Positions 1 to 64,000 of a stretch of DNA of 64,000 bases are shown here, piece by piece. This stretch comes from Methanosarcinales archaeon Methan_01 (GTDB taxonomy: Archaea > Halobacteriota > Methanosarcinia > Methanotrichales > Methanotrichaceae). The translations under genes and the position numbers were made by a program. The notes beneath the pieces are model-generated. The model ran no database searches and was not told the DNA's origin. It was given only the letters and a program-made list of their open reading frames with translations. Each line of letters begins with the position of its first letter. The first letter of the stretch is position 1. The DNA lies in the NCBI GenBank assembly GCA_001602645.1, contig LUYE01000014.1, forward strand, positions 1-64,000. Direction: 5' to 3'.

Positions 1-101
1 CTTCGAGGCAAAATATAGTGAATTATTGGATGATGGTATGCGTTTGATCCATCAGCAAGCTTTGTTCGAGGTTTAGCTTCATTCCCAACCTAGGGGTCGA
101 C

Positions 102-363
102 GTGTTCTTGATATTCCACACACCCGCATTAATCAAGGCCGGGATCGCAGAGTGGAGGCGGGTGACGATCAACCCCGCAGGGGAGGGGGTTCTGAAGGAC
201 GACCTGGCTATGTCGACGCGACTGGGTGGTCTCCGGAAAGCTCGTCGTCAGCAAGGCGGGGAGGACGACGATGGAGTTTGCCCTCCGGCTGGTGGGGGAG
301 CTCGTTGGTTAGGAGAGGGTGAGGTGGCTCGCGGAGGAGATTCTGGTGGAGTGCGAGGTGTGA
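102..363 (+). pseudogene. Remnant of a DJ-1/PfpI-like protein gene (C-terminal part), frameshifted and with an in-frame TAG
   Basis: Frame 102: 'RRVTINPAGEGVLKDDLAMSTRL'. It continues in another frame from about 226 as 'VVSGKLVVSKAGRTTMEFALRLVGELVG*ERVRWLAEEILVECEV*' (TAG at 310-312, TGA at 361-363). This resembles the C-terminus of the DJ-1/PfpI family. Confidence 0.5.
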
Positions 364-437
364 GGACGCATAACTTCTTATTGGACGGAATCTCGAAGGG
401 CGATTTGAATTTCTAATATAAAATATTATAAAGAATC

Positions 438-3140
438 TCAATTGACCGCCCGCCTGTAGTTCTCCCGCGGAACCGATATCTCAAACCTCGCCCCCCGCCC
501 CTCCACGCCGGTCTCGGATATCGTCATCCTGGTGATCCCCAGGATCTCCCGGCTGAGGAAGAGGCCGTAGCCGGTGTGCCTCCCGAAGGCCTGGTCGAAG
601 ATCCGGGCCTTCATCCCGGCGGGGACCCCCAGGCCATCGTCCTCGACGACGATTACCCCTTCGCCCTCGCCATCCCCTTCTCCTCCCTCGGCCCCCGCTC
701 CCCCCTTCCCCCTCTCGAAGAAGGAGACCCGGACCCCGGTGACGCCTCCCCCGTGCCGGACGGCGTTCTCCAGGAGGTTGCAGAAGACCTTCTCGAGCAT
801 CGGGTCGGCGAAGACCTCGACAGTCTCCGTCTCCACCTCGAGGCGGACCTGCCCACCGGATATCTCGGCGGGGGAGGCGGCCGCCGCTCTCCGGACCACC
901 TCGCTGACCCTCTGCCACTCCGGCGCCTTGACCCCCATCTCCTGGTAGTCCCGGGTGAAGGCGAGCTGTCTTTTGATCGTCTCCGCCAGCTCCGCAATCC
1001 GATCGATGTACCTCTCGACGGCCGGGTCCCTGGGGAGTCCCTCCCTCAGGAGGTGGGCGTACCCCGAAAGGCCCGTGATCTGGTTTAAGATGTCGTGCCG
1101 GGTGATGCTGCTGAGGAGCTTCAGCTTCCGGTTCGCCTCCTGGAGAGCCTCCTGGTACCTCCGGATCTCGGTGACGTCCCGGATCGACTCGATCGCCCCC
1201 GAGATATTTCCGTCCCTGTCGAAGAGGGGGGAGGCCGTCCCCCAGACGTAGGATCCCCTCCCGGTCCGAGGCGGGGTCACATAGGCCTCGGCGAAGAGGG
1301 TATCCCCCTCCCTCTTGACGTAATGGTATATTGACTCCAGATCCTCGTCCTTCGAGAAGATCATATCGATGAGGATCGGCCTTCTTGTCCCGTAGAAGAC
1401 CTCGCCGTAGGCGTAGTCCCCCTCGCCGACGATCTCATCCTTGGGGACGCCGGTCATCTCCTCGATCGCCCGGTTCCAGGCTATGACCCTCCTTTCACCA
1501 TCGATGACGAAGGTCGGATCGGGGAGAAAATCGATGATCTCCAGGAGCTGCTTGTGGGCCTGGATCAGCCTCTCCTCCGCGAGCTTCCTCTCGGTGATAT
1601 CCTGCCCCTGGATGATGGTCGCGACGACGGTCCCGTCCTTCTCCGACCGGATGTTCGCCGAGTTCCAGAGGACTGTCCTGACTCCGCCTCCCCGGCACTG
1701 GATGGGGATCTCCACCGACTCCCACCCCTCCCCCTCCAGGGCATAGGCCATCTTAGCCAGGGCCTCCTCCCGCCCCTCCTCGGGGAGGAGGATCTTGGCA
1801 TCTTCGCCGATCATCTCCTCGGCGGCGTACCCCGTCAGCCGCTCGAAGGCCCGGTTGATGCGGATGAACTTCATGTTCGGCCCCCAGACGGCTATGGGGG
1901 CGTTGGCGTAGTGGAGGAGGCTCTCCAGGTATTCGCTCGTCTCCTGGAGGGCCATCTCCGCCCGCTTCCGGCTGGTGACGTCTCGGATCGACTCGATGGC
2001 CCCGGCGATCTTCCCATCGTCGTCGTAGAGGGGCGACGCGATCGCCCAGATGTAGGCCCCCCTCCCGCCGTAGAGGTGGGGCGCGTAGACCTCGGCGAAG
2101 ATCGCCTTCCCCCTCCGGCTGAGGAGGTCGTAGTCGCTGTCGATCTCCGAACCCTCGGCGAAGATCGAGTCTATCAAGACCGGCCTCTCAAACCCGAAGA
2201 AGGGCTCTCCGTAGGCGTAATTTCCTTTTCCCACGATCTCGTCCTTGGCGACGCCGGTCATCTCCTCGATCGCCCGGTTCCAGGCGATGACGGTCTTCCT
2301 CTCGTCGATGACGAAGGTGGCGTCGGGGAGAAAGTCTATTATCTCCTGGAGCTGGTGATGGGCCCGACAGAGCTCCTCGTTCATCCTCTTCTGCACTGTG
2401 ATCTCGGTGAATATGGTCGCAAACCGTCCTCTCCCGATCGAGAAGGCGGATATGCTGAAGTGCCTCCCCGTCTCTGGGAAGTAACCTTCGAACTTGGTGG
2501 GGGTGCCGGTCTCGTCCACCTCCGAGTAAATATCCAGGAAAGGAGGCCCGTCGGACTTGAAGATCTCCGAGGCCCTCCTCCCCATCGCTTCTTCGGGCTT
2601 CATCCCGGCGATCTGCTCGATCTGGGGGTTTGCGTCCCTTACGACGTAGTCGATGGCCCTGCCCTGCAAATCGCGGACCACCTCGTAGAGGACGAACCCC
2701 TCGTTCATGTTCTCGAAGAGGGCCCGATACCTCTCCTCGCTCTCGATGACGGCCCTTTTTGTCCTCAGCCGCTCCGAAGCCTGCCGGATCTGGTGGGTCA
2801 GCTCCGCGTAGAGGATCCTTGGGTTTGCGTCCTTCTGGAGGTAGTAGTCGGCGCCGTTGTTCAGGGCCTCTATCACCACCTCCTCCCTCCCCTTCCCGGT
2901 GAAGAGGATGAAGGGGACCTCCGGCTCCAGGCTTCGGACCCACTTCAAAAACGATATGCCGTCCATCTCAGGCATCACGTAATCGGAGACGATGACGTCG
3001 TAGCGGTCGTCCTTCAGCCTCTCCACCGCCTCCACCGCCGACCCGACGGCTTCCACCTCTATGTCACCACACCTCCCGAGGAATATCTTCGCGACATCCA
3101 GGACTGCGGGATCGTCGTCGACGATGAGAACTCGGATCAT
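438..3140 (-). CDS. Hybrid response regulator / multi-PAS sensor histidine kinase
   Basis: N-terminal receiver 'MIRVLIVDDDPAVLDVAKIFL...VIVSDYVMPEMDG...LFTGKG', repeated PAS domains, C-terminal 'SSITRHDILNQITGLSGYAHLL' and HATPase. The ORF extends to 3170, but ATG at 3140 fits the receiver start better. Confidence 0.92.
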   Translation of the reverse strand: MIRVLIVDDDPAVLDVAKIFLGRCGDIEVEAVGSAVEAVERLKDDRYDVIVSDYVMPEMDGISFLKWVRSLEPEVPFILFTGKGREEVVIEALNNGADYYLQKDANPRILYAELTHQIRQASERLRTKRAVIESEERYRALFENMNEGFVLYEVVRDLQGRAIDYVVRDANPQIEQIAGMKPEEAMGRRASEIFKSDGPPFLDIYSEVDETGTPTKFEGYFPETGRHFSISAFSIGRGRFATIFTEITVQKRMNEELCRAHHQLQEIIDFLPDATFVIDERKTVIAWNRAIEEMTGVAKDEIVGKGNYAYGEPFFGFERPVLIDSIFAEGSEIDSDYDLLSRRGKAIFAEVYAPHLYGGRGAYIWAIASPLYDDDGKIAGAIESIRDVTSRKRAEMALQETSEYLESLLHYANAPIAVWGPNMKFIRINRAFERLTGYAAEEMIGEDAKILLPEEGREEALAKMAYALEGEGWESVEIPIQCRGGGVRTVLWNSANIRSEKDGTVVATIIQGQDITERKLAEERLIQAHKQLLEIIDFLPDPTFVIDGERRVIAWNRAIEEMTGVPKDEIVGEGDYAYGEVFYGTRRPILIDMIFSKDEDLESIYHYVKREGDTLFAEAYVTPPRTGRGSYVWGTASPLFDRDGNISGAIESIRDVTEIRRYQEALQEANRKLKLLSSITRHDILNQITGLSGYAHLLREGLPRDPAVERYIDRIAELAETIKRQLAFTRDYQEMGVKAPEWQRVSEVVRRAAAASPAEISGGQVRLEVETETVEVFADPMLEKVFCNLLENAVRHGGGVTGVRVSFFERGKGGAGAEGGEGDGEGEGVIVVEDDGLGVPAGMKARIFDQAFGRHTGYGLFLSREILGITRMTISETGVEGRGARFEISVPRENYRRAVN

Positions 3141-3371
3141 CGAATATCTCCAGCCTGCCATGGCTGTCAAGGCGGCGGGCCTATTGAAGGGTATGCTATG
3201 TCTTGGATATAATGGCTTTTGTGGGATCTCTCCGAAGAATGCTGGTGGCCGCCCGAGGCGCAGCCTGCGTATCTGAAGGATAGACCTTCGGACCGGGTCC
3301 GGATGAAGGCATGATCTGAGTGGATACTATAAAGAACTTGGAGGTCTTAAAGCCCTCCGGGGTGAGATACC

Positions 3372-4535
3372 TTGAGGATCGAGCGAATTTTGGGCATGAC
3401 GCTGATTTTTCTCTCCATATCGTCGGCTTTGGCTCTGCCAGAGGAGGAGTGGAACAGCACCTTCGGCGGGCCGGGGCATGAGGTGGGAGGGCCTATTTCA
3501 AAGACCCCCGACGGCGGCTACCTTCTGACGGGGATGACCGAGTCTAACGGAGCCGGCGAAGGTGACCTGTGGTTGGTGAAGGCGGATCGGAACGGCACCA
3601 AGCTCTGGGACCGGACTTACGGCGGAGGAGGCGTCGACGTAGGCGAGTCGGTCCTCGTCGCCGGGGACGGCGGCTGCGTCGTCGCCGGGTATACCACCTC
3701 CTTCGGAGCCGGAGGCAGAGACGTCTGGCTCGTCAAGGCCGATCCGGAGGGGAATCTCGAATGGGATCGGGCCTTCGGCGGCCCAGGGGATGAGGCAGCC
3801 TGGTCGGTGGAAGAGGCGGACGACGGCGGTTACGTCGTCGTTGGGTGGACCGACTCTTACGGCATCGGAAAGGTTGACCTATGGATCCTCAAGGTCGACG
3901 CCTCGGGGACGGAGGAGTGGAACCGGACGATCGGCGGCCCTGGGGATGATGAGGGGCTGGCGGTCGCGGCGACCAGAGACGGCGGCTACGTCGTGGCTGG
4001 CAGGACCACCTCCTTCGGAGCCGGCGGATCTGACGGCTGGCTTCTGAAGACCGACGGGTCAGGGAAGAAGGAGTGGGCGAGGTCCTTTGGTGGATATGGT
4101 GAAGACGGGCTCTCCTCGGTCCTGGAGATGGAGGATGGATACGTCGGAGCCGGTTATTCTAACTCCTTTGGGTCAGGAGACTACGACGTCTGGCTGGTGA
4201 AGGCCGATCCCCTCGGCGAGGAGGTCTGGAACAGGACCATGGGAACGGCTGCTGGAGATTTCGGAAACTCCGTAAAGATGACCGAAGATGGCGGATACAT
4301 CCTCGCGGGCTGGACATCCCGCGCTGGTACGAGGGCGAGCCCCGATGACGCCCTTCTATTGAAGACCGATTCGGAGGGTGTCGCCGAGTGGCTCGCCCTC
4401 CTAGGAGGAGATGGGACCCAGAGCGGCATCTCCGTCCTCCAGGTCGGGGATGGTGGCTACGTCGTCGGAGGGTTTACGAACCGCGGCTCAGGGGGCGGTT
4501 TTGACCTCTGGATGACGAAGGTCGGGGAGGGGTGA
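3372..4535 (+). CDS. Secreted repeat protein (beta-propeller-like 'FGGxGDDxG...DGGYVVxGxTxSFGAG' repeats)
   Basis: Signal peptide 'RILGMTLIFLSISSALA' followed by about seven ~47-aa repeats. Confidence 0.8.
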   Translation: MRIERILGMTLIFLSISSALALPEEEWNSTFGGPGHEVGGPISKTPDGGYLLTGMTESNGAGEGDLWLVKADRNGTKLWDRTYGGGGVDVGESVLVAGDGGCVVAGYTTSFGAGGRDVWLVKADPEGNLEWDRAFGGPGDEAAWSVEEADDGGYVVVGWTDSYGIGKVDLWILKVDASGTEEWNRTIGGPGDDEGLAVAATRDGGYVVAGRTTSFGAGGSDGWLLKTDGSGKKEWARSFGGYGEDGLSSVLEMEDGYVGAGYSNSFGSGDYDVWLVKADPLGEEVWNRTMGTAAGDFGNSVKMTEDGGYILAGWTSRAGTRASPDDALLLKTDSEGVAEWLALLGGDGTQSGISVLQVGDGGYVVGGFTNRGSGGGFDLWMTKVGEG

Positions 4536-4564
4536 ATGGATGGGCCGATCCATCCGGAGATCGG

Positions 4565-5827
4565 CTACATCTTAATCTTTGCCAGGATCATATCCGCGTT
4601 CCCTGAGGAGATCGTCCAGCCGCAGGTGACGTATCCTCCGTCATCAGAGATCAGGACCGACGATCCACTCACCCTCCCCGAATCCGGGATGGTGAAGTCC
4701 CCCACCCTCGCCCCCGACCCGTCGGTCTTCAGAAGCCAGGAGTAGAGCCTTCCGGAGGAGCTCCAGCCTCCGACGATGTAGCCTCCATCCTCGGTGGCCT
4801 CCACCGTCGTCGCCAGGTCTCTGCCCGAGTCTCCGACGCTGAGGATCCTGCCCCTGATGGGGCTGCCCTGAGGATCGGTTATGATCAGCCACGCATCCCC
4901 ATCGGAGGCCTCCCCATCCCGGGTGGCGCTCGCCCCCCCGGCGACGACGTACCCTCCGCCCCTCCTCTCGATCACCGCCTCTCCGACGTCATCCCTCGAT
5001 CCGCCGAAGGTGACGTTCCAGACCTCCGACCCGTTCGAATCGGCCTTGAGGAGCCAGAGATCCCTCCCCCCGGCGCCGAAGGAGTCGGTGAAGCCGGTGA
5101 TGATGAAGCCGCCGTCGGCGGTCCCCGTTATCGAGCGGCCGACGTCGTCTCCTTTTCCGCCGAAGGTCCTGTTCCATACCTCTCGGCCCAGGGGATCGGT
5201 CCTGATCAGCCAGAGATCTCTTCCTTCGGAGCCGAAAGAGTCGGTCTCCCCGACGAGGAGGTACCCGCCGTCACCGGCTGCATAAAGGGAGGAGATCCAG
5301 TCGTCGCCGGCTCCCCCAAAGGTCCTGTTCCATATCTCTCGGCCCAGGGGATCGGTCCTCACCAGCCAGCCGTCGGAGCCGCCGGCTCCGAAGGATTCGG
5401 TCCCACCGGCGAAGGCGTACCCACCGTCATTGGCGGCGACGATCGCCACGCCCTCGTCGTCTCCTGGGCCACCGACCGTCCGGTTCCAGATCTCCCGGCC
5501 TTTTGAGTCCGTCGCGAGAAGCCATCCATCGTACCCGCCGGCTCCGAAGGAGTTGGTCTTTCCAACGACGACGAGGCCTCCGGAAGTCTCCAGGGCCGAG
5601 GCTCCGACGTCGAATCCCGGGCCGCCGAAGGTCCCCCTCCAGACCTCGCCTCTCGTCTCGAAGGCGCCGAAGGCGTAGAGGATCAGGACCAGGGTCGCTA
5701 AAAGGGCCGCCCCCATCACTAGATGCTCTTCGCTGAACCCGGTGGAGGTCAAGAGGGACCTGATCTTCCGGAACTTCTGCCTGGTGGGGGATTGGGCGCC
5801 CTGCCCTTCGGACATGAATTTCTCCAT
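4565..5827 (-). CDS. Membrane-anchored paralogue of the preceding repeat protein
   Basis: N-terminal TM 'HLVMGAALLATLVLILYAFGAF', then the same ~47-aa repeats; convergent with 3372..4535. Confidence 0.8.
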   Translation of the reverse strand: MEKFMSEGQGAQSPTRQKFRKIRSLLTSTGFSEEHLVMGAALLATLVLILYAFGAFETRGEVWRGTFGGPGFDVGASALETSGGLVVVGKTNSFGAGGYDGWLLATDSKGREIWNRTVGGPGDDEGVAIVAANDGGYAFAGGTESFGAGGSDGWLVRTDPLGREIWNRTFGGAGDDWISSLYAAGDGGYLLVGETDSFGSEGRDLWLIRTDPLGREVWNRTFGGKGDDVGRSITGTADGGFIITGFTDSFGAGGRDLWLLKADSNGSEVWNVTFGGSRDDVGEAVIERRGGGYVVAGGASATRDGEASDGDAWLIITDPQGSPIRGRILSVGDSGRDLATTVEATEDGGYIVGGWSSSGRLYSWLLKTDGSGARVGDFTIPDSGRVSGSSVLISDDGGYVTCGWTISSGNADMILAKIKM

Positions 5828-5931
5828 AAATGGTGTTATTATTCGCTCAGGTTTCTCTAGGCCGTTAAGCTTTTTGGTCAGTTCAGGCGGCCTTCTCAGG
5901 TCTCAGGCGATCCCCCATCTTCAGGGGCCGT

Positions 5932-6147
5932 TTATTCTGAGGGATCTGGCGCCAGCTCATCGTATTCGAAGATCTCCTCGATTTTGACCCCGAAGATCCT
6001 CGCCATCTTGAAGGCCAGGTCGAGAGAGGGGTTGTACTTGTCCTTCTCTATCGCGATGATAGTCTGTCTCGTCACGCCCAGCTTCTTTGCGAGCTCTTCC
6101 TGGGTCAGATCGAAGATAGCTCTGTAGACTTTGATCTTATTCCTCAT
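5932..6147 (-). CDS. XRE-family helix-turn-helix transcriptional regulator
   Basis: 'MRNKIKVYRAIFDLTQEELAKKLGVTRQTIIAIEKDKYNPSLDLAFKMARIFGVKIEEIFEYDE', a classic small archaeal HTH_3. Confidence 0.93.
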   Translation of the reverse strand: MRNKIKVYRAIFDLTQEELAKKLGVTRQTIIAIEKDKYNPSLDLAFKMARIFGVKIEEIFEYDELAPDPSE

Positions 6148-6547
6148 CGCAGGGCTCGAATCCGTAGCGTCGGTTGTAGTATCCGTAGAGGGCAGAGTAA
6201 AGGATCATAAGAGCGCAGGCCGAGAAGGCCAGGGCAAACCCGGCGTTGATCAGCTCGGGATGCTCGTTCCTGGCGGCTATCAGCAATACGCCGACGAGGG
6301 CGCTCGCCGCCGCAAACGCTTCTACGGCAACCTTCGCCGCCCGCTCGCTCACCCTCTCGTCCCTCTCGTCGGCGACCACCTCTTTTATCCTCGATCTGCA
6401 GAGATGATAGAGAACCGCACCAACAGCCGCGGAGGCCAAAACGAGGGCCGCCTCGGCCATGACCGCAAACCATCCGGCGATGGCCACCGTCCCCACGATG
6501 ATGACCATTCTGCAGATCCGCGAGGTTTTTGCGTCCATGGGCATCAC
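6137..6547 (-). CDS. DUF2178-type membrane protein
   Basis: Four hydrophobic segments and 'VVADERDERVSERAAKVAVEAF'; overlaps the downstream XRE gene (common operon pairing). Confidence 0.75.
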   Translation of the reverse strand: MMPMDAKTSRICRMVIIVGTVAIAGWFAVMAEAALVLASAAVGAVLYHLCRSRIKEVVADERDERVSERAAKVAVEAFAAASALVGVLLIAARNEHPELINAGFALAFSACALMILYSALYGYYNRRYGFEPCDEE

Positions 6548-6548
6548 G

Positions 6549-6581
6549 ATGTAAATCTTCTATTACATTTAGTTATTTAAA
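6549..6581 (-). promoter_or_regulatory. Putative promoter/operator of the DUF2178-XRE operon: TTTAAATAA-CTAA-ATGTAA-N8-TTACAT
   Basis: Read directly on the minus strand; TATA-like element plus 6-bp dyad ATGTAA/TTACAT with 8-nt spacer. Same layout as 6719..6751. Confidence 0.6.
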
Positions 6582-6718
6582 CTTAACTAACACAACTTCA
6601 TCTCCAAGATCAGGGGCTCTTCGCCCCCTTCTCGTTTCTATTTTGCTGGAAACGATCCGCCGCCGAGTTTGATCAGACCGCCCGGGCGCATGACGTATCT
6701 TCTTTACAGATAGTAAAG

Positions 6719-6751
6719 TTTATATAACATTATGTAATTTAGGGGTTACAT
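6719..6751 (+). promoter_or_regulatory. Putative promoter/operator of the TPR array: TTTATATAA-CATT-ATGTAA-N8-TTACAT
   Basis: Read directly; same layout and spacings as 6549..6581 on the other strand. Confidence 0.6.
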
Positions 6752-6911
6752 AGGGTGGGGGAGTGGGGGCATTCCCTCCACCCGCTTTCATCTATGAAGC
6801 TGAGACGCAAAAGGCCTAGCTAGAGGTCGAAGGCTGGGGTGAGCCCACACGCCCCAGCCCAAATTTTACAATTCAGTTGAAGATGCAATTTGGTTTTAGA
6901 GGGGAGATGAA

Positions 6912-8042
6912 TTGGATGAGAGGCTGGGAGTTGTGATCGTCTTCGATCTGGATTCCTGGGAGATATTCGCGGCAGTTCTTCTGGCGATGCTATCGATATC
7001 TGCCCGCGCTCTGGCGGATGAGATGACCTCAAATGACTGGTTTTTGATCGGTCAGGAACTTTACGGAGCTGGATCTTACGAAGAGGCAGTCGCCGCTTAT
7101 GACGAGGCGATAGCCATGGAGCCGGATAAAGGGACTCTTCAGTTCTTCAAGGGGAACGCCCTTTACGCCCTCGCCATGGCCTCCGGGTTCGATCTCCCGA
7201 TCTCTGCGGGGGCGATCGATGCCTACGAGGAGGCCGTCAGGCTCGACCCGACGTCTGCAAAGCCTTGGTGGGGGAAGGCCAGAGTCCTGAGCCTCATATC
7301 AAACTCGCTGGAGGGGGATGAGCGGGCCGAAGTGATGGAGAAGGCGCTTTCTGCCATCAAGATGGCGACGGAGATCGATCCCTTCTTCGTCGACGCCTGG
7401 ATATGCAGGGGAAGGATCCTCGATGAGCTGGCCGCCCTAACCAGAGACTTCTGCAGGTACGACCAGTCCCTTCAGGCTTATGAAAGGGCGATCGAGCTTC
7501 TGCCCTTCAGCGACGCGAGGAGCCTGGCCCTCGCCTGGGACGGCAAGGTCGTCGCCCTCTCCCACCTGGCCCAAGATCTCGCCGATGGAGACGAGGGGGA
7601 GGAGGATCTAGATATCCGCGAAGAGGCCGCCTTTGCCCATGGCGGTGTCATCGGCCTCGGCTCCGAGTCGCCAGGCCTGGAGGTCCGCCTCAAGAGGGCG
7701 AGGGGCTTTGCCAACCTCGGCCGATATGACGATGCGATCGATGCCTACGACGAGGCGGCAGATGCCGCCCCCGAAGATCTTCCGGCGTACGCCGCCCTCG
7801 TCCTCGTCGAGAAGGCGGCCGTCCTTCTGGAGATGGGAGAGGGGGGGCGATCCTTGGCGTCCCTGAAGGAAGCCACCGTCGCCGACCCTGGGAACGCGAC
7901 GGCCTGGAGAAAGAGGGGGGATCTCCTCTCGGCTTTGGGCCGGCGATCCGAGGCAGAGGCTGCCCGCTCCAGGGCGCGGGAGCTGGAGGAGAAGGGATCA
8001 TCTCCGCATTTTTCTTCAAATTCTACGGGGCGAAGGAATTGA
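6912..8042 (+). CDS. Secreted TPR-repeat protein
   Basis: TPR units such as 'YGAGSYEEAVAAYDEAIAMEPDKG'; N-terminal hydrophobic segment. Confidence 0.85.
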   Translation: MDERLGVVIVFDLDSWEIFAAVLLAMLSISARALADEMTSNDWFLIGQELYGAGSYEEAVAAYDEAIAMEPDKGTLQFFKGNALYALAMASGFDLPISAGAIDAYEEAVRLDPTSAKPWWGKARVLSLISNSLEGDERAEVMEKALSAIKMATEIDPFFVDAWICRGRILDELAALTRDFCRYDQSLQAYERAIELLPFSDARSLALAWDGKVVALSHLAQDLADGDEGEEDLDIREEAAFAHGGVIGLGSESPGLEVRLKRARGFANLGRYDDAIDAYDEAADAAPEDLPAYAALVLVEKAAVLLEMGEGGRSLASLKEATVADPGNATAWRKRGDLLSALGRRSEAEAARSRARELEEKGSSPHFSSNSTGRRN

Positions 8043-9382
8043 AGGTGAGTGAATTGAGGAATAGATACCCAACGGTGGGATTTTGGGCGGTCTCCGCCCT
8101 CCTGCTGGCTGCCCTGGCCGCATCCTGGGCCACGGCATCGGCAGAGGAAAAGTCCGTGGCAAACTCATCGGAAAGCTGGCGAGAGAGGGGGGACGAGCTT
8201 TGGGCCGACGGCTCTCTTGAGGAGGCCCTTGAGGCTTACGACAAATCTCTCTTGATAGACCCTGAGAATGGCGACGTCTGGCTGGGCAAAGCCCTGATCC
8301 TCGATATTCTGGGCAACACAAGCGAGTCTCAGGAAGCTTATAGAGAGGCAGTTGACGCATTTGACGAAGACCTGAAGGTCGATCCTGAAGATGCCCAGTC
8401 CTGGTGGGGAATGGGCGTTGCTCTGGACAGCCTGGGCAGGCAGGAAGAAGCCACAGAAGCACGAGAGAAGGCTGCTTTTATCTTCAACCAGACCCTGGAA
8501 GAGAACCCTGACGACGCCGAAACCTGGTTTGACATGGCGGAAGTTTTGGTCGGCCTCTTGAGACGAGAGGAGGCGATCGAGGCATACGGGAAGGCCATCG
8601 AGCTGAACTCGACAAAAGCCGACTACGCCGCGATTTCTCAGGGAGTCCTGCTGCAGGAGCTTGGAAGGTATGATGAATCTTTGGTGGCCTTCGACAGAGC
8701 CATCGAGCTGATCCCGGAATACGATGCTCAGATGCTGGCCACGGTCTGGTACCATAAGGCCAATTCACTGGATAACAACAACAGACCAAAGGAGGCTCTA
8801 GAGGCCTACGATGTGGTCACAGAGCTAGATCCCGGGAACAAAGGAGCTTGGCTCGGCAAAGGAACTATGCTCGAAGATTTGGGCATGTACGACCAGTCGT
8901 TAGAGGCCTTCGCAACGGCTCTGAAGCTGGACCCTCAACTGTTCTATGCTTGGACGAAAAAAGGCGACTTGCTGATAAAGCTGGGCCAAAACTCCGAAGC
9001 CCAGACGGCCTACGCCGAGGCTCTTGAGATCTGTGATCTGGAAATTAAGAAGGACCCACATGACTACGGGGCCTGGCGTAATAAGGGCGTGGCCCTCTAC
9101 AAAATGGGGGAGTTTGAAGAAGCCATCGAAGCCTACAACGAGAGCATAGAGAACTCTCCGCCCGACTTCACAGTCTCCTATGCATTGGTTGGAAAAGCAG
9201 ATTCCCTCCGAGCCCTAGGCATGAACGAGGAGGCTTTGGCAGCCTATCGAGAAGCCATCGAACTCTATCCGCTGGACCCCGAGGCCTGGCAGGGGAAGGG
9301 GGAGGCGGAGCTATCCCTGGGAAGACGGATAGAAGCGGATCATGCCTTCAACATGGCTGAAAAGCTGGGGTATCAGGGGTGA
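8039..9382 (+). CDS. Secreted TPR-repeat protein
   Basis: Signal segment 'FWAVSALLLAALAASWATASA', many TPRs, C-terminal 'AFNMAEKLGYQG'. Confidence 0.88.
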   Translation: MKVSELRNRYPTVGFWAVSALLLAALAASWATASAEEKSVANSSESWRERGDELWADGSLEEALEAYDKSLLIDPENGDVWLGKALILDILGNTSESQEAYREAVDAFDEDLKVDPEDAQSWWGMGVALDSLGRQEEATEAREKAAFIFNQTLEENPDDAETWFDMAEVLVGLLRREEAIEAYGKAIELNSTKADYAAISQGVLLQELGRYDESLVAFDRAIELIPEYDAQMLATVWYHKANSLDNNNRPKEALEAYDVVTELDPGNKGAWLGKGTMLEDLGMYDQSLEAFATALKLDPQLFYAWTKKGDLLIKLGQNSEAQTAYAEALEICDLEIKKDPHDYGAWRNKGVALYKMGEFEEAIEAYNESIENSPPDFTVSYALVGKADSLRALGMNEEALAAYREAIELYPLDPEAWQGKGEAELSLGRRIEADHAFNMAEKLGYQG

Positions 9383-9433
9383 CCCTGATCTAATTTTTTA
9401 TCAGTTTATTGATGAAGTGATCGAGGATATGAG

Positions 9434-10069
9434 ATGAATGCGAGAATCGCCGTCGCATGCCTGATCCTGGCAGCGATCTATTCTGCGCCCTCGGGGGCGG
9501 AGGATGCGCCCCTCGTCGCCGAGATCCCGAGGCTCGAGGGCGTCTGGACCCTCGATATGGAGGGCGATATGCTCTCTATGGTGGTTTACCAGTCGGGCCC
9601 TGAGATCGCCGGGGCCTGCACCGGAGAATATCCCGAGCCCTGGAACGCTGTAATGACGGGTTCGGTCTCGGGGAACGAGGTCAACCTCTTCCTCCTCTCC
9701 CTTCAGGACGGAGTCGGCATCATGACTGAGATATCGGGAGGGGAGATGGATGGGGGGATCAAGGGGAGCTTCGTCCAGACCAACAGCCTTGGAGGCTGGA
9801 GGAGGGGGAACCTGACCGGATTTATGACGAATCATGACACCTCGGCCTACGAGCCCGCACCTCCGACCTTTCGGCCCCTTTCTTCGGAGCCGTCGACCGA
9901 GCCCTCCAAGCCTCTCGAAGCCGAGGATGGGGGCACGGAGGATAAACGAGGCGGATCGGGCGGCATCTCGCCCCCGGGGGGTTCAGAGGCAGGGGAGAGG
10001 CGCTTTGTGGACGTGACGACTCAGGCTGAGAGGGTCTTCTACCTCGGATGGGCCTGGAACCCCGGCTGA
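9434..10069 (+). CDS. Secreted hypothetical protein
   Basis: Signal peptide 'MNARIAVACLILAAIYSAPSGA'; no family recognised. Confidence 0.65.
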   Translation: MNARIAVACLILAAIYSAPSGAEDAPLVAEIPRLEGVWTLDMEGDMLSMVVYQSGPEIAGACTGEYPEPWNAVMTGSVSGNEVNLFLLSLQDGVGIMTEISGGEMDGGIKGSFVQTNSLGGWRRGNLTGFMTNHDTSAYEPAPPTFRPLSSEPSTEPSKPLEAEDGGTEDKRGGSGGISPPGGSEAGERRFVDVTTQAERVFYLGWAWNPG

Positions 10070-10132
10070 AGATACAAATGCCGCACTGAGATGGATCGCA
10101 TTTCGATGACATACTGGGGAGTGAGGAAAAAA

Positions 10133-11452
10133 ATGCGCGAAAAAGTAGAATCGACAATGGCCCGCGATGGGCTATCGAAGTTGGGGATGGGGTCCAGGTT
10201 TGTCCTCATCCTGATGGCACTGTCTCTGCTATGCGCAGCTGTTCTGGCGCAGGAGAGCACGACAGAGGATTGGCTGACGAAAGCTCGTGAGCTGCAATTG
10301 ATCGGCACGCCCGAAGAGACGTTGGCGGCCTACGATAAGGCCATAGAGATCGACCCACAGAACGTCCAGGCCTGGCTCGGCAAGGGGATGGCGGAGTCAA
10401 CGCTGGGAGACCAAGGCGAGGCCAGCAGGAGCTTCGAGAAAACCCTCGACCTCTGCGATGAGGCGATAGAGGCTGATCCTGAGGACGCGGACGCCTGGTA
10501 TTTCAAGGCCGAAGTCCTATTTCGGATGGGCCGAACTGAAGAGGCCCTCGAAGCGTACGACAGGGTCATCGAGATCCGACCTGGCGATTACCTGACCATG
10601 GAGAGGAAGGCTGAGTATCTCCTCGTTCTGGGAAGGTACGACGGGGCTCTGGAGACCTTCGAGGGGGCCATCGAGCTTCGACCTGCCGATGATACGGACC
10701 AGCTGGCTCTGGTCTGGTCTGCCAAGGCCCAGATTCTGGAGATCTCCAGCAGATACGACGACGCCCTGGAAGCTCTGGACAGGGCTGTAGAGCTGGACCC
10801 TGAGAACGCGTACTACTGGATAAGCAAGGGCTATGTAGCCTCGGAGATGGGCGAAACCGACGACTCCATCGCCGCCTACGATGAGGCCCTCCTGATAGAT
10901 CCCAACAGCACCGCAGCCTGGAGCGCCAAGGCCTCAGAGCTGGCCCGTGCCAAGAGGTACGAAGAATCCCTGGAAGCCTACGATGAGCTGTTGTCGATAG
11001 ACCCTTCTTCAGCCCAGGGCTGGCTGGACAAGGGAGACGTCCTAGAGGAGATGGGCCGAGCTGATGATGCCAGTGAAGCGTTCCAGAGATCTCTGGAGGC
11101 TTTGGATGAAGCCCGATCGAACGACACCGCGGCTCTGGTCGTCAAGGGCGGGGCTCTTTTCAGGCTCTCCAGGTACGATGAGGCCACGGCGGCTTACGAC
11201 GAAGCCATCGAGGTAGCTTTGCCCACCTCACCCAAATATCACACCTCCCAGGCGTTGAGCGGCAAGGGCGACGTGCTGCGCGCCGAGGGGAAGAACGAGG
11301 AGGCCATTTCGGCTTACGATGAGGCTATCGATATCGAGCCCACATTGAGCGAGGCCTGGCATGGCAAGGGCCTGGCACTGAACGCTCTGGGCCGAGTGAC
11401 CGAAGCTGGATCGTCGTTCTACGTGGCCAATAAGCTGGGGTATCGAGAATGA
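10133..11452 (+). CDS. Secreted TPR-repeat protein
   Basis: 'SRFVLILMALSLLCAAVLAQESTTEDWLTKARELQ' plus TPRs; ATG 10133 preceded by GGAGTG. The ORF track starts at 10091. Confidence 0.87.
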   Translation: MREKVESTMARDGLSKLGMGSRFVLILMALSLLCAAVLAQESTTEDWLTKARELQLIGTPEETLAAYDKAIEIDPQNVQAWLGKGMAESTLGDQGEASRSFEKTLDLCDEAIEADPEDADAWYFKAEVLFRMGRTEEALEAYDRVIEIRPGDYLTMERKAEYLLVLGRYDGALETFEGAIELRPADDTDQLALVWSAKAQILEISSRYDDALEALDRAVELDPENAYYWISKGYVASEMGETDDSIAAYDEALLIDPNSTAAWSAKASELARAKRYEESLEAYDELLSIDPSSAQGWLDKGDVLEEMGRADDASEAFQRSLEALDEARSNDTAALVVKGGALFRLSRYDEATAAYDEAIEVALPTSPKYHTSQALSGKGDVLRAEGKNEEAISAYDEAIDIEPTLSEAWHGKGLALNALGRVTEAGSSFYVANKLGYRE

Positions 11453-11496
11453 TCCACCCAAATATTCCCTTTTTATGGGGTCTTCGAGGTGAATGA

Positions 11497-12864
11497 ATGA
11501 TAAGCAAATACGTCGATGACGCGGCCCTCGCTAAGCTTGGGCCCGGCAGAAGGGCGATGATGGCCGCCGTCTTTTGCCTGCTGGCATTTTGCTTCCCGGC
11601 GACGGCGGAAGGAGATACGGCCGAAGACTTGATCGGGATGGGCCTTGAGCTTTACCAGAACCGCTCCTACCAAGAGGCCCTGGAGGCCTACGATGAGGCC
11701 CTCCTCCTATCCCCGGACGATCCCCGGGCGTGGATGGGCAAGGGCAAGGTCTTTAGCGCGCTGGGAGATTACAACCAGTCACTTTTGGCCTACCAGAACG
11801 CCACCAGGATATCTCCCGACGATCCGGAGGCCTGGTTTGGGGTGGGGCTGAACCGATTCCTCTTGCACGACCTCAACGATTCCCTGAAGGCCTCGGAGAG
11901 GGCCCTGGAGATGGACGGAAACTACACCAGGGCGTGGGAGCTGAAAAGCACAGTCCTAGCCCATATGGGCAAAAACGACGAGGCCCTAGAGGCCTCCAAA
12001 AGAGCCAGAATGAGCTCTGCTCCATCCGATACGGAGATGCTCTCTCATTCCTGGGTATCTGAGTCTTTCATCCTTCGTCAGATGGGGCGCGATGATGAGT
12101 TCCTGGCGGCCTTGGAGAACGCCACGACTCTCGACCCCAGAAACTACGACGCCTGGATCCTCCTCGGCGAGGCCCTCCAGGGGAGGGGCGAGTACGATCG
12201 GTCCCTTGCGGCCTTCGACAGCCTCCTATCCAACATAGCTCCGACCAGTCCCCCGTTCTTGGCCCTGGTCCTCATCGACAAGGGGAGCGTCCTTATTGAT
12301 ATGGGCCGGTACGAAGAGGCGAGGGGTCTCTACCAGCAGACGATCGACCTCAACTTCTCCGACGAATCCCTGGACCAGTACTATCTTGGCAGGGCGGAGC
12401 TCGGCGAGGGCGTCTCTCTCCTCCGGCTCGGCGATTATGAGGCGGCCTTGGAGGCCTTCAACCGATCGATGGAGGCGGAGCCCGATCTGGCAGACGATGC
12501 CTGGAGGGGGATCGGAGACGGACGCATGGGGCTTGGGTCCTATGAGGAGGCCCTTTTGGCTTATGATACGGCCCTGGAGATTTATCCAGAGTCTGTGTCT
12601 GTAAACGCAGAACGAGGCCATGCCTGGAAGGGGAGGGGCGACGCCCTGATGGCTCTCGGGCGGGATGATGATGCCCTTTTGGCCTATCAGAACGCCTCCA
12701 TAGCCTACGATCTCGCCATCGATATGCCGGATCAGGGAAGACAATCATATCCCCTCAACGGGGAGTTCTGGCTGAACCGGGGAGTCGTCCTGGAGGCGTT
12801 GGGGCTTGGGGCCCAGGCTGAGGAATCCTATGGGAAGGCCAGGGAGATGGGGTATCGGGATTGA
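11497..12864 (+). CDS. Secreted TPR-repeat protein
   Basis: 'MMAAVFCLLAFCFPATAEGDTAEDLIGMGLELYQNRSYQEALEAYDEALLL'. Confidence 0.87.
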   Translation: MISKYVDDAALAKLGPGRRAMMAAVFCLLAFCFPATAEGDTAEDLIGMGLELYQNRSYQEALEAYDEALLLSPDDPRAWMGKGKVFSALGDYNQSLLAYQNATRISPDDPEAWFGVGLNRFLLHDLNDSLKASERALEMDGNYTRAWELKSTVLAHMGKNDEALEASKRARMSSAPSDTEMLSHSWVSESFILRQMGRDDEFLAALENATTLDPRNYDAWILLGEALQGRGEYDRSLAAFDSLLSNIAPTSPPFLALVLIDKGSVLIDMGRYEEARGLYQQTIDLNFSDESLDQYYLGRAELGEGVSLLRLGDYEAALEAFNRSMEAEPDLADDAWRGIGDGRMGLGSYEEALLAYDTALEIYPESVSVNAERGHAWKGRGDALMALGRDDDALLAYQNASIAYDLAIDMPDQGRQSYPLNGEFWLNRGVVLEALGLGAQAEESYGKAREMGYRD

Positions 12865-12902
12865 CCCTAGAACCGTTTTATGAGATCAAAGGAGGTTTGT
12901 AA

Positions 12903-14621
12903 ATGAAAACGAGACTTGTCATCGCTCTGTTAGGGATAGCTATGCTCACCGCCTGTACTTTTGCGCAGGAGAACACCCCTGGTTACTGGCTGAAAAAAGG
13001 CTATGAACTGAGCCTAAACGGTTCTGACGAAGGGGCTCTTCAAGCCTACGAAAAGGCCCTTCAAATAGATCCTGAAAACTCCTTGGCCTGGATCAACAAA
13101 GCCAATGTGCTCTACCGTCTGAATAGAACATCCGAATCCAGCCAGGCCTATCATAAGGCTCTGGAGATCACGGACAAAATGATTGAGGCCGATCCCAAGA
13201 ACGTAACCCTCTGGTTAGGAAAGGGAATACTCCTCAATAATGTTGGCGATATCGAAGGAGCTGTAGAGGCCTTTGATAACGCCAGCAAAATTGATCCAGA
13301 GGACGACATGGCCTGGAAGATGAAGGGCGTTCTTCTGGCAAGAGATCTGCAGAGGTATGATGAAGCCGTCGAGGCATATGATGTCGCTCTGCAGATAAAT
13401 CCCGAGGATGGAGAAGTCTGGAACCTTAAGGGCGACGCCCTGAAATCTTTGGGCCGTCAGGCCGAGGCGGAAGCAGCCTATTCCAAGGCGAGAGAGCTGG
13501 GGTATGAGACGCCATTCGCCTCGTCACTGGTTCTCACCAACGTCGTCTCGGTAGGCGATGACGAATTCATCGAGATGACCAACGATGGAGCCGATGCTCA
13601 GACCTTCGAGGACCTGACCCTCACCATCGACGGCGCAGAGTCGGTCGTCCTTCCCGATTTCACCCTTGATCCCGGCGAGAGCATCAGGTTCCACCTCGGC
13701 GAGGGCGATAGCAACGAGACGGACGTCTATCTGAACGGCGATCTCGCCCTGGACGACGTCTCCGGAAACCTGACGCTGAAAGACTCTGCAGGAACGCTGG
13801 ATAAGTTCGCAGCCTACTGGACGCCAGAGGCGAACCCGGAATACTGGATCGAGAAGGGACGACAATTACAGAGCGTCGAATCTTATGAAGATGCTCTCGA
13901 TGCGCTGAATAACGCCACCGATGTGGATCCCCAGAACGCGATGGCCTGGCTCTCTAAGGCCCAAATTCTCGGGCCCTCCTCGGGCAGGTACAACGAGTCT
14001 CTTGAAGCCTGTGAGAAGGCCATAGAGATAGATCCTGAAAATCCTGAATCCTGGCGTTTGAAGGGCCTCATCCTCATGAACCTGGGGAGGGACGAGGAGG
14101 CTTTGGTCGCCTTCGATGAGGCCATAGAGCTTGATCCGCAAAATGGGTTCGCTTGGCATCTGAAAGGCAATTTGCTGCAGCGTCTAGGCCGTGAAGATGA
14201 GGCTGATGCGGCTTTATCCAGGGCTGAAGAGCTGGGGTTCACATCGCCTCTTGAAGGCATGATCGCCATCACCGAGATCGCGGCTGACGGCGAGGACGAA
14301 TTCGTCGAGATATCCAACAACCTCGATGAGGTCAAAAACCTCAGAAGATGGACCCTGGTGGTCGACGGGGATGAGGCGATATCTCTGGTCCTTCCCGAGT
14401 ACATCCTGGAGCCTGGGGAAAAGGTCAGGGTCCACTTTGGAGCGGGCGAGGACGGCGAGGCCGATCTATTCATGGAGAGCGAGATCGCCCTCAACGATGC
14501 CGCCACCAACGTCACCCTGAGGGACGAGGGCGGGAGGGAGATCTCTTTTCTGGGGTTTGAACGCCTTCCAGATGGCGGAGTGGTGATGAGGATGAGAGAC
14601 GGCGGGGAGTTTGGATATTGA
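12903..14621 (+). CDS. Secreted protein alternating TPR blocks with two lamin-tail-domain-like modules
   Basis: TPRs, then 'LVLTNVVSVGDDEFIEMTND...LPDFTLDPGESIRFHLGEG', TPRs again, then 'IAITEIAADGEDEFVEISNN...LPEYILEPGEKVRVHFGAG'. Confidence 0.8.
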   Translation: MKTRLVIALLGIAMLTACTFAQENTPGYWLKKGYELSLNGSDEGALQAYEKALQIDPENSLAWINKANVLYRLNRTSESSQAYHKALEITDKMIEADPKNVTLWLGKGILLNNVGDIEGAVEAFDNASKIDPEDDMAWKMKGVLLARDLQRYDEAVEAYDVALQINPEDGEVWNLKGDALKSLGRQAEAEAAYSKARELGYETPFASSLVLTNVVSVGDDEFIEMTNDGADAQTFEDLTLTIDGAESVVLPDFTLDPGESIRFHLGEGDSNETDVYLNGDLALDDVSGNLTLKDSAGTLDKFAAYWTPEANPEYWIEKGRQLQSVESYEDALDALNNATDVDPQNAMAWLSKAQILGPSSGRYNESLEACEKAIEIDPENPESWRLKGLILMNLGRDEEALVAFDEAIELDPQNGFAWHLKGNLLQRLGREDEADAALSRAEELGFTSPLEGMIAITEIAADGEDEFVEISNNLDEVKNLRRWTLVVDGDEAISLVLPEYILEPGEKVRVHFGAGEDGEADLFMESEIALNDAATNVTLRDEGGREISFLGFERLPDGGVVMRMRDGGEFGY

Positions 14622-14711
14622 CCTTATTCGCCATAGCCGAAAAATTTCGTGGAGCTGGAAGGGCATGAGGTCTCACCACGACCTCCCCATCCTTTCCAAA
14701 GGAGGCGAGTT

Positions 14712-15407
14712 GTGAAACGAGAGCTTCTCATCCTTGCGGTGATCGCCGCGGTCCTGACGAGCTCGGCGGGCGCGGCCAATTACATCTACGAGCGGTCCAA
14801 GATCGAGGGAGTGGGGTACAGAAGCCACGAGCTGGCGGCAGGGACCGCTGAAGGCGACAGCGGCCAGAAGGTGGCTCGGACGGTCTCCGGTAGCGGCAGA
14901 TTCTTCGAGCGGACGGAGTTTGAGCTGGACCGCTGTAGCGGGACGATAAACTACACCCAGGAGGCCGAGTTCGAGTACTTCCCGGTCAGCTATCAGACCG
15001 GCACCTACGACCAGAAGTGGCAGGATCGGCTCTGCGTCGCCAACTACGATGTCGGCGCGGTGGTCACCGAGCAGTACGCCCAGGCGGAGCACCTCCAGAA
15101 GAATACCGAGGTGAAGACGAGACGAGATGACGGACCTTCTGATGAGGCGGACGGATGGGGAGGCGGCTGCTTCGGCTGCGGCGAATGCACTGGCGCCCTG
15201 GAGGCGAACTTCAACTCCAACGTCATCGGCGTCGCCCACATCGGCTGGCTCTCTCGGGACGTGGCCACCAACGGCAAGGGCCGCCACTACGAGTGGGGCA
15301 GGTCCGTCGAGGACCTGACGGGGGTCTTCTCCATCGAGAAGTTCATCCAGCTCTGGGGGAACGGGACCTGCGGGTCCGTGAACGTCGATTGGCTCCCATG
15401 CATCTGA
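14712..15407 (+). CDS. Secreted hypothetical protein with a Cys-rich patch
   Basis: GTG start with GGAGG upstream; 'VKRELLILAVIAAVLTSSAGA' signal; 'GGGCFGCGECTG' motif. Confidence 0.65.
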   Translation: MKRELLILAVIAAVLTSSAGAANYIYERSKIEGVGYRSHELAAGTAEGDSGQKVARTVSGSGRFFERTEFELDRCSGTINYTQEAEFEYFPVSYQTGTYDQKWQDRLCVANYDVGAVVTEQYAQAEHLQKNTEVKTRRDDGPSDEADGWGGGCFGCGECTGALEANFNSNVIGVAHIGWLSRDVATNGKGRHYEWGRSVEDLTGVFSIEKFIQLWGNGTCGSVNVDWLPCI

Positions 15408-15480
15408 TACGTGACGAATGACTGCGGCTAAAAGTCGCTTTTATGGTCAACCTTGAATGTAAAAAATGGAGTGGATTGAG

Positions 15481-16557
15481 ATGAAAGAAAAAACCGGATC
15501 GTTGGCGGCCAAAGGATGGCTGCCAAAGAAGAGTACGAGTGCCAGGTTCGCTATCGCTCTGATCGCCTTGGCGGCGCTCTGCAGCTGCACCCTGGCGCAG
15601 GAGATGACGGCAGAGGACTGGTACAAAAGGGGCCAGGACCTAGAAGAAAAGGGATCTAACGACGAGGCCATCGCAGCGTATGATATAGCTACTCAGCTAG
15701 ATCCCGATAACGCTACTATTTGGGGTGATCTGGCTTGGAATCTCGATGTCGTATCTCGTCGCAATCATAATTTGGGAGAGTATAACAAAGCACTCCAAGC
15801 TTATAACAAGTCTATCGACTTATATGATAGACTTCTTGAAGCGGAACCGCTGAACTCTGAGACATGGTACGAAAAAGGCGTCATCTTTAGCAAAAGAGCA
15901 GATGGAAGAGGATCGGCTATTACTGTACTTGGCATTAACAATGTGTCTGCATATCGTGATTGGGATCATGACCATGATGAGGCTATTGGGTGTTTGGATA
16001 AATCCATCGAGATTAACCCGCTATATGCTCCTGCTTGGTTGCTTAAAGGATGGATGACCCTTCATTTTCCAACTAAATCTCAGGAAGCCATCAACTGCTT
16101 TGAGAAGGCCATAGAGCTCGATCCAAATAACTCAAATCTGGTAGCTGATGCTCTGGCTGGCAAAGCAGCTGCACTGGCAATATCTGGGAAGCAAAACGAA
16201 TCCATCGAGGCTTTCGACAGTGCGATCCAAGAGACTCCTAATAGCAGCCAGCTCTGGATAGATAAAGCCGTACAGTTTGCTGATCAAGGAAACTACGAAG
16301 AGACCATCAAGGCATTTGATAGGGCAGCCGAGATTGATCCTCAAAATATATACGTTTGGCTTAGTAGGGGTCTCGTCCTTTCGAGAAACTTGTCCAGATA
16401 TAACGAATCCATTGACGCCTATGATAGAGCTCTCCAAATAAATCCCAAGGATATCAACGCATGGAACGGTAAAGGTGACGCTCTGAAGGCCCTCGGTCGC
16501 AACTCTGAGGCTGATGAATCTTACGCTAAGGCAAAGGAGCTGGAACGCGTAGGCTGA
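15481..16557 (+). CDS. Secreted TPR-repeat protein (shared-leader subfamily)
   Basis: Leader 'MKEKTGSLAAKGWLPKKSTSARFAIALIALAALCSCTLAQEMTAEDW', GGAGTG 7 nt before ATG, TPRs. ORF track start 15466. Confidence 0.88.
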   Translation: MKEKTGSLAAKGWLPKKSTSARFAIALIALAALCSCTLAQEMTAEDWYKRGQDLEEKGSNDEAIAAYDIATQLDPDNATIWGDLAWNLDVVSRRNHNLGEYNKALQAYNKSIDLYDRLLEAEPLNSETWYEKGVIFSKRADGRGSAITVLGINNVSAYRDWDHDHDEAIGCLDKSIEINPLYAPAWLLKGWMTLHFPTKSQEAINCFEKAIELDPNNSNLVADALAGKAAALAISGKQNESIEAFDSAIQETPNSSQLWIDKAVQFADQGNYEETIKAFDRAAEIDPQNIYVWLSRGLVLSRNLSRYNESIDAYDRALQINPKDINAWNGKGDALKALGRNSEADESYAKAKELERVG

Positions 16558-16614
16558 GCCTTCACCAAATTTTTTGCCAACATATCTGTACGATAAAATG
16601 TGGAGTGGGTTAAC

Positions 16615-17817
16615 GTGAAAGAAAAAACCGGATCGTCGACAGCCCTCAGCAGGCTGCCGAGTATGAGAACAAGCGTCAGGTCCGCCATCGCTCTGATCGC
16701 CTTGGCGGCGCTCTGTAGCTGCACCCTGGCGCAGGAGAACACCGCAGAGGACTGGTTCAACCGGGGCCAGGAGCTGATGGATAACGAGTCCTATGAAGAA
16801 GCCCTGAGGGCGTATGACAGCGCCATAGAGCTCGATCCAGAGGATGCCAGATTCTGGATGGGCAAAGGCGATACCCAAATGCGAATGGGTGACTATGACG
16901 AATACTTGGTGACCTACGAAAAAGCGTTGGATCTCATCAACGAATCCCTGGAAGCAAACCCTCTGGATGCAGAGGGCTGGTTTGTGAAAGGAGAGCTCCT
17001 TGATAGGCTGTACAGGTATGATGGGGCTCTCGAATCCTATAATCGGTCGCTGGAGATAGATCCAACGGATAAAGAGGTCTGGTTCGAGAAGGGCAATGCT
17101 TTGGATACGGCTGCTGTATTTCAGACGCAGGATCCTGAGCGGATCAGAGCCTATGAAGATGCGATCATCGCTTATGATGAAGCCCTTAAGCTCGATCCGG
17201 ATTACGGGAACGCCTGGATGGGGAAGGGCTACTCTCTTAGTAACCTAGCCGCATCCAACGATGATCTCGTCAAGTTTAACGAGTCACTGAAGGCTTTTGA
17301 CAAAGCTATCAAGCTGATACCAGACAACGATACAGTGAACCTCGCTTTTGCCTGGGAGGGCAGGGCCGTCGCTCTCTCGAACATTGGCGATGCCCTCGAA
17401 GATGCTGGCAGGGAAGATGAGGCCAACGCCAGCCGTGAGGAGGCTTTGGAGTCCTATGATAGTGCCATAGAGCTTGATCCAAGCTTCACAGGCCTGGAGG
17501 CTCAGCTAAATAAAGCCGGCGATCTGGCTGAGCTAGGCAGGTATAATGAATCCCTTGATGCATTAGATAAGCTCATTGAGACTTTGCCTGCTGATTTTGC
17601 CTTGTTCGCTGCCTCAGTCCTGGAAGTTAAGGGCAACGTTCTCGAAATGATGGGCGATTATGAGGGGGCCATCATCGCGTTCGATAGAGCTCTGGAGATT
17701 GATCCCTCCAACATGTATGCCATGCAGGAAAAAGGCTCTGCCCTCCAGTCGCTAGGCCGCATTTCGGAGGCAGAAGCCGCTTTTGCCGAGGCCGAAGAGC
17801 TGGGGTACGAGGAGTGA
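16615..17817 (+). CDS. Secreted TPR-repeat protein (shared-leader subfamily)
   Basis: Leader 'VKEKTGSSTALSRLPSMRTSVRSAIALIALAALCSCTLAQENTAEDW'; GTG start preceded by GGAGTG. ORF track start 16600. Confidence 0.88.
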   Translation: MKEKTGSSTALSRLPSMRTSVRSAIALIALAALCSCTLAQENTAEDWFNRGQELMDNESYEEALRAYDSAIELDPEDARFWMGKGDTQMRMGDYDEYLVTYEKALDLINESLEANPLDAEGWFVKGELLDRLYRYDGALESYNRSLEIDPTDKEVWFEKGNALDTAAVFQTQDPERIRAYEDAIIAYDEALKLDPDYGNAWMGKGYSLSNLAASNDDLVKFNESLKAFDKAIKLIPDNDTVNLAFAWEGRAVALSNIGDALEDAGREDEANASREEALESYDSAIELDPSFTGLEAQLNKAGDLAELGRYNESLDALDKLIETLPADFALFAASVLEVKGNVLEMMGDYEGAIIAFDRALEIDPSNMYAMQEKGSALQSLGRISEAEAAFAEAEELGYEE

Positions 17818-17872
17818 CCCCAGTCAATTTTTTGAGATCACATCTATGCGAAAAAATGGAGTGGGAATTGAG

Positions 17873-18652
17873 ATGAAAGAAAAAATCGGATCGTTGGCAG
17901 CCCTCAGCAGGCTGCCGAAGATGAGGACGAGCGCCAGTTTCGCCATTGCTCTCGTCGCCTTGGCGGCGCTCTGCAGCAGCGGCACCCTGGCGCAGGAGAA
18001 TACAGCAGAAGACTGGCTAAATATCGCCTACGGTCTGAGCGCCAATGGATCTTACGAAGAGGCCATCCAGGCTTACGATAAGGTTCTGGAGATAGACCCT
18101 AGGGATTACACTGCGCTGATCAACAAGGGCCATGACCTGAAGTTCTGGGCCTTGGATCTGTACAACGAAGCCCTGGAGATCACAAACGAGATCCTGGAGG
18201 AGGATCCCGACGACGCTCTGGCCTGGCAGGGGAAGGGGGCGGCTTTGAGCGGCCTTAACAGGCAGGGGGAGGACGATGAGGCCTATGCCATGGCCATTGA
18301 GGTACTCAATAAGACTCTAGAAAAAGATCCATCAGATGGAGAAGCGTGGTTTTTGAAGGGCGAAAACTACGCCAACATGCATGATGCTGAGGCCGCCCTG
18401 ATAGCTTACGACAAGGTCATCGAGCTGAATTACACGCCGAGGATCGAGGCCGCCTGGGTAACGAAGGCGATCCTCCTGGCAGTGCTGCAGAGATACGATG
18501 AGGCCATTCAGGCATCTGAGATGATCATTGAGCTGAACCCGAAGAGCGCGTCAGCCTGGTCGACCAAGGGTTACGTTCTCGGAGAGCTAGGCCGACAGGC
18601 CGAGGCGGAAGAGGCCTTCGCTCGGGCCAGGGAGCTGGAACGAGGGAGCTGA
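17873..18652 (+). CDS. Secreted TPR-repeat protein (shared-leader subfamily)
   Basis: Leader 'MKEKIGSLAALSRLPKMRTSASFAIALVALAALCSSGTLAQENTAEDW'. ORF track start 17783 overlaps the upstream gene. Confidence 0.88.
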   Translation: MKEKIGSLAALSRLPKMRTSASFAIALVALAALCSSGTLAQENTAEDWLNIAYGLSANGSYEEAIQAYDKVLEIDPRDYTALINKGHDLKFWALDLYNEALEITNEILEEDPDDALAWQGKGAALSGLNRQGEDDEAYAMAIEVLNKTLEKDPSDGEAWFLKGENYANMHDAEAALIAYDKVIELNYTPRIEAAWVTKAILLAVLQRYDEAIQASEMIIELNPKSASAWSTKGYVLGELGRQAEAEEAFARARELERGS

Positions 18653-18709
18653 TTAGTCCTCCAAATTTTTTACCATCATCTCTGTGTGATAAATGTGGAG
18701 TGAGTTGAC

Positions 18710-20170
18710 TTGAAAAGATACACCAGATCGTCGTCGGCCCTCAGAGGGCCATCGAAGTTGGGCGCCGGGGTCAGGCTTGCCATAGCCTTTGCGGCTCTGA
18801 TTTTGCTCTGCACCTCTGCCCTGGCACAGGAGAAGACCGTAGATTATTGGATGAATAAAGCTAATGAGCTTATCCATAAAGACCTTGACGAAGAAGCAGT
18901 CTTAGCTTATGACGAAGTTTTGAAGCTCGATCCAAAGAATGAGACCGCTTTACTTCGCAAGGCATCGACGCTTTATACGCTGGGAAATGAGAGCGAAGGG
19001 CAAGAAACTTACAACGAAGCCCTCCTCCTAATCAAGGAAAACCTGAGAACGAATCCCCAGAATGCTAAATCCTGGCAGAATAAGGCTATAGCTTTAAACG
19101 GTCTGGGCAAGAGAGATGAGGCTAAAGAGGCAAATGAGAAGGCTCTTGTCCTCTTCGATCAGAGCCTTGAGGAGGACCCGGAAAATGTCAGTCTATGGAA
19201 GGGCAAGGCGGATGTACTGGCCTTCTTGGGTAGATGGGAAGACGCTCTGCAGGCTTACAGCAGAGTGACGGAGATCAATCCCAACGATTACCAGGCATGG
19301 GGAAGAAAAGGCGAGTTTCTCGGTATGATCGGAAAGTACAACGAATCTCTGGTGGCGTTAGATAAAGCCATCGAAATCATACCGGCAGATAATGACGACG
19401 ATGTTCAAGCCTGGAATTTAGCTAAAGTCTCTGTCCTCCACACCTCGAACCGAATTGAAGAAGCTTTGAGCCTCCTTGACAACCTCACGGATACTTATCC
19501 CCAGAACAAAAAGGCCTGGAGCCTCAAGGGCTACGATCTGGCAAAGCTGGGCAGATACAACGAATCCTTGGAGGCATATGATGAAGCTCTTGAGCTGGAC
19601 TCAAAGGACGCTCAAATCTGGAGCACCAAAGCCCGACAGCTCGCCGAGATGAATAGGTATGACGAGGCTCAAGAGGCGTTCGACAAGGCCATTGAGTTGA
19701 TGCCGAGCGATGATATCAAAGAGATTGAACAAGTTGTGCAGATATGGCTCGACAAAGGAGATGCTCTGAACAAGACCGGCAATGTAGATGCCTCCGAAAA
19801 AGCCTTCCAGAAGGCATTGGAGATCTCAGATGAGGTTCTGAAGAACGATTCCAGCCAGACGAGCCTCATGCTCTTGAAAGGGAATGCCCTCTTCAATCTC
19901 GCCATGTATGATGCTGCCGTAGAAGTCTACGACCAGGTCATCGAGACCGCATCGCCAAACTCTCGCCACGTGTCAAGTGCCTGGATCGGCAAGGGCAGAG
20001 CTCTGCAGGCATTAGGCAGGAACGAAGAGGCTCTGGAAGCCTACAGACAGGCCCTGGAGATAAATCCTACGCTAGTCGAAGCATGGCAGGGCAAAGGAGA
20101 ATCCCAGAAAGCATTGGGAAGAGCCAGAGATGCAAGCCTGTCATTTTACGTGGCAGAGAAGCTGGGGTAG
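18710..20170 (+). CDS. Secreted TPR-repeat protein (shared-leader subfamily)
   Basis: TTG start after GGAGTG; 'KRYTRSSSALRGPSKLGAGVRLAIAFAALILLCTSALAQEKTVDYW'. Confidence 0.88.
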   Translation: MKRYTRSSSALRGPSKLGAGVRLAIAFAALILLCTSALAQEKTVDYWMNKANELIHKDLDEEAVLAYDEVLKLDPKNETALLRKASTLYTLGNESEGQETYNEALLLIKENLRTNPQNAKSWQNKAIALNGLGKRDEAKEANEKALVLFDQSLEEDPENVSLWKGKADVLAFLGRWEDALQAYSRVTEINPNDYQAWGRKGEFLGMIGKYNESLVALDKAIEIIPADNDDDVQAWNLAKVSVLHTSNRIEEALSLLDNLTDTYPQNKKAWSLKGYDLAKLGRYNESLEAYDEALELDSKDAQIWSTKARQLAEMNRYDEAQEAFDKAIELMPSDDIKEIEQVVQIWLDKGDALNKTGNVDASEKAFQKALEISDEVLKNDSSQTSLMLLKGNALFNLAMYDAAVEVYDQVIETASPNSRHVSSAWIGKGRALQALGRNEEALEAYRQALEINPTLVEAWQGKGESQKALGRARDASLSFYVAEKLG

Positions 20171-20233
20171 GTGGAGTAAACCCATCTACAATTTTTGATC
20201 ATATTTGGACTGAAAAAAGAGGAGTGGGTTAAT

Positions 20234-21700
20234 GTGAACGAAGAAACCGGATCGTTGGCGGCCCTCAGCGGGAGGCCGAATTTTGGCGCAGCGGCCAGGC
20301 TCGCTCTAGCCTTAGCGGCTTTGGCGATCTTCTGCCTTCCCTCCGGAGCCCAGGAGAACACAACCGACTACTGGATGGAGAAGGCCCAGGAGCTGTACCA
20401 AAACGGCTCCATCGAGGAGGCGATCTCAGCTTACGATGAAGCCCTGAATATCGATCCCGAGAACGAGACGATCCTCATCCGAAAGGCCTTCGACCTCATG
20501 GTCGTGGGAAAGGTTAACGAGTCTGCCGAGACCTACGAGAAGGCCCTCGCCCTTCTGGATGAGGACCTGGAGGAGGACCCCGGCGACGCCAAGGCCTGGC
20601 AAGATAGAGCCCGGGTTCTGGGAGGTCTTAATAGACCTGAAGAGGCCGCCCAGGCGTATGAAGAGGCCCTGGACGCCTACGACCAGAGGATCGAGACTGA
20701 TCCGAAGGACGCCGACGCCTGGATGGGCAGGGCCAACGTTCTTTTAAACCTCGGCAGGTGGGTGGAGGCTTCCGAGGCCTATGACAAGGTTACAGAGCTG
20801 AAACCCCTCGACTACAACGTCTGGTGGAGAAAGGCCGAGGTGATCAGCGCCATAGGTGACATGAACGAGTCCGTCGAGGCCTACGATAAGGCCATCAGCC
20901 TGATACCCGCAAACGATACAGCAGAGCTCGCCCTGGCCTATGCTGCCAAGAGCGAGGATCTCGCAGCTGCGGAGAGGTGGGGGGGCGCCCTGGAGGCGGT
21001 CGATAAGTCTCTTGAGCTGAACCCCAAGAGCGGCACCTGGTGGCACTTCAAGGCCTTCATTCTGACGGAGCTGGAGAGGAAGGAGGAGGCGCTGGCGGCC
21101 TTCGACGAGGCGATCAGGCAGAACCCCGAGGACGTCGGGAGCTGGCAGTGGAAGGCGAGCCTCCTCGTCGGGATGAAGAGGTACGATGAATCCCTGGAGG
21201 CTTACGACGAGGCCCTAGACCTGATCCCGGAGAGCGACGCGGAGACCCTGGCCCAGACCTGGCTTTCCAAGGGGACAGCTCTGAACAAGACCGGAAAGCA
21301 GGAAGAGGCGACGGAGGCCTTCGCGAGGTCGCTGGCCCTTTACGAAGAGGCCATCATGGAGGATCCCGGCGACATCAGCATGCTGCAGATGAGGGGCAGA
21401 GCCCTCTACGAGCTCGGGAGGTACGACGAGGCCTTGGAGGTCTATGATCAAATCCTCGAATCCTCTCCCGGCGTCGAGCCTCACTGGGTCGATACCAGCG
21501 CGTTGGTAGGCAGGGGCGATGCTCTACTGGCGCTGGGCAGAAACGAGGAGGCCCTGGATGCCTACAACAGGGCAATAGATCTGGGCCCGCATGATAGCAC
21601 CGCCTGGCATGGAAGGGGAGAGGCCCAGAGGGGCTTGGGCCAGGTTTACAACGCCACCATGTCGCTTCTGGTGGCCGATAAGCTGGGGTACGAGGAGTGA
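20234..21700 (+). CDS. Secreted TPR-repeat protein (shared-leader subfamily)
   Basis: GTG start after GGAGTG; 'VNEETGSLAALSGRPNFGAAARLALALAALAIFCLPSGAQENTTDYW'. ORF track start 20195. Confidence 0.88.
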   Translation: MNEETGSLAALSGRPNFGAAARLALALAALAIFCLPSGAQENTTDYWMEKAQELYQNGSIEEAISAYDEALNIDPENETILIRKAFDLMVVGKVNESAETYEKALALLDEDLEEDPGDAKAWQDRARVLGGLNRPEEAAQAYEEALDAYDQRIETDPKDADAWMGRANVLLNLGRWVEASEAYDKVTELKPLDYNVWWRKAEVISAIGDMNESVEAYDKAISLIPANDTAELALAYAAKSEDLAAAERWGGALEAVDKSLELNPKSGTWWHFKAFILTELERKEEALAAFDEAIRQNPEDVGSWQWKASLLVGMKRYDESLEAYDEALDLIPESDAETLAQTWLSKGTALNKTGKQEEATEAFARSLALYEEAIMEDPGDISMLQMRGRALYELGRYDEALEVYDQILESSPGVEPHWVDTSALVGRGDALLALGRNEEALDAYNRAIDLGPHDSTAWHGRGEAQRGLGQVYNATMSLLVADKLGYEE

Positions 21701-21755
21701 CCCCAGCCCAAATTTCTTGGGAATTATTGAAGGATAAAATGTGGAGTGGGTGGAT

Positions 21756-22244
21756 GTGAATGGAAAAAATGGACTATTGGCGGCATCCGGCGAACTGCTG
21801 AAGTCAGGAGCGGGCACGAGGTCCGCTCTCGCCCTGATCGCCTTGACGGCGCTCTGCAGCTGCACTTTGGCTCAGGAGAAGACGGCAGAGGACTGGATTG
21901 AAAGGGGCGGGGAACTATTCAGGAACCAGTCCTTTGAAGGGGCGGCTGAGGCTTATGGAACGGTCATTGAGGCTGCTAGCTTGAATAAGACTCTGCTGGC
22001 AGCAGCCTGGAAGGGCAAAGGCCGGATCTTTTACGATAATGGCAGGTATGAGGCGGCCATCGAGGCCTACGATAAAGCCATTGAATTTGCGCCTTCCAAT
22101 GTAACGCCTGTACTGGATCTGTATGCCATGAACCTCTCTGCTACAGCCTGGCATGCTACGGGTGAGGCCCTGATGGCGCTGGGCCGAAACTACGAGTCAG
22201 AGGCCGCCTTCTCCAGGGCGGGGGAGCTGGGGTACGAGAAGTGA
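21756..22244 (+). CDS. Short secreted TPR-repeat protein (shared-leader subfamily)
   Basis: GTG start; 'VNGKNGLLAASGELLKSGAGTRSALALIALTALCSCTLAQEKTAEDW'. ORF track start 21741. Confidence 0.85.
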   Translation: MNGKNGLLAASGELLKSGAGTRSALALIALTALCSCTLAQEKTAEDWIERGGELFRNQSFEGAAEAYGTVIEAASLNKTLLAAAWKGKGRIFYDNGRYEAAIEAYDKAIEFAPSNVTPVLDLYAMNLSATAWHATGEALMALGRNYESEAAFSRAGELGYEK

Positions 22245-22300
22245 CCTATGTCGAAATTTTTGTTGATCATATCTGGATGGAAAAAGTGGAGTGGGTAGAT

Positions 22301-23343
22301 GTGAAAGGGAAAACTGGAATGTTGGCGGCCCTCGGCGGGCGGTTGAAGTCAGGAAGCGGGAGGGAGATCTGTTCTTGCTCAGATCGCTTTGGCAGCTCTT
22401 TGTAGCTGCGCCTGGGCGGCAGGGGAAGACAGCAGAGGACTGGCTCAGAAAAGGCCTGGAGCTGATGACGAAAGGCTCCCTGGAAGAATCGGTTCAGGCC
22501 TTCAATAAAGCGATTGAGGCCGATCCCCAGAACGCCGAGGCTTGGAGGTACAAAGCCCTCATGCTTCGAGATCAGGGCGAGTACGATAAGGCAGTCGCAG
22601 CCTTCGATAAGGCCATCAGGCTTGACTCCCAGAACATGGAGGCCAGGGTGGAGAAGGCCGGAACCCTCATGATTATGGGAAGGATTTCCGAGGCGGCCAT
22701 CGCGCTGGATGCATTTGCTGATACGATCCCAGTGAGCCCGGAAGAGAGACTGTGGCAGTCCGATGCCTGGCGGATCAAGGGAAATATCCTTGTAGAGAAG
22801 GGGAGCAATGAAGAGGCCCTCAAGGCCTATGACAGAGCCATAGAGCTGGGCTCCGGCCAACCTCTGGGTTCAGCCTCAGCCATGGCGTGGTTGAACGAAG
22901 GCCATCTTCTCATGAGGATGGAACGCTATGAAGATGCCCTTTTGGCCTATGATAATGCAGCTGAACCTGATTTACCTCCTGTCAACAGCGAGGCCTGGCT
23001 TGGTAAGGGAAGGGCTTTGGATGCATTAAGCAGACACTATGAGGCGGTCGAGGCTTACAACAGATCTGTTGAGGCCTTCGAGATCGACCTCATTATAAGC
23101 CCGGAGGCTGCCAAGTTCTGGAAGGAGAAGGCAGACGCCCTGGATGGCGTGAGCAGGTACGAGGAGGCAGCGTCTGCCTACGAGAAGGCGGTCCAGCTCT
23201 TCCGAAAGGATATCGAGATCAATGCTGAGCAATCCAACGGCTGAAGATATTGGTGGTTGGGTTATGCCCTCTTGGCTTTGGACCGCCAGGCCGAGGCGGA
23301 AGCTGCCTTCGCCAGGGCCAGGGAGCTGGGGTATGAGGGTTGA
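22301..23343 (+). pseudogene. Decayed TPR paralogue: signal peptide split over three frames and an in-frame TGA before the conserved C-terminus
   Basis: Frame A 'VKGKTGMLAALGGRLKSGSGR', frame B 'VLAQIALAALCSCAWA', frame C (ORF 22291..23244) 'KTAEDWLRKGLEL...'. After TGA 23242-23244 the same frame continues 'RYWWLGYALLALDRQAEAEAAFARARELGYEG*'. Confidence 0.75.
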
Positions 23344-23402
23344 ACTCCAGCCAAAATTTTTTGTGATTATATCTGGATGGAAAAAAAGAGGAGTGGGTTG
23401 AT

Positions 23403-24773
23403 GTGAAAGAAAAATCTGGATCGTTTGTGGCCCAGGGCGGGCTGATGAAGTCAGGAGCGAGCACGAGGTTCGCTCTTGCACTGATAGCGTTGGCTGCGCT
23501 CTGCAGCTGCACTCTGGCGCAGGAGTACACAGGAGAAGACTGGTTCGGAAGAGGCATCGAGCTGTTCCACCAAGAATCTTTTGAAGAGGCGCTCGACGCG
23601 TTCAACCGTTCCCTGGAGATGAATCCGCAGTACTTCGATGCATGGCTGTACAAGGGCGCAGCCCTCAACATGCTGGCATTCAAGTTCTACGGGCAAAATA
23701 GAGTCGAGATATTCGAAGAGTCTTTGAAAGCTTACGACAGAGCCATAGAGATAAATCCCAACAATGCTTCAGCCTGGGCTTTCAAGGGTAATGCGCTCGA
23801 TAATATGGCTTGGTCCACCGATGCCCCATCTAGATTCAACCAGTCCCTCCAGGCCTTCGACAAAGCCCTCGAGTTAGACCCCGAAGATGCAGGTAACTGG
23901 CATGGGAAAGGGGTTACGTTGATCCATTTTGCTCAGAACAAAGAGGGCCAGGCTGGCATCAGAACCGAAGAGGTCGAAGGCATGCTCGATGAGGCTCTCG
24001 CCAACATTAACAAAGCCATCGAGATCGATCCGGAAACACCAGGAGCATTGGTGAACAGGGCGAGCCTTTTGGAGACGATGGGCAAACACGATGAGGCCCT
24101 CGAAAGTGCCAACTCGACCCAGGATCTGGCCAACATCTGGTATAACAGGGCAACAGTACTTCGAAACGAGGGCAAGTTCGATGAAGCTTTGGATGCTTAC
24201 GACAAGGCCATCGACCTGGACCCCCAGCACTTTGAGTCCATGATCGATAAAGGCATAACGTTTCTGGTCATGGGCAAATTCAATGAATCGCTTGCAGCTT
24301 TTGACGAGGCTTTGACGATCGATCCCAACAGCTTTTACATATGGATCAATAAAGGCTTGGTTCTCAGCAGAATGGAGCGGTTCAACGAATCTCTCAATGC
24401 TTACGAAGAGGCCCTCAAGATCGACCCGATCAACCCTTCAGCCCTAGCGGGCAGAGGTTTTGTTCTAAACCAGATGGGCCGATACGACGATGCCTTACAG
24501 GCCTTCGATAAGGTCATTGAGATAGATCCATCTTACCTGGACATCGCAGGAGTCTGGTTTGCCAAGGGAGGAGCTCTTGATAAACTGGGCAGGCATGAGG
24601 AAGCTGTTGCAGCCTACGAACACTCCCTTTCTGCCTACGACAGAAACCTGGAAAGATATCCGGGTGTGGCCAAGTTCTGGGGCAGCAAAGGCGAGGCGTT
24701 GAAGGCTTTGGACCGCCAGGTCGAGGCGGAAGCTGCCTTCGCCAGGGCCAGGGAGCTGGGGTATGTGGAGTGA
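23403..24773 (+). CDS. Secreted TPR-repeat protein (shared-leader subfamily)
   Basis: GTG start; 'VKEKSGSFVAQGGLMKSGASTRFALALIALAALCSCTLAQEYTGEDW'. Confidence 0.88.
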   Translation: MKEKSGSFVAQGGLMKSGASTRFALALIALAALCSCTLAQEYTGEDWFGRGIELFHQESFEEALDAFNRSLEMNPQYFDAWLYKGAALNMLAFKFYGQNRVEIFEESLKAYDRAIEINPNNASAWAFKGNALDNMAWSTDAPSRFNQSLQAFDKALELDPEDAGNWHGKGVTLIHFAQNKEGQAGIRTEEVEGMLDEALANINKAIEIDPETPGALVNRASLLETMGKHDEALESANSTQDLANIWYNRATVLRNEGKFDEALDAYDKAIDLDPQHFESMIDKGITFLVMGKFNESLAAFDEALTIDPNSFYIWINKGLVLSRMERFNESLNAYEEALKIDPINPSALAGRGFVLNQMGRYDDALQAFDKVIEIDPSYLDIAGVWFAKGGALDKLGRHEEAVAAYEHSLSAYDRNLERYPGVAKFWGSKGEALKALDRQVEAEAAFARARELGYVE

Positions 24774-24829
24774 TCTCGATCGAAAATTTAATAATCGTTT
24801 GAAGGTTGAGAAAAGTGGAGTGGGTTGAT

Positions 24830-27397
24830 GTGAAAGGAAAAGTCGGATCGCTCGCAGCCCTCGGAGGGCCGACGAATCTTGTAGCGAAGACCATGCTTGC
24901 CCTAGTCATGGCGGCGCTGGCGATGCTTTGCGCCCCGTCCATGGCCCAGGAGAGCGCCAAGGGGAGCGACATATACCAATCCTATGGAGAGATGATACAC
25001 GTTCCCGGCGACTTCGCCGGAGTTCAGGAGGCCATCGATGCCGCCAGTCCCGGAGATCTCATCGTGGTAGACGGCGGTATTTACCGCGAGAACGTAAACG
25101 TGACCAAACGGTTGACCTTGCGCGGCCTGAATATGCCTGTTGTGGACGCCGGAGAAAACGGCAGCGCCATCATCCTCTCGGCAGATGGGATAGTCCTGGA
25201 GGGTTTCAGTCTGAAGAACAGCGGCGTCGGAACGGCGCAGCCGGCGGGCATCACTGTTAGGTCCGATGACAACGCCATCTTGAATAACACGGTTACCGAC
25301 AGCTGGAATGGCATCTCCCTCTGGGATTCGAAGGGAAACGTCGTCAGGGATAACCACGTTTCGTACAACACGTGGGCCGGAATCTACCTGGAGAACTCGA
25401 CCAATAACGTCATCGCCAATAACAACTTCAGCTCCAACGCTGGAAGGGGGCTGATCCGGAGCGGGTTTGCAGGCATTCATCTGTGGAACTCCAGCCACAA
25501 CACCATCATCGAAAACGTCGTCAAGGACAACCCCCATTTTGGGATCGAACTCGATTCCTCCGGGGAGAACATCATCGCAGAAAACGATTTTCGCCAAAAC
25601 CAAGGAGTCGGGATCCGCCTCTGGGACTCCAATAACAATTCCATCTCGGGCAATCGAGCACTAGACAATCAGCTATCTGGAATAGAGCTGCAGGACTCCG
25701 AAAATAACACCATCGCCGGCAACTACGCGAGCGGCAACATCGGGCGTGGCATCTTTCTGACGGACTCCCAGAACAACTTCATCTATAACAACTGTTTCGC
25801 CGACAACAACGAGTACGACGCATACGACGACGGGACGAACCGCTGGGATGACGGCAAAGTGGGAAATCACTACAGCGATTTCATCGAAGGATGTGAGGAT
25901 GAGGACGGGGACGGCATCTGCGACGACGCATATGAGATTTTCGGCGGCACCAATTTGGACGGACATCCCCTGGTTCGCTGTGACATTCCGCTCTCTGCGC
26001 CAAAACCTGCCCCCCAGACTGGCGGCGGGGCAACGTACAAAGTCTGCGCCGAGGGTTGCGATTTCGCCAGCATCAGTGAGGCGATGGAAGCTGCAAGCCC
26101 AGGTGACCTGATCGAGGTTTGCAGCGGCACTTATCTGGAGACGGTCAACGTTACCAAGCCCGTGATCCTCAGGGGCGTGGATACGGGCGGCGGGATGCCG
26201 ATCATCGATGCAAGACACGAAGGCAGCCCCATAAAGCTCTCCGCCGACGGCGGGGTCGTAGAAGGGTTTCATGTCACAAACTCCTCTGGCAAGGGGGTAT
26301 TCAGCGGAAGCTATGTTGACGCCGGCATAATGGTGAACTCGGAGGGCAACACCATCAGGGGCAACGTCGCCACTAACAACAGCTACGGCATCATAGTCGC
26401 ATCCGGCAACAACACTCTTGCATCGAACAACGCCAGCGGCAACCGTGGCGGCATCCTTCTTTCCAGCATCAGCCCCTCTGATATCACGGGCGGGAACGTC
26501 CTGGAGAGGAACGTCGCCGACTATAACGTAGTCGGCATGATCATCAGCTTCTCCGGAGGCAACATCCTCCGAAACAACTCCATGTCCGGCAACTATCTCA
26601 ACTTCGGTTACAACGGCTGGGGGGACGATGCTACAGCCACCAACGATATCGACGCCAGCAACCTTGTAAATGGTAGAAGGATCTACCACCTGGTGAACGT
26701 CTCTGATGCGGTTATAGATTCGTCATCCAACGCGGGAACGGTCTACTGCATCGGCTGCCATAACATAACCGTCAGGGATTCAGTGCTGGAGAAGAACATG
26801 GAGGGGGTATTCTTAACCAACACCAGCAACTCCAGGATAGAGGGCAACGTGATCGCCAACAACACCAGGGGGATCCATCTCAACTACCACTGCTACAACA
26901 ATTCGATCAGGAGCAACATCGCCATAAACAACGCTGAGTCGGGGGTCTATCTTCACGGCTCTGATGATAACGTAATCGAGAGAAACGAGCTGACGGAGAG
27001 CTGGTCCGGCATCTACCTGAGCAACTCTGCTGGAAACACCATAAGAGCAAACGAGATCAGAGACAACAGGAACGCGGGCATGGGCATCATCGGATCCGAC
27101 GATAACGCCGTCTACCTCAACAACTTCATTAACAACTCCAACAACATACAATCGAGCAGCTCTTCAAACAAGTGGAACTCTACAGAGGTTCTGACGTACA
27201 CGTATGAGGGTTCGAGCTTCGACAGTTACATCGGAAACTTCTGGACCTACTACAAAGGGAAGGATGCCGATGGAGATGGCATAGGGGAGATGCCTTACTT
27301 GGTCGGGGCTGACAAGGACAACTATCCACTGATGGAGCCGATCGAAAATTATGCCGTAGTTTCAAAGGAGTTCGGTGGAGTGGGGGTTGAGAGATGA
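24830..27397 (+). CDS. Secreted right-handed parallel beta-helix (NosD/CASH-like) protein
   Basis: TPR-family leader 'VKGKVGSLAALGGPTNLVAKTMLALVMAALAMLCAPSMAQE', then 'NNTVTDSWNGISLWDSKGNVVRDNHVSYNTWAGIYLENSTNNVIANNNF...' repeats. ORF track start 24806. Confidence 0.88.
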   Translation: MKGKVGSLAALGGPTNLVAKTMLALVMAALAMLCAPSMAQESAKGSDIYQSYGEMIHVPGDFAGVQEAIDAASPGDLIVVDGGIYRENVNVTKRLTLRGLNMPVVDAGENGSAIILSADGIVLEGFSLKNSGVGTAQPAGITVRSDDNAILNNTVTDSWNGISLWDSKGNVVRDNHVSYNTWAGIYLENSTNNVIANNNFSSNAGRGLIRSGFAGIHLWNSSHNTIIENVVKDNPHFGIELDSSGENIIAENDFRQNQGVGIRLWDSNNNSISGNRALDNQLSGIELQDSENNTIAGNYASGNIGRGIFLTDSQNNFIYNNCFADNNEYDAYDDGTNRWDDGKVGNHYSDFIEGCEDEDGDGICDDAYEIFGGTNLDGHPLVRCDIPLSAPKPAPQTGGGATYKVCAEGCDFASISEAMEAASPGDLIEVCSGTYLETVNVTKPVILRGVDTGGGMPIIDARHEGSPIKLSADGGVVEGFHVTNSSGKGVFSGSYVDAGIMVNSEGNTIRGNVATNNSYGIIVASGNNTLASNNASGNRGGILLSSISPSDITGGNVLERNVADYNVVGMIISFSGGNILRNNSMSGNYLNFGYNGWGDDATATNDIDASNLVNGRRIYHLVNVSDAVIDSSSNAGTVYCIGCHNITVRDSVLEKNMEGVFLTNTSNSRIEGNVIANNTRGIHLNYHCYNNSIRSNIAINNAESGVYLHGSDDNVIERNELTESWSGIYLSNSAGNTIRANEIRDNRNAGMGIIGSDDNAVYLNNFINNSNNIQSSSSSNKWNSTEVLTYTYEGSSFDSYIGNFWTYYKGKDADGDGIGEMPYLVGADKDNYPLMEPIENYAVVSKEFGGVGVER

Positions 27398-27452
27398 AAT
27401 CGTTTAGAGGTATGTTGTCATCTTCGAATGACAAAACGAGGAGTGGATTGAG

Positions 27453-29084
27453 ATGAGAGTACTGTTTTGTATGCTGATGGTGCTTTCTGCATCATGGACG
27501 ACCGCTCTCGCCCAGGATCGGACCGCCGACGCCTGGCTGAACGAAGGCCACGAGTTCCGCGAGAGCGGATATTACGAGGAGGCTCTCGACGCCTACGAAA
27601 GAGCCATCTCACTGGACCCGGAGAGCGCCGACGGCTGGCTGGGAAAAGGTGACGTCCTCAAGGCCCTATTCAAGAACGACTCGGAGCTGTCGGCCCCGCC
27701 CGAGGCGGTGGGGTACGACCTCTATTATGCAGACTACTGGGGTTGGAGAGCTGCGACCCTATCCACCATGCGGAGGGTGGAAGATGCCAGAGGAGCCTAC
27801 GAGGTGGCCGTCAGGCTTTATGACGAACGCCTCCAGAAGAATCCGGAGGATGTAGACGCCTGGCTGAATAAGGGGAAAGCCCTCACCAACCTGGCCTTCA
27901 TCGCCGAGTTCTTCGGGGATGGCTATAAAAGCGGAGAGCTGACCGGGGAAGCTCTTTTGGCCTTCGACAGGGCCATCGAGCTGGACCCTCAGAGCTCCAG
28001 AGCTTGGTCTGCCAAAGGCATGGCCCTGAGCGACGAGAGGGAGCGGCTTGAGGCCTACGACGAGGCCATCAGGCTCGATCCAGAAAATGTCGAAGCCTGG
28101 ACGTACAGGGGGTTCGCCCTCGCCGGTCTGGCTGATAGAACAAACAACGAGAGCCTCTATGAAGATGCCTTGGCCTCTTACGACAGGGCCCTGGAGGTCG
28201 ATCCGGACCCCCGAAGCTGGATGGATAAAGGCTACCTCCTGAAGGCTATGGGCATGTACAACGAATCCCTGGAGGCCTTCGATAGAGCCATAGAGATGAC
28301 GGACTCCGACGACACGAAGAAGCTGGCATACTTCTGGAGGGTGAAGGGGTCGGCCCTCGCCGAGATCGGAAGATCGAAGGAGGGCGCCGATGCCTACAAT
28401 GAAACCCTCCAGCTCTATGGGCTGAACCCCGACGACCCGAATACATGGTCCAGCAGGGGCTACATCTTGCTTCGGATGGGCAGGTACGACGAAGCCACTG
28501 ACGCTCTTGATAGAGCCATCGAGCAGATCCCCGAAGACGACGCTGATAAGCTTGCTTTCTTCTGGCTGAAGAAGGCCTTCGCTCTCGAGGCGATGAACCG
28601 GTCAGATGAGGTCCTGGCGGCTTATGACAGGATCCTCGAGCTGAATCCGGAGGACCCCCGGGGCTGGCGAGGCCGGGCCGGGAGACTCCTGAGCCTGGGC
28701 AAGAATGAGGAGGCTCTGGCGGCTTACGAGAAGGTCATCGATCTGAACCCCCCTCAGTCGGATCTTTTGAGCGGCGCCTGGGGCGGCAAGGCTCGGGCGT
28801 TGAAGGGCCTTGTCAGGTACAACGAGTCCCTGGAGGCCCTCGACAAGGTCATCGAGCTGGGCCCAGTGCCCTTCTTCGCCATGGAGGAGAAGGGCGATCT
28901 TCTCATGGAGCTGGAGAGGTATGAGGAGGCCCTTTTGGCCTACGAAGCGGCCATAGACCTCTATCCGCTGGAGGGGAGGTTCTGGCAGAAGAAGGGTCTG
29001 GCGCTGGAGGCTCTGGGGCATAGCTCAGAGGCTCAGATCTCGTTTGTCATGGCGAGGGAGCTGGGGTATCGGGATTTGGGTTGA
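27453..29084 (+). CDS. Secreted TPR-repeat protein
   Basis: 'MRVLFCMLMVLSASWTTALAQDRTADAWLNEGHEFRESGYYEEALDAYERAISLDPES'; preceded by GGAGTGGATTGAG as in 15481. Confidence 0.88.
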   Translation: MRVLFCMLMVLSASWTTALAQDRTADAWLNEGHEFRESGYYEEALDAYERAISLDPESADGWLGKGDVLKALFKNDSELSAPPEAVGYDLYYADYWGWRAATLSTMRRVEDARGAYEVAVRLYDERLQKNPEDVDAWLNKGKALTNLAFIAEFFGDGYKSGELTGEALLAFDRAIELDPQSSRAWSAKGMALSDERERLEAYDEAIRLDPENVEAWTYRGFALAGLADRTNNESLYEDALASYDRALEVDPDPRSWMDKGYLLKAMGMYNESLEAFDRAIEMTDSDDTKKLAYFWRVKGSALAEIGRSKEGADAYNETLQLYGLNPDDPNTWSSRGYILLRMGRYDEATDALDRAIEQIPEDDADKLAFFWLKKAFALEAMNRSDEVLAAYDRILELNPEDPRGWRGRAGRLLSLGKNEEALAAYEKVIDLNPPQSDLLSGAWGGKARALKGLVRYNESLEALDKVIELGPVPFFAMEEKGDLLMELERYEEALLAYEAAIDLYPLEGRFWQKKGLALEALGHSSEAQISFVMARELGYRDLG

Positions 29085-29164
29085 TTTGGGATGTCCGGCC
29101 AAAACTTCAATCTTTGCGGATTTAGGCCGGATGGGACTGGCCGGCTTTAGGGAAGTCTAGATCG

Positions 29165-29749
29165 ATGAAGACGCTGATCGTTTTACTGATAGTCTTTCAG
29201 ATCTCCGCCTGCTATTCGGTAGCAGTTTCAGACCTATCGAGCACATGGCTGATCGGCTATGAATTAGAGGGCGGAAACGACGGCGGGCCGCTGGCTGGCG
29301 GCAGCGTCGCCACCTTCTCCAACGCCAGTTCCACCCTCGGCGGGAGATCTACCCTCGGCGGAAGAAACGATGGCTTTCTGATAGGCCTGGCGGAGGGGAG
29401 GAGCATCGACATGGCCATCACATTTCGTCACAGCCCCGTCATCTTCGTCAGGCTGGTGGGCGGTTTTGACGCTGACGAAATCCGGGGAAGATTTTCCGCC
29501 TACTCTTCCGATGGGGATTTCTGGATGGGGAATTTTTCTGCGACGCGGGCCGGCCCCGGGGAGGGTCATGCGAGCTACGCCGAAGACGCCGACATGGCTT
29601 TAAAGCCCACCGTCTTCATAGATCCGGAGGCGATCTGGAGCGAGCAGCAGGGCAAAGAACGCCGAGACGCCTTCGAGATAAACTACTCCAGAGATGCGGT
29701 TCTCATGTGCAGAAACAAGCCGATGATCTGGCAGTGGTGGCTCTATTGA
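29165..29749 (+). CDS. Secreted hypothetical protein
   Basis: N-terminal 'MKTLIVLLIVFQISACYSVAVS'; no family recognised. Confidence 0.6.
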   Translation: MKTLIVLLIVFQISACYSVAVSDLSSTWLIGYELEGGNDGGPLAGGSVATFSNASSTLGGRSTLGGRNDGFLIGLAEGRSIDMAITFRHSPVIFVRLVGGFDADEIRGRFSAYSSDGDFWMGNFSATRAGPGEGHASYAEDADMALKPTVFIDPEAIWSEQQGKERRDAFEINYSRDAVLMCRNKPMIWQWWLY

Positions 29750-29799
29750 GGAGGCTGAGGCGGCGGAGGCGGCGCGATCTTGGACCGGACGGTCCGGCC

Positions 29800-30732
29800 T
29801 CAGAAGAGGGTCGTCTGGCCCTTCGACTCCGGGGACGAGGCCGCCTCCTCCCCCGGCCCCCAAAGAAACTCGCCCTCGGGGTCGTGGCTCTCCCGCCGGC
29901 GCAAGGCTATCTCCCGATGGAGGACGGCGTAGCAGAAGGCGCATCCTGCGGGGCAGGTGTCGTACTCGCCGATGTCGACGGCCTCGTAGCAGCCGCACTC
30001 CGGCCGCTTCCCCTTCAGCCGGGCCCGGATCGACCGCCCACCGACGGCGGCGAGCCTTCGTGCGTCGACGCACCGGGCGGCCTTTGCGCCGGGAACGATG
30101 TACTTTCGCTGAGAGCAGACCGAGAGGCTCATCCCGTGGCGCCTCGCCACCTCCACGAGCTTTGAGGCGAGGTCGAGCTTGACATCGTCGGGGGGGTCCA
30201 TCCACGCGAAGCCGAAATTGCGGGCCGCGAGGTCGAGGTTCCGAGCGGCCTTCCTGTAGATTTGGGCGAAGGAGATCACCACCTCGTCGGTCGCCCCCTC
30301 CAGCGCCCCGGCGAGCCGCTCGAAGTTCTCGAGGTGGAACTCCGCCGGCGTCAGGGAAGAGAAGACGATCGGGTCGTACCGCCAGACGGCGGCCTTCGGC
30401 CCGTACGCCTCGGCGACGGCCCTGATCTGCCGGACCGCCACAGCGGCGCCGACGGCCGCGGGCTCCAGGGCCCGGGGGTAGCAGGTGGCGGTCTGCTGGA
30501 CGATGAAGGGGCGGCCGAGATCCGCCACCCTCGAAAGCCGCCCCATGAAGGGGCCGATGTTTCTCGTCCAGAAGACGAAGCCGTCGACGTCCTCCCTCGC
30601 CAAACTGACGCGGCGGACCTGGTGGCTGTTGTACGGATTGGAGACGGAACAGTATCCGGCCTCGAGCCTCTTCTCGAACCACTCGCCGTAGAAGGCGGGG
30701 ATATCCGTCCTGTAGCTTGCGGAGATGATCAT
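29800..30732 (-). CDS. DUF1848 family protein (Fe-S/radical-SAM-like)
   Basis: 'MIISASYRTDIPAFYGEWFEKRLEAGYCSVSNPYNSHQVRRVSLAREDVDGFVFWTRN', C-terminal Cys cluster 'CGCYEAVDIGEYDTCPAGCAFCYA'. Confidence 0.88.
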   Translation of the reverse strand: MIISASYRTDIPAFYGEWFEKRLEAGYCSVSNPYNSHQVRRVSLAREDVDGFVFWTRNIGPFMGRLSRVADLGRPFIVQQTATCYPRALEPAAVGAAVAVRQIRAVAEAYGPKAAVWRYDPIVFSSLTPAEFHLENFERLAGALEGATDEVVISFAQIYRKAARNLDLAARNFGFAWMDPPDDVKLDLASKLVEVARRHGMSLSVCSQRKYIVPGAKAARCVDARRLAAVGGRSIRARLKGKRPECGCYEAVDIGEYDTCPAGCAFCYAVLHREIALRRRESHDPEGEFLWGPGEEAASSPESKGQTTLF

Positions 30733-30783
30733 CTTTCGCCACCAAAAAAATCAGCCGCTCTTATCCATAGCCCCCGCACCCAT

Positions 30784-30833
30784 CATCTCATCTCATCTCA
30801 TCTCATCTCATCTCATCTCATCTCATCTCATCT
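30784..30833. repeat. Pentanucleotide microsatellite (CATCT)10
   Basis: Ten perfect CATCT units counted directly. Confidence 0.97.
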
Positions 30834-31008
30834 TGCAGCTCTTCTTGTAGTAGGGGCACCGCTCGTTGGTGCAGACGTTCTCCCGGGTGAGGGCGACGAG
30901 CTCCACGTGGAGGAGGTCGAGCCTCCCCTGCAGGTCTGGCGGGAGGTCGGGGAAGTCGGATCCTGTGACGATCTCGCCGATCCGGTCCCTCAGCTCCACA
31001 GACCGCAT
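30823..31008 (-). CDS. Small Cys-motif protein or fragment (CTNERCPYYKKSC)
   Basis: ORF 'MRSVELRDRIGEIVTGSDFPDLPPDLQGRLDLLHVELVALTRENVCTNERCPYYKKSCKMR*'. Coding-like sequence extends upstream in frame ('ERDPLTWKKIVSDLEREFSSLQGDW') without an obvious canonical start. Confidence 0.5.
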   Translation of the reverse strand: MRSVELRDRIGEIVTGSDFPDLPPDLQGRLDLLHVELVALTRENVCTNERCPYYKKSCKMR

Positions 31009-31234
31009 CCAGTCGCCTTGGAGGGAGGAAAACTCCCGCTCGAGGTCGGAGACGATCTTCTTCCAGGTCAGGGGATCACGCTCCGGTTCATGCGAAAGGG
31101 GGTTTCGGGCTCAAGGATATACATAGTCTGCGATCTACTCGATAGGGGATGATCCTTGAAACTATTGGGCGATTAGCTTGGGAATAGATGGATTATGGGC
31201 GCTCCTGACTTACTAAAATCTAGCATTTTTACCC

Positions 31235-31249
31235 TAAAACGCTAACTTT
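31235..31249 (+). repeat. Left arm of 15-bp inverted repeat TAAAACGCTAACTTT
   Basis: Perfect reverse complement of 34909..34923. Confidence 0.85.
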
Positions 31250-31406
31250 TAGAGAGTTCCCGCCCGTTTGGATGGCGCACACCTCGAAGAAACACGCCGA
31301 CCAATAGCGATCTTAAAATCTTGTAGAACCAACTTTATCAAGATTTGAAGGTAACGTGATTTTTATGGCCCCCCTTGAATTCGACGGTGACAGTCAAAAG
31401 AGATTC

Positions 31407-31453
31407 GGTTGTATGACATTACTTGCAGCCAGAGATGAGAATGTCATACAACC
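31407..31453. repeat. Perfect 14-bp inverted repeat GGTTGTATGACATT-N19-AATGTCATACAACC
   Basis: Arms 31407-31420 and 31440-31453 read directly. Confidence 0.9.
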
Positions 31454-31689
31454 TACGGGAGAGGGGGAGAATGACGAAAACCGTCCCGTTATGTCCCGCT
31501 AAACGCCAGACCGACGCCACCAGGGCCCCCACTGTGGAGGATCACCCCACCGGGGATAGTCCTTTGGACCCACAAGAAAAAGACGCCCCTTAAAATCGAT
31601 CTGAGAAATTAATCTGAGTTGATAAATAAAAGAGAGAAGGGGGAGGCGAGGATCACCGCCCGCCCTCAGCTCTCCTTGATCTATTCCAG

Positions 31690-33408
31690 CTACGACTGAT
31701 CTCTACTGGACCTCATAAAGAGAACAGCAAAGATTATAGATATGGCACCTATCGATACTGGAAGAGGGCTTTCCTTGGGAGCTTCAGCTTCTTCGGTAAT
31801 CTCGGGGGCCTCGGCTACAACATGGATTTCGATCCTGCCGACAGCCTCGGTCTCGCCACCTCCCCGATGACCATCGATAAAGTCCGAGGGATCTACTGTG
31901 AACCCATCAGATCTCAGTCGTCCCATGGAAGGGTAGTAGCCTATTCCATTGTCATTTGGATACCAGTCTTGAGGTATTACAGGACTGGTGCGTATCTCAA
32001 AATGTAGGTGTGGGCTCATTCCAGATGAGGCTATATTCGCAATGGACCCTATCCTATCGCCAACGTGAACCTCGGACCCGATATTGAGATCTGGCTGGAT
32101 GTCGATATGGATGTAAACAGAATATATCGACTCTCCTGAGGGCAATGTATGTCTTATTGCAATTCCGTTCCCAGCAACTTTAGTAGTGATCGCGCTGACA
32201 ATACCGTCTGCTATGGCATAGACTGGAGCGCCCACATCGCTGCTACCACCTTGCTCAGAGTTCCAGTCTTCACCAGGATGGTACCCTCCATAATCGGAGT
32301 TGTAATCCGCCCAATCCTGAGCATTGTACCACCCGTCCCCGTCATCTCTCGTCTGCGTGACGTACCCTGGGCCGCCTTGGGCGCGTGGCGTTCCGACAGG
32401 ATAGTCGAACGCGGTGGCGATACGAGCCTCGGGTACTCCACGGGTTTCCTCAGGAGTTTCGGTCTCTTCGATGATCTCTGGAACCTCGGTTACTCCATGG
32501 ACTTCGATCTTCTTCAACGCTTCAGCCGCAGTCTTTCGGATCAACTCTACCTCGTCTCTTGAAGCTACGTAGTTGAGGGGTTCGACCGCCCTGGCATCAC
32601 CGATCTCGCCGAGAGCCCAGGCAGCCCACTCTCGGACCGGCAGGCCCCCGTCCTGGAGAGCCTCGATGAGGGGATCGACCGCCTTTGGATCGCCGATATC
32701 ACCGAGAGCTATGGCAGCACTAAATGGGGCAATATAGCCATAGTCCGCGCTATTTCTCTCCAGAATTTCGATCAGCGTATCGACCGCCTTAGGATCGCCG
32801 ATTTTGCCGAGTGCTGAGGCAGCATATGAGATCATATGGTCTTCTCCGCTGATTTTATTGGGATCGTTTATGAGGTCTTTTAAAGTTTTGATAAGTGGAT
32901 CGACTGCTCGTGGGTCTCCGATTTTACCGAGAGCTTCTGCGGAGTATATTACAACATGAGAGTAATCGACGTAACTGAGGGCCTCGATCAGAGGATCCAC
33001 TCCACGCGGATCGCCGATCTCCCCGAGAGCTATTGCTGCGCTTTTTCGGACAGTCAAAGCATACTCGGATTTATCTTTACGGACCACCCAATTATCCTCG
33101 GCCCAACCCGCGTCCTCATAACTGAGAGCTTCGATCAGAGGATCTACTGCACGCGGATCGCCGATCTCACCGAGAGCTATTGCTGCGCTTCCTCTGACTT
33201 CATAAGTCTCGTCTTTATTCTTAAGCACCTCGATAAGCGGATCCACGGCCTTTGGATCACCGATCTCACCGAGAACCCTCACAGCATCCCACCGAACTTT
33301 ATCGGTTCCGTACTTCAAGTCCAACAATAGATCGTCCACCTCGTCGGACACAGCTGGAGCCGCCTGCGCCACCAACATCAGCAGACACAATATCAGTTTT
33401 AATCTCAT
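31690..33408 (-). CDS. Secreted HEAT-repeat (PBS-lyase type) / M23 peptidase fusion with C-terminal TM segment
   Basis: 'IGDPRAVDPLIEALSY...' repeats; M23-like 'GYHPGEDWN...GAPVYAIADGIVSAI...GIAIRHTLPSGESIYSVYIHID...SSGMSPHLHFEIR'; C-terminal 'LPVSIGAISIIFAVLFMRSSRDQS'. Confidence 0.88.
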   Translation of the reverse strand: MRLKLILCLLMLVAQAAPAVSDEVDDLLLDLKYGTDKVRWDAVRVLGEIGDPKAVDPLIEVLKNKDETYEVRGSAAIALGEIGDPRAVDPLIEALSYEDAGWAEDNWVVRKDKSEYALTVRKSAAIALGEIGDPRGVDPLIEALSYVDYSHVVIYSAEALGKIGDPRAVDPLIKTLKDLINDPNKISGEDHMISYAASALGKIGDPKAVDTLIEILERNSADYGYIAPFSAAIALGDIGDPKAVDPLIEALQDGGLPVREWAAWALGEIGDARAVEPLNYVASRDEVELIRKTAAEALKKIEVHGVTEVPEIIEETETPEETRGVPEARIATAFDYPVGTPRAQGGPGYVTQTRDDGDGWYNAQDWADYNSDYGGYHPGEDWNSEQGGSSDVGAPVYAIADGIVSAITTKVAGNGIAIRHTLPSGESIYSVYIHIDIQPDLNIGSEVHVGDRIGSIANIASSGMSPHLHFEIRTSPVIPQDWYPNDNGIGYYPSMGRLRSDGFTVDPSDFIDGHRGGGETEAVGRIEIHVVAEAPEITEEAEAPKESPLPVSIGAISIIFAVLFMRSSRDQS

Positions 33409-33464
33409 CTCCTCGCCTCCATCCCATCCGCCTCAACTCGGACCCTGTCATCCATGCAGAGACA

Positions 33465-33641
33465 TTAAATGTATTTTTCGCCTTTACCACCACATTGTAA
33501 GCAGTCTTTGTGACCACGACCACCACAATAAGAGCAGTTATACCATTTGCCTTCAATTTTTCTTTCACCCTTGCCGTCGCAGTTTCCACATCTCACTTGT
33601 CCCGTTCCATGGCAATTGCCGCAAGTGACCCATTTACCCAT
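33465..33641 (-). CDS. Tiny DnaJ-type zinc-finger protein (four CxxCxGxG), 58 aa
   Basis: Translated by hand on the minus strand: MGKWVTCGNCHGTGQVRCGNCDGKGERKIEGKWYNCSYCGGRGHKDCLQCGGKGEKYI*. Absent from the supplied ORF track, whose shortest entries are 60 aa. Confidence 0.8.
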   Translation of the reverse strand: MGKWVTCGNCHGTGQVRCGNCDGKGERKIEGKWYNCSYCGGRGHKDCLQCGGKGEKYI

Positions 33642-33675
33642 TCGACCAACTCCATTTCAGGGATTCTACGGAACT

Positions 33676-33921
33676 CTACATCCAAGACAGAAACATGATC
33701 GATCCAATTCCTATACAAACATCTCGTCCACCACTATCGCGCGGTTCAAATTCATGAAGACAAATGAAACCGTTGCCGATATCAGTTATGGTTCCCTCAC
33801 ACGTATAGGAAAAGTATCCTGAGTAGATGTACACATCGTCTCCGATTTGGGGCATCCTTGCGCATGCAACATTACATAGCATTGCTATTATCAAAATAAT
33901 AGCCACTATCTTTTTTCCCAT
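33676..33921 (-). CDS. Small secreted protein, stand-alone copy of the C-terminal module of the adjacent M23 protein
   Basis: 'MPQIGDDVYIYSGYFSYTCEGTITDIGNGFICLHEFEPRDSGGRDVCIGIGSIMFLSWM' versus the C-terminus of 33967..34809; signal peptide 'KKIVAIILIIAMLCNVACA'. Confidence 0.75.
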   Translation of the reverse strand: MGKKIVAIILIIAMLCNVACARMPQIGDDVYIYSGYFSYTCEGTITDIGNGFICLHEFEPRDSGGRDVCIGIGSIMFLSWM

Positions 33922-33966
33922 CCTCGTGTTCCTCCTTGTAATCTTTATTAAGTGACTTATACTAAT

Positions 33967-34809
33967 CTATATCCAAGACAGCATCCTGATCGATTCAATT
34001 CCTATACATACATCCCGTCCACCACTATCGCTCGGTTCATCTTCATGAAGACAAATTAAGCCGTTGCCGATATCTGTAATGGTTCCCTTAAACGTATAAT
34101 CATAATATCCCGAGTAGATGTATACATCGTCTCCGATTTGCGGGGTTCGAATCGTAGTAACACTAGCAGTAGATGATACAGATTGGCCACCTGAATAGAT
34201 TGCTGCAGAAAGGTAAGGTAGAGGGTCTACCCACCCTACAGATCTTGGGTCAGTCCCAGCTGGGTTTAGTCCCCACCCTAATCCAATTTCTGGTTTGTTG
34301 AACTCATTCAATTCATTTTTTGTGTTAATGCCAAAATGAAGGTGAGATGGAGAGCCTGCCTTTACAATATTGCCAATGGGTTCATTTATCGGAGAGGGCT
34401 TTCCTTCTTGAACAGAGGGGCTCGCTAAAACGTGACCATATATTGCGAAGAACCCCTGCATTTCTCCCGTCTCGTGACGAATAATCACTACTGTATTGAA
34501 TGAGTCGCTACGCACAACTTTCACTACGGTGCCTGGCGCAATAGCATAGATTGGTGTATTTGGCTCTGCGTGGATATCTACACCTGTATGACGTTTCCCA
34601 TGATTTCTAAGGTAAATATCCGAATCAAAGTCGTAGTTTGTATGAGTGATTAGAGATGCACCTTCGCCTAGAGGATTCTTCCAGCCATTTGCCTGAGCGC
34701 CTGACCATTCAATCACCTCTGCACCGGCAAAGGCCGCTGCAGAAAGACTGAAAAGAACCAGCCCCGCCAGCACCAACCCACTCAAACACGTTTTGAGTCT
34801 CATCTCCAC
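33967..34809 (-). CDS. Secreted M23-family peptidase-like protein
   Basis: Signal peptide; 'KRHTGVDIHAEPNTPIYAIAPGTVVKVVRSDSFNTVVIIRHETGEMQGFFAIYGHV...AGSPSHLHFGINTK'. Confidence 0.88.
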   Translation of the reverse strand: MEMRLKTCLSGLVLAGLVLFSLSAAAFAGAEVIEWSGAQANGWKNPLGEGASLITHTNYDFDSDIYLRNHGKRHTGVDIHAEPNTPIYAIAPGTVVKVVRSDSFNTVVIIRHETGEMQGFFAIYGHVLASPSVQEGKPSPINEPIGNIVKAGSPSHLHFGINTKNELNEFNKPEIGLGWGLNPAGTDPRSVGWVDPLPYLSAAIYSGGQSVSSTASVTTIRTPQIGDDVYIYSGYYDYTFKGTITDIGNGLICLHEDEPSDSGGRDVCIGIESIRMLSWI

Positions 34810-34908
34810 TACATCTCCTAGATGAGGACTATTGGCCGCAAGATGATAAAATTTTCGTTTATGCGACTTCCGTGCCAGTTATTTCGGCCTACATTATCTG
34901 TCGGTCAT

Positions 34909-34923
34909 AAAGTTAGCGTTTTA
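34909..34923 (-). repeat. Right arm of the 15-bp inverted repeat (AAAGTTAGCGTTTTA on +)
   Basis: Perfect reverse complement of 31235..31249. Confidence 0.85.
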
Positions 34924-34967
34924 TCACAAAAACGCCAAGTTTGCGCCAGTTAAGTTATATGACTCAG

Positions 34968-35945
34968 CTACCCCCGCACCCTCCCATCCACCCCGATCCC
35001 CAGCACTTCCCTCGCGCCCTTATACACGTCCTCCGCGATCAGCGCGCACCCCAGCGCCGCATCGCAGCTTGCGAGCGGCAGAACCTCCCGCCCCAGTAGA
35101 TCCGAGACCCTGCCAGCGATCCTGGAGGCGGGATCGCCCGCTAGGTACAGCGCCGGTTTCGCTGCGGCATGGTCCCGGAGGAGGACGGCCATCGCCGCGA
35201 TCTCCATGGCGGCGTAGAGGGCGAGGGCTTCGAAGGCCGCCTCCTTCTCTTCTTCTGTGCAGCCCTTGAGGGTGAGGCCTCGCTTCCGGAGGATCCCGCC
35301 CCGGGTGAAGGCCTCGTTGGCGGTCATCTCTCGAGCGTCGACTCTTCGGATCGCGGCGACGTCCAGCGGCCCATGCAGAAGGCCGGGGGCGAAGATGGGT
35401 GCGTCTATGGCGCCGGCTATGCGCCCGGCAGCGACGCCGATGGTGACGACGTTGGAGCTGGCGTCGGAGATGATGAAGTCCTTCTTGCCGTCTTTTCTGA
35501 CCTTGTAGGCGAGCCCCACCTTCTCGGGGCTGGCGCCGTGGGAGAAGACTTTCATCCGGGGATCGATTTTTGAGCGGTCGTGGATCCCGGGCAGCAGGAT
35601 CGCGGGCCATCTCGCCGCGAGGACGGCGTCGAAGACGTTCGTCCCGCCGCCGACGTGGAGGCCCGCGCCGTCCTGGCTGATGACGCCCCGGTTCTCGGCG
35701 TCCTCGATCCTGATGATCTCAGAGATCCCGTCCCCCATGGAGTAGCATAGGGCGAGAAGCTCGACCTTCTCGGCGCCGGAGTCGAGATCGAAGGCCTCTC
35801 TGATCCGATCAGCGATCTCCGAGGGGGCGAGGCTGCCGGCCTCCTTTCGCGGAATGACGTAACACCTGCCCTCGGAGTTCGCAAACCTTATCGCCCTCGT
35901 CCCGTGATCGATGCCGATAAACATCTCAGACCGCCTCCGCCTCAA
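34968..35945 (-). CDS. Methanogenesis marker protein 12
   Basis: 'MFIGIDHGTRAIRFANSEG...GISQDGAGLHVGGGTNVFDAVLAARWPAILLPGIHDRSKIDPRMKVFSHGASPEKVGLAY'-type sequence. Confidence 0.88.
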   Translation of the reverse strand: MRRRRSEMFIGIDHGTRAIRFANSEGRCYVIPRKEAGSLAPSEIADRIREAFDLDSGAEKVELLALCYSMGDGISEIIRIEDAENRGVISQDGAGLHVGGGTNVFDAVLAARWPAILLPGIHDRSKIDPRMKVFSHGASPEKVGLAYKVRKDGKKDFIISDASSNVVTIGVAAGRIAGAIDAPIFAPGLLHGPLDVAAIRRVDAREMTANEAFTRGGILRKRGLTLKGCTEEEKEAAFEALALYAAMEIAAMAVLLRDHAAAKPALYLAGDPASRIAGRVSDLLGREVLPLASCDAALGCALIAEDVYKGAREVLGIGVDGRVRG

Positions 35946-36900
35946 TCCCCGGCTCCATCACTTCATCTGCGATCCTGACGATCTCCTCCGCGAGCCTCAG
36001 GCTCTCCGCCTCGTCCTTCATGGTCGTGTCCAGCCGGACGGAGGGCCCCTGATAGTCGCTTCCGGGGCTGACCACCATCAGGTCCGCGCACGCGAGGATG
36101 TCTGCGACCCCCTGGTCGGTGACGGGAAACCCCCAGGCCCGCATGAACTTCGCGGCGGGGCCGCTGACGGGCCGCCCATCGACGAGGGGGCTGATGGCGA
36201 TCACCCGGCTCCTCTTCCTCTTCCTCTTCCCCTCCCCCCTCCTGCTCCGACCTCCCAGGAGGTCCCGGACCCCTCGGAGGGCGAGGATCGGCCCGATGCT
36301 GGAGACGGGGTTGCTCGGCCCGATCAGGATCGGCTCGCCCACCTCGGCCGCCCTCTCCAGGGCGGCGAGAAATTCGAGGCTTGGGAGGGCGTCCTCGATC
36401 CCCCTGAACCGTATGCTGGTCACATCGGGCCGGCCGGACCGGCCGACCCAGAACTCCTGGAGGTGGATCTCCCCCTGGGGGGTCGATACCATGGTGGAGA
36501 CGGGGTCGTCGGTCATGGGGACTACCTTTCCAGCGACCTTCAGGGCACGGCAGAGCCTCGCCGTCGCCTCTGAGAGGGAGAGCCCCTCCCGGAGGAGCTC
36601 GGACCGGAATATATGGATGGAGCGGTCGAGGTCCCCGAGGGCGAGGAGCTCTCGGCGGCCGAGGCCCTTCAGAAAATCGTGGGCCCTAAAAGTGTCCCCC
36701 TCGATCCCCCACCACCTCCTCCGGTCGATCATCCCCGCCAGGGTGTAGACGACGGTGTCGAGGTCCGGCGAGACGAGGTTTCCCGAGATCCAGAGGTCGT
36801 CGGCGGTGTTGGCGACGACGGTCAGCTCCTGGGGGTCGAGGACCTCCTTCAGCCCGACGAGGAGCTTCGGGGTCCCCGTCCCGCCGCTGAGGACTATCAG
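35926..36900 (-). CDS. cofD: 2-phospho-L-lactate transferase CofD (coenzyme F420 biosynthesis), apparent CTG start
   Basis: The ATG ORF (36732) starts at 'MIDRRRWWGIEGDTF' and lacks the substrate-binding N-terminus. The frame extends to CTG 36900: '(L/M)IVLSGGTGTPKLLVGLKEVLDPQELTVVANTADDLWISGNLVSPDLDTVVYTLAGMIDRRRWW', with GGAGG 8 nt upstream. Confidence 0.88.
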   Translation of the reverse strand: MIVLSGGTGTPKLLVGLKEVLDPQELTVVANTADDLWISGNLVSPDLDTVVYTLAGMIDRRRWWGIEGDTFRAHDFLKGLGRRELLALGDLDRSIHIFRSELLREGLSLSEATARLCRALKVAGKVVPMTDDPVSTMVSTPQGEIHLQEFWVGRSGRPDVTSIRFRGIEDALPSLEFLAALERAAEVGEPILIGPSNPVSSIGPILALRGVRDLLGGRSRRGEGKRKRKRSRVIAISPLVDGRPVSGPAAKFMRAWGFPVTDQGVADILACADLMVVSPGSDYQGPSVRLDTTMKDEAESLRLAEEIVRIADEVMEPGIEAEAV

Positions 36901-36927
36901 TCTATCCGCCTCCCTGGGCTTCGCCGG

Positions 36928-37506
36928 TCAGGCGGCGGAGTCGAGGATGATCATCCCGGTCTTCAGGTCCTCGCACTCTTCGGTGGTGAGCCTCGTCGAG
37001 ATCGCCTTCTCGGATACGATGGCGCTATTTCCCAGGGGGTCCTCCAGGATCATGGTGAGGGGGCCGACCCCCTCCATCGCCCGGTCGATCCGCTCGATTA
37101 TCCATTCTCCCCGACAGACGTTCTCCTCCGCCCCCGCGTCCCGGGCGGACCTGGTGGCAAAGACGACGATGTCCCGGACCCTCTGGAGGACGCCCTCGAC
37201 GTTGGAGATGTAGGCCTCGGAGGCGGGGCCGGGCTCCACGTCGATCCCCAGCTCTGGAAGCCTGATCGTCCCGCTGGTGGACCTGATCACCCGGGCGTTC
37301 AGGTCGGCCACCTCCTCGATGGTGATGGCATACCTGACGGGATCGCCCTGGCTGAGGAGGATGGTGTCGCTGAGCTTGAAGCCGCAAGCCTCGCAGACCC
37401 CGGCGATGATCAGCGCCTCGCCGAAGTGGGGGATCTCCTTCGTCTCCCAGTCGAAGGCGATCTCGGCGGAGCAGATCGGACAGCTCGAGGTCGTCTTCGC
37501 CTTCAA
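36928..37506 (-). CDS. ZPR1-type zinc finger domain protein
   Basis: 'CPICSAEIAFDWETKEIPHFGEALIIAGVCEACGFKLSD'. Confidence 0.88.
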   Translation of the reverse strand: MKAKTTSSCPICSAEIAFDWETKEIPHFGEALIIAGVCEACGFKLSDTILLSQGDPVRYAITIEEVADLNARVIRSTSGTIRLPELGIDVEPGPASEAYISNVEGVLQRVRDIVVFATRSARDAGAEENVCRGEWIIERIDRAMEGVGPLTMILEDPLGNSAIVSEKAISTRLTTEECEDLKTGMIILDSAA

Positions 37507-37865
37507 TCCTCCCCCCCCAGGACTTCCTCCCGATCTATCCTCATCCTCTGGGGGACGACTATCACCAGGTTGTCGCCGAGGCCTGCTATGTCGCCCCTCA
37601 GATCCTCGACGGAGGCCTTCAACTCCCCGATCGCCTCGTCGAGGAGGTCCTTCTCCCTCCTCATGGGAGATATGTCCACCAGGACGAGGTTGCCCCTCTC
37701 TATCTCCGTCTTTATCTCGGAGAGAACTTCGAGGTCGTTCAGCTCCGCCATCTTCACCAGGATCTCCGAGGGGCTCCCCGCGGAGATCTCCTCGAACTGC
37801 CCCAGGTCTATGTTCACGTAATCGTCATCCCCAGACCTGCCCATCAACTTGTCCAAGATGCCCAT
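37503..37865 (-). CDS. SepF-like cell-division protein (DUF552)
   Basis: 'MGILDKLMGRSGDDDYVNIDLGQFEE...VLVDISPMRREKDLLDEAIGELKASVEDLRGDIAGLGDNLVIVVP'. Confidence 0.88.
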   Translation of the reverse strand: MGILDKLMGRSGDDDYVNIDLGQFEEISAGSPSEILVKMAELNDLEVLSEIKTEIERGNLVLVDISPMRREKDLLDEAIGELKASVEDLRGDIAGLGDNLVIVVPQRMRIDREEVLGGED

Positions 37866-37964
37866 ATCTCGCCCTCTAGCAGGAGGTATCCTGACCTTTC
37901 GAGTCTATTTCAACTCCATCTCAACTCTATAATGCCAGTCTCGGTATATCCGACATATCCAGTC

Positions 37965-38150
37965 TCAGGCCTCTACCTTCATCAGCCCAAACCCGGCGAG
38001 GCCCATCAGGATCATGAAGGCCAGGACCGCGAGGACGAACCCGGCGGGGCGGAGGGGCTCGGGAGCCTCTGTCTGAACCAGGATCAATAGGACTATCATC
38101 AGAAAGACGAGTCCGGTGCTGGCGCATATCTCAAGGGTCTTCTTATTCAT
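37965..38150 (-). CDS. Small two-TM membrane protein
   Basis: 61-aa ORF with two hydrophobic segments, directly upstream-overlapping cofG. Confidence 0.55.
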
Positions 38151-39183
38151 ACCGCCCCTCCTCTGCTCTGCTCTGAGATATCATTTGCGATTCCGACCTT
38201 TCTATGATAGGCCACCTCCGGAGGCCGTCGGGCCCCGCCAGCCTCTCGACGAGGGACCAAGTCTTTCTTCCATGCCATCGGAGGCGGATGTAACGCGGGT
38301 ATATCGGCAGCCTCTCCTTAAGCTCAAAGCCAGATAGCCGGTTTTTCAGCTCCATCAGGGTCGGCCACCACCTCTCGGGGTTGATCCAGTCCGGGGTCAC
38401 GGGACTGATCCCTCCCAGGTCGTCGGCTCCCGCCTCCGCCAGGGGAAGGGTATCTGCCAGGTTTGGGGGGACCTGGACGGCGACCTCGGGCGGCAGGATC
38501 GACCTCGCCATCCTCACCGTCTCCGCCAGGATCTCCGGGGCCGGCGGTGGGGCACCGGACATCGGCGTACCCGGCTTGGGGTCGAAGGGCTGGACGATCA
38601 CCTCCTGGATGTGACCGTGCTCCACGTGGACCCTTCTTATGGCATCGATCGATCGGACCCGGTCCGCCTCCGTCTCGCCGATCCCCACCAGGATCCCGGT
38701 GGTGAAGGGGATCTTCAGCTCTCCAGCCGCCGCCATCGCCAGGAGCCTCAGATCAGGCCTCTTTCCCGGGGAGGATCGGTGGGCCTCCACCTCCGCCGTC
38801 GTCTCGAGCATCATCCCCATGCTGGCGTTGTAGGGGGCGAGCCGCTCCATCTCCTCCTTCGAGAGGAGGCCGGCGTTGGTGTGGGGGAGGAGGTCCCTCT
38901 CCAGGGCCAGCTCCGATAGCTCGATCAGGTAATCTATGAGGTCGTCCCTTCCCGTCCCTCTCAGGAGGTCGGCGAAGCCGGAGACCTCCCAGGGAGCCTC
39001 GCCGAGGGAGAAGAGGGCCTCAGAGGAGCCCGCCGAGGCCCCCCGGTCGAGGAGGTCGATCGCCCCCCGGCGGCCGATGATCCTGCCAGGGTCCCGCCGG
39101 AAGCCGCAGTATCCGCACCGGTTCCTGCAGGCGTCGGTGACAGGTATGAAGACGTTCCGGGAGTAGGTGAGAACCCTTCTCAT
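38143..39183 (-). CDS. cofG: 7,8-didemethyl-8-hydroxy-5-deazariboflavin synthase subunit CofG
   Basis: Radical SAM '[14 protein letters not shown]', '[15 protein letters not shown]', '[20 protein letters not shown]'. Confidence 0.92.
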
Positions 39184-39229
39184 GAAGGCTATCCGAAATG
39201 AAAATAGGAAGATGGAGTGCGAGGGGATC

Positions 39230-39679
39230 TCAGCGCCTCAGCTCCACCAGCTTCAGCTTGTTTCCTATCTCGCACTCTTCGGGGGCCTCGCCGACGAGGT
39301 CGACGATGGTGCACCGGTCCCCCTCCTTCAGGCCGACGGGGTGGCAGAGCTCGTACATGGTGCACTCATACCTCTCGCACTTGGGCGGTTCGAGGACGGT
39401 CTTCGACCCGGCGAAGGCCTTCCTCGCGTCGATGGCGGCGATGATGGGGCTCTCGGTCACCTCCACCGCCCGGACCCCCGCTTCGTGGATGGGACATTCG
39501 TGGATCAGCTCTCCGCGGATCCCCAGGATCCTGTACCTCCTCCCCGACTCGAGGTTGGTGCAGGTGTTCCTCAGCTTGCAGGTCTCGCATTCCGGAGAGG
39601 GGGCGTTGAAGATGAACTCCATCCCTATCGTCGCGAGCTTAGTTCCTATCAGGGTGATCTGTGTTGCTGCTTCGGACAT
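39230..39679 (-). CDS. UPF0179 family protein
   Basis: '[44 protein letters not shown]'. Confidence 0.85.
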
Positions 39680-39701
39680 GGTATTCGCCTCAATATGATA
39701 A

Positions 39702-40760
39702 TTATATTATTTTTGTCTTTTTGGCTGCCGCGGCTGCGGCCTCTCGGGTGAGCCCCGAGCCGAGGATGGTGTAACGCTCGGGCCGGATGGTGTGGGCGGA
39801 GGTTAGGGCCTCGATCACCGCCTCCTCCCCGAGGCCGATCTCGGCGGCCGAGGTCGGCGCCCCCACCTTCTCCAGGGCATCCCGGATCATCTTCCAGTCG
39901 CCGCCGTGGAGGTACATCGCAACTATGGTCCCAAGGCCGCAGAGCTCGCCGTGGAGGGCCCGTCCCGGCTCGATCCTGTTTATGGCGTGGGCGAACTTGT
40001 GCTCAGAGCCGCTGGCGGGGCGCGATGATCCTGCGATGGACATGGCGACGCCGCTGGATATGAGGGCCTTGACGACGATCCTCGCCGACTCCTCGAGCCC
40101 CGGCTTCAACTCCGAGGAGGTCTCGACGATCATCCTCGCCGTCATCTCCGAGAGGGCGGAGGCGTACTCGCTGTACTCCTCCCCCCGGAGGCGGTGGGCG
40201 AGCTTCCAGTCCCTGACGGCGGTGATGTTCGAGATTATGTCCCCGCATCCGGCGGCGAGGAGCCTCTTAGGCGCCTGGGAGATGATGGAGGTGTCGGCCA
40301 CTATCCCGAAGGGGGCTTGGGCCGAGACGGAGGTCGTCTCGCCGTCGATGGTGAGGGAGGCCTGGGCGGAGCAGATCCCGTCGTGGGAGGCGGCGGTGGG
40401 GATGGAGACGAAGTGGACGCCAGCCCTGACGGAGGCGAGCTTGGCGATGTCTATCGACCTCCCTCCGCCGACCCCAATGAGAAAGCCCGCCCTCATATCC
40501 GCCGCCAGCCGTTCGGCCCGCTCGACCTCTTCGAGTTTTGAATATTTTGTGATCATGAGGTCTGTTTCAAAGCCGCCTTCTTCCAACCGCCGAGAGATCT
40601 CTCCGCCGACGAGCTCGCAGGTTCTGGGGCCCGTGACGATGAGGGCTCCGCCCGCGAGTTTGAGGTCTCTGCAGACTTCAGCCACCTCTCCAGCGACGCC
40701 GCTGCCGACCACCACCAGCCGAGGAAGCTCCATCCATTTGGATCTGCTCAACGGTCTCAC
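39702..40760 (-). CDS. egsA: sn-glycerol-1-phosphate dehydrogenase
   Basis: '[40 protein letters not shown]...[15 protein letters not shown]...[20 protein letters not shown]'. Confidence 0.92.
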
Positions 40761-40923
40761 CTAGCTGAGATAAAATTCGTACCTCTACGAATATAAACGC
40801 TCGCAAAAGCGCCCCATCATCCACTGGGGATCGGTCCGACGAAATTTGAAAGGAGTTATGGGAACTGACGGGATGATGAGGAGATGGACCTGGACCAGGT
40901 TGCGACTTAGGAAAAATTTTTCT

Positions 40924-41682
40924 TCAATCCTTCCGGAGGCTCTTCAGAACGGAGAGGACCTGCTCCCGGTACCTGTTCACCTCGGCGCTGGTCCTGACCC
41001 GGGGCCGAGGGATCTCGACGTCGATGATCTCGCTGATCTGGCCGGGGCGGGCAGACATGATCATCACCCTGTCGGCGAGGTAGATCGCCTCGTCGACGCT
41101 GTGGGTGACGAAGATGACCGTCTTCTGCTGCTCCTGCCAGATCCGGAGGAGCTCCGATTGCATGACGTTCCGGGTCTGGGCGTCGAGGGCGCCGAAGGGC
41201 TCGTCCATGAAGAGGGCTTTGGGGTTGTTGACGAGGGCCCGGACGATGGCGACCCTCTGCTTCATCCCCCCCGAGAGCTCGTGGGGGTAGCTGTTCTCAA
41301 ACCCCTCCAGGCCGACGGTCTTGAGGTACTGGCGGGCCTTCTCGTGCCGCTCCGCCTTCGGGACTCCTTTAAGCTCCAGACCGAAGGCGACGTTGTCGAG
41401 GATCGTCCTCCACGGAAAGAGGGAGTACTCCTGAAATACCATCCCCCGCTGGGGCCCCGGCCCCTCGATGGGGACGCCATCCAGCAAAACGGAGCCGCTC
41501 GTCGGCCTCTCGAGGCCGGCCATGATCCGGAGAAGGGTCGTCTTTCCGCATCCGGAGGGGCCGAGGAGGCAGATGAACTCCTTGTCGTCGACGGAGAGGT
41601 TGACGTCGCGGAGGGCCTCGAAGGTCTTCCCCTTCACCGAGAAGCTCTTCGAGAGGCCCTTGATCTCCAGGAGGGCGGTCAT
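40924..41682 (-). CDS. ABC transporter ATP-binding protein (nitrate/sulfonate/taurine type)
   Basis: Walker A 'LLGPSGCGKTTLL', signature 'LSGGMKQRVAIVRAL', Walker B 'ALFMDEPFGALDAQTR'. ORF extends to 41820; ATG 41682 fits the domain start. Confidence 0.9.
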   Translation of the reverse strand: MTALLEIKGLSKSFSVKGKTFEALRDVNLSVDDKEFICLLGPSGCGKTTLLRIMAGLERPTSGSVLLDGVPIEGPGPQRGMVFQEYSLFPWRTILDNVAFGLELKGVPKAERHEKARQYLKTVGLEGFENSYPHELSGGMKQRVAIVRALVNNPKALFMDEPFGALDAQTRNVMQSELLRIWQEQQKTVIFVTHSVDEAIYLADRVMIMSARPGQISEIIDVEIPRPRVRTSAEVNRYREQVLSVLKSLRKD

Positions 41683-41832
41683 AGTGGCGGGGAGTAGGTC
41701 GGCGGAGGTATAAGGCTTTTCTGTCGGTTGCCGGTCCCGTCCACCAGCGGCCTCCGTCGACGATGGCGCGGGCGGTCTTCTAGGCCTTTGCTGCCTGACT
41801 CCTATCAGCCCCATCGCCAATCATCGCTCACC

Positions 41833-42627
41833 TCACCCCTGGACCTCCCCGTCGATCCCCAGAATGACGCTCCTCAAAGGCACCTCCCTTCCCGCCCTCC
41901 TCATAGCCTGCCGGACGAAGGCCTCCAGGTTTGAGCAGCAGGGGACCTCCATCTCCAAAACGGTGATATCCTCCACATTGTGGGCGGCGAGGATCGCGGC
42001 GAGCCGCTCGACGAAGCTCTCCCTCTCGTCGAGCTTCGGGCAGCCGATGAGGGTCGTCCTCCCTCTGATAAAATCCTGGTGAATCCGAGGCGAGGCGAAG
42101 GCGGTGCAGTCTCCTGCAATTAGAAGGCGCGCGCCGTCGAACGAAGGCGAGTCGACGTGAGCGAGGCGCATCTGGACCGGCCAGTTGGAGAGCTCCGGCT
42201 GGATGGCGGCGGCCGCCGGCTCCGAAGCCGGGGCGCGGTTCTGCCTTCCTGCAAGCTTCGAGGAGCCGAGCCTTCCCGCCCCCTTCCCCCTCAGGGCCAT
42301 CGGGCAGCTGCCCTCCCCTTCGCCCGGGCCGCCCTCATCCTCGCAGCCCATCGATTGTCCCGGTGATCGAGCTCGGTGGGCCGATTCGACCGCCGCCTTC
42401 GCCGCCAGCTCATCGAACTCCTCCGCCTCCCGCTCCTCCATCGAGAGGGCGCCCGTCGGGCAGTTGCCGATGCAGGCGCCGAGGCCGTCGCAGAGGCTCT
42501 CCCGGACGACCTTCGCCTTTCCGCCGATGATCTCGATGGCGTTCTCGGGACAGGCGAGGACGCAGTTTCCGCACCCGTCGCAGAGGGCCTCGTCGATCTT
42601 TATGATCTTCCTTATGACCACCTTCAT
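41833..42627 (-). CDS. 4Fe-4S ferredoxin-type protein
   Basis: 'CDGCGNCVLACPENAIEI' and 'CDGLGACIGNCPTGAL' clusters plus C-terminal domain. Confidence 0.88.
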   Translation of the reverse strand: MKVVIRKIIKIDEALCDGCGNCVLACPENAIEIIGGKAKVVRESLCDGLGACIGNCPTGALSMEEREAEEFDELAAKAAVESAHRARSPGQSMGCEDEGGPGEGEGSCPMALRGKGAGRLGSSKLAGRQNRAPASEPAAAAIQPELSNWPVQMRLAHVDSPSFDGARLLIAGDCTAFASPRIHQDFIRGRTTLIGCPKLDERESFVERLAAILAAHNVEDITVLEMEVPCCSNLEAFVRQAMRRAGREVPLRSVILGIDGEVQG

Positions 42628-42728
42628 CCACCCCTAGCCGACGCCAGTATTCGGCTCACCAGATCCATCTCCACAAGTATATACGTCGACGACTCAAATA
42701 AGCTTCGAAGAAGATTTCGATAGCTTTC

Positions 42729-43082
42729 GTGGAGGATAAAAAGATGAAGATAGTCGAGGTGGAGAGGGCCGAGAGGGCGCCAAACCCCCACGGGGTCGAT
42801 GCGAGGATGATCAGCGATACGGAATCAGCCCAGGTGGTCCACATCACCCTCGCGCCCGGCGAATCCCTCAAGAAGCACGTCACCCCCGTCGACGTCGTCT
42901 TCTACGTCCTGGAGGGGAGGGGCATCGTCGAGATCGGGGACGAGAAGAGGGAGGTCATTGCCGACTCCCTGGTGGAGAGCCCGGCGAAGATCCCCCACCG
43001 CTGGACTAACGCGGGCGATGGAAGGCTCCGGGTCCTCGTCGTCAAGACCCCGAGGTCGACGGAGCCGACCCGGATCCTGTGA
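42729..43082 (+). CDS. Cupin-domain protein
   Basis: 'VVHITLAPGESLKKHVTPVDVVFYVLEGRGIVEIGDEKREVIADSLVESPAKIPHRWTN'. Confidence 0.88.
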   Translation: MEDKKMKIVEVERAERAPNPHGVDARMISDTESAQVVHITLAPGESLKKHVTPVDVVFYVLEGRGIVEIGDEKREVIADSLVESPAKIPHRWTNAGDGRLRVLVVKTPRSTEPTRIL

Positions 43083-43174
43083 GGGTGGTCCTGGGGCCCC
43101 GGCGATCCGGCCCCCGAGAGCCTTTTTAACCCACAGGCCGACCTGACGGACCGACGAGGTCGTAAGATTCGGAT

Positions 43175-44086
43175 CTACGACTTATCTGCCTTATCGGACT
43201 TTTCAAACTCCTGCTGGACGTCGCAGCCGAGCTTTCCGATGGCGTCGGACCTGCACTGTCGGCAGTGCCTCATCTGCTTCATCACCTTGGCGAGCTCGTC
43301 CTGGACCGCCCTCTTCTCAGCCGGGGTCGGAGGCGACAGGTGGGAGAACCGATACTGAGGTATCAGGGGCATCACGTTCTGGATGTATACCCCGAGCGTC
43401 TTGATCCTCTTTGTGATATCCATGATGTGGCCGTCGTTGATCGTCGGTATCAGGACGGTGTTCACCTTGACGATCATCTTCCTTTTCACCGCCTCCTCCA
43501 GGCCCCTCAGCTGGTGGTCGAGGAGGAGCTCGGCCGCCTCCAGGCCTGTGTACTTCTTGCCGGCGTAGATGACGTGCTCGTAGATCTCCTTTCCGATATT
43601 GGGGTCGACGGCGTTGAGGGTGACGGTGACGTTGCTGACCCCCAGGCTGTCGAGCCGGTCGATCTCGTCGGGGAGGAGGAGGCCGTTGGTGCTGACGCAT
43701 AAGATGAGCTTCGTATACTTCTCCCCCACCAGTCTGAAGGTCTCGAAGGTCGCCTCGTTATAGAGGGGTTCGCCGGGGCCCGCCACCGCCACCACCTTGA
43801 TGTAGTGGAGCTTCTCCATCACCTCGTCGACCCGCTGGAGCGCCTCCTCCGGCGTAAGAACCTGGCTAGTCACCCCGGGCCTCGTCTCGTTGACGCAGTC
43901 GAAGTCCCGGATGCAGTAGTTGCACTGGATGTTGCATCGAGGGGCGACGGCGAGGTGCATCCTGCCGAACCGGTGGCAGGCCTTCTCGCTGAAGCAGGGA
44001 TGCTCCTGGATCCTCCTCAGCTGCTCTGGGTCCCAGGGAACCTCCTGGTCGCCGACCTTGGCGGTGGGATAGGCATTCTCGCTCAT
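43175..44086 (-). CDS. NifB-like radical SAM protein
   Basis: 'HLAVAPRCNIQCNYCIRDFDCVNETRPGVTSQVLTPEEA...VAVAGPGEPLYN', C-terminal 'HCRQCRSDAIGKLG'. ORF extends to 44212. Confidence 0.82.
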   Translation of the reverse strand: MSENAYPTAKVGDQEVPWDPEQLRRIQEHPCFSEKACHRFGRMHLAVAPRCNIQCNYCIRDFDCVNETRPGVTSQVLTPEEALQRVDEVMEKLHYIKVVAVAGPGEPLYNEATFETFRLVGEKYTKLILCVSTNGLLLPDEIDRLDSLGVSNVTVTLNAVDPNIGKEIYEHVIYAGKKYTGLEAAELLLDHQLRGLEEAVKRKMIVKVNTVLIPTINDGHIMDITKRIKTLGVYIQNVMPLIPQYRFSHLSPPTPAEKRAVQDELAKVMKQMRHCRQCRSDAIGKLGCDVQQEFEKSDKADKS

Positions 44087-44247
44087 GATCACGAACTCCA
44101 AAGATCCTTTCGGCCCTTCTTCTCTAAAAGGGTATCTGAAGGACTGAAAGGGCGTCTGACCCCCATGAGGCGGAGGCCCCTCGCGCCTCGACGGATCCCC
44201 CGGATGGGCCAAAAATCTTATCCCGCTGGGGTGCGTCGGGTATCCCC

Positions 44248-44535
44248 ATGTCTGGCAAAGACGGCCGATGGGTGATCTGGCCCGCCTCCATCGACGCCGA
44301 GAGGTCGAGGAGCCAGGGGAGGTCTGTATCGAGGCGCGACGCCGTCGAGAAGCCCACCGTCGACGAGATCCTCGTCGCCGCCTTGGAGATGGGGCTCCAG
44401 GCGGAGGCGGAGAGGGATAAGCATTACCCTAAGGAGTGGTGGGAGAAGCCCGGCAGGGTCCGGGTCCAGAAGAAGGGGCCAAAGGCCGCCATGGTGAAAG
44501 AGATCGCCACCAGGATCCGAAAGCGACGAGGCTGA
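44248..44535 (+). CDS. srp19: Signal recognition particle 19 kDa protein
   Basis: 'WVIWPASIDAERSRSQGRSVSRRDAVEKPTVDEILVAALEMGLQAEAERDKHYPKEWWEKPGRVRVQKKG'. Confidence 0.92.
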   Translation: MSGKDGRWVIWPASIDAERSRSQGRSVSRRDAVEKPTVDEILVAALEMGLQAEAERDKHYPKEWWEKPGRVRVQKKGPKAAMVKEIATRIRKRRG

Positions 44536-44618
44536 TCCTGGGCGGGGGGCCGGAGGCGGAGTAGACCCATCCAAAAGCGCCCGTCGCAAACCCGAGGGTT
44601 CGTCACCTGGGCCGGACC

Positions 44619-44957
44619 TCACCGGTCCTGGGCGGTCTCCACCTCTTCTACAATCTCCTTTCCCGCCACTACCTCGTCGATGCTGTGGATGACGCCACCG
44701 AAGTCCTCTATCACCGACTCCACGGCCAGGTAATCTATCTTGTCACCCTTGATGGTGATCTTGATCGTCTCGGTCTGCTGGTCCACCTCAGAGAGGCTCA
44801 AATTAACCCCCGTTATCCCGCCGAGCTTGCTCAAAGCCTCGGCTAACTCGAGAATGGTGGGGACATGGGGCTTCAATACGTCCAGTACCAAACGTCTGAT
44901 GGCGGTAGTCATCGAAAACTCCCGAAATGATCTTGGGCGGGCCAAGTTTCGAGGCAA
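44619..44957 (-). CDS. DUF211 domain protein
   Basis: '[52 protein letters not shown]'. Confidence 0.85.
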
Positions 44958-44990
44958 TACTTAATAATGTTTGTGATTCCAGGAAACCTC

Positions 44991-45626
44991 ATGATCGACC
45001 TTCACACTCACACCGTCTTCAGCGACGGCGAGCTGATCCCTTCCGAGCTGGTCCGGAGGGCCGAGATGAAGGGGTGCCGTGCCCTGGGGATCACCGATCA
45101 CGTCGACTTCACCAACGTCGAGTTCGTCATCAACCAGGTCTCGAAGGTCAAGGCGCTGGAGGACGTCCTGGAGATGAGGATCCTCGCCGGCGTCGAGCTG
45201 ACCCACGTCCCCCCGGCGAAGATGGAGCGGCTGGCGACCCTCGCCCGCAGGCTCGGAGCCGACCTCGTCGTCGTCCACGGGGAGACGGTCGTCGAGCCGG
45301 TGGCCCCGGGGACGAACCGCAGAGCGATAGATATCGGGGTCGATATCCTCGCCCATCCAGGCTTCATCACCCCCCAGGAGGTGGATCTGGCTAGGGATAA
45401 CGGCGTCTGCCTCGAGCTGACCGCCCGCCACGGCCACAACATGACGAACGGCCACGTCGCCCGCCTCGCCCTGGAGGCGGGGGCGAAGATCGTCGTCGAC
45501 ACCGACGCCCACGCCCCCGAGGACCTGATCGACCGCGGGAGGGCTATCGAGATCGCCCGGGGGGCGGGGCTCACCCTGGAGCAGGCGACGGATGTCGTCG
45601 ACCACCACGCCATCATCGACCTCTGA
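44991..45626 (+). CDS. PHP-domain (histidinol-phosphatase-like) metal-dependent hydrolase
   Basis: 'MIDLHTHTVFSDGELIPSELVRRAEMKGCRALGITDHVDF'. ORF track start 44967. Confidence 0.88.
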   Translation: MIDLHTHTVFSDGELIPSELVRRAEMKGCRALGITDHVDFTNVEFVINQVSKVKALEDVLEMRILAGVELTHVPPAKMERLATLARRLGADLVVVHGETVVEPVAPGTNRRAIDIGVDILAHPGFITPQEVDLARDNGVCLELTARHGHNMTNGHVARLALEAGAKIVVDTDAHAPEDLIDRGRAIEIARGAGLTLEQATDVVDHHAIIDL

Positions 45627-45641
45627 AGAAGAGATGGTACC

Positions 45642-46034
45642 TTGGACGTGGTGGCCGTCGACATATCGGGGAGGCACGCCGTGGCCGGAAGATACATCAT
45701 GGTCTCCGCCTCGGTGGCGGCGAGGATATCCCCGGAGGGGATCGAGAGGACGAGGAGGATTAGGCTCGTCCCCCGGGTGGCGGATTCGGTGGATATGGAG
45801 GTGGTGATCGACCTCATGGAGGAGTCGGTCCGGGGTCTCAACGGCGTCGTCCTCGCCGAGAGGGGCGATCTCTACAACCTCGAGCGGTGGAGGGTCGAGA
45901 GCATCCTGGGGCGGGGATTCAAGTACCCCGAGTCTCGGGGGGAGAGGAGGGCGATGGAGCTCGCCCACCACGCCTCCTTCGCCGGCCGGAGGCTGGCGCT
46001 GAGGCTGATGGAGGAGGGGTCGGAGTCTTTGTAG
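45642..46034 (+). CDS. DUF2209-like protein
   Basis: 'MDVVAVDISGRHAVAGRYIMVSASVAA...VVLAERGDLYNLERWRVESILGRGFKYPESRGERRAMELAHHASFAGRRLA'. Confidence 0.65.
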   Translation: MDVVAVDISGRHAVAGRYIMVSASVAARISPEGIERTRRIRLVPRVADSVDMEVVIDLMEESVRGLNGVVLAERGDLYNLERWRVESILGRGFKYPESRGERRAMELAHHASFAGRRLALRLMEEGSESL

Positions 46035-46053
46035 AGATGACGGCGGGAGGTCC

Positions 46054-47394
46054 ATGAGGCGGGAGAAGACGGCGGTCCTCCTCTTCCGGGAGGACCCGAG
46101 GGAACCCCTCCGCCCCGAGGAGGTGACTGAGCTCCGGGGGCTCGCCGAGGCTGCGGGCTACGCCGTCCTCGCCGAGGTATTCCAGCGGAGGGGGAGGGAC
46201 CGGAGGTTTCAGCTCGGGAGGGGGAAGATCGTCGAGGCCGCCTCCTACGGGCCGGAGAAGCTGATCTTCAACGAGCCCCTCAGCCCCGGCCAGATCTTCA
46301 ACATAGGAAAGGAGTTCGAGCTTTTGGCGATGGACCGGTTCAACCTGATCCTGGAGATCTTCGCCTCCCGGGCCTCCACCCGGGAGGCGAAGCTCCAGGT
46401 GGAGCTCGCCCGCCTCTCCTACGAGGCCCCCTTCGTCCGGACGATAGAGTCCCTCAAGAAGCTGAGCGAGCGGCCAGGCTACCGGGGCTCTGGAAGCTAT
46501 GACGTCTCGATGTACCGGGACATCAAGGGGAGGATGGCGAAGATAAGGGCTGAGCTGAGGGGGGTGGAGGAGACGGGGGTCCGCCGGAGGGAGCGGCGTC
46601 GGGAGTTCGGGTTCGATCTGGTGGCCCTGGCCGGCTACACCAACGCCGGGAAGAGCACCCTATTCAACCGCCTCGCCGAGGAGGCGGTCGCCGCCAAAGA
46701 TCAGCCCTTCACCACCCTCTCGCCTACGACCCGGGCGGTGGCGGCAGGCGATCGACGATTCCTCCTCACCGACACCGTGGGGTTCATCGACGACCTTCCC
46801 CTCTTCCTGATCAAGGCCTTCCGGTCGACCCTGGCGGAGATCGTCGAAGCGGATCTCGTCCTGCTGGTGGTGGACCTATCCGACCCCCCTGAGGTCCTGA
46901 GGGAGAGGGTAGCCTCCTGCCACGATGCCCTCTGGGACTCTGGCTGCTACGCACCAATCGTCTCGGTCCTGAACAAGGTCGATCGGATCACGCTGGAGGA
47001 GGCCGCGGAAAGGTGCGAGCTGCTGAAGGACCTCGCCCCCAGCCCCGTCCTCGTCTCCGCTCGGGAGGGGCTGGGCCTCGATCGCCTCCTCGAGCTGATA
47101 CTCGAGCGGCTCCCGCCCCTGGAGGAGTTCATCGTCTGCCTCCCGGCGTCGGAGGCGGGGATGGGGCAGCTCTCCCGCCTCTACGATGTGGCGGAGCCGC
47201 TGGAGGTGAGGTACGGGGAGGAGGTCGAGGTCCTCCTGCGGGGGAGGCGGGAGATCGTGGCAAAGGCCCTGAAGGGTGCTGAAAGGCAGGTTCCAGAGAC
47301 CGATCCAGAGCATGGGACCGAGGCTGAGCCCAAATCCGAGGCAGAGGCGGATCTTGAGCCTTTGCCTCATGAGGTGGGGGTGACAAAGGGGTGA
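46054..47394 (+). CDS. hflX: HflX-family GTPase
   Basis: 'LAGYTNAGKSTLFNRL', 'LTDTVGFIDDLPLFLIKAFRSTLAEI'. Confidence 0.92.
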   Translation: MRREKTAVLLFREDPREPLRPEEVTELRGLAEAAGYAVLAEVFQRRGRDRRFQLGRGKIVEAASYGPEKLIFNEPLSPGQIFNIGKEFELLAMDRFNLILEIFASRASTREAKLQVELARLSYEAPFVRTIESLKKLSERPGYRGSGSYDVSMYRDIKGRMAKIRAELRGVEETGVRRRERRREFGFDLVALAGYTNAGKSTLFNRLAEEAVAAKDQPFTTLSPTTRAVAAGDRRFLLTDTVGFIDDLPLFLIKAFRSTLAEIVEADLVLLVVDLSDPPEVLRERVASCHDALWDSGCYAPIVSVLNKVDRITLEEAAERCELLKDLAPSPVLVSAREGLGLDRLLELILERLPPLEEFIVCLPASEAGMGQLSRLYDVAEPLEVRYGEEVEVLLRGRREIVAKALKGAERQVPETDPEHGTEAEPKSEAEADLEPLPHEVGVTKG

Positions 47395-48143
47395 CGAAGA
47401 ACCATGGAGGGGTGAAGGAACCGGCTGATCTATTCAGGGAGAGGTTCAGGCTGAAGGAGACGATCGTCACCATCACCTTCCAGGAGCGGTCCCACGTCGA
47501 GGCGGCGAAGGAGGAGGTCATCGTCCAGCGGGCCCTCCTCGAGGAGTTCATCCGGGCCGATCCCTTCTTCCTCGTCACCCTGGAGCCCTACGACTGCTCC
47601 ATCGACGGGGCGCCTGAGATCGTCCGGGAGATGGTGAGGGCTGGCCGAGCCGTCGGGATCGGCCCCATGAGCGCCGTCGCCGGGACGATCGCAAGATTCG
47701 TCCTGGGGGCGATGATGAGAGCGGGGGCGACCCACGCCATCGTCGACAATGGCGGGGACGTCGCCCTCATCGCCGACCGACCCGTCCTGATGGGGATCTA
47801 CGCCGGGACCTCGCCTTTGAGGGACCTGGCCCTCACGATCCCGCCTCGGGAGAAGCCGCTGGGGATCTGCACCAGCAGCGGGACCGTCGGCCCCTCCATA
47901 AGCTTCGGCTATGCCGACGCGGCCGTCGCCATCTCCGATGACATCTCCCTCGCGGACGCCGCGGCGACGGCCCTCGGGAACGCCGTCGGATTGGCATCAC
48001 CACTGGCCGACTCCTTCCAATCGGTGGCGGTCCCGGGGATCGAGGGCGCCCTCGTCATCCGGGGGGAGGAGATGGCGCTCTGGGGGGAGGTTCCGCCGCT
48101 CCGGAGAGCGAGCCTGCGGCCCGAGCTGATCACGAGGGCTTAA
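47391..48143 (+). CDS. UPF0280 family protein (ApbE-like)
   Basis: 'GPMSAVAGTIARFVLGAMMRAGATHAIVDNGGDVAL', 'GICTSSGTVGPSISFGYADAAVAIS'. Confidence 0.88.
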   Translation: MTKNHGGVKEPADLFRERFRLKETIVTITFQERSHVEAAKEEVIVQRALLEEFIRADPFFLVTLEPYDCSIDGAPEIVREMVRAGRAVGIGPMSAVAGTIARFVLGAMMRAGATHAIVDNGGDVALIADRPVLMGIYAGTSPLRDLALTIPPREKPLGICTSSGTVGPSISFGYADAAVAISDDISLADAAATALGNAVGLASPLADSFQSVAVPGIEGALVIRGEEMALWGEVPPLRRASLRPELITRA

Positions 48144-48202
48144 AAGAGAAATCAAACGATGAGCTTTCTCGCGTGAAGGTCCATCAAACGCGGATAATTG
48201 AT

Positions 48203-48640
48203 CTACTTCGCGATGCGTTCTCGGACTTCTTCGAATTCGTCGAGGAGGTAGTATACTTCGACTCCGGACCTCCTGGCACTTTCAACCTGATGTTTATCGT
48301 TTGAGACGAGAAATGTTTCTTCAAGCTTTGCAGCAGCTACGTAAAAAGAATCGATCGCCATTGATCCGGTCAGAACGGCAACACTATAGGCCATATCAAA
48401 AAGTTCCGATGCTTCAATGAAGTTCATGTTGGAGAAGATCTCCTCGGCCAGAGCTGTCGCCTCTTCCTTCTTGAGCCTTCTGACGAGCTGGCCGATCATC
48501 TCAATCTTGAATGCGTCAGGCTCGAAGATTGGAACGCCATCTTCCTCCATCAAGGTGAAGAGGCCGTCGGCGATGGCAGTCCTATCGGAGCGATAATCGA
48601 AGAACAGATCCAGGAAGACCGATGTATCGACGACGATCAT
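48203..48640 (-). CDS. PIN-domain toxin (VapC-like)
   Basis: 'MIVVDTSVFLDLFF' start, PIN-type acidic residues; overlaps the upstream antitoxin gene. Confidence 0.82.
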   Translation of the reverse strand: MIVVDTSVFLDLFFDYRSDRTAIADGLFTLMEEDGVPIFEPDAFKIEMIGQLVRRLKKEEATALAEEIFSNMNFIEASELFDMAYSVAVLTGSMAIDSFYVAAAKLEETFLVSNDKHQVESARRSGVEVYYLLDEFEEVRERIAK

Positions 48641-48846
48641 CGTCTCTCATCGACGAACTCTTTGAGCAGGTCCTCGTCGACCTTCCTCCTGTGCCTCCTG
48701 GCAGCCTCCAGGATACCTCCCGGCTTTATCACCACGAAGGCCTCCGTTCCCTCCTTCAGCTTCACATCTCCCAGCGGTCTGAAGACTCCTCCCTCATAGA
48801 CGACCTCAATCTTCTTATCGGCCTTAGCGGTGTAGACTGCGCCCAT
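48637..48846 (-). CDS. AF2212-like (DUF104) antitoxin
   Basis: 'KKIEVVYEGGVFRPLGDVKLKEGTEAFVVI'. Confidence 0.85.
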   Translation of the reverse strand: MGAVYTAKADKKIEVVYEGGVFRPLGDVKLKEGTEAFVVIKPGGILEAARRHRRKVDEDLLKEFVDERR

Positions 48847-49066
48847 CGTTCAGACCCCAGGTTATATGGGAAGTTGAAGGATATATAGCCCTCTCTTATC
48901 CATGTCGGATAGAGGTCGATCTCAATATTTTCTCTTCGTACGGCCCTGGGGTGGCAGTGGATCGACCACGGCGCAGTATCCGGAGCGCTTCCCTCTTATC
49001 CAGGAGGGGCGATTCTTTCCCCGTCGCCAGAATCCTTTTAACATATTAAACCATAATCGACGCAAT

Positions 49067-49396
49067 ATGGCTGCAACAAAATCGAAGGGGCACGTTATGG
49101 GCTCGAAGATACCCGCCACCGAGTTTGAGAAGATCCAGCGATTGGTGGAGGCTGGGGTCTATCTAAATACATCCGATTTTGTGAGAGATGCAATAAGAGA
49201 TAAGCTCGCATCCATCAAGGTGATCAAATATCGGGATGTGGATTACAAGACCGCAAAGAAAGAGGTTTCAGGGTACTTCCAGTCCAGGGGTGAAGCTTAC
49301 CCCTCCGACGCCAGCGAAGACCTGGAGCTGGACTACGACCTCGTCTGGGAGATCACCGAAGAGCTCCGACGGGAGGGGCGGCTGGAGGTCATCTGA
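49067..49396 (+). CDS. Ribbon-helix-helix (CopG-like) protein, possible antitoxin
   Basis: 'VMGSKIPATEFEKIQRLVEAGVYLNTSDFVRDAIRDKLA'. ORF track start 48902; ATG 49067 preferred. Confidence 0.78.
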   Translation: MAATKSKGHVMGSKIPATEFEKIQRLVEAGVYLNTSDFVRDAIRDKLASIKVIKYRDVDYKTAKKEVSGYFQSRGEAYPSDASEDLELDYDLVWEITEELRREGRLEVI

Positions 49397-49569
49397 TGGA
49401 AGGCCGCGAGGTGGGAGACGCCATCAGAGGGGCGAGGATATATGCTGAGGCGAGGAAGATCAGCGATCCGGTCGTCATAGTAAAAACAGGGCGGCACAAG
49501 GCCCAGCGAGTCATCTTATCAGAGAACGCCGTGGCGAGGGTCGAGAAGAAGCTTAGGTGGATTGCGTGA
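49396..49569 (+). CDS. 57-aa basic ORF translationally coupled to the RHH gene
   Basis: Hand translation MEGREVGDAIRGARIYAEARKISDPVVIVKTGRHKAQRVILSENAVARVEKKLRWIA*; ATGA overlap with the upstream stop. Confidence 0.55.
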   Translation: MEGREVGDAIRGARIYAEARKISDPVVIVKTGRHKAQRVILSENAVARVEKKLRWIA

Positions 49570-49590
49570 CCGAAGGCGCAGGGCACCGGC

Positions 49591-50796
49591 TCACCGATCG
49601 CCGCCAGGAAGTAGATCTCGAAGAAACCTCTGACCTGCCTCTTCGAGATCGCCATCCAACGAAAATCCCAGGCTCCGAACCCTAATTTTGCCGATCGTCA
49701 CGTCCAAGTCTAGGGGCTTGGGATAGATCAGCACCGCCTCATCGCAGTCTCTGGTGGCTGCGTAGGTCACCACCTGGCTGATGTCGTCGTTTCCTGGATG
49801 GTCCGGGGCTTTGTATTTGGTGTCGAGGACGAAGAGCGCCTTCTGCGAGTCTCTATCGTAGACCACAAGATCGATGTCGAACCTGACCCTCCCCCCTCGG
49901 CCGATGACGACCTCCTCATGGGGTCTGACCACAAAATCCGGCGGCATCTTCGCTTTCAGCCATTCGGCGACGAAGAGCTCGTAGAGCCGGGCCATATCCA
50001 CCAGGAAGGGGACCATCGTCCGGCCTCCGATCCGGTGAGACGGTCCGCTCTGCTCCAAAAAGAAGCGGCATAGGGCGTGCATGGGCTGATAGTCCTCGTT
50101 CAGGCGGCTGTAAAGCCGGCCAGCGCAATCCCCGGGGTCGCACGGAATCGGGGTTGTCAAGCCCCTAAGTGACTGATATGCCCTCCGGACCTGGGGGAGG
50201 GATCGCTCGGTGCAGACGCCGCTCTGGAGGATTCGCCGGAGGGTCCAGGCGAGGATCTGGTTATCCTCGACGTCGGAGGTGTGCTCTTCGTAGGAGCACT
50301 CTGGCTTCACCACCCATGGTTTCTGGCAGCTCTTCCGGAGGTCGAAGCGGCCGCGGACGTAGGGGATTTTGTCTCTTCGGGGCTGATAAGATCTGAAGAA
50401 GCCCTTCCGCCCCCGGTCGAGGACCCGGAGGGCTAGGAAGTTGGCCAGGGTCTCATAGAACTCTTCGAGAGAGTCGCAGTCCGTTAAGCCATCGAGAAAC
50501 TTGAGGCTCTTCCTATTGAGCCAGTAGGCGTACTCCAGCATCCCGAATAGGTTCTTTATATCCACCTTCGGCAATAGGGCGATCTCCAGCTCAGGGGTCA
50601 GAGGTATCTGACCCGCCCAGCCGGTTGGAGTCAAGCACCACTGATTGCCGTTCTTGAAGGACGGCTCATCTATTGAGATCTGGCTCCCATAGCTCTCCCA
50701 TATCTTCAGACCAAGCTCTTCGGAGATCTCGACTTTGGGAAACCTCCGGGTCTCGTACTCTTTCAGCTCGATCCTCCGAATTTCGTTTGATCTCAT
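49591..50796 (-). CDS. McrC-like component of a type IV restriction system
   Basis: PD-(D/E)XK-like 'RVRFDIDLVVYDRDSQKALFVLDTKYK'; 'LTPELEIALLPKVDIKNLFGMLEYAY'; directly downstream of and overlapping the McrB-like gene. Confidence 0.85.
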   Translation of the reverse strand: MRSNEIRRIELKEYETRRFPKVEISEELGLKIWESYGSQISIDEPSFKNGNQWCLTPTGWAGQIPLTPELEIALLPKVDIKNLFGMLEYAYWLNRKSLKFLDGLTDCDSLEEFYETLANFLALRVLDRGRKGFFRSYQPRRDKIPYVRGRFDLRKSCQKPWVVKPECSYEEHTSDVEDNQILAWTLRRILQSGVCTERSLPQVRRAYQSLRGLTTPIPCDPGDCAGRLYSRLNEDYQPMHALCRFFLEQSGPSHRIGGRTMVPFLVDMARLYELFVAEWLKAKMPPDFVVRPHEEVVIGRGGRVRFDIDLVVYDRDSQKALFVLDTKYKAPDHPGNDDISQVVTYAATRDCDEAVLIYPKPLDLDVTIGKIRVRSLGFSLDGDLEEAGQRFLRDLLPGGDR

Positions 50797-52595
50797 GGAG
50801 CGATCTCTCCGCGCACCTTATCCCACCGGAACTCTTCGGCCTTATCGGTCCTGTCGAAGAAGTACTCGTCGAGGTAGGGCTCGACCTCCATCCTCCAGAT
50901 GTCCTCGATCTCCTCGGCGAGGTCTTTTCGGAGGAAGAAGGATATCCCGACTTCATAGTGGGGGTCATTGACCTGGGCGTTCAGGCGGCGTAAGACCCCA
51001 ATCAGCCCCTCCACGGGAAAGCCCGTATTCCGACTTTGGTGATACTTGCGCAGCACCTCGTGATTGGGCAGGAGCCGCAGGAAGGCGAAGCGCCGCCGGA
51101 GGGCGTGATCCACCAATGCGATGGAACGGTCAGCGGTGTTCATCGTCCCGATGATGAGGACGTTTTTGGGGATCCTGAGCCTTCTGCCTCCGGCTAGGGG
51201 GATCGAACGGCTCCGGTATTCGAGGAGGTACATCAACTCCCCGAAGACCTGGGAGAGGTTGGCGCGGTTGATCTCGTCGATGATCAGAACGCAGGTCCCT
51301 CGCCTAGAATCGGCCCTCTCGCAGAAATCGAGGAACCGCCCCGGGACGAGGGGGTACCTCAGGCCGCCGTCGTCGTCCGACTGGGGCCTTATCCCCTGGA
51401 TGAAGTCCTCGTAGGCGTAGGCGGGATGGAACTGGACGAGGTCGACGAAGCCATCTCCCCCGCCGATGAGGTGTCTTGCGAGATGCTCGGCGACGTAAGT
51501 CTTCCCCGTCCCCGGCGGTCCGTAGAGGACGGCCTGTCCCTTTCGTCTGATGGCTCGGACCCAGCGCTCTAAGGTTTCGAGATCGAAGCCGGTATCTTCG
51601 GCGAGTTGGAGTAAGGAGTATACTTCATTTTCATAAGGCATTTCATCATATATTAATGCGTTAAGAGCTTCTGCCTCTTCCTTCGTTACTATGAAGTTCG
51701 TCCCTTGAGGTCGCCTGATTATCTGCATCAATCCAAGTGTAGGATGATCGATAAGGTCGTCTCGCCTAATCCTTTCAGGCAGTATATGGTCTATGCGAAG
51801 ATCGACCCACTGCTGTGTTCCCTCCTCCTTCTTTTTATCGCTGATGAATTCTTCATCAACTTCCGACATGTAATATGGATCAGATATCACCGTCGCAACT
51901 GCAAGAATGCCGGCATCTTTCCCCGATGTCCAGAGATAAGCTACATCACCGGTTTGGATTCGATTTGCGTATTGATTAACTGTCCAGTTAAAATTATCTA
52001 GATCTTCTTCTTTTATCCCTTCAAGGTTCTTCTCCAGATCAAAATACTTAGGATTAGACTGAAAGATCCAATAGGATCTGTTCAATTCAGGTTCATCAAG
52101 TTTGGAAAGCTGAATTTGAGGACTGAATGTGCTGTTTAAAATTCTCTCAAACTTTTCACGGTCGAGTTCGATCAGAGTTCTGCGCCAACCCCCTTCTTTA
52201 ACCAGCCGTGGCTTAAGATCATCCCATTTCACCGGCAGTCTGTGCCCAAAGTCCTCGTCATTAACGAAATAGTACGGTCCTACGACGGTACCTATGCCCA
52301 ACACCGTATTGGTTCCGCGATTGGCGACAATTCGATCGCCTTTTTTGATATTATGTGCGAATTTCCATAGCTGTTCAAGTCCGGCCTTGCTCCAGCCTTC
52401 ATATTGGGAATCGAGTATGCTTCGTTTGGACTCAAACTCAGATTTGCTAAGCCTTGAGACGTCGCCTATATCATCCCATCCCATAGCGATAAAACCATTA
52501 TCGCGACAATCTCTCCACTGCCAAGCATCTTCGCCTGGAGCTATCTTCCAGTAGCGTATGACACTATTTTCACCGATAATATTCATCTCGCTCAT
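50793..52595 (-). CDS. McrB-like AAA+ GTPase with EVE/PUA-like N-terminal domains
   Basis: 'GQAVLYGPPGTGKTYVAEHLARHL', 'LIIDEINRANLSQVFGELMYLLE', 'IIGTMNTADRSIALVDHALRRRFAF'; N-terminal 'YWIFQSNPKYFDLEKNLEGIKEEDLDNFNWTVNQYANRIQTGDVAYLWTSGKDAGILAVATV'. Confidence 0.87.
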   Translation of the reverse strand: MSEMNIIGENSVIRYWKIAPGEDAWQWRDCRDNGFIAMGWDDIGDVSRLSKSEFESKRSILDSQYEGWSKAGLEQLWKFAHNIKKGDRIVANRGTNTVLGIGTVVGPYYFVNDEDFGHRLPVKWDDLKPRLVKEGGWRRTLIELDREKFERILNSTFSPQIQLSKLDEPELNRSYWIFQSNPKYFDLEKNLEGIKEEDLDNFNWTVNQYANRIQTGDVAYLWTSGKDAGILAVATVISDPYYMSEVDEEFISDKKKEEGTQQWVDLRIDHILPERIRRDDLIDHPTLGLMQIIRRPQGTNFIVTKEEAEALNALIYDEMPYENEVYSLLQLAEDTGFDLETLERWVRAIRRKGQAVLYGPPGTGKTYVAEHLARHLIGGGDGFVDLVQFHPAYAYEDFIQGIRPQSDDDGGLRYPLVPGRFLDFCERADSRRGTCVLIIDEINRANLSQVFGELMYLLEYRSRSIPLAGGRRLRIPKNVLIIGTMNTADRSIALVDHALRRRFAFLRLLPNHEVLRKYHQSRNTGFPVEGLIGVLRRLNAQVNDPHYEVGISFFLRKDLAEEIEDIWRMEVEPYLDEYFFDRTDKAEEFRWDKVRGEIAP

Positions 52596-52904
52596 TCAAA
52601 CAACGCCCGGATCTCTCTGGCTCTGTGGGTAAAAAAAGTTTCTCATCTGGGGAAGGACAAAATGGAGCGAAAGGCGTCGGACGCCATAATACCACGGCAT
52701 CTCCGCCGCCCCTCCCCCCCACTCTGCTAGTTATTTAAATCATAAGAAACCAATAAAGCCCGGGGTCATATAGCAGACTATCACCACCTCTCTTTCGGGG
52801 GGAGATCTGCGGTCGAGGATCAGAGATGAAAAGAGATGGACGCCTCCTCAGGATAGGAGGCGCATCCCACCCGGGGTTCATAGTCAGATCAGGAGAGAGC
52901 TCAT

Positions 52905-55634
52905 ATGGGCATCGATGAAAAGAACCGCTGGCATTCTCTCAGCATTGAAGAGGTCTTCGAGCGGCTGGGGTCGGGGGAGGGGGGCCTCACCACCCCCGAG
53001 GCGACGAGGAGGCTCGATGAGCACGGCCCAAACGAGCTCGAAGAGGGGAAGGGGCAGGGGGGGCTCTCCCTCCTCATCGAGCAGGTCAATAACCCCCTCA
53101 TTGCGGTTTTGGCCCTGGCGGCGATCATATCCCTCCTGGCGAACAAGAGGATCGACGCCATCGTCATCTTCGCCGTCATCTGCATAAACACCTTCCTCGG
53201 CTTTTACAAGGAGTACAAGGCCGAGGAGGCGATCCTCGCCCTCCAGTCCCAGGCCTCCCCCGAGGCGAGGGTGCTCCGGGACTGCCCCGTGGACGGGCCG
53301 TGCCAAGAGACCCGGATCAAGGCGAGGGAGCTAGTCCCCGGCGACGTCATCCTCCTGGAGGCGGGGGCGAAGGTCCCCGCCGACGCCCGGATAATGGAGG
53401 CCGCAAACCTAGAGGCGGACGAGTCGATGCTCACCGGGGAGTCGGTCCCGGCGAGGAAGAAGGCTGACTCCCTCGCCGGAGACCTCTCCATCGGCGACCG
53501 GGAGAACGTCCTCTTCGCCGGGACGATCGTAACCCAGGGGAGGGCGAAGGCCCTCGTCTTCTCGACGGGGATGGCCACCGAGATGGGAAAGATCGCCGGG
53601 ATGATCACCAGGACCGGGAAGACCGCCACCCCCCTCAAGGGCCGGACCCTAGACCTGAGCAAGAAGCTGATGATCCTCGCCCTGGTAGCCAGCAGCGTCA
53701 CCCTGGTGGCGGGGCTTCTCAGGGGCTTTGAGTTCATCGAGCTCGCCCTCTTCACCCTGGCGATGGCGGTCTCGGCGATCCCCGAGGGGCTCCCGGCGGT
53801 GATAACCGTCACCCTGGCCGTGGGCGTCAGCCGGATGGCGGAGAGGAACGCCATCATCCGGAAGCTCGACGCCGTCGAGGCCCTCGGCTCCGTCACCGCC
53901 ATCTGCACCGACAAAACCGGGACCCTCACCACCAACCAGATGACCGTCCAGAAGATCTTCCTGGGGAGGGGCATGGTGGACGTCTCGGGCGCCGGCTTCC
54001 GCCCTGAGGGAGAGTTTCAGATCGAAGGCCGACGGATCGACGCCGCCAGGGATCCGGACCTATCCGCCTTCTTGCGGATCGCGGCCCTCTGCAACGACTC
54101 CGTCCTCAAGGCCTCGGAGGACGGGGAAGGCGAGAGGTGGGAGATCCTGGGAGATCCCACCGAAGGGGCCCTGATCGTCGTCTCGGCGAAGGCCGGCCTG
54201 GACCGGGATCGGCTCGCAGAAGCCCATCCCAGGATCGACGAGATACCCTTCGACTCCAGCAAAAAGTACATGGCCACCATCCACAGGACGCCGGAAGGGC
54301 GGGCGGTCGCCTACCTCAAGGGCGCCCCCGAGGTGATCCTGGGCTTCTCCTCCGAGATCCTCGTCGACGGCCAACTTGAGAGGATGGACGAGAGCTGGAA
54401 GGAGGATCTCCTCAAGGCGAGCGGCGGCATGGCCGCGGGGGCCCTGAGGGTCCTGGCCATGGCCTATCGAGAGCTGGACGAGGCCGGGATCGGGTCCTTC
54501 AAGGAGTCGGTTCCCGAAGGCCTAGTCTTCGCCGGCTTCTCCGGGATGATAGATCCCCCGAGGCCGGAGGCGATAACCTCCATCGCCCTCTGCAAACGGG
54601 CCGGTATCAAGGTGATGATGGCCACCGGCGACCATAAAATCACTGCCGAGGCGATCGCAAAGGAGATCGGGATCGCCTCGGAGGGATCGGTGACCCTCAC
54701 CGGCTCCGACCTAGAAGAGATGGACTCCGCCGCCCTGGAGGAGGTGATAGAGGATGTCGCCGTCTTCGCTCGGGTCTCCCCCGAGCACAAGTTCAGGATC
54801 GTCGAGGCCCTGAGGAGGCGGGGGCACATCGTGGCGATGACCGGCGACGGGGCAAACGACGCCCCCGCCCTCAAGTCGGCGGAGGTGGGGATCGCCATGG
54901 GGATCGCTGGGACGGACGTCACCAAGGAGACAGCGGAGATGATCCTCACCGACGACAACTTCAGGAGCATCGTCAGCGCCGTCGAGGAGGGCCGGGTGAT
55001 CTTCGAGAACATCAGGAAGGTCGTCAAGTACCTCATCAGCACCAACGCCGGCGAGATTCTGACGATCATCACCGCCATCACCATCCTTATGATCAACACC
55101 CTCATCTTCACCCCCGTCCAGATCCTCTGGGTGAACCTGGTCACCGACGGCCTGATGGGGATAAGCCTCGCCATGGAGCCGAAGGAGAGGAATATCATGG
55201 ATCAGCCGCCGAGGAGGCCGAAAGAGAAGATCATCAACCGGGAGATCCTCCAGAACGTAATCTTCGTGGCTATATTCATGGCCGCAGGAACCCTCTTCGT
55301 ATTCACCAGGGAATGGAACGGCGGCGAGATCTTCAGGGCCCAGACGATGGGGTTCACCACCATGGCGATGTTCCAGGTCTTCAACGCCCTCAACTGCAGG
55401 TCGAGGACCAATTCCATCTTCAGGATGGGGTTCTTCTCCAACAGATATCTCCTCGGAGCCGTCGTCCTATCTCTGGCCCTCCAGATCCTGGTGACCGTCG
55501 TCCCCATATTCCAGGTCGCCCTCGGGACGGTAGCCCTCTCCCTTGAAGACTGGGCGATGATCTTCCTGGTCTCCAGCACCGTCCTCTTCGGCGACGAATT
55601 GAGAAAGCTGGTGGCGAGGAGGATCGGCGGTTAG
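52905..55634 (+). CDS. P-type cation-transporting ATPase (Ca2+-type, P2)
   Basis: 'AICTDKTGTLTTNQM', 'MTGDGANDAPALKSAEVGIAMG', N-terminal cation-ATPase domain. Confidence 0.94.
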   Translation: MGIDEKNRWHSLSIEEVFERLGSGEGGLTTPEATRRLDEHGPNELEEGKGQGGLSLLIEQVNNPLIAVLALAAIISLLANKRIDAIVIFAVICINTFLGFYKEYKAEEAILALQSQASPEARVLRDCPVDGPCQETRIKARELVPGDVILLEAGAKVPADARIMEAANLEADESMLTGESVPARKKADSLAGDLSIGDRENVLFAGTIVTQGRAKALVFSTGMATEMGKIAGMITRTGKTATPLKGRTLDLSKKLMILALVASSVTLVAGLLRGFEFIELALFTLAMAVSAIPEGLPAVITVTLAVGVSRMAERNAIIRKLDAVEALGSVTAICTDKTGTLTTNQMTVQKIFLGRGMVDVSGAGFRPEGEFQIEGRRIDAARDPDLSAFLRIAALCNDSVLKASEDGEGERWEILGDPTEGALIVVSAKAGLDRDRLAEAHPRIDEIPFDSSKKYMATIHRTPEGRAVAYLKGAPEVILGFSSEILVDGQLERMDESWKEDLLKASGGMAAGALRVLAMAYRELDEAGIGSFKESVPEGLVFAGFSGMIDPPRPEAITSIALCKRAGIKVMMATGDHKITAEAIAKEIGIASEGSVTLTGSDLEEMDSAALEEVIEDVAVFARVSPEHKFRIVEALRRRGHIVAMTGDGANDAPALKSAEVGIAMGIAGTDVTKETAEMILTDDNFRSIVSAVEEGRVIFENIRKVVKYLISTNAGEILTIITAITILMINTLIFTPVQILWVNLVTDGLMGISLAMEPKERNIMDQPPRRPKEKIINREILQNVIFVAIFMAAGTLFVFTREWNGGEIFRAQTMGFTTMAMFQVFNALNCRSRTNSIFRMGFFSNRYLLGAVVLSLALQILVTVVPIFQVALGTVALSLEDWAMIFLVSSTVLFGDELRKLVARRIGG

Positions 55635-55875
55635 GCGCGTGGCAGAGGGGAGGGGATACCGTTCGGCTCGCCGCCATGGGACGAGGCGGTCGCCGATCTC
55701 TTCCCTCAACCAGGTGGGGAGCAGGAGTTCGCCTCCATCCGATCCATGAATTTGAGGCGGCGGCTCCAGGCTCGAAAAGAGGGTATAATCAAAATTAGTT
55801 TTGTCTGATGAAGACGGCTCGGGGGGCCATCTATTTATCCCCCTCCCGCATAACCCCCAGCGACATGGAGGGAGT

Positions 55876-56856
55876 TTGACGGAAGATGACATCTTCAAGG
55901 ACCTGGGGATAACCCCCTTTCGGAGGCTCGCCAGCAGCGGGAGGCCCGCGCCGCACCTATCCCTCAGGTTCGACTCCCACCTCTTCTCGATAGACACCAG
56001 CCGATCGCCCAAAAGCTGTGTCCAGCCCGACGCATACCTCATCACCCACGCCCACAGCGACCACTACGGCAAGTCGGCGATGATCTCGCCGGAGGCGGTG
56101 GCGTCCCGGGAGACGGCCCGGGCCCTGGAGATCAGACACGAGCGGAGGTACGAGGGGCGGACCTTTCCGGTCGGCGGGTCCATCCTCGTCGACGATCTGG
56201 AGGTCGTGACCTACTCCACCGGCCACACCATCGGCTCCGTCGCCTTCGGCTGGGAGACGGAATCGGGGGTGCGGGTCCTCGTCACCGGGGACGTCAAGAA
56301 CTACGAGCATCTGCCCAAATGCGACCTCCTGGTGACGGAGGCGAACTACGGCGACCCCTGGGACCCAGCCTGCCGGTTCGAGGACGACATCGTCGGCTTC
56401 GGCGATGCGGTGGAGGCCGGAGCCACCTTCGGAGCCTATGCCTTCGGGAAGGCCCAGAGGGCGGTCTCCCTCATCCGGGCCCTCGGCTGCAAAGACCCCA
56501 TCGGGATGGACGGAAAGAGCCTCGCCCTCACCCGGGAGCTCCTCCCCGACTTCGGCCCCTTCTCGCCGGCGGAGGAGAACGGGGCCGAACTGAACGTCGT
56601 CACCCCCTGGGACCTCCCCAATTCGAGGTCGAAGAGGAAGTACGTCCTCACCGGGAGGAGCGACCTCCCCTTCGCCCAGATCAGGATCAGCGACCACCTC
56701 GACTTCAAGGGGCTGATGAGGATGGTGGAGCGGATATCCCCGAAGGCCGCCCTGATATATCACCCCGAGGGGAGGAGGGCGAACATGATGGCCCACCACC
56801 TCCGGGAGCTGGGGATGGCCTCGATATCCGTCAGCGAGATCGAGGACTCTTTTTAG
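55876..56856 (+). CDS. MBL-fold metallo-hydrolase / exonuclease-like protein
   Basis: 'AYLITHAHSDHYGKSAMIS', 'VVTYSTGHTIGSVAFGWETESGVRVLVTGDV'. ORF extends to 55801; TTG 55876 has GGAGG upstream. Confidence 0.82.
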   Translation: MTEDDIFKDLGITPFRRLASSGRPAPHLSLRFDSHLFSIDTSRSPKSCVQPDAYLITHAHSDHYGKSAMISPEAVASRETARALEIRHERRYEGRTFPVGGSILVDDLEVVTYSTGHTIGSVAFGWETESGVRVLVTGDVKNYEHLPKCDLLVTEANYGDPWDPACRFEDDIVGFGDAVEAGATFGAYAFGKAQRAVSLIRALGCKDPIGMDGKSLALTRELLPDFGPFSPAEENGAELNVVTPWDLPNSRSKRKYVLTGRSDLPFAQIRISDHLDFKGLMRMVERISPKAALIYHPEGRRANMMAHHLRELGMASISVSEIEDSF

Positions 56857-56948
56857 ATCATTTGGGGCTCGCGAGAACGGCTCAGATGAGGGCTACAAAA
56901 GAAGATGGCTGTATAGCTTGCTTTTTCGTAGGGGGCACATCGGCCAGG

Positions 56949-58211
56949 TCAGAGGTAGTACGTCAGAAGCGGCACCATCAGGACCCCCATGGCGTGGGTC
57001 TTCCTCACTCCGGCGAAGGGGGCCATCAGGCCGACGACCGTCGAGACGAGATATAGGAAGAGGCCGAAGGTGCCGGTGAAGGCGTAGGTCAGGGCCGTAA
57101 GAAGGGCGAGGACGGCGATGCAGAGCCTCCTGTAGTTGAGCCGTCTCACGAACTCCGCCGCCGCCCTCCCCGCCGCGAGGGTGGCGAGGTATGATAGGAT
57201 CGACACGAAGACGACGACCGTCACCATGAAGAGGAGGAGTCGGCCGTCCAGCTCCACCAGCTCCTCGATGGCGACGGCTGCCCCGGACCGGGGCCGCCCT
57301 ACGACGAGGAGCGCCACCATGGTGAGGAGGGCGTTTGCTGTGTTCACCCCGGATACGGAGATGAGAAACTCCCGGCCTGAACAGTCCGACCCTAACCTGG
57401 TGGCGACGGTCGCCACCGCCGGGGTCACCCCCGGAACCCAGGCCACCACCGACCCTGCAAAACCCCCCAGGAAGGCGGCCTTGGAGATCGTCCTCGCCGG
57501 CATCTCGAAGGCCGTCTCCCGCTGGTCGGGGACCTCCGCCCGGGATCCGAGGCTGATCAGGAGCATCGAGGCTCCGAAGAGACCGCCCAGAAGGGGCATC
57601 AGAACCTCCGGCTGGAATCCCAGGGGCGACCGGGCGAGGTCCTGGTGGCCGAAGGCGAAGGTGCCGAGGAGGCCGCTCGTCAGGAAGAGGAGGAGGGCGA
57701 TGAGCTTGTACTTGAGGGGGGCGAGGGACCCCTGCCCCTCTATCACCTCTCCCCGCTCCGTCAGGATCGTGACGGCGGCTATAGCCAGAAGGACGAGGCC
57801 GACGTGGTCCATGAAGGGGTCGTAGAACCTGCCGAAGAGGAGGGATAGGGGAACGATCAGGGCTAGGGCCACCAGGATCGAGGAGGCGCTCCCTAGGGCC
57901 GAGAGGCGGACCGCCTCGATCCCCCTCCCCTCGAGCATCATCTCGTGGCCGGGAAGAACGGCCAGGGCGGTATCGGCGTCCGGAGCTCCTATGAAGATCG
58001 ATGGGATTATGTCGAGGAAGGTATGGGAGACGGAGGCGGCCAGAATCGCCGTCGCGAGGTCTAGGGGGTCCAGCCCCACGCGGAGGAGGGCGGGGGAGAT
58101 GGCCAGGAGGAGAGCTGCAAAGTTATTCGAATGAAGGCCGGGGGTAAGGCCGCTGAAGATACCAAGGATGAAGCCCACAAACAACGATATGAGGAGGAGA
58201 ATATCCATCAT
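56949..58211 (-). CDS. TctA-like (tripartite tricarboxylate transporter) permease family protein
   Basis: Multi-TM protein; 'GIFSGLTPGLHSNNFAALLLAISP...IPSIFIGAPDADTALAVLPGHEM'. Confidence 0.78.
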   Translation of the reverse strand: MMDILLLISLFVGFILGIFSGLTPGLHSNNFAALLLAISPALLRVGLDPLDLATAILAASVSHTFLDIIPSIFIGAPDADTALAVLPGHEMMLEGRGIEAVRLSALGSASSILVALALIVPLSLLFGRFYDPFMDHVGLVLLAIAAVTILTERGEVIEGQGSLAPLKYKLIALLLFLTSGLLGTFAFGHQDLARSPLGFQPEVLMPLLGGLFGASMLLISLGSRAEVPDQRETAFEMPARTISKAAFLGGFAGSVVAWVPGVTPAVATVATRLGSDCSGREFLISVSGVNTANALLTMVALLVVGRPRSGAAVAIEELVELDGRLLLFMVTVVVFVSILSYLATLAAGRAAAEFVRRLNYRRLCIAVLALLTALTYAFTGTFGLFLYLVSTVVGLMAPFAGVRKTHAMGVLMVPLLTYYL

Positions 58212-58309
58212 TTTCTGGAAGAGTATCGGTAATATGTATATAAAAAATTTTCTCTTCTCTCTCAGGGCTATCGGGAGGCTCCACTCCTCGACGGAGGGGG
58301 ATGTGAAAA

Positions 58310-58458
58310 CCCTTAAATACTCTTAATCAGGTGGTGGTAGCGATCCGCAGAGGGTGCGGAAGGCCGTCCCTCTCTGGCGCATGGACCTTATGGTCTGAAC
58401 GCGGGCAACTTGCGCGCGTGAGTCGGCCCCCGTCGAGGGGGCTATGCGGAGGATTAAT
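58310..58458 (+). promoter_or_regulatory. Promoter and structured 5' leader of the rpl18e operon
   Basis: TATA-like 'CTTAAATAC' at about 58312-58320; hairpins CCGCA(58345)-GAGGG-TGCGG, GACC(58384)-TTAT-GGTC, GCCCCC(58426)-GTCGA-GGGGGC; SD GGAGG 58448-58452. Confidence 0.55.
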
Positions 58459-58821
58459 ATGAAGAAGATCAAAAAGACAAACCCGAGATTGGTCGCCCTC
58501 ATCGACGATCTCAAGGCCGCCACCCGAAACGACGGGTCGGCGATCTGGCGGGACGTGGCCAAGAGGCTGGAGAAGCCCAGGCGGAACTACGCCGCTGTAA
58601 ACGTCAGCAAGATAAACAGGCACACCTCCCCCGATGACCTGGTCCTCGTCACGGGTAAGGTCCTGGGGTCGGGAGAGCTCGATCACAAGGTTACCGTGGC
58701 CGCCCTCCAGTTCAGCGAACAGGCTGCGTTGAAGATAAGGTCGGCCGGTGGCGAATGTCTCAGGATAGAAGAGCTGGTAGAAAAGCACCCGGAGGGTTCC
58801 GGAATAATTATTTTAAGGTGA
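58459..58821 (+). CDS. rpl18e: 50S ribosomal protein L18e
   Basis: '[74 protein letters not shown]'. Confidence 0.95.
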
Positions 58822-58825
58822 TCTG

Positions 58826-59242
58826 ATGATTATCGACGCATCTGGGATGATCCTGGGACGTCTGTCCAGCCTCGCCGCTTCAGAGCTTCTCGCGGGAGAG
58901 GAGATATATATTGTAAATGCCGAGAAGGCCATAATCTCAGGTCGGAGGGAGAGCATCTACCGGGAGTACGAGGAGATGAAGAACAAGGGGTCCACCGAGA
59001 AGGGGCCTCACTATCCCAAGCGGCCCGAGAGGATCCTGAAGAGGACGGTCCGCGGAATGCTCCCCCACAAGACGAAGCGGGGTCGCGATGCCATGTCCAG
59101 GCTCAGGATTTATGTAGGAGTTCCTCCAGAACTCGAGGGCATGGAGATGGAGCGGCCAGAGGCTGCGAAGATGACGCGCCTGGGATCTGCCAAATACGTG
59201 GAACTTGGCGACGTAAGCCGGAAGTTCGGATCAAAATTCTGA
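58826..59242 (+). CDS. rpl13: 50S ribosomal protein L13
   Basis: '[39 protein letters not shown]...[27 protein letters not shown]'. Confidence 0.95.
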
Positions 59243-59251
59243 GGGTTCAGC

Positions 59252-59650
59252 ATGAAGATAACCAACTCATCGGGTAAAAATAGAACGGCGATCGCCAGGG
59301 CAACCCTGACCGAGGGGAAGGGGAGGGTCAGGATCAACAGCAAACCCCTGGAGATCCTTGAGCCGGTCCTCGTCAGGCAGAAGATCATGGAGCCCGTGAT
59401 GATCGCCCAGGATAAGGTCTCGGGGATCGACATCGACGTCAAGGTTCGAGGAGGCGGGTTCATGGGTCAGGCCGCTGCCGTTAGGACCGCCATCGCCCGG
59501 GGCATCGTGGAGTGGACTGGGGACACCGCCCTCAAGGAGGTCTATATGGAGTACGACAGGTCTCTCCTCGTCAACGACCACCGGCAGAAGGAGCGAAAGA
59601 AGGTCGGCGGCCCCGGTGCAAGAGCCAAATATCAGAAGTCATACAGGTGA
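59252..59650 (+). CDS. rps9: 30S ribosomal protein S9
   Basis: '[33 protein letters not shown]', C-terminal '[19 protein letters not shown]'. Confidence 0.95.
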
Positions 59651-59656
59651 GTCTGC

Positions 59657-59842
59657 TTGATCCCTGTGCGATGTTTCACATGTGGAAACGTCATCTCTGA
59701 TGTATGGGAGGAGTATAAGGAGCGCACCAAGTCTGAGCCACCGGGGAAGGTGATGGACGATCTGGGCATCGAAAGCTACTGCTGTCGTCGCATGCTCCTG
59801 ACCCACGTGGAGATCGTTGACGTGCTTCGGCGGTATCAGTAA
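59657..59842 (+). CDS. rpoN: DNA-directed RNA polymerase subunit N
   Basis: '[20 protein letters not shown]...[20 protein letters not shown]'. Confidence 0.95.
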
Positions 59843-59849
59843 AAGGTTT

Positions 59850-59924
59850 GGGGTTGTGGGGTAGCCTGGTCCATCCCTCGGCGTTCGGGACGCCGTAACC
59901 TGAGTTCGAATCTCAGCAACCCCA
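59850..59924 (+). tRNA. tRNA-Pro (CGG anticodon)
   Basis: 7-bp acceptor GGGGTTG/CAACCCC, anticodon stem-loop CGGCG-TTCGGGA-CGCCG, T-loop GTTCGAATC, encoded CCA at 59925-59927. Confidence 0.93.
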
Positions 59925-59952
59925 CCATTTGCCTTTCTTTTGAGGTGGCCAC

Positions 59953-60150
59953 TTGAAGGATTCGATGGATGAAGAATATACGCGATATGAGCGCGCCAGA
60001 ATAGTGGGGGCTCGAGCTTTACAGATCCTGATGGGCGCTCCGGTATTGATCAAGACCGAGTCCATAGACCCCCTCGAAATTGCCCTGGAAGAGATGAGAT
60101 TGAGAGTTGTTCCCATCACCGTTAAACGGGACCGTAGAACCTCTAGGTAG
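59953..60150 (+). CDS. rpoK: DNA-directed RNA polymerase subunit K
   Basis: '[51 protein letters not shown]'. Confidence 0.93.
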
Positions 60151-60777
60151 GTGACATTTTTGGAAGATGAAGTTATAACCCCAGCTGAAGATTATGAGAC
60201 CCTCATCCCCATAGACGAATATCTAGCGGCGGGGATCCACATAGGGACTCAGCAGAAGACCAAGAGCATGATGGATTACATATACAGGGTCAGGACCGAC
60301 GGCCTCTACGTCCTCGACGTCCAGGCGACGGACAAGAGGATCAGGCTCGCGGCCAAGTTCCTGGCCAAGTACGACCCGAGCAAGATCCTGGTCGTCTCGG
60401 CAAGGCAGTACGGTCAGCGTCCTGCTACCATGTTCTCCAAGGCCGTCGGCGCCAAGGCTGTCGTCGGAAGGTTCATACCCAACACCATGACCAACCCCAC
60501 CTTCTACGACTACGTCGAGCCGGACGTGGTGGTGGTCACCGACCCCTCCGGCGACAGCCAGGCGATCAATGAGGCGATCGATGTCGGGATTCCTGTAGTG
60601 GCATTGTGCGACACCAACAACCTCACCTCCAATGTCGATCTGGTGATCCCCACCAACAACAAAGGCCGGAAGGCCCTGACCCTCATCTACTGGCTCTTGG
60701 CCAAAGAGGTCCTCAAGGAGAGGGGCGAGGAAGATAGGTTCAGGTACTCAGTCTCAGACTTCGAGATGGAGTTTTGA
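60151..60777 (+). CDS. rps2: 30S ribosomal protein S2
   Basis: '[47 protein letters not shown]'. Confidence 0.95.
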
Positions 60778-60780
60778 TCG

Positions 60781-61578
60781 ATGAGAAGCCCAGCAGTGGC
60801 TGGCCAGTTCTACCCTCGTCACCCCGAGGAGCTGCTTCAGGAGCTGAAGGCCGCCTTCGGCGCCGCCACGCGCGGCGAGCCCCTTGCAATCCGGGGGGCG
60901 GTCGTACCCCACGCCGGATACATCTACTCCGGGGCAGTGGCCGCCGAGGTCTATTCCAGGCTCCCCGAAAGGGAGACCTACGTCCTCATAGGGCCCAACC
61001 ACCACGGCCTCGGCCTACCCGTGGCCCTCTCTCGGGATTCGTGGATGACCCCCCTCGGGATCGTTGAATCCGACGTCGAGCTGGCGGACGCCCTGGTGGG
61101 GAGCATCCTCGAGGTGGACGAGTCCGCCCACCTCTATGAGCACTCCATCGAGGTCCAGTTGCCCTTTCTCCAGGCCAGGTTCTCGGGGTTCAAGGTCCTC
61201 CCCATAGCTATGGGGCTCCAGGACGAGGAGACGGCGGTCGAGGTCGGCGAGGCGGTCGGCGAGGCGGCGAAGAGCCTCGGTCGGGACTGCACCGTCATCG
61301 CCAGCAGCGACTTCAGCCACTACGAGCCCCAGGAGGAGGCGAGGAGGAAGGACGCTCAGGCGATAGAGGCGATCCTGAGGATGGACGTTCCCTCCCTCTA
61401 CAGGGCAGTCTATCGCGAAAACCTCACCGCCTGCGGCTACGGCCCGATATCGGCTACCATCATCGCCGCGAGGGTCCTGGGCGCCGAGACCGGCAAGCTT
61501 CTCCGCTACTCCACCAGCGGCGACGTTATCGGAGATTACAGCCAGGTGGTGGGCTACGGGGCGATAGCCTTCGTTTAG
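60781..61578 (+). CDS. MEMO1 family protein
   Basis: 'RSPAVAGQFYPRHPEELLQEL', 'GAVVPHAGYIYSGAVAAEVY', 'IASSDFSHYEP'. Confidence 0.93.
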   Translation: MRSPAVAGQFYPRHPEELLQELKAAFGAATRGEPLAIRGAVVPHAGYIYSGAVAAEVYSRLPERETYVLIGPNHHGLGLPVALSRDSWMTPLGIVESDVELADALVGSILEVDESAHLYEHSIEVQLPFLQARFSGFKVLPIAMGLQDEETAVEVGEAVGEAAKSLGRDCTVIASSDFSHYEPQEEARRKDAQAIEAILRMDVPSLYRAVYRENLTACGYGPISATIIAARVLGAETGKLLRYSTSGDVIGDYSQVVGYGAIAFV

Positions 61579-61589
61579 GAGGCGATGAA

Positions 61590-62576
61590 CTGACCTTTGC
61601 CTCCGCTCCCGGCAAGGTGATCCTCTTCGGGGAGCACGCCGTCGTCTCCGGATCCCCCGCCTTGGGGGCGGCGGTGGACCTGAGGGTCGGGGCCAGGGTA
61701 GAGGATCTGCCGGGGAGGCTTGAGATATCCGCTCCCGACCTCCGGATGGCCCTGAAGGGGATATCCCTCGACCCTCGGACCGGAGAGGTTCTGACGAAGG
61801 CGGGTGAGGAGGCGGTCCACGCTGCGAGGTACATCACCGCCGTTTTGAAGGAGTTTGAGGCACGAGACCTCAGGGTGACCGTCGAGTCGGAGATCCCCCC
61901 CGCCTCGGGGCTCGGGTCGTCGGCTTCCGTCGTCGTAGCCACCCTGGGTGCCCTCAGCCGCCACCTCGCCCTGGACCTCTCCGTCGAGGAGGTGGCGAGG
62001 GAGGCCTTCCGGATAGAGAGGTCCGTCCAGGAGGGGCTAGGCTCGCCAACGGACACCGCCCTCGCAGCCTTCGGAGGGTATCAGCTCGTTGAGGGATCGG
62101 CGAGGGCCGTCGACCTTCCGGATATGAAGCTGGTGGTGGGGTTCACGGGGGCGCCCCACGACACCCGGGCAGAGGTCGCGAAGGTCCAGAGCTTCAGGGC
62201 GAGGCATCCGGAGATCGTCGACCCCATATTCCGGGCCATCGGCGAGATCTCAAGGCTGGCGCCGGAGCTCATCAGGGAAGGCCGGCTCGAGGAGCTGGGG
62301 GAGCTGATGAACACAAACCACGGCCTCTTGGAGGCGATGGGTGTCGGGACCCGAGAGCTCTCCGAGCTCGTCTACGCCTCCCGAGGGGCTGGCCAGGCCT
62401 TCGGAGCAAAGCTGACGGGGGCTGGCGGCGGAGGATGCATGATAGCCCTGCCCCGGCCCGGCTCTGAGGGGGTTCTCAGGGCGATGACCGCTATCGCCCA
62501 GGCGAGGGGGGAGCCCTTCTCGGTGATGACCGGCTGCCGGGGGCTGTGGGTCGAAGATCCCGGAGACCGGAGATGA
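61590..62576 (+). CDS. mvk: Mevalonate kinase, apparent CTG start
   Basis: Conserved N-terminus '(L/M)TFASAPGKVILFGEHAVVSGSPAL' begins at CTG 61590, GGAGG 7 nt upstream; the supplied ORF starts inside the motif (GTG 61617). 'PPASGLGSSASVVVA', 'LTGAGGGGCMIAL'. Confidence 0.92.
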   Translation: MTFASAPGKVILFGEHAVVSGSPALGAAVDLRVGARVEDLPGRLEISAPDLRMALKGISLDPRTGEVLTKAGEEAVHAARYITAVLKEFEARDLRVTVESEIPPASGLGSSASVVVATLGALSRHLALDLSVEEVAREAFRIERSVQEGLGSPTDTALAAFGGYQLVEGSARAVDLPDMKLVVGFTGAPHDTRAEVAKVQSFRARHPEIVDPIFRAIGEISRLAPELIREGRLEELGELMNTNHGLLEAMGVGTRELSELVYASRGAGQAFGAKLTGAGGGGCMIALPRPGSEGVLRAMTAIAQARGEPFSVMTGCRGLWVEDPGDRR

Positions 62577-63331
62577 CCGAGATCAGAGTTCTTAAGGTCG
62601 GCGGAAGCGTCCTGACCGATAAGACCCGCCTCGAATCTGCCAGGATCGAGGAGATAGGCCGGATCGCCGCCGAGATCGCGGGATGTGGACCCGGCCTCAT
62701 CCTCGTCCACGGGGCCGGCTCTTTCGGCCACTTCCACGCCGAACGGTATCGCCTCGCCGAGAGGTTCGACCCCGAGGGTGTCCTGGAGACCCATAGGTCC
62801 GTGGTGAGGCTGAACGACCTCGTCGTCGAGGGGCTGAGGAGGGCGGGCTCGTCCCCCGTCCCGGTACACCCCCTCAGCTCCGTCCTCCTCAAAGATGGGA
62901 GGATCGAGGCGATGGAGGTCGGGCCCATCCTCGAGATGGTGAAGAGGGGGCTCATCCCCGTCCTCCACGGCGACGTCTCCATGGACCTGATCCGCGGAGC
63001 AGCGATCGTCTCCGGCGATCAGCTCGTCTCCCATCTGGCGAGGGCGGTGAAGCCGGGGATCGTCGCTCTGGGAACGGCTGTCGACGGGGTGATCTCCGAC
63101 GGCAAGGTCCTCCCGATGGTCAGGAGGGCTGATATCTCCCGGATCGCCTCGGAGCTGGGCCCCTCAGCGGGGGTGGACGTCACCGGCGGGATGGGTGGGA
63201 AGATGAGAGAACTCCTCGATCTGGCCGAAGGGGGCGTCTCTTCGGTGATATTCAACGCTTCGAGGCCGGGGCTGATCGAGAGGGCCCTCCGGGGCGAGAG
63301 GGTAGGCACTCTGGTGGAGGGGAGAAGGTGA
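62573..63331 (+). CDS. Isopentenyl phosphate kinase
   Basis: 'MTEIRVLKVGGSVLTDKTRLESARIEEIGRIA...LILVHGAGSFGHFHAERY'. ORF track start 62546; ATG overlaps the mvk stop. Confidence 0.9.
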   Translation: MTEIRVLKVGGSVLTDKTRLESARIEEIGRIAAEIAGCGPGLILVHGAGSFGHFHAERYRLAERFDPEGVLETHRSVVRLNDLVVEGLRRAGSSPVPVHPLSSVLLKDGRIEAMEVGPILEMVKRGLIPVLHGDVSMDLIRGAAIVSGDQLVSHLARAVKPGIVALGTAVDGVISDGKVLPMVRRADISRIASELGPSAGVDVTGGMGGKMRELLDLAEGGVSSVIFNASRPGLIERALRGERVGTLVEGRR

Positions 63332-64000
63332 CCACAGCCAAGAGGAAGCTGGACCACATCAGGATCTGCATCGAGAAGGAGGTGGAGGTTGGATGGCGGC
63401 CCTTCGAGGACGTTAGCCTAGTCCACAGGGCCCTCCCGGAGATCAACGCCGGGGAGATCGATACCAGGTGCCGATTTTTCGGAAAGGAGCTCGCCTTTCC
63501 CTTCATGATCACGGGAATGACGGGAGGCCATCCCGAGACCAAGGATATCAACGTAAACCTGGCCCTGGCGGCCCAGGAGGTGGGGGTGGCGATGGGCGTC
63601 GGGTCCCAGAGGGCTGCCCTTGAGATTCCCGAGGTGGAGGAGACGTTCTCGGCGGTGAGGGAGGCGGCGCCGGATATCCCCATAGTCGGCAACATCGGGG
63701 CGGTCCAGCTGGTAAGGGAGGGTCCGGAGGTGATCGACAGGCTGGCGGAGATGATCGGGGCCGACGCCGTGGCCGTCCACCTCAACTTCCTCCAGGAGAG
63801 CGTCCAGCCGGAGGGAGAGACCGAGGCCAGCGGGGCGGTGGCGGCGATCCGGGCCGCCTCCGACGGCAGGGTCCCCATCATCGCCAAGGAGACGGGGGCG
63901 GGGATCTCCAGGGAGGACGCCCTCGCCCTCCTGGATGCTGGAGTCAGGATCATTGACGTGGCCGGCCTCGGCGGCACCAGCTGGTCGGGGGTGGAGGCCT
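63328..64000 (+). CDS. fni: Type 2 isopentenyl-diphosphate delta-isomerase (truncated by window end)
   Basis: GTG 63328: 'VTTAKRKLDHIRICIEKEVEVGWRPFEDVSLVHRALPEI...FPFMITGMTGGHPETKDINVNLALAAQEVGVAMGVGSQRAAL'; open to the edge. Confidence 0.92.
   Translation, partial: MTTAKRKLDHIRICIEKEVEVGWRPFEDVSLVHRALPEINAGEIDTRCRFFGKELAFPFMITGMTGGHPETKDINVNLALAAQEVGVAMGVGSQRAALEIPEVEETFSAVREAAPDIPIVGNIGAVQLVREGPEVIDRLAEMIGADAVAVHLNFLQESVQPEGETEASGAVAAIRAASDGRVPIIAKETGAGISREDALALLDAGVRIIDVAGLGGTSWSGVEA

Follow-up and report, generated by a model that had tools for sequence, protein, structure and literature searches.

Gene content of the locus

The window analyzed here is a stretch of 64,000 nucleotides from the genome of an archaeon of the family Methanotrichaceae, in which a minus-strand gene pair encoding a DUF2178 membrane protein and a regulator of the XRE type is found opposite a plus-strand array of genes for secreted proteins (Table 1). 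The membrane protein matches DUF2178 (PF09946) with 100.1 bits against a Pfam gathering cut-off of 22.8, and its sequence includes several hydrophobic stretches, with a DER motif, invariant in the alignment, in a charged loop. The listed open reading frame begins with a GTG at 6547; the ATG at 6538, which is conserved in relatives, is the more likely start. The DUF2178 and XRE genes overlap by 11 nt and the gene pair is kept across the class, and the two are presumably co-transcribed as one operon. The XRE protein aligns to CylR2 almost over its full length (phmmer E 8e-12, residues 3-63 on 4-64), and the closest solved sequence is PDB 9k3w ("Transcriptional regulator, PbsX family"; E 6e-19), for which no paper was found in the literature search. 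Searches of the literature on archaeal CylR2 relatives and on transcripts of M. harundinacea gave nothing usable. A homologue of the FGGPGDD-repeat protein is located directly behind XRE in seven relatives, and the operon therefore probably comprises three genes, this membrane-anchored protein being the third and presumably transcribed together with the other two.

On the plus strand, from 6912 to 29749, small gaps separate co-directional ORFs for secreted proteins, most of which are TPR proteins. These ORFs, about 18-20 in number, look serially duplicated, and their signal peptides are very similar.

Table 1. Features of the DUF2178-XRE locus and of the facing secreted-protein array.
Feature	Position	Strand	Basis or remark
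FGGPGDD-repeat protein, one N-terminal hydrophobic stretch	4565..5827	-	probable third operon gene
XRE (Cro/CI, CylR2-like) regulator, 71 aa, helix VTRQTIIAIE	5932..6147	-	homology
DUF2178 membrane protein	6137..6538	-	Pfam 100.1 bits; alignment
P1 operator O1 (putative), perfect dyad before DUF2178-XRE	6549..6568	-	sequence, genome scan; kept in relatives
P1 O2, weak second dyad (6/12), in 21-bp register over BRE/TATA	6570..6589	-	may not be functional
P1 TATA box TTTAAATAA	6573..6581	-	sequence; start site predicted
P2 O3, possible third dyad (8/12)	6690..6709	+	some congeners do not keep the left half
P2 O2, tandem dyad (9/12) located 21 bp upstream of O1 and across BRE and TATA	6711..6730	+	
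P2 TATA box TTTATATAA	6719..6727	+	sequence; start site predicted
P2 operator O1 (putative), perfect dyad facing the TPR array	6732..6751	+	genome scan; kept in six species
Structured RNA, leader or small RNA	6752..6870	+	fold, conservation
First secreted TPR gene, TTG start	6912..8042	+	TTG and Shine-Dalgarno-like sequence also in relatives
Rest of co-directional secreted-protein (mostly TPR) array	8039..29749	+	transcription from P2 presumed

Twin promoters and the composite pattern

On the minus strand, from 6581 to 6549, the promoter P1 reads TTTAAATAA-CTAA-ATGTAA-TAGAAGAT-TTACAT, and on the plus strand, from 6719 to 6751, P2 reads TTTATATAA-CATT-ATGTAA-TTTAGGGG-TTACAT. Both strings are present as quoted in a preliminary description, which had proposed a twin architecture, and they agree in gap, half-sites and spacer length. 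A scan of the 2,608,796-base genome returned the perfect dyad ATGTAA-N8-TTACAT at 6549-6568 and 6732-6751 and no further perfect match. When up to two mismatches were allowed, the whole genome yielded 34 dyads versus 30 matches to the reversed pattern, for which reason only perfect or near-perfect dyads are informative; in the shuffled window 0.33 matches are expected even at this tolerance. A composite pattern of BRE/TATA plus dyad, searched with up to three mismatches and with the reversed pattern as control, matched P1 and P2 and no other position of the genome analyzed here. Among 50 genomes of the family there were 25 matches, spread over 10 genomes, and none for the reversed control, and a close XRE is present in all 10 of the genomes that bear a composite promoter.

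Genes behind the composite promoter

The P2 dyad before the TPR array is conserved in six species. Genome G010 carries a second, unlinked secreted TPR gene with a similar promoter (three mismatches), while in G015 five such promoters were found within about 22 kb of XRE, before secreted FGGPGDD-repeat proteins and beta-helix proteins. The same kinds of protein are preceded by composite promoters in G048, and in G008 such a promoter also stands before a secreted HEAT-repeat protein. The occurrence of one composite promoter before TPR, HEAT, beta-helix and FGGPGDD-repeat secreted proteins suggests a surface-protein regulon.

Two of these genomes show signs of rearrangement at the promoters. In G015 (L066, L067; 1.838-1.874 Mb) three of the five promoters are nearly identical and are found amid transposase-like ORFs, and the promoter-gene units look duplicated. 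Around position 10441 of L068 (G048) a target promoter is now placed before an rRNA-methyltransferase-like ORF, the original secreted-protein gene having possibly been lost, perhaps by deletion.

The region downstream of P2

The stretch of about 115 nt that separates P2 from the first TPR gene has a strong predicted fold (z -4.06) and ends in a terminal hairpin (6832-6859) followed by AAATTTT. The element is kept in six species, all of which have this hairpin, and the T run after it is present in four of them. Comparison with Rfam gave no match up to E 1, and covariation within the RNA is thin, with three pairs showing double changes and an unfavourable covariation term. In four congeners the structure is apparently closed by a stem of a G-rich 5' and a C-rich 3' strand. 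A leader peptide is not supported, as the frame of about 40 codons seen in four relatives is broken in the window and in G011, as judged by eye.

The strength of this fold and the maintenance of the hairpin, with its T run in four species, would also suit a different scheme, in which XRE autoregulates at P1 while P2 mainly drives a small RNA of about 115 nt, and the array has promoters of its own and is not directly controlled. We consider this scheme unlikely. The T run is absent in two of the six species; the composite promoters of G015, G048 and G010 lead to secreted-protein genes without any such RNA; and in the window only about 50 nt separate the hairpin from the TPR start, a distance in which no further promoter with an operator was seen. 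Because the T run is missing in two species and the promoter in G015 directly contacts its gene, a leader is tentatively favoured over a small RNA.

Tandem organization of the putative operators

Across 50 loci, secondary dyads peak at exactly -21 from the primary dyad (mean 8.28/12, z 5.0); in 27 of these loci the dyad at -21 scores at least 9/12, and a weak peak is also present at -42. P2 scores 12/12, 9/12 and 8/12 at 0, -21 and -42, and P1 scores 12/12 and 6/12. As read from these scores, the operators are tandem dyads with a pitch of 21 bp, i.e., two helical turns. Since P2 combines a 12/12 and a 9/12 dyad with a possible third, versus the one strong dyad at P1, binding at P2 is expected to be cooperative and its repression tighter. 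Upstream of the P2 TATA box there is also a conserved palindrome, CTTTAC-N5-GTAAAG (6702-6718), composed of the right half of O3 and the left half of O2; a separate activator site is not needed here because both halves of the palindrome fit the tandem spacing of 21 bp.

Activation of transcription is known from some Cro/CI proteins, and the extra half-sites upstream of the TATA box at target promoters could be taken to mean that XRE works as an activator or in both directions, with tandem dyads upstream that bring in the transcription machinery. This is improbable, however, given that the strongest and most conserved dyad is downstream of the TATA box and the second one over BRE/TATA, an arrangement expected to block initiation. 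Judging from the position of the sites, the sign of the regulation is very probably repression.

Conservation of the dyad and covariation with the recognition helix

In a survey of the class, 58 XRE loci were taken together with DUF2178 and the 700 bases upstream of XRE were scanned. A dyad with at most one mismatch was found at 53 of the 58 loci, versus a mean of 0.20 and a maximum of 1 in shuffles and 3 for the reversed pattern; the surveyed sequences are related and these counts are not independent. When spacers of 2-14 were tried, perfect dyads occurred at spacer 8 (34 loci) and otherwise only at spacer 3 (2). Nine out of ten Methanosarcina genomes have the perfect dyad in one or two copies, one of them at the DUF2178-XRE promoter. 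Closer to the window, the P1 and P2 sites are both kept in G008, G009, G010, G011 and G013 despite changes of spacer bases, with one or two mismatches at both sites of G010 and at the P1 site of G013, and some congener P2 sites read ATGTAA-N8-TGACAT. G015 retains XRE and the five target promoters and has lost the dyad at the regulator promoter; autoregulation is therefore not universal. Most DUF2178-XRE loci outside the class have no recognisable ATGTAA dyad; six of the outside loci, all with the RRE-type helix described below (L185, L187, L192, L201, L202, and L204), carry ATGTTA-N8-TAACAT at a matching distance upstream of XRE.

The half-site follows the recognition helix of the regulator: XRE proteins with a VTRQT helix (TRQ type) pair with ATGTAA or ATGTCA half-sites, and those with a VRRET helix (RRE type) pair with ATGTTA-N8-TAACAT. 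The count was made on sites matching at all ten bases that remain when the discriminating one (base 5) is set aside. TRQ-type sites (n = 47) were 37 AA, 8 AC, 1 AG, 1 CT and no TT, and RRE-type sites (n = 14) were 13 TT, 1 GT and no AA. The corresponding Fisher p of 4e-14 is descriptive only, because the sequences share ancestry and two sites were counted at some loci. At L205, which lies outside the class and encodes a TRQ-type XRE, the half-site is mixed, and many RRE-type loci lack a full dyad match. Both types are found within the family of the window, and its own genome encodes an RRE paralogue (G000 contig 55, 26424-26612; L225; VRRETI type), which was fetched after the count had been made and has an ATGTTA-type site matching at nine of the ten bases (one mismatch). 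The L225 regulator gene adjoins a gene for another membrane protein with the DER motif and has its own cluster of ATGTTA-type sites. Short of an experiment, this covariation is the strongest indication that the dyad is very probably read by XRE itself.

It could still be argued that another regulator reads the dyads, which would then lie beside the XRE gene only by coincidence, and the G015 regulator promoter, being without a dyad, would agree with this. Against it, the dyad accompanies DUF2178-XRE throughout the class, and base 5 of the dyad covaries with the XRE helix, also between paralogues in one family, which makes such a regulator very improbable. That two A+T-rich promoters are alike by chance, both dyad halves being A+T-rich, can be ruled out for practical purposes by the uniqueness of the perfect sites in the genome, the reversed controls at zero, the shuffles near zero, and the conservation of the sites.

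Discussion

The preliminary description had offered as the simplest reading that XRE autoregulates and also controls the first gene or genes of the TPR array, with the DUF2178 membrane protein as a possible signal input. Autoregulation at P1 is well supported computationally, by the phylogenetic footprint at the 53 loci of the class and by the covariation of half-site and recognition helix, and control of the array is supported by the position of P2 before it in six species and by the similar promoter of the unlinked TPR gene. The tandem 21-bp operators, the structured RNA, the probable third operon gene and the wider surface-protein regulon go beyond that description.

Starting from the sites, their conservation, the helix covariation, the tandem register and the regulon members as shown by sequence comparison, we propose, with good though not full confidence, that XRE represses both the DUF2178-XRE operon (P1) and the secreted-TPR array (P2) through the 20-bp dyad, and that DUF2178 relays a signal to it. 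The 71-aa Cro/CI-type protein would bind ATGTAA-N8-TTACAT as a dimer. From P1 it would very probably repress its own operon, to which the FGGPGDD membrane protein probably belongs along with DUF2178-XRE, and from P2, very probably, the divergent secreted-TPR array, which read-through would be expected to cover. Repression would be achieved by covering the promoter between the BRE/TATA box and the expected start site. A signal from the envelope, probably passed on by the DUF2178 membrane protein, would release XRE, much as is believed of CylR1 and CylR2.

A broader reading, to which we would give roughly even chances, is that DUF2178-XRE is a widespread archaeal system of one-step signalling from membrane to DNA. 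Its tandem 21-bp dyads would be read by a code in which TRQ specifies ATGT(A/C)A and RRE specifies ATGTTA, the code would insulate co-resident paralogues from each other, the Methanotrichaceae would have recruited the system to banks of secreted repeat proteins, and the structured leader RNA would be a second layer of control in one genus. For DUF2178, a family named by no paper in the searched library, the analysis provides a testable role. A candidate operator and specificity code are supplied for a regulator that Methanosarcina, a genus amenable to genetics, also possesses, and a prediction is made as to which envelope proteins of Methanothrix-type methanogens switch together.

Archaeal repressors which act downstream of or over the TATA box include MDR1 and LrpA. 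The predicted mode of action, sterically hindering the recruitment of polymerase or TFB, would be the same here; the protein families and operators are different. With regard to DUF2178 (PF09946), the window protein is a clear member with the invariant DER motif, and differs in being found with a putative regulatory partner and operator.

The closest analogue of the locus, to which we liken it without classing it as a member, is CylR1/CylR2 from the cytolysin operon of Enterococcus faecalis, in which a membrane protein acts together with a small Cro/CI repressor to control a divergent operon for secreted products (PMC3709268). CylR1 has three predicted TM helices, and DUF2178 is likened to it by gene arrangement. 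The locus differs from CylR1/CylR2 in that the promoter is an archaeal TATA/BRE promoter, the targets are secreted repeat proteins and not a lantibiotic, and the operators are tandem 21-bp dyads. What the two share is a small Cro/CI regulator (about 66-71 aa) that is homologous by sequence (CylR2 structure 1utx), the pairing of its gene with a membrane-protein gene, and a divergent promoter serving secreted products, the promoters of regulator and targets being near each other.
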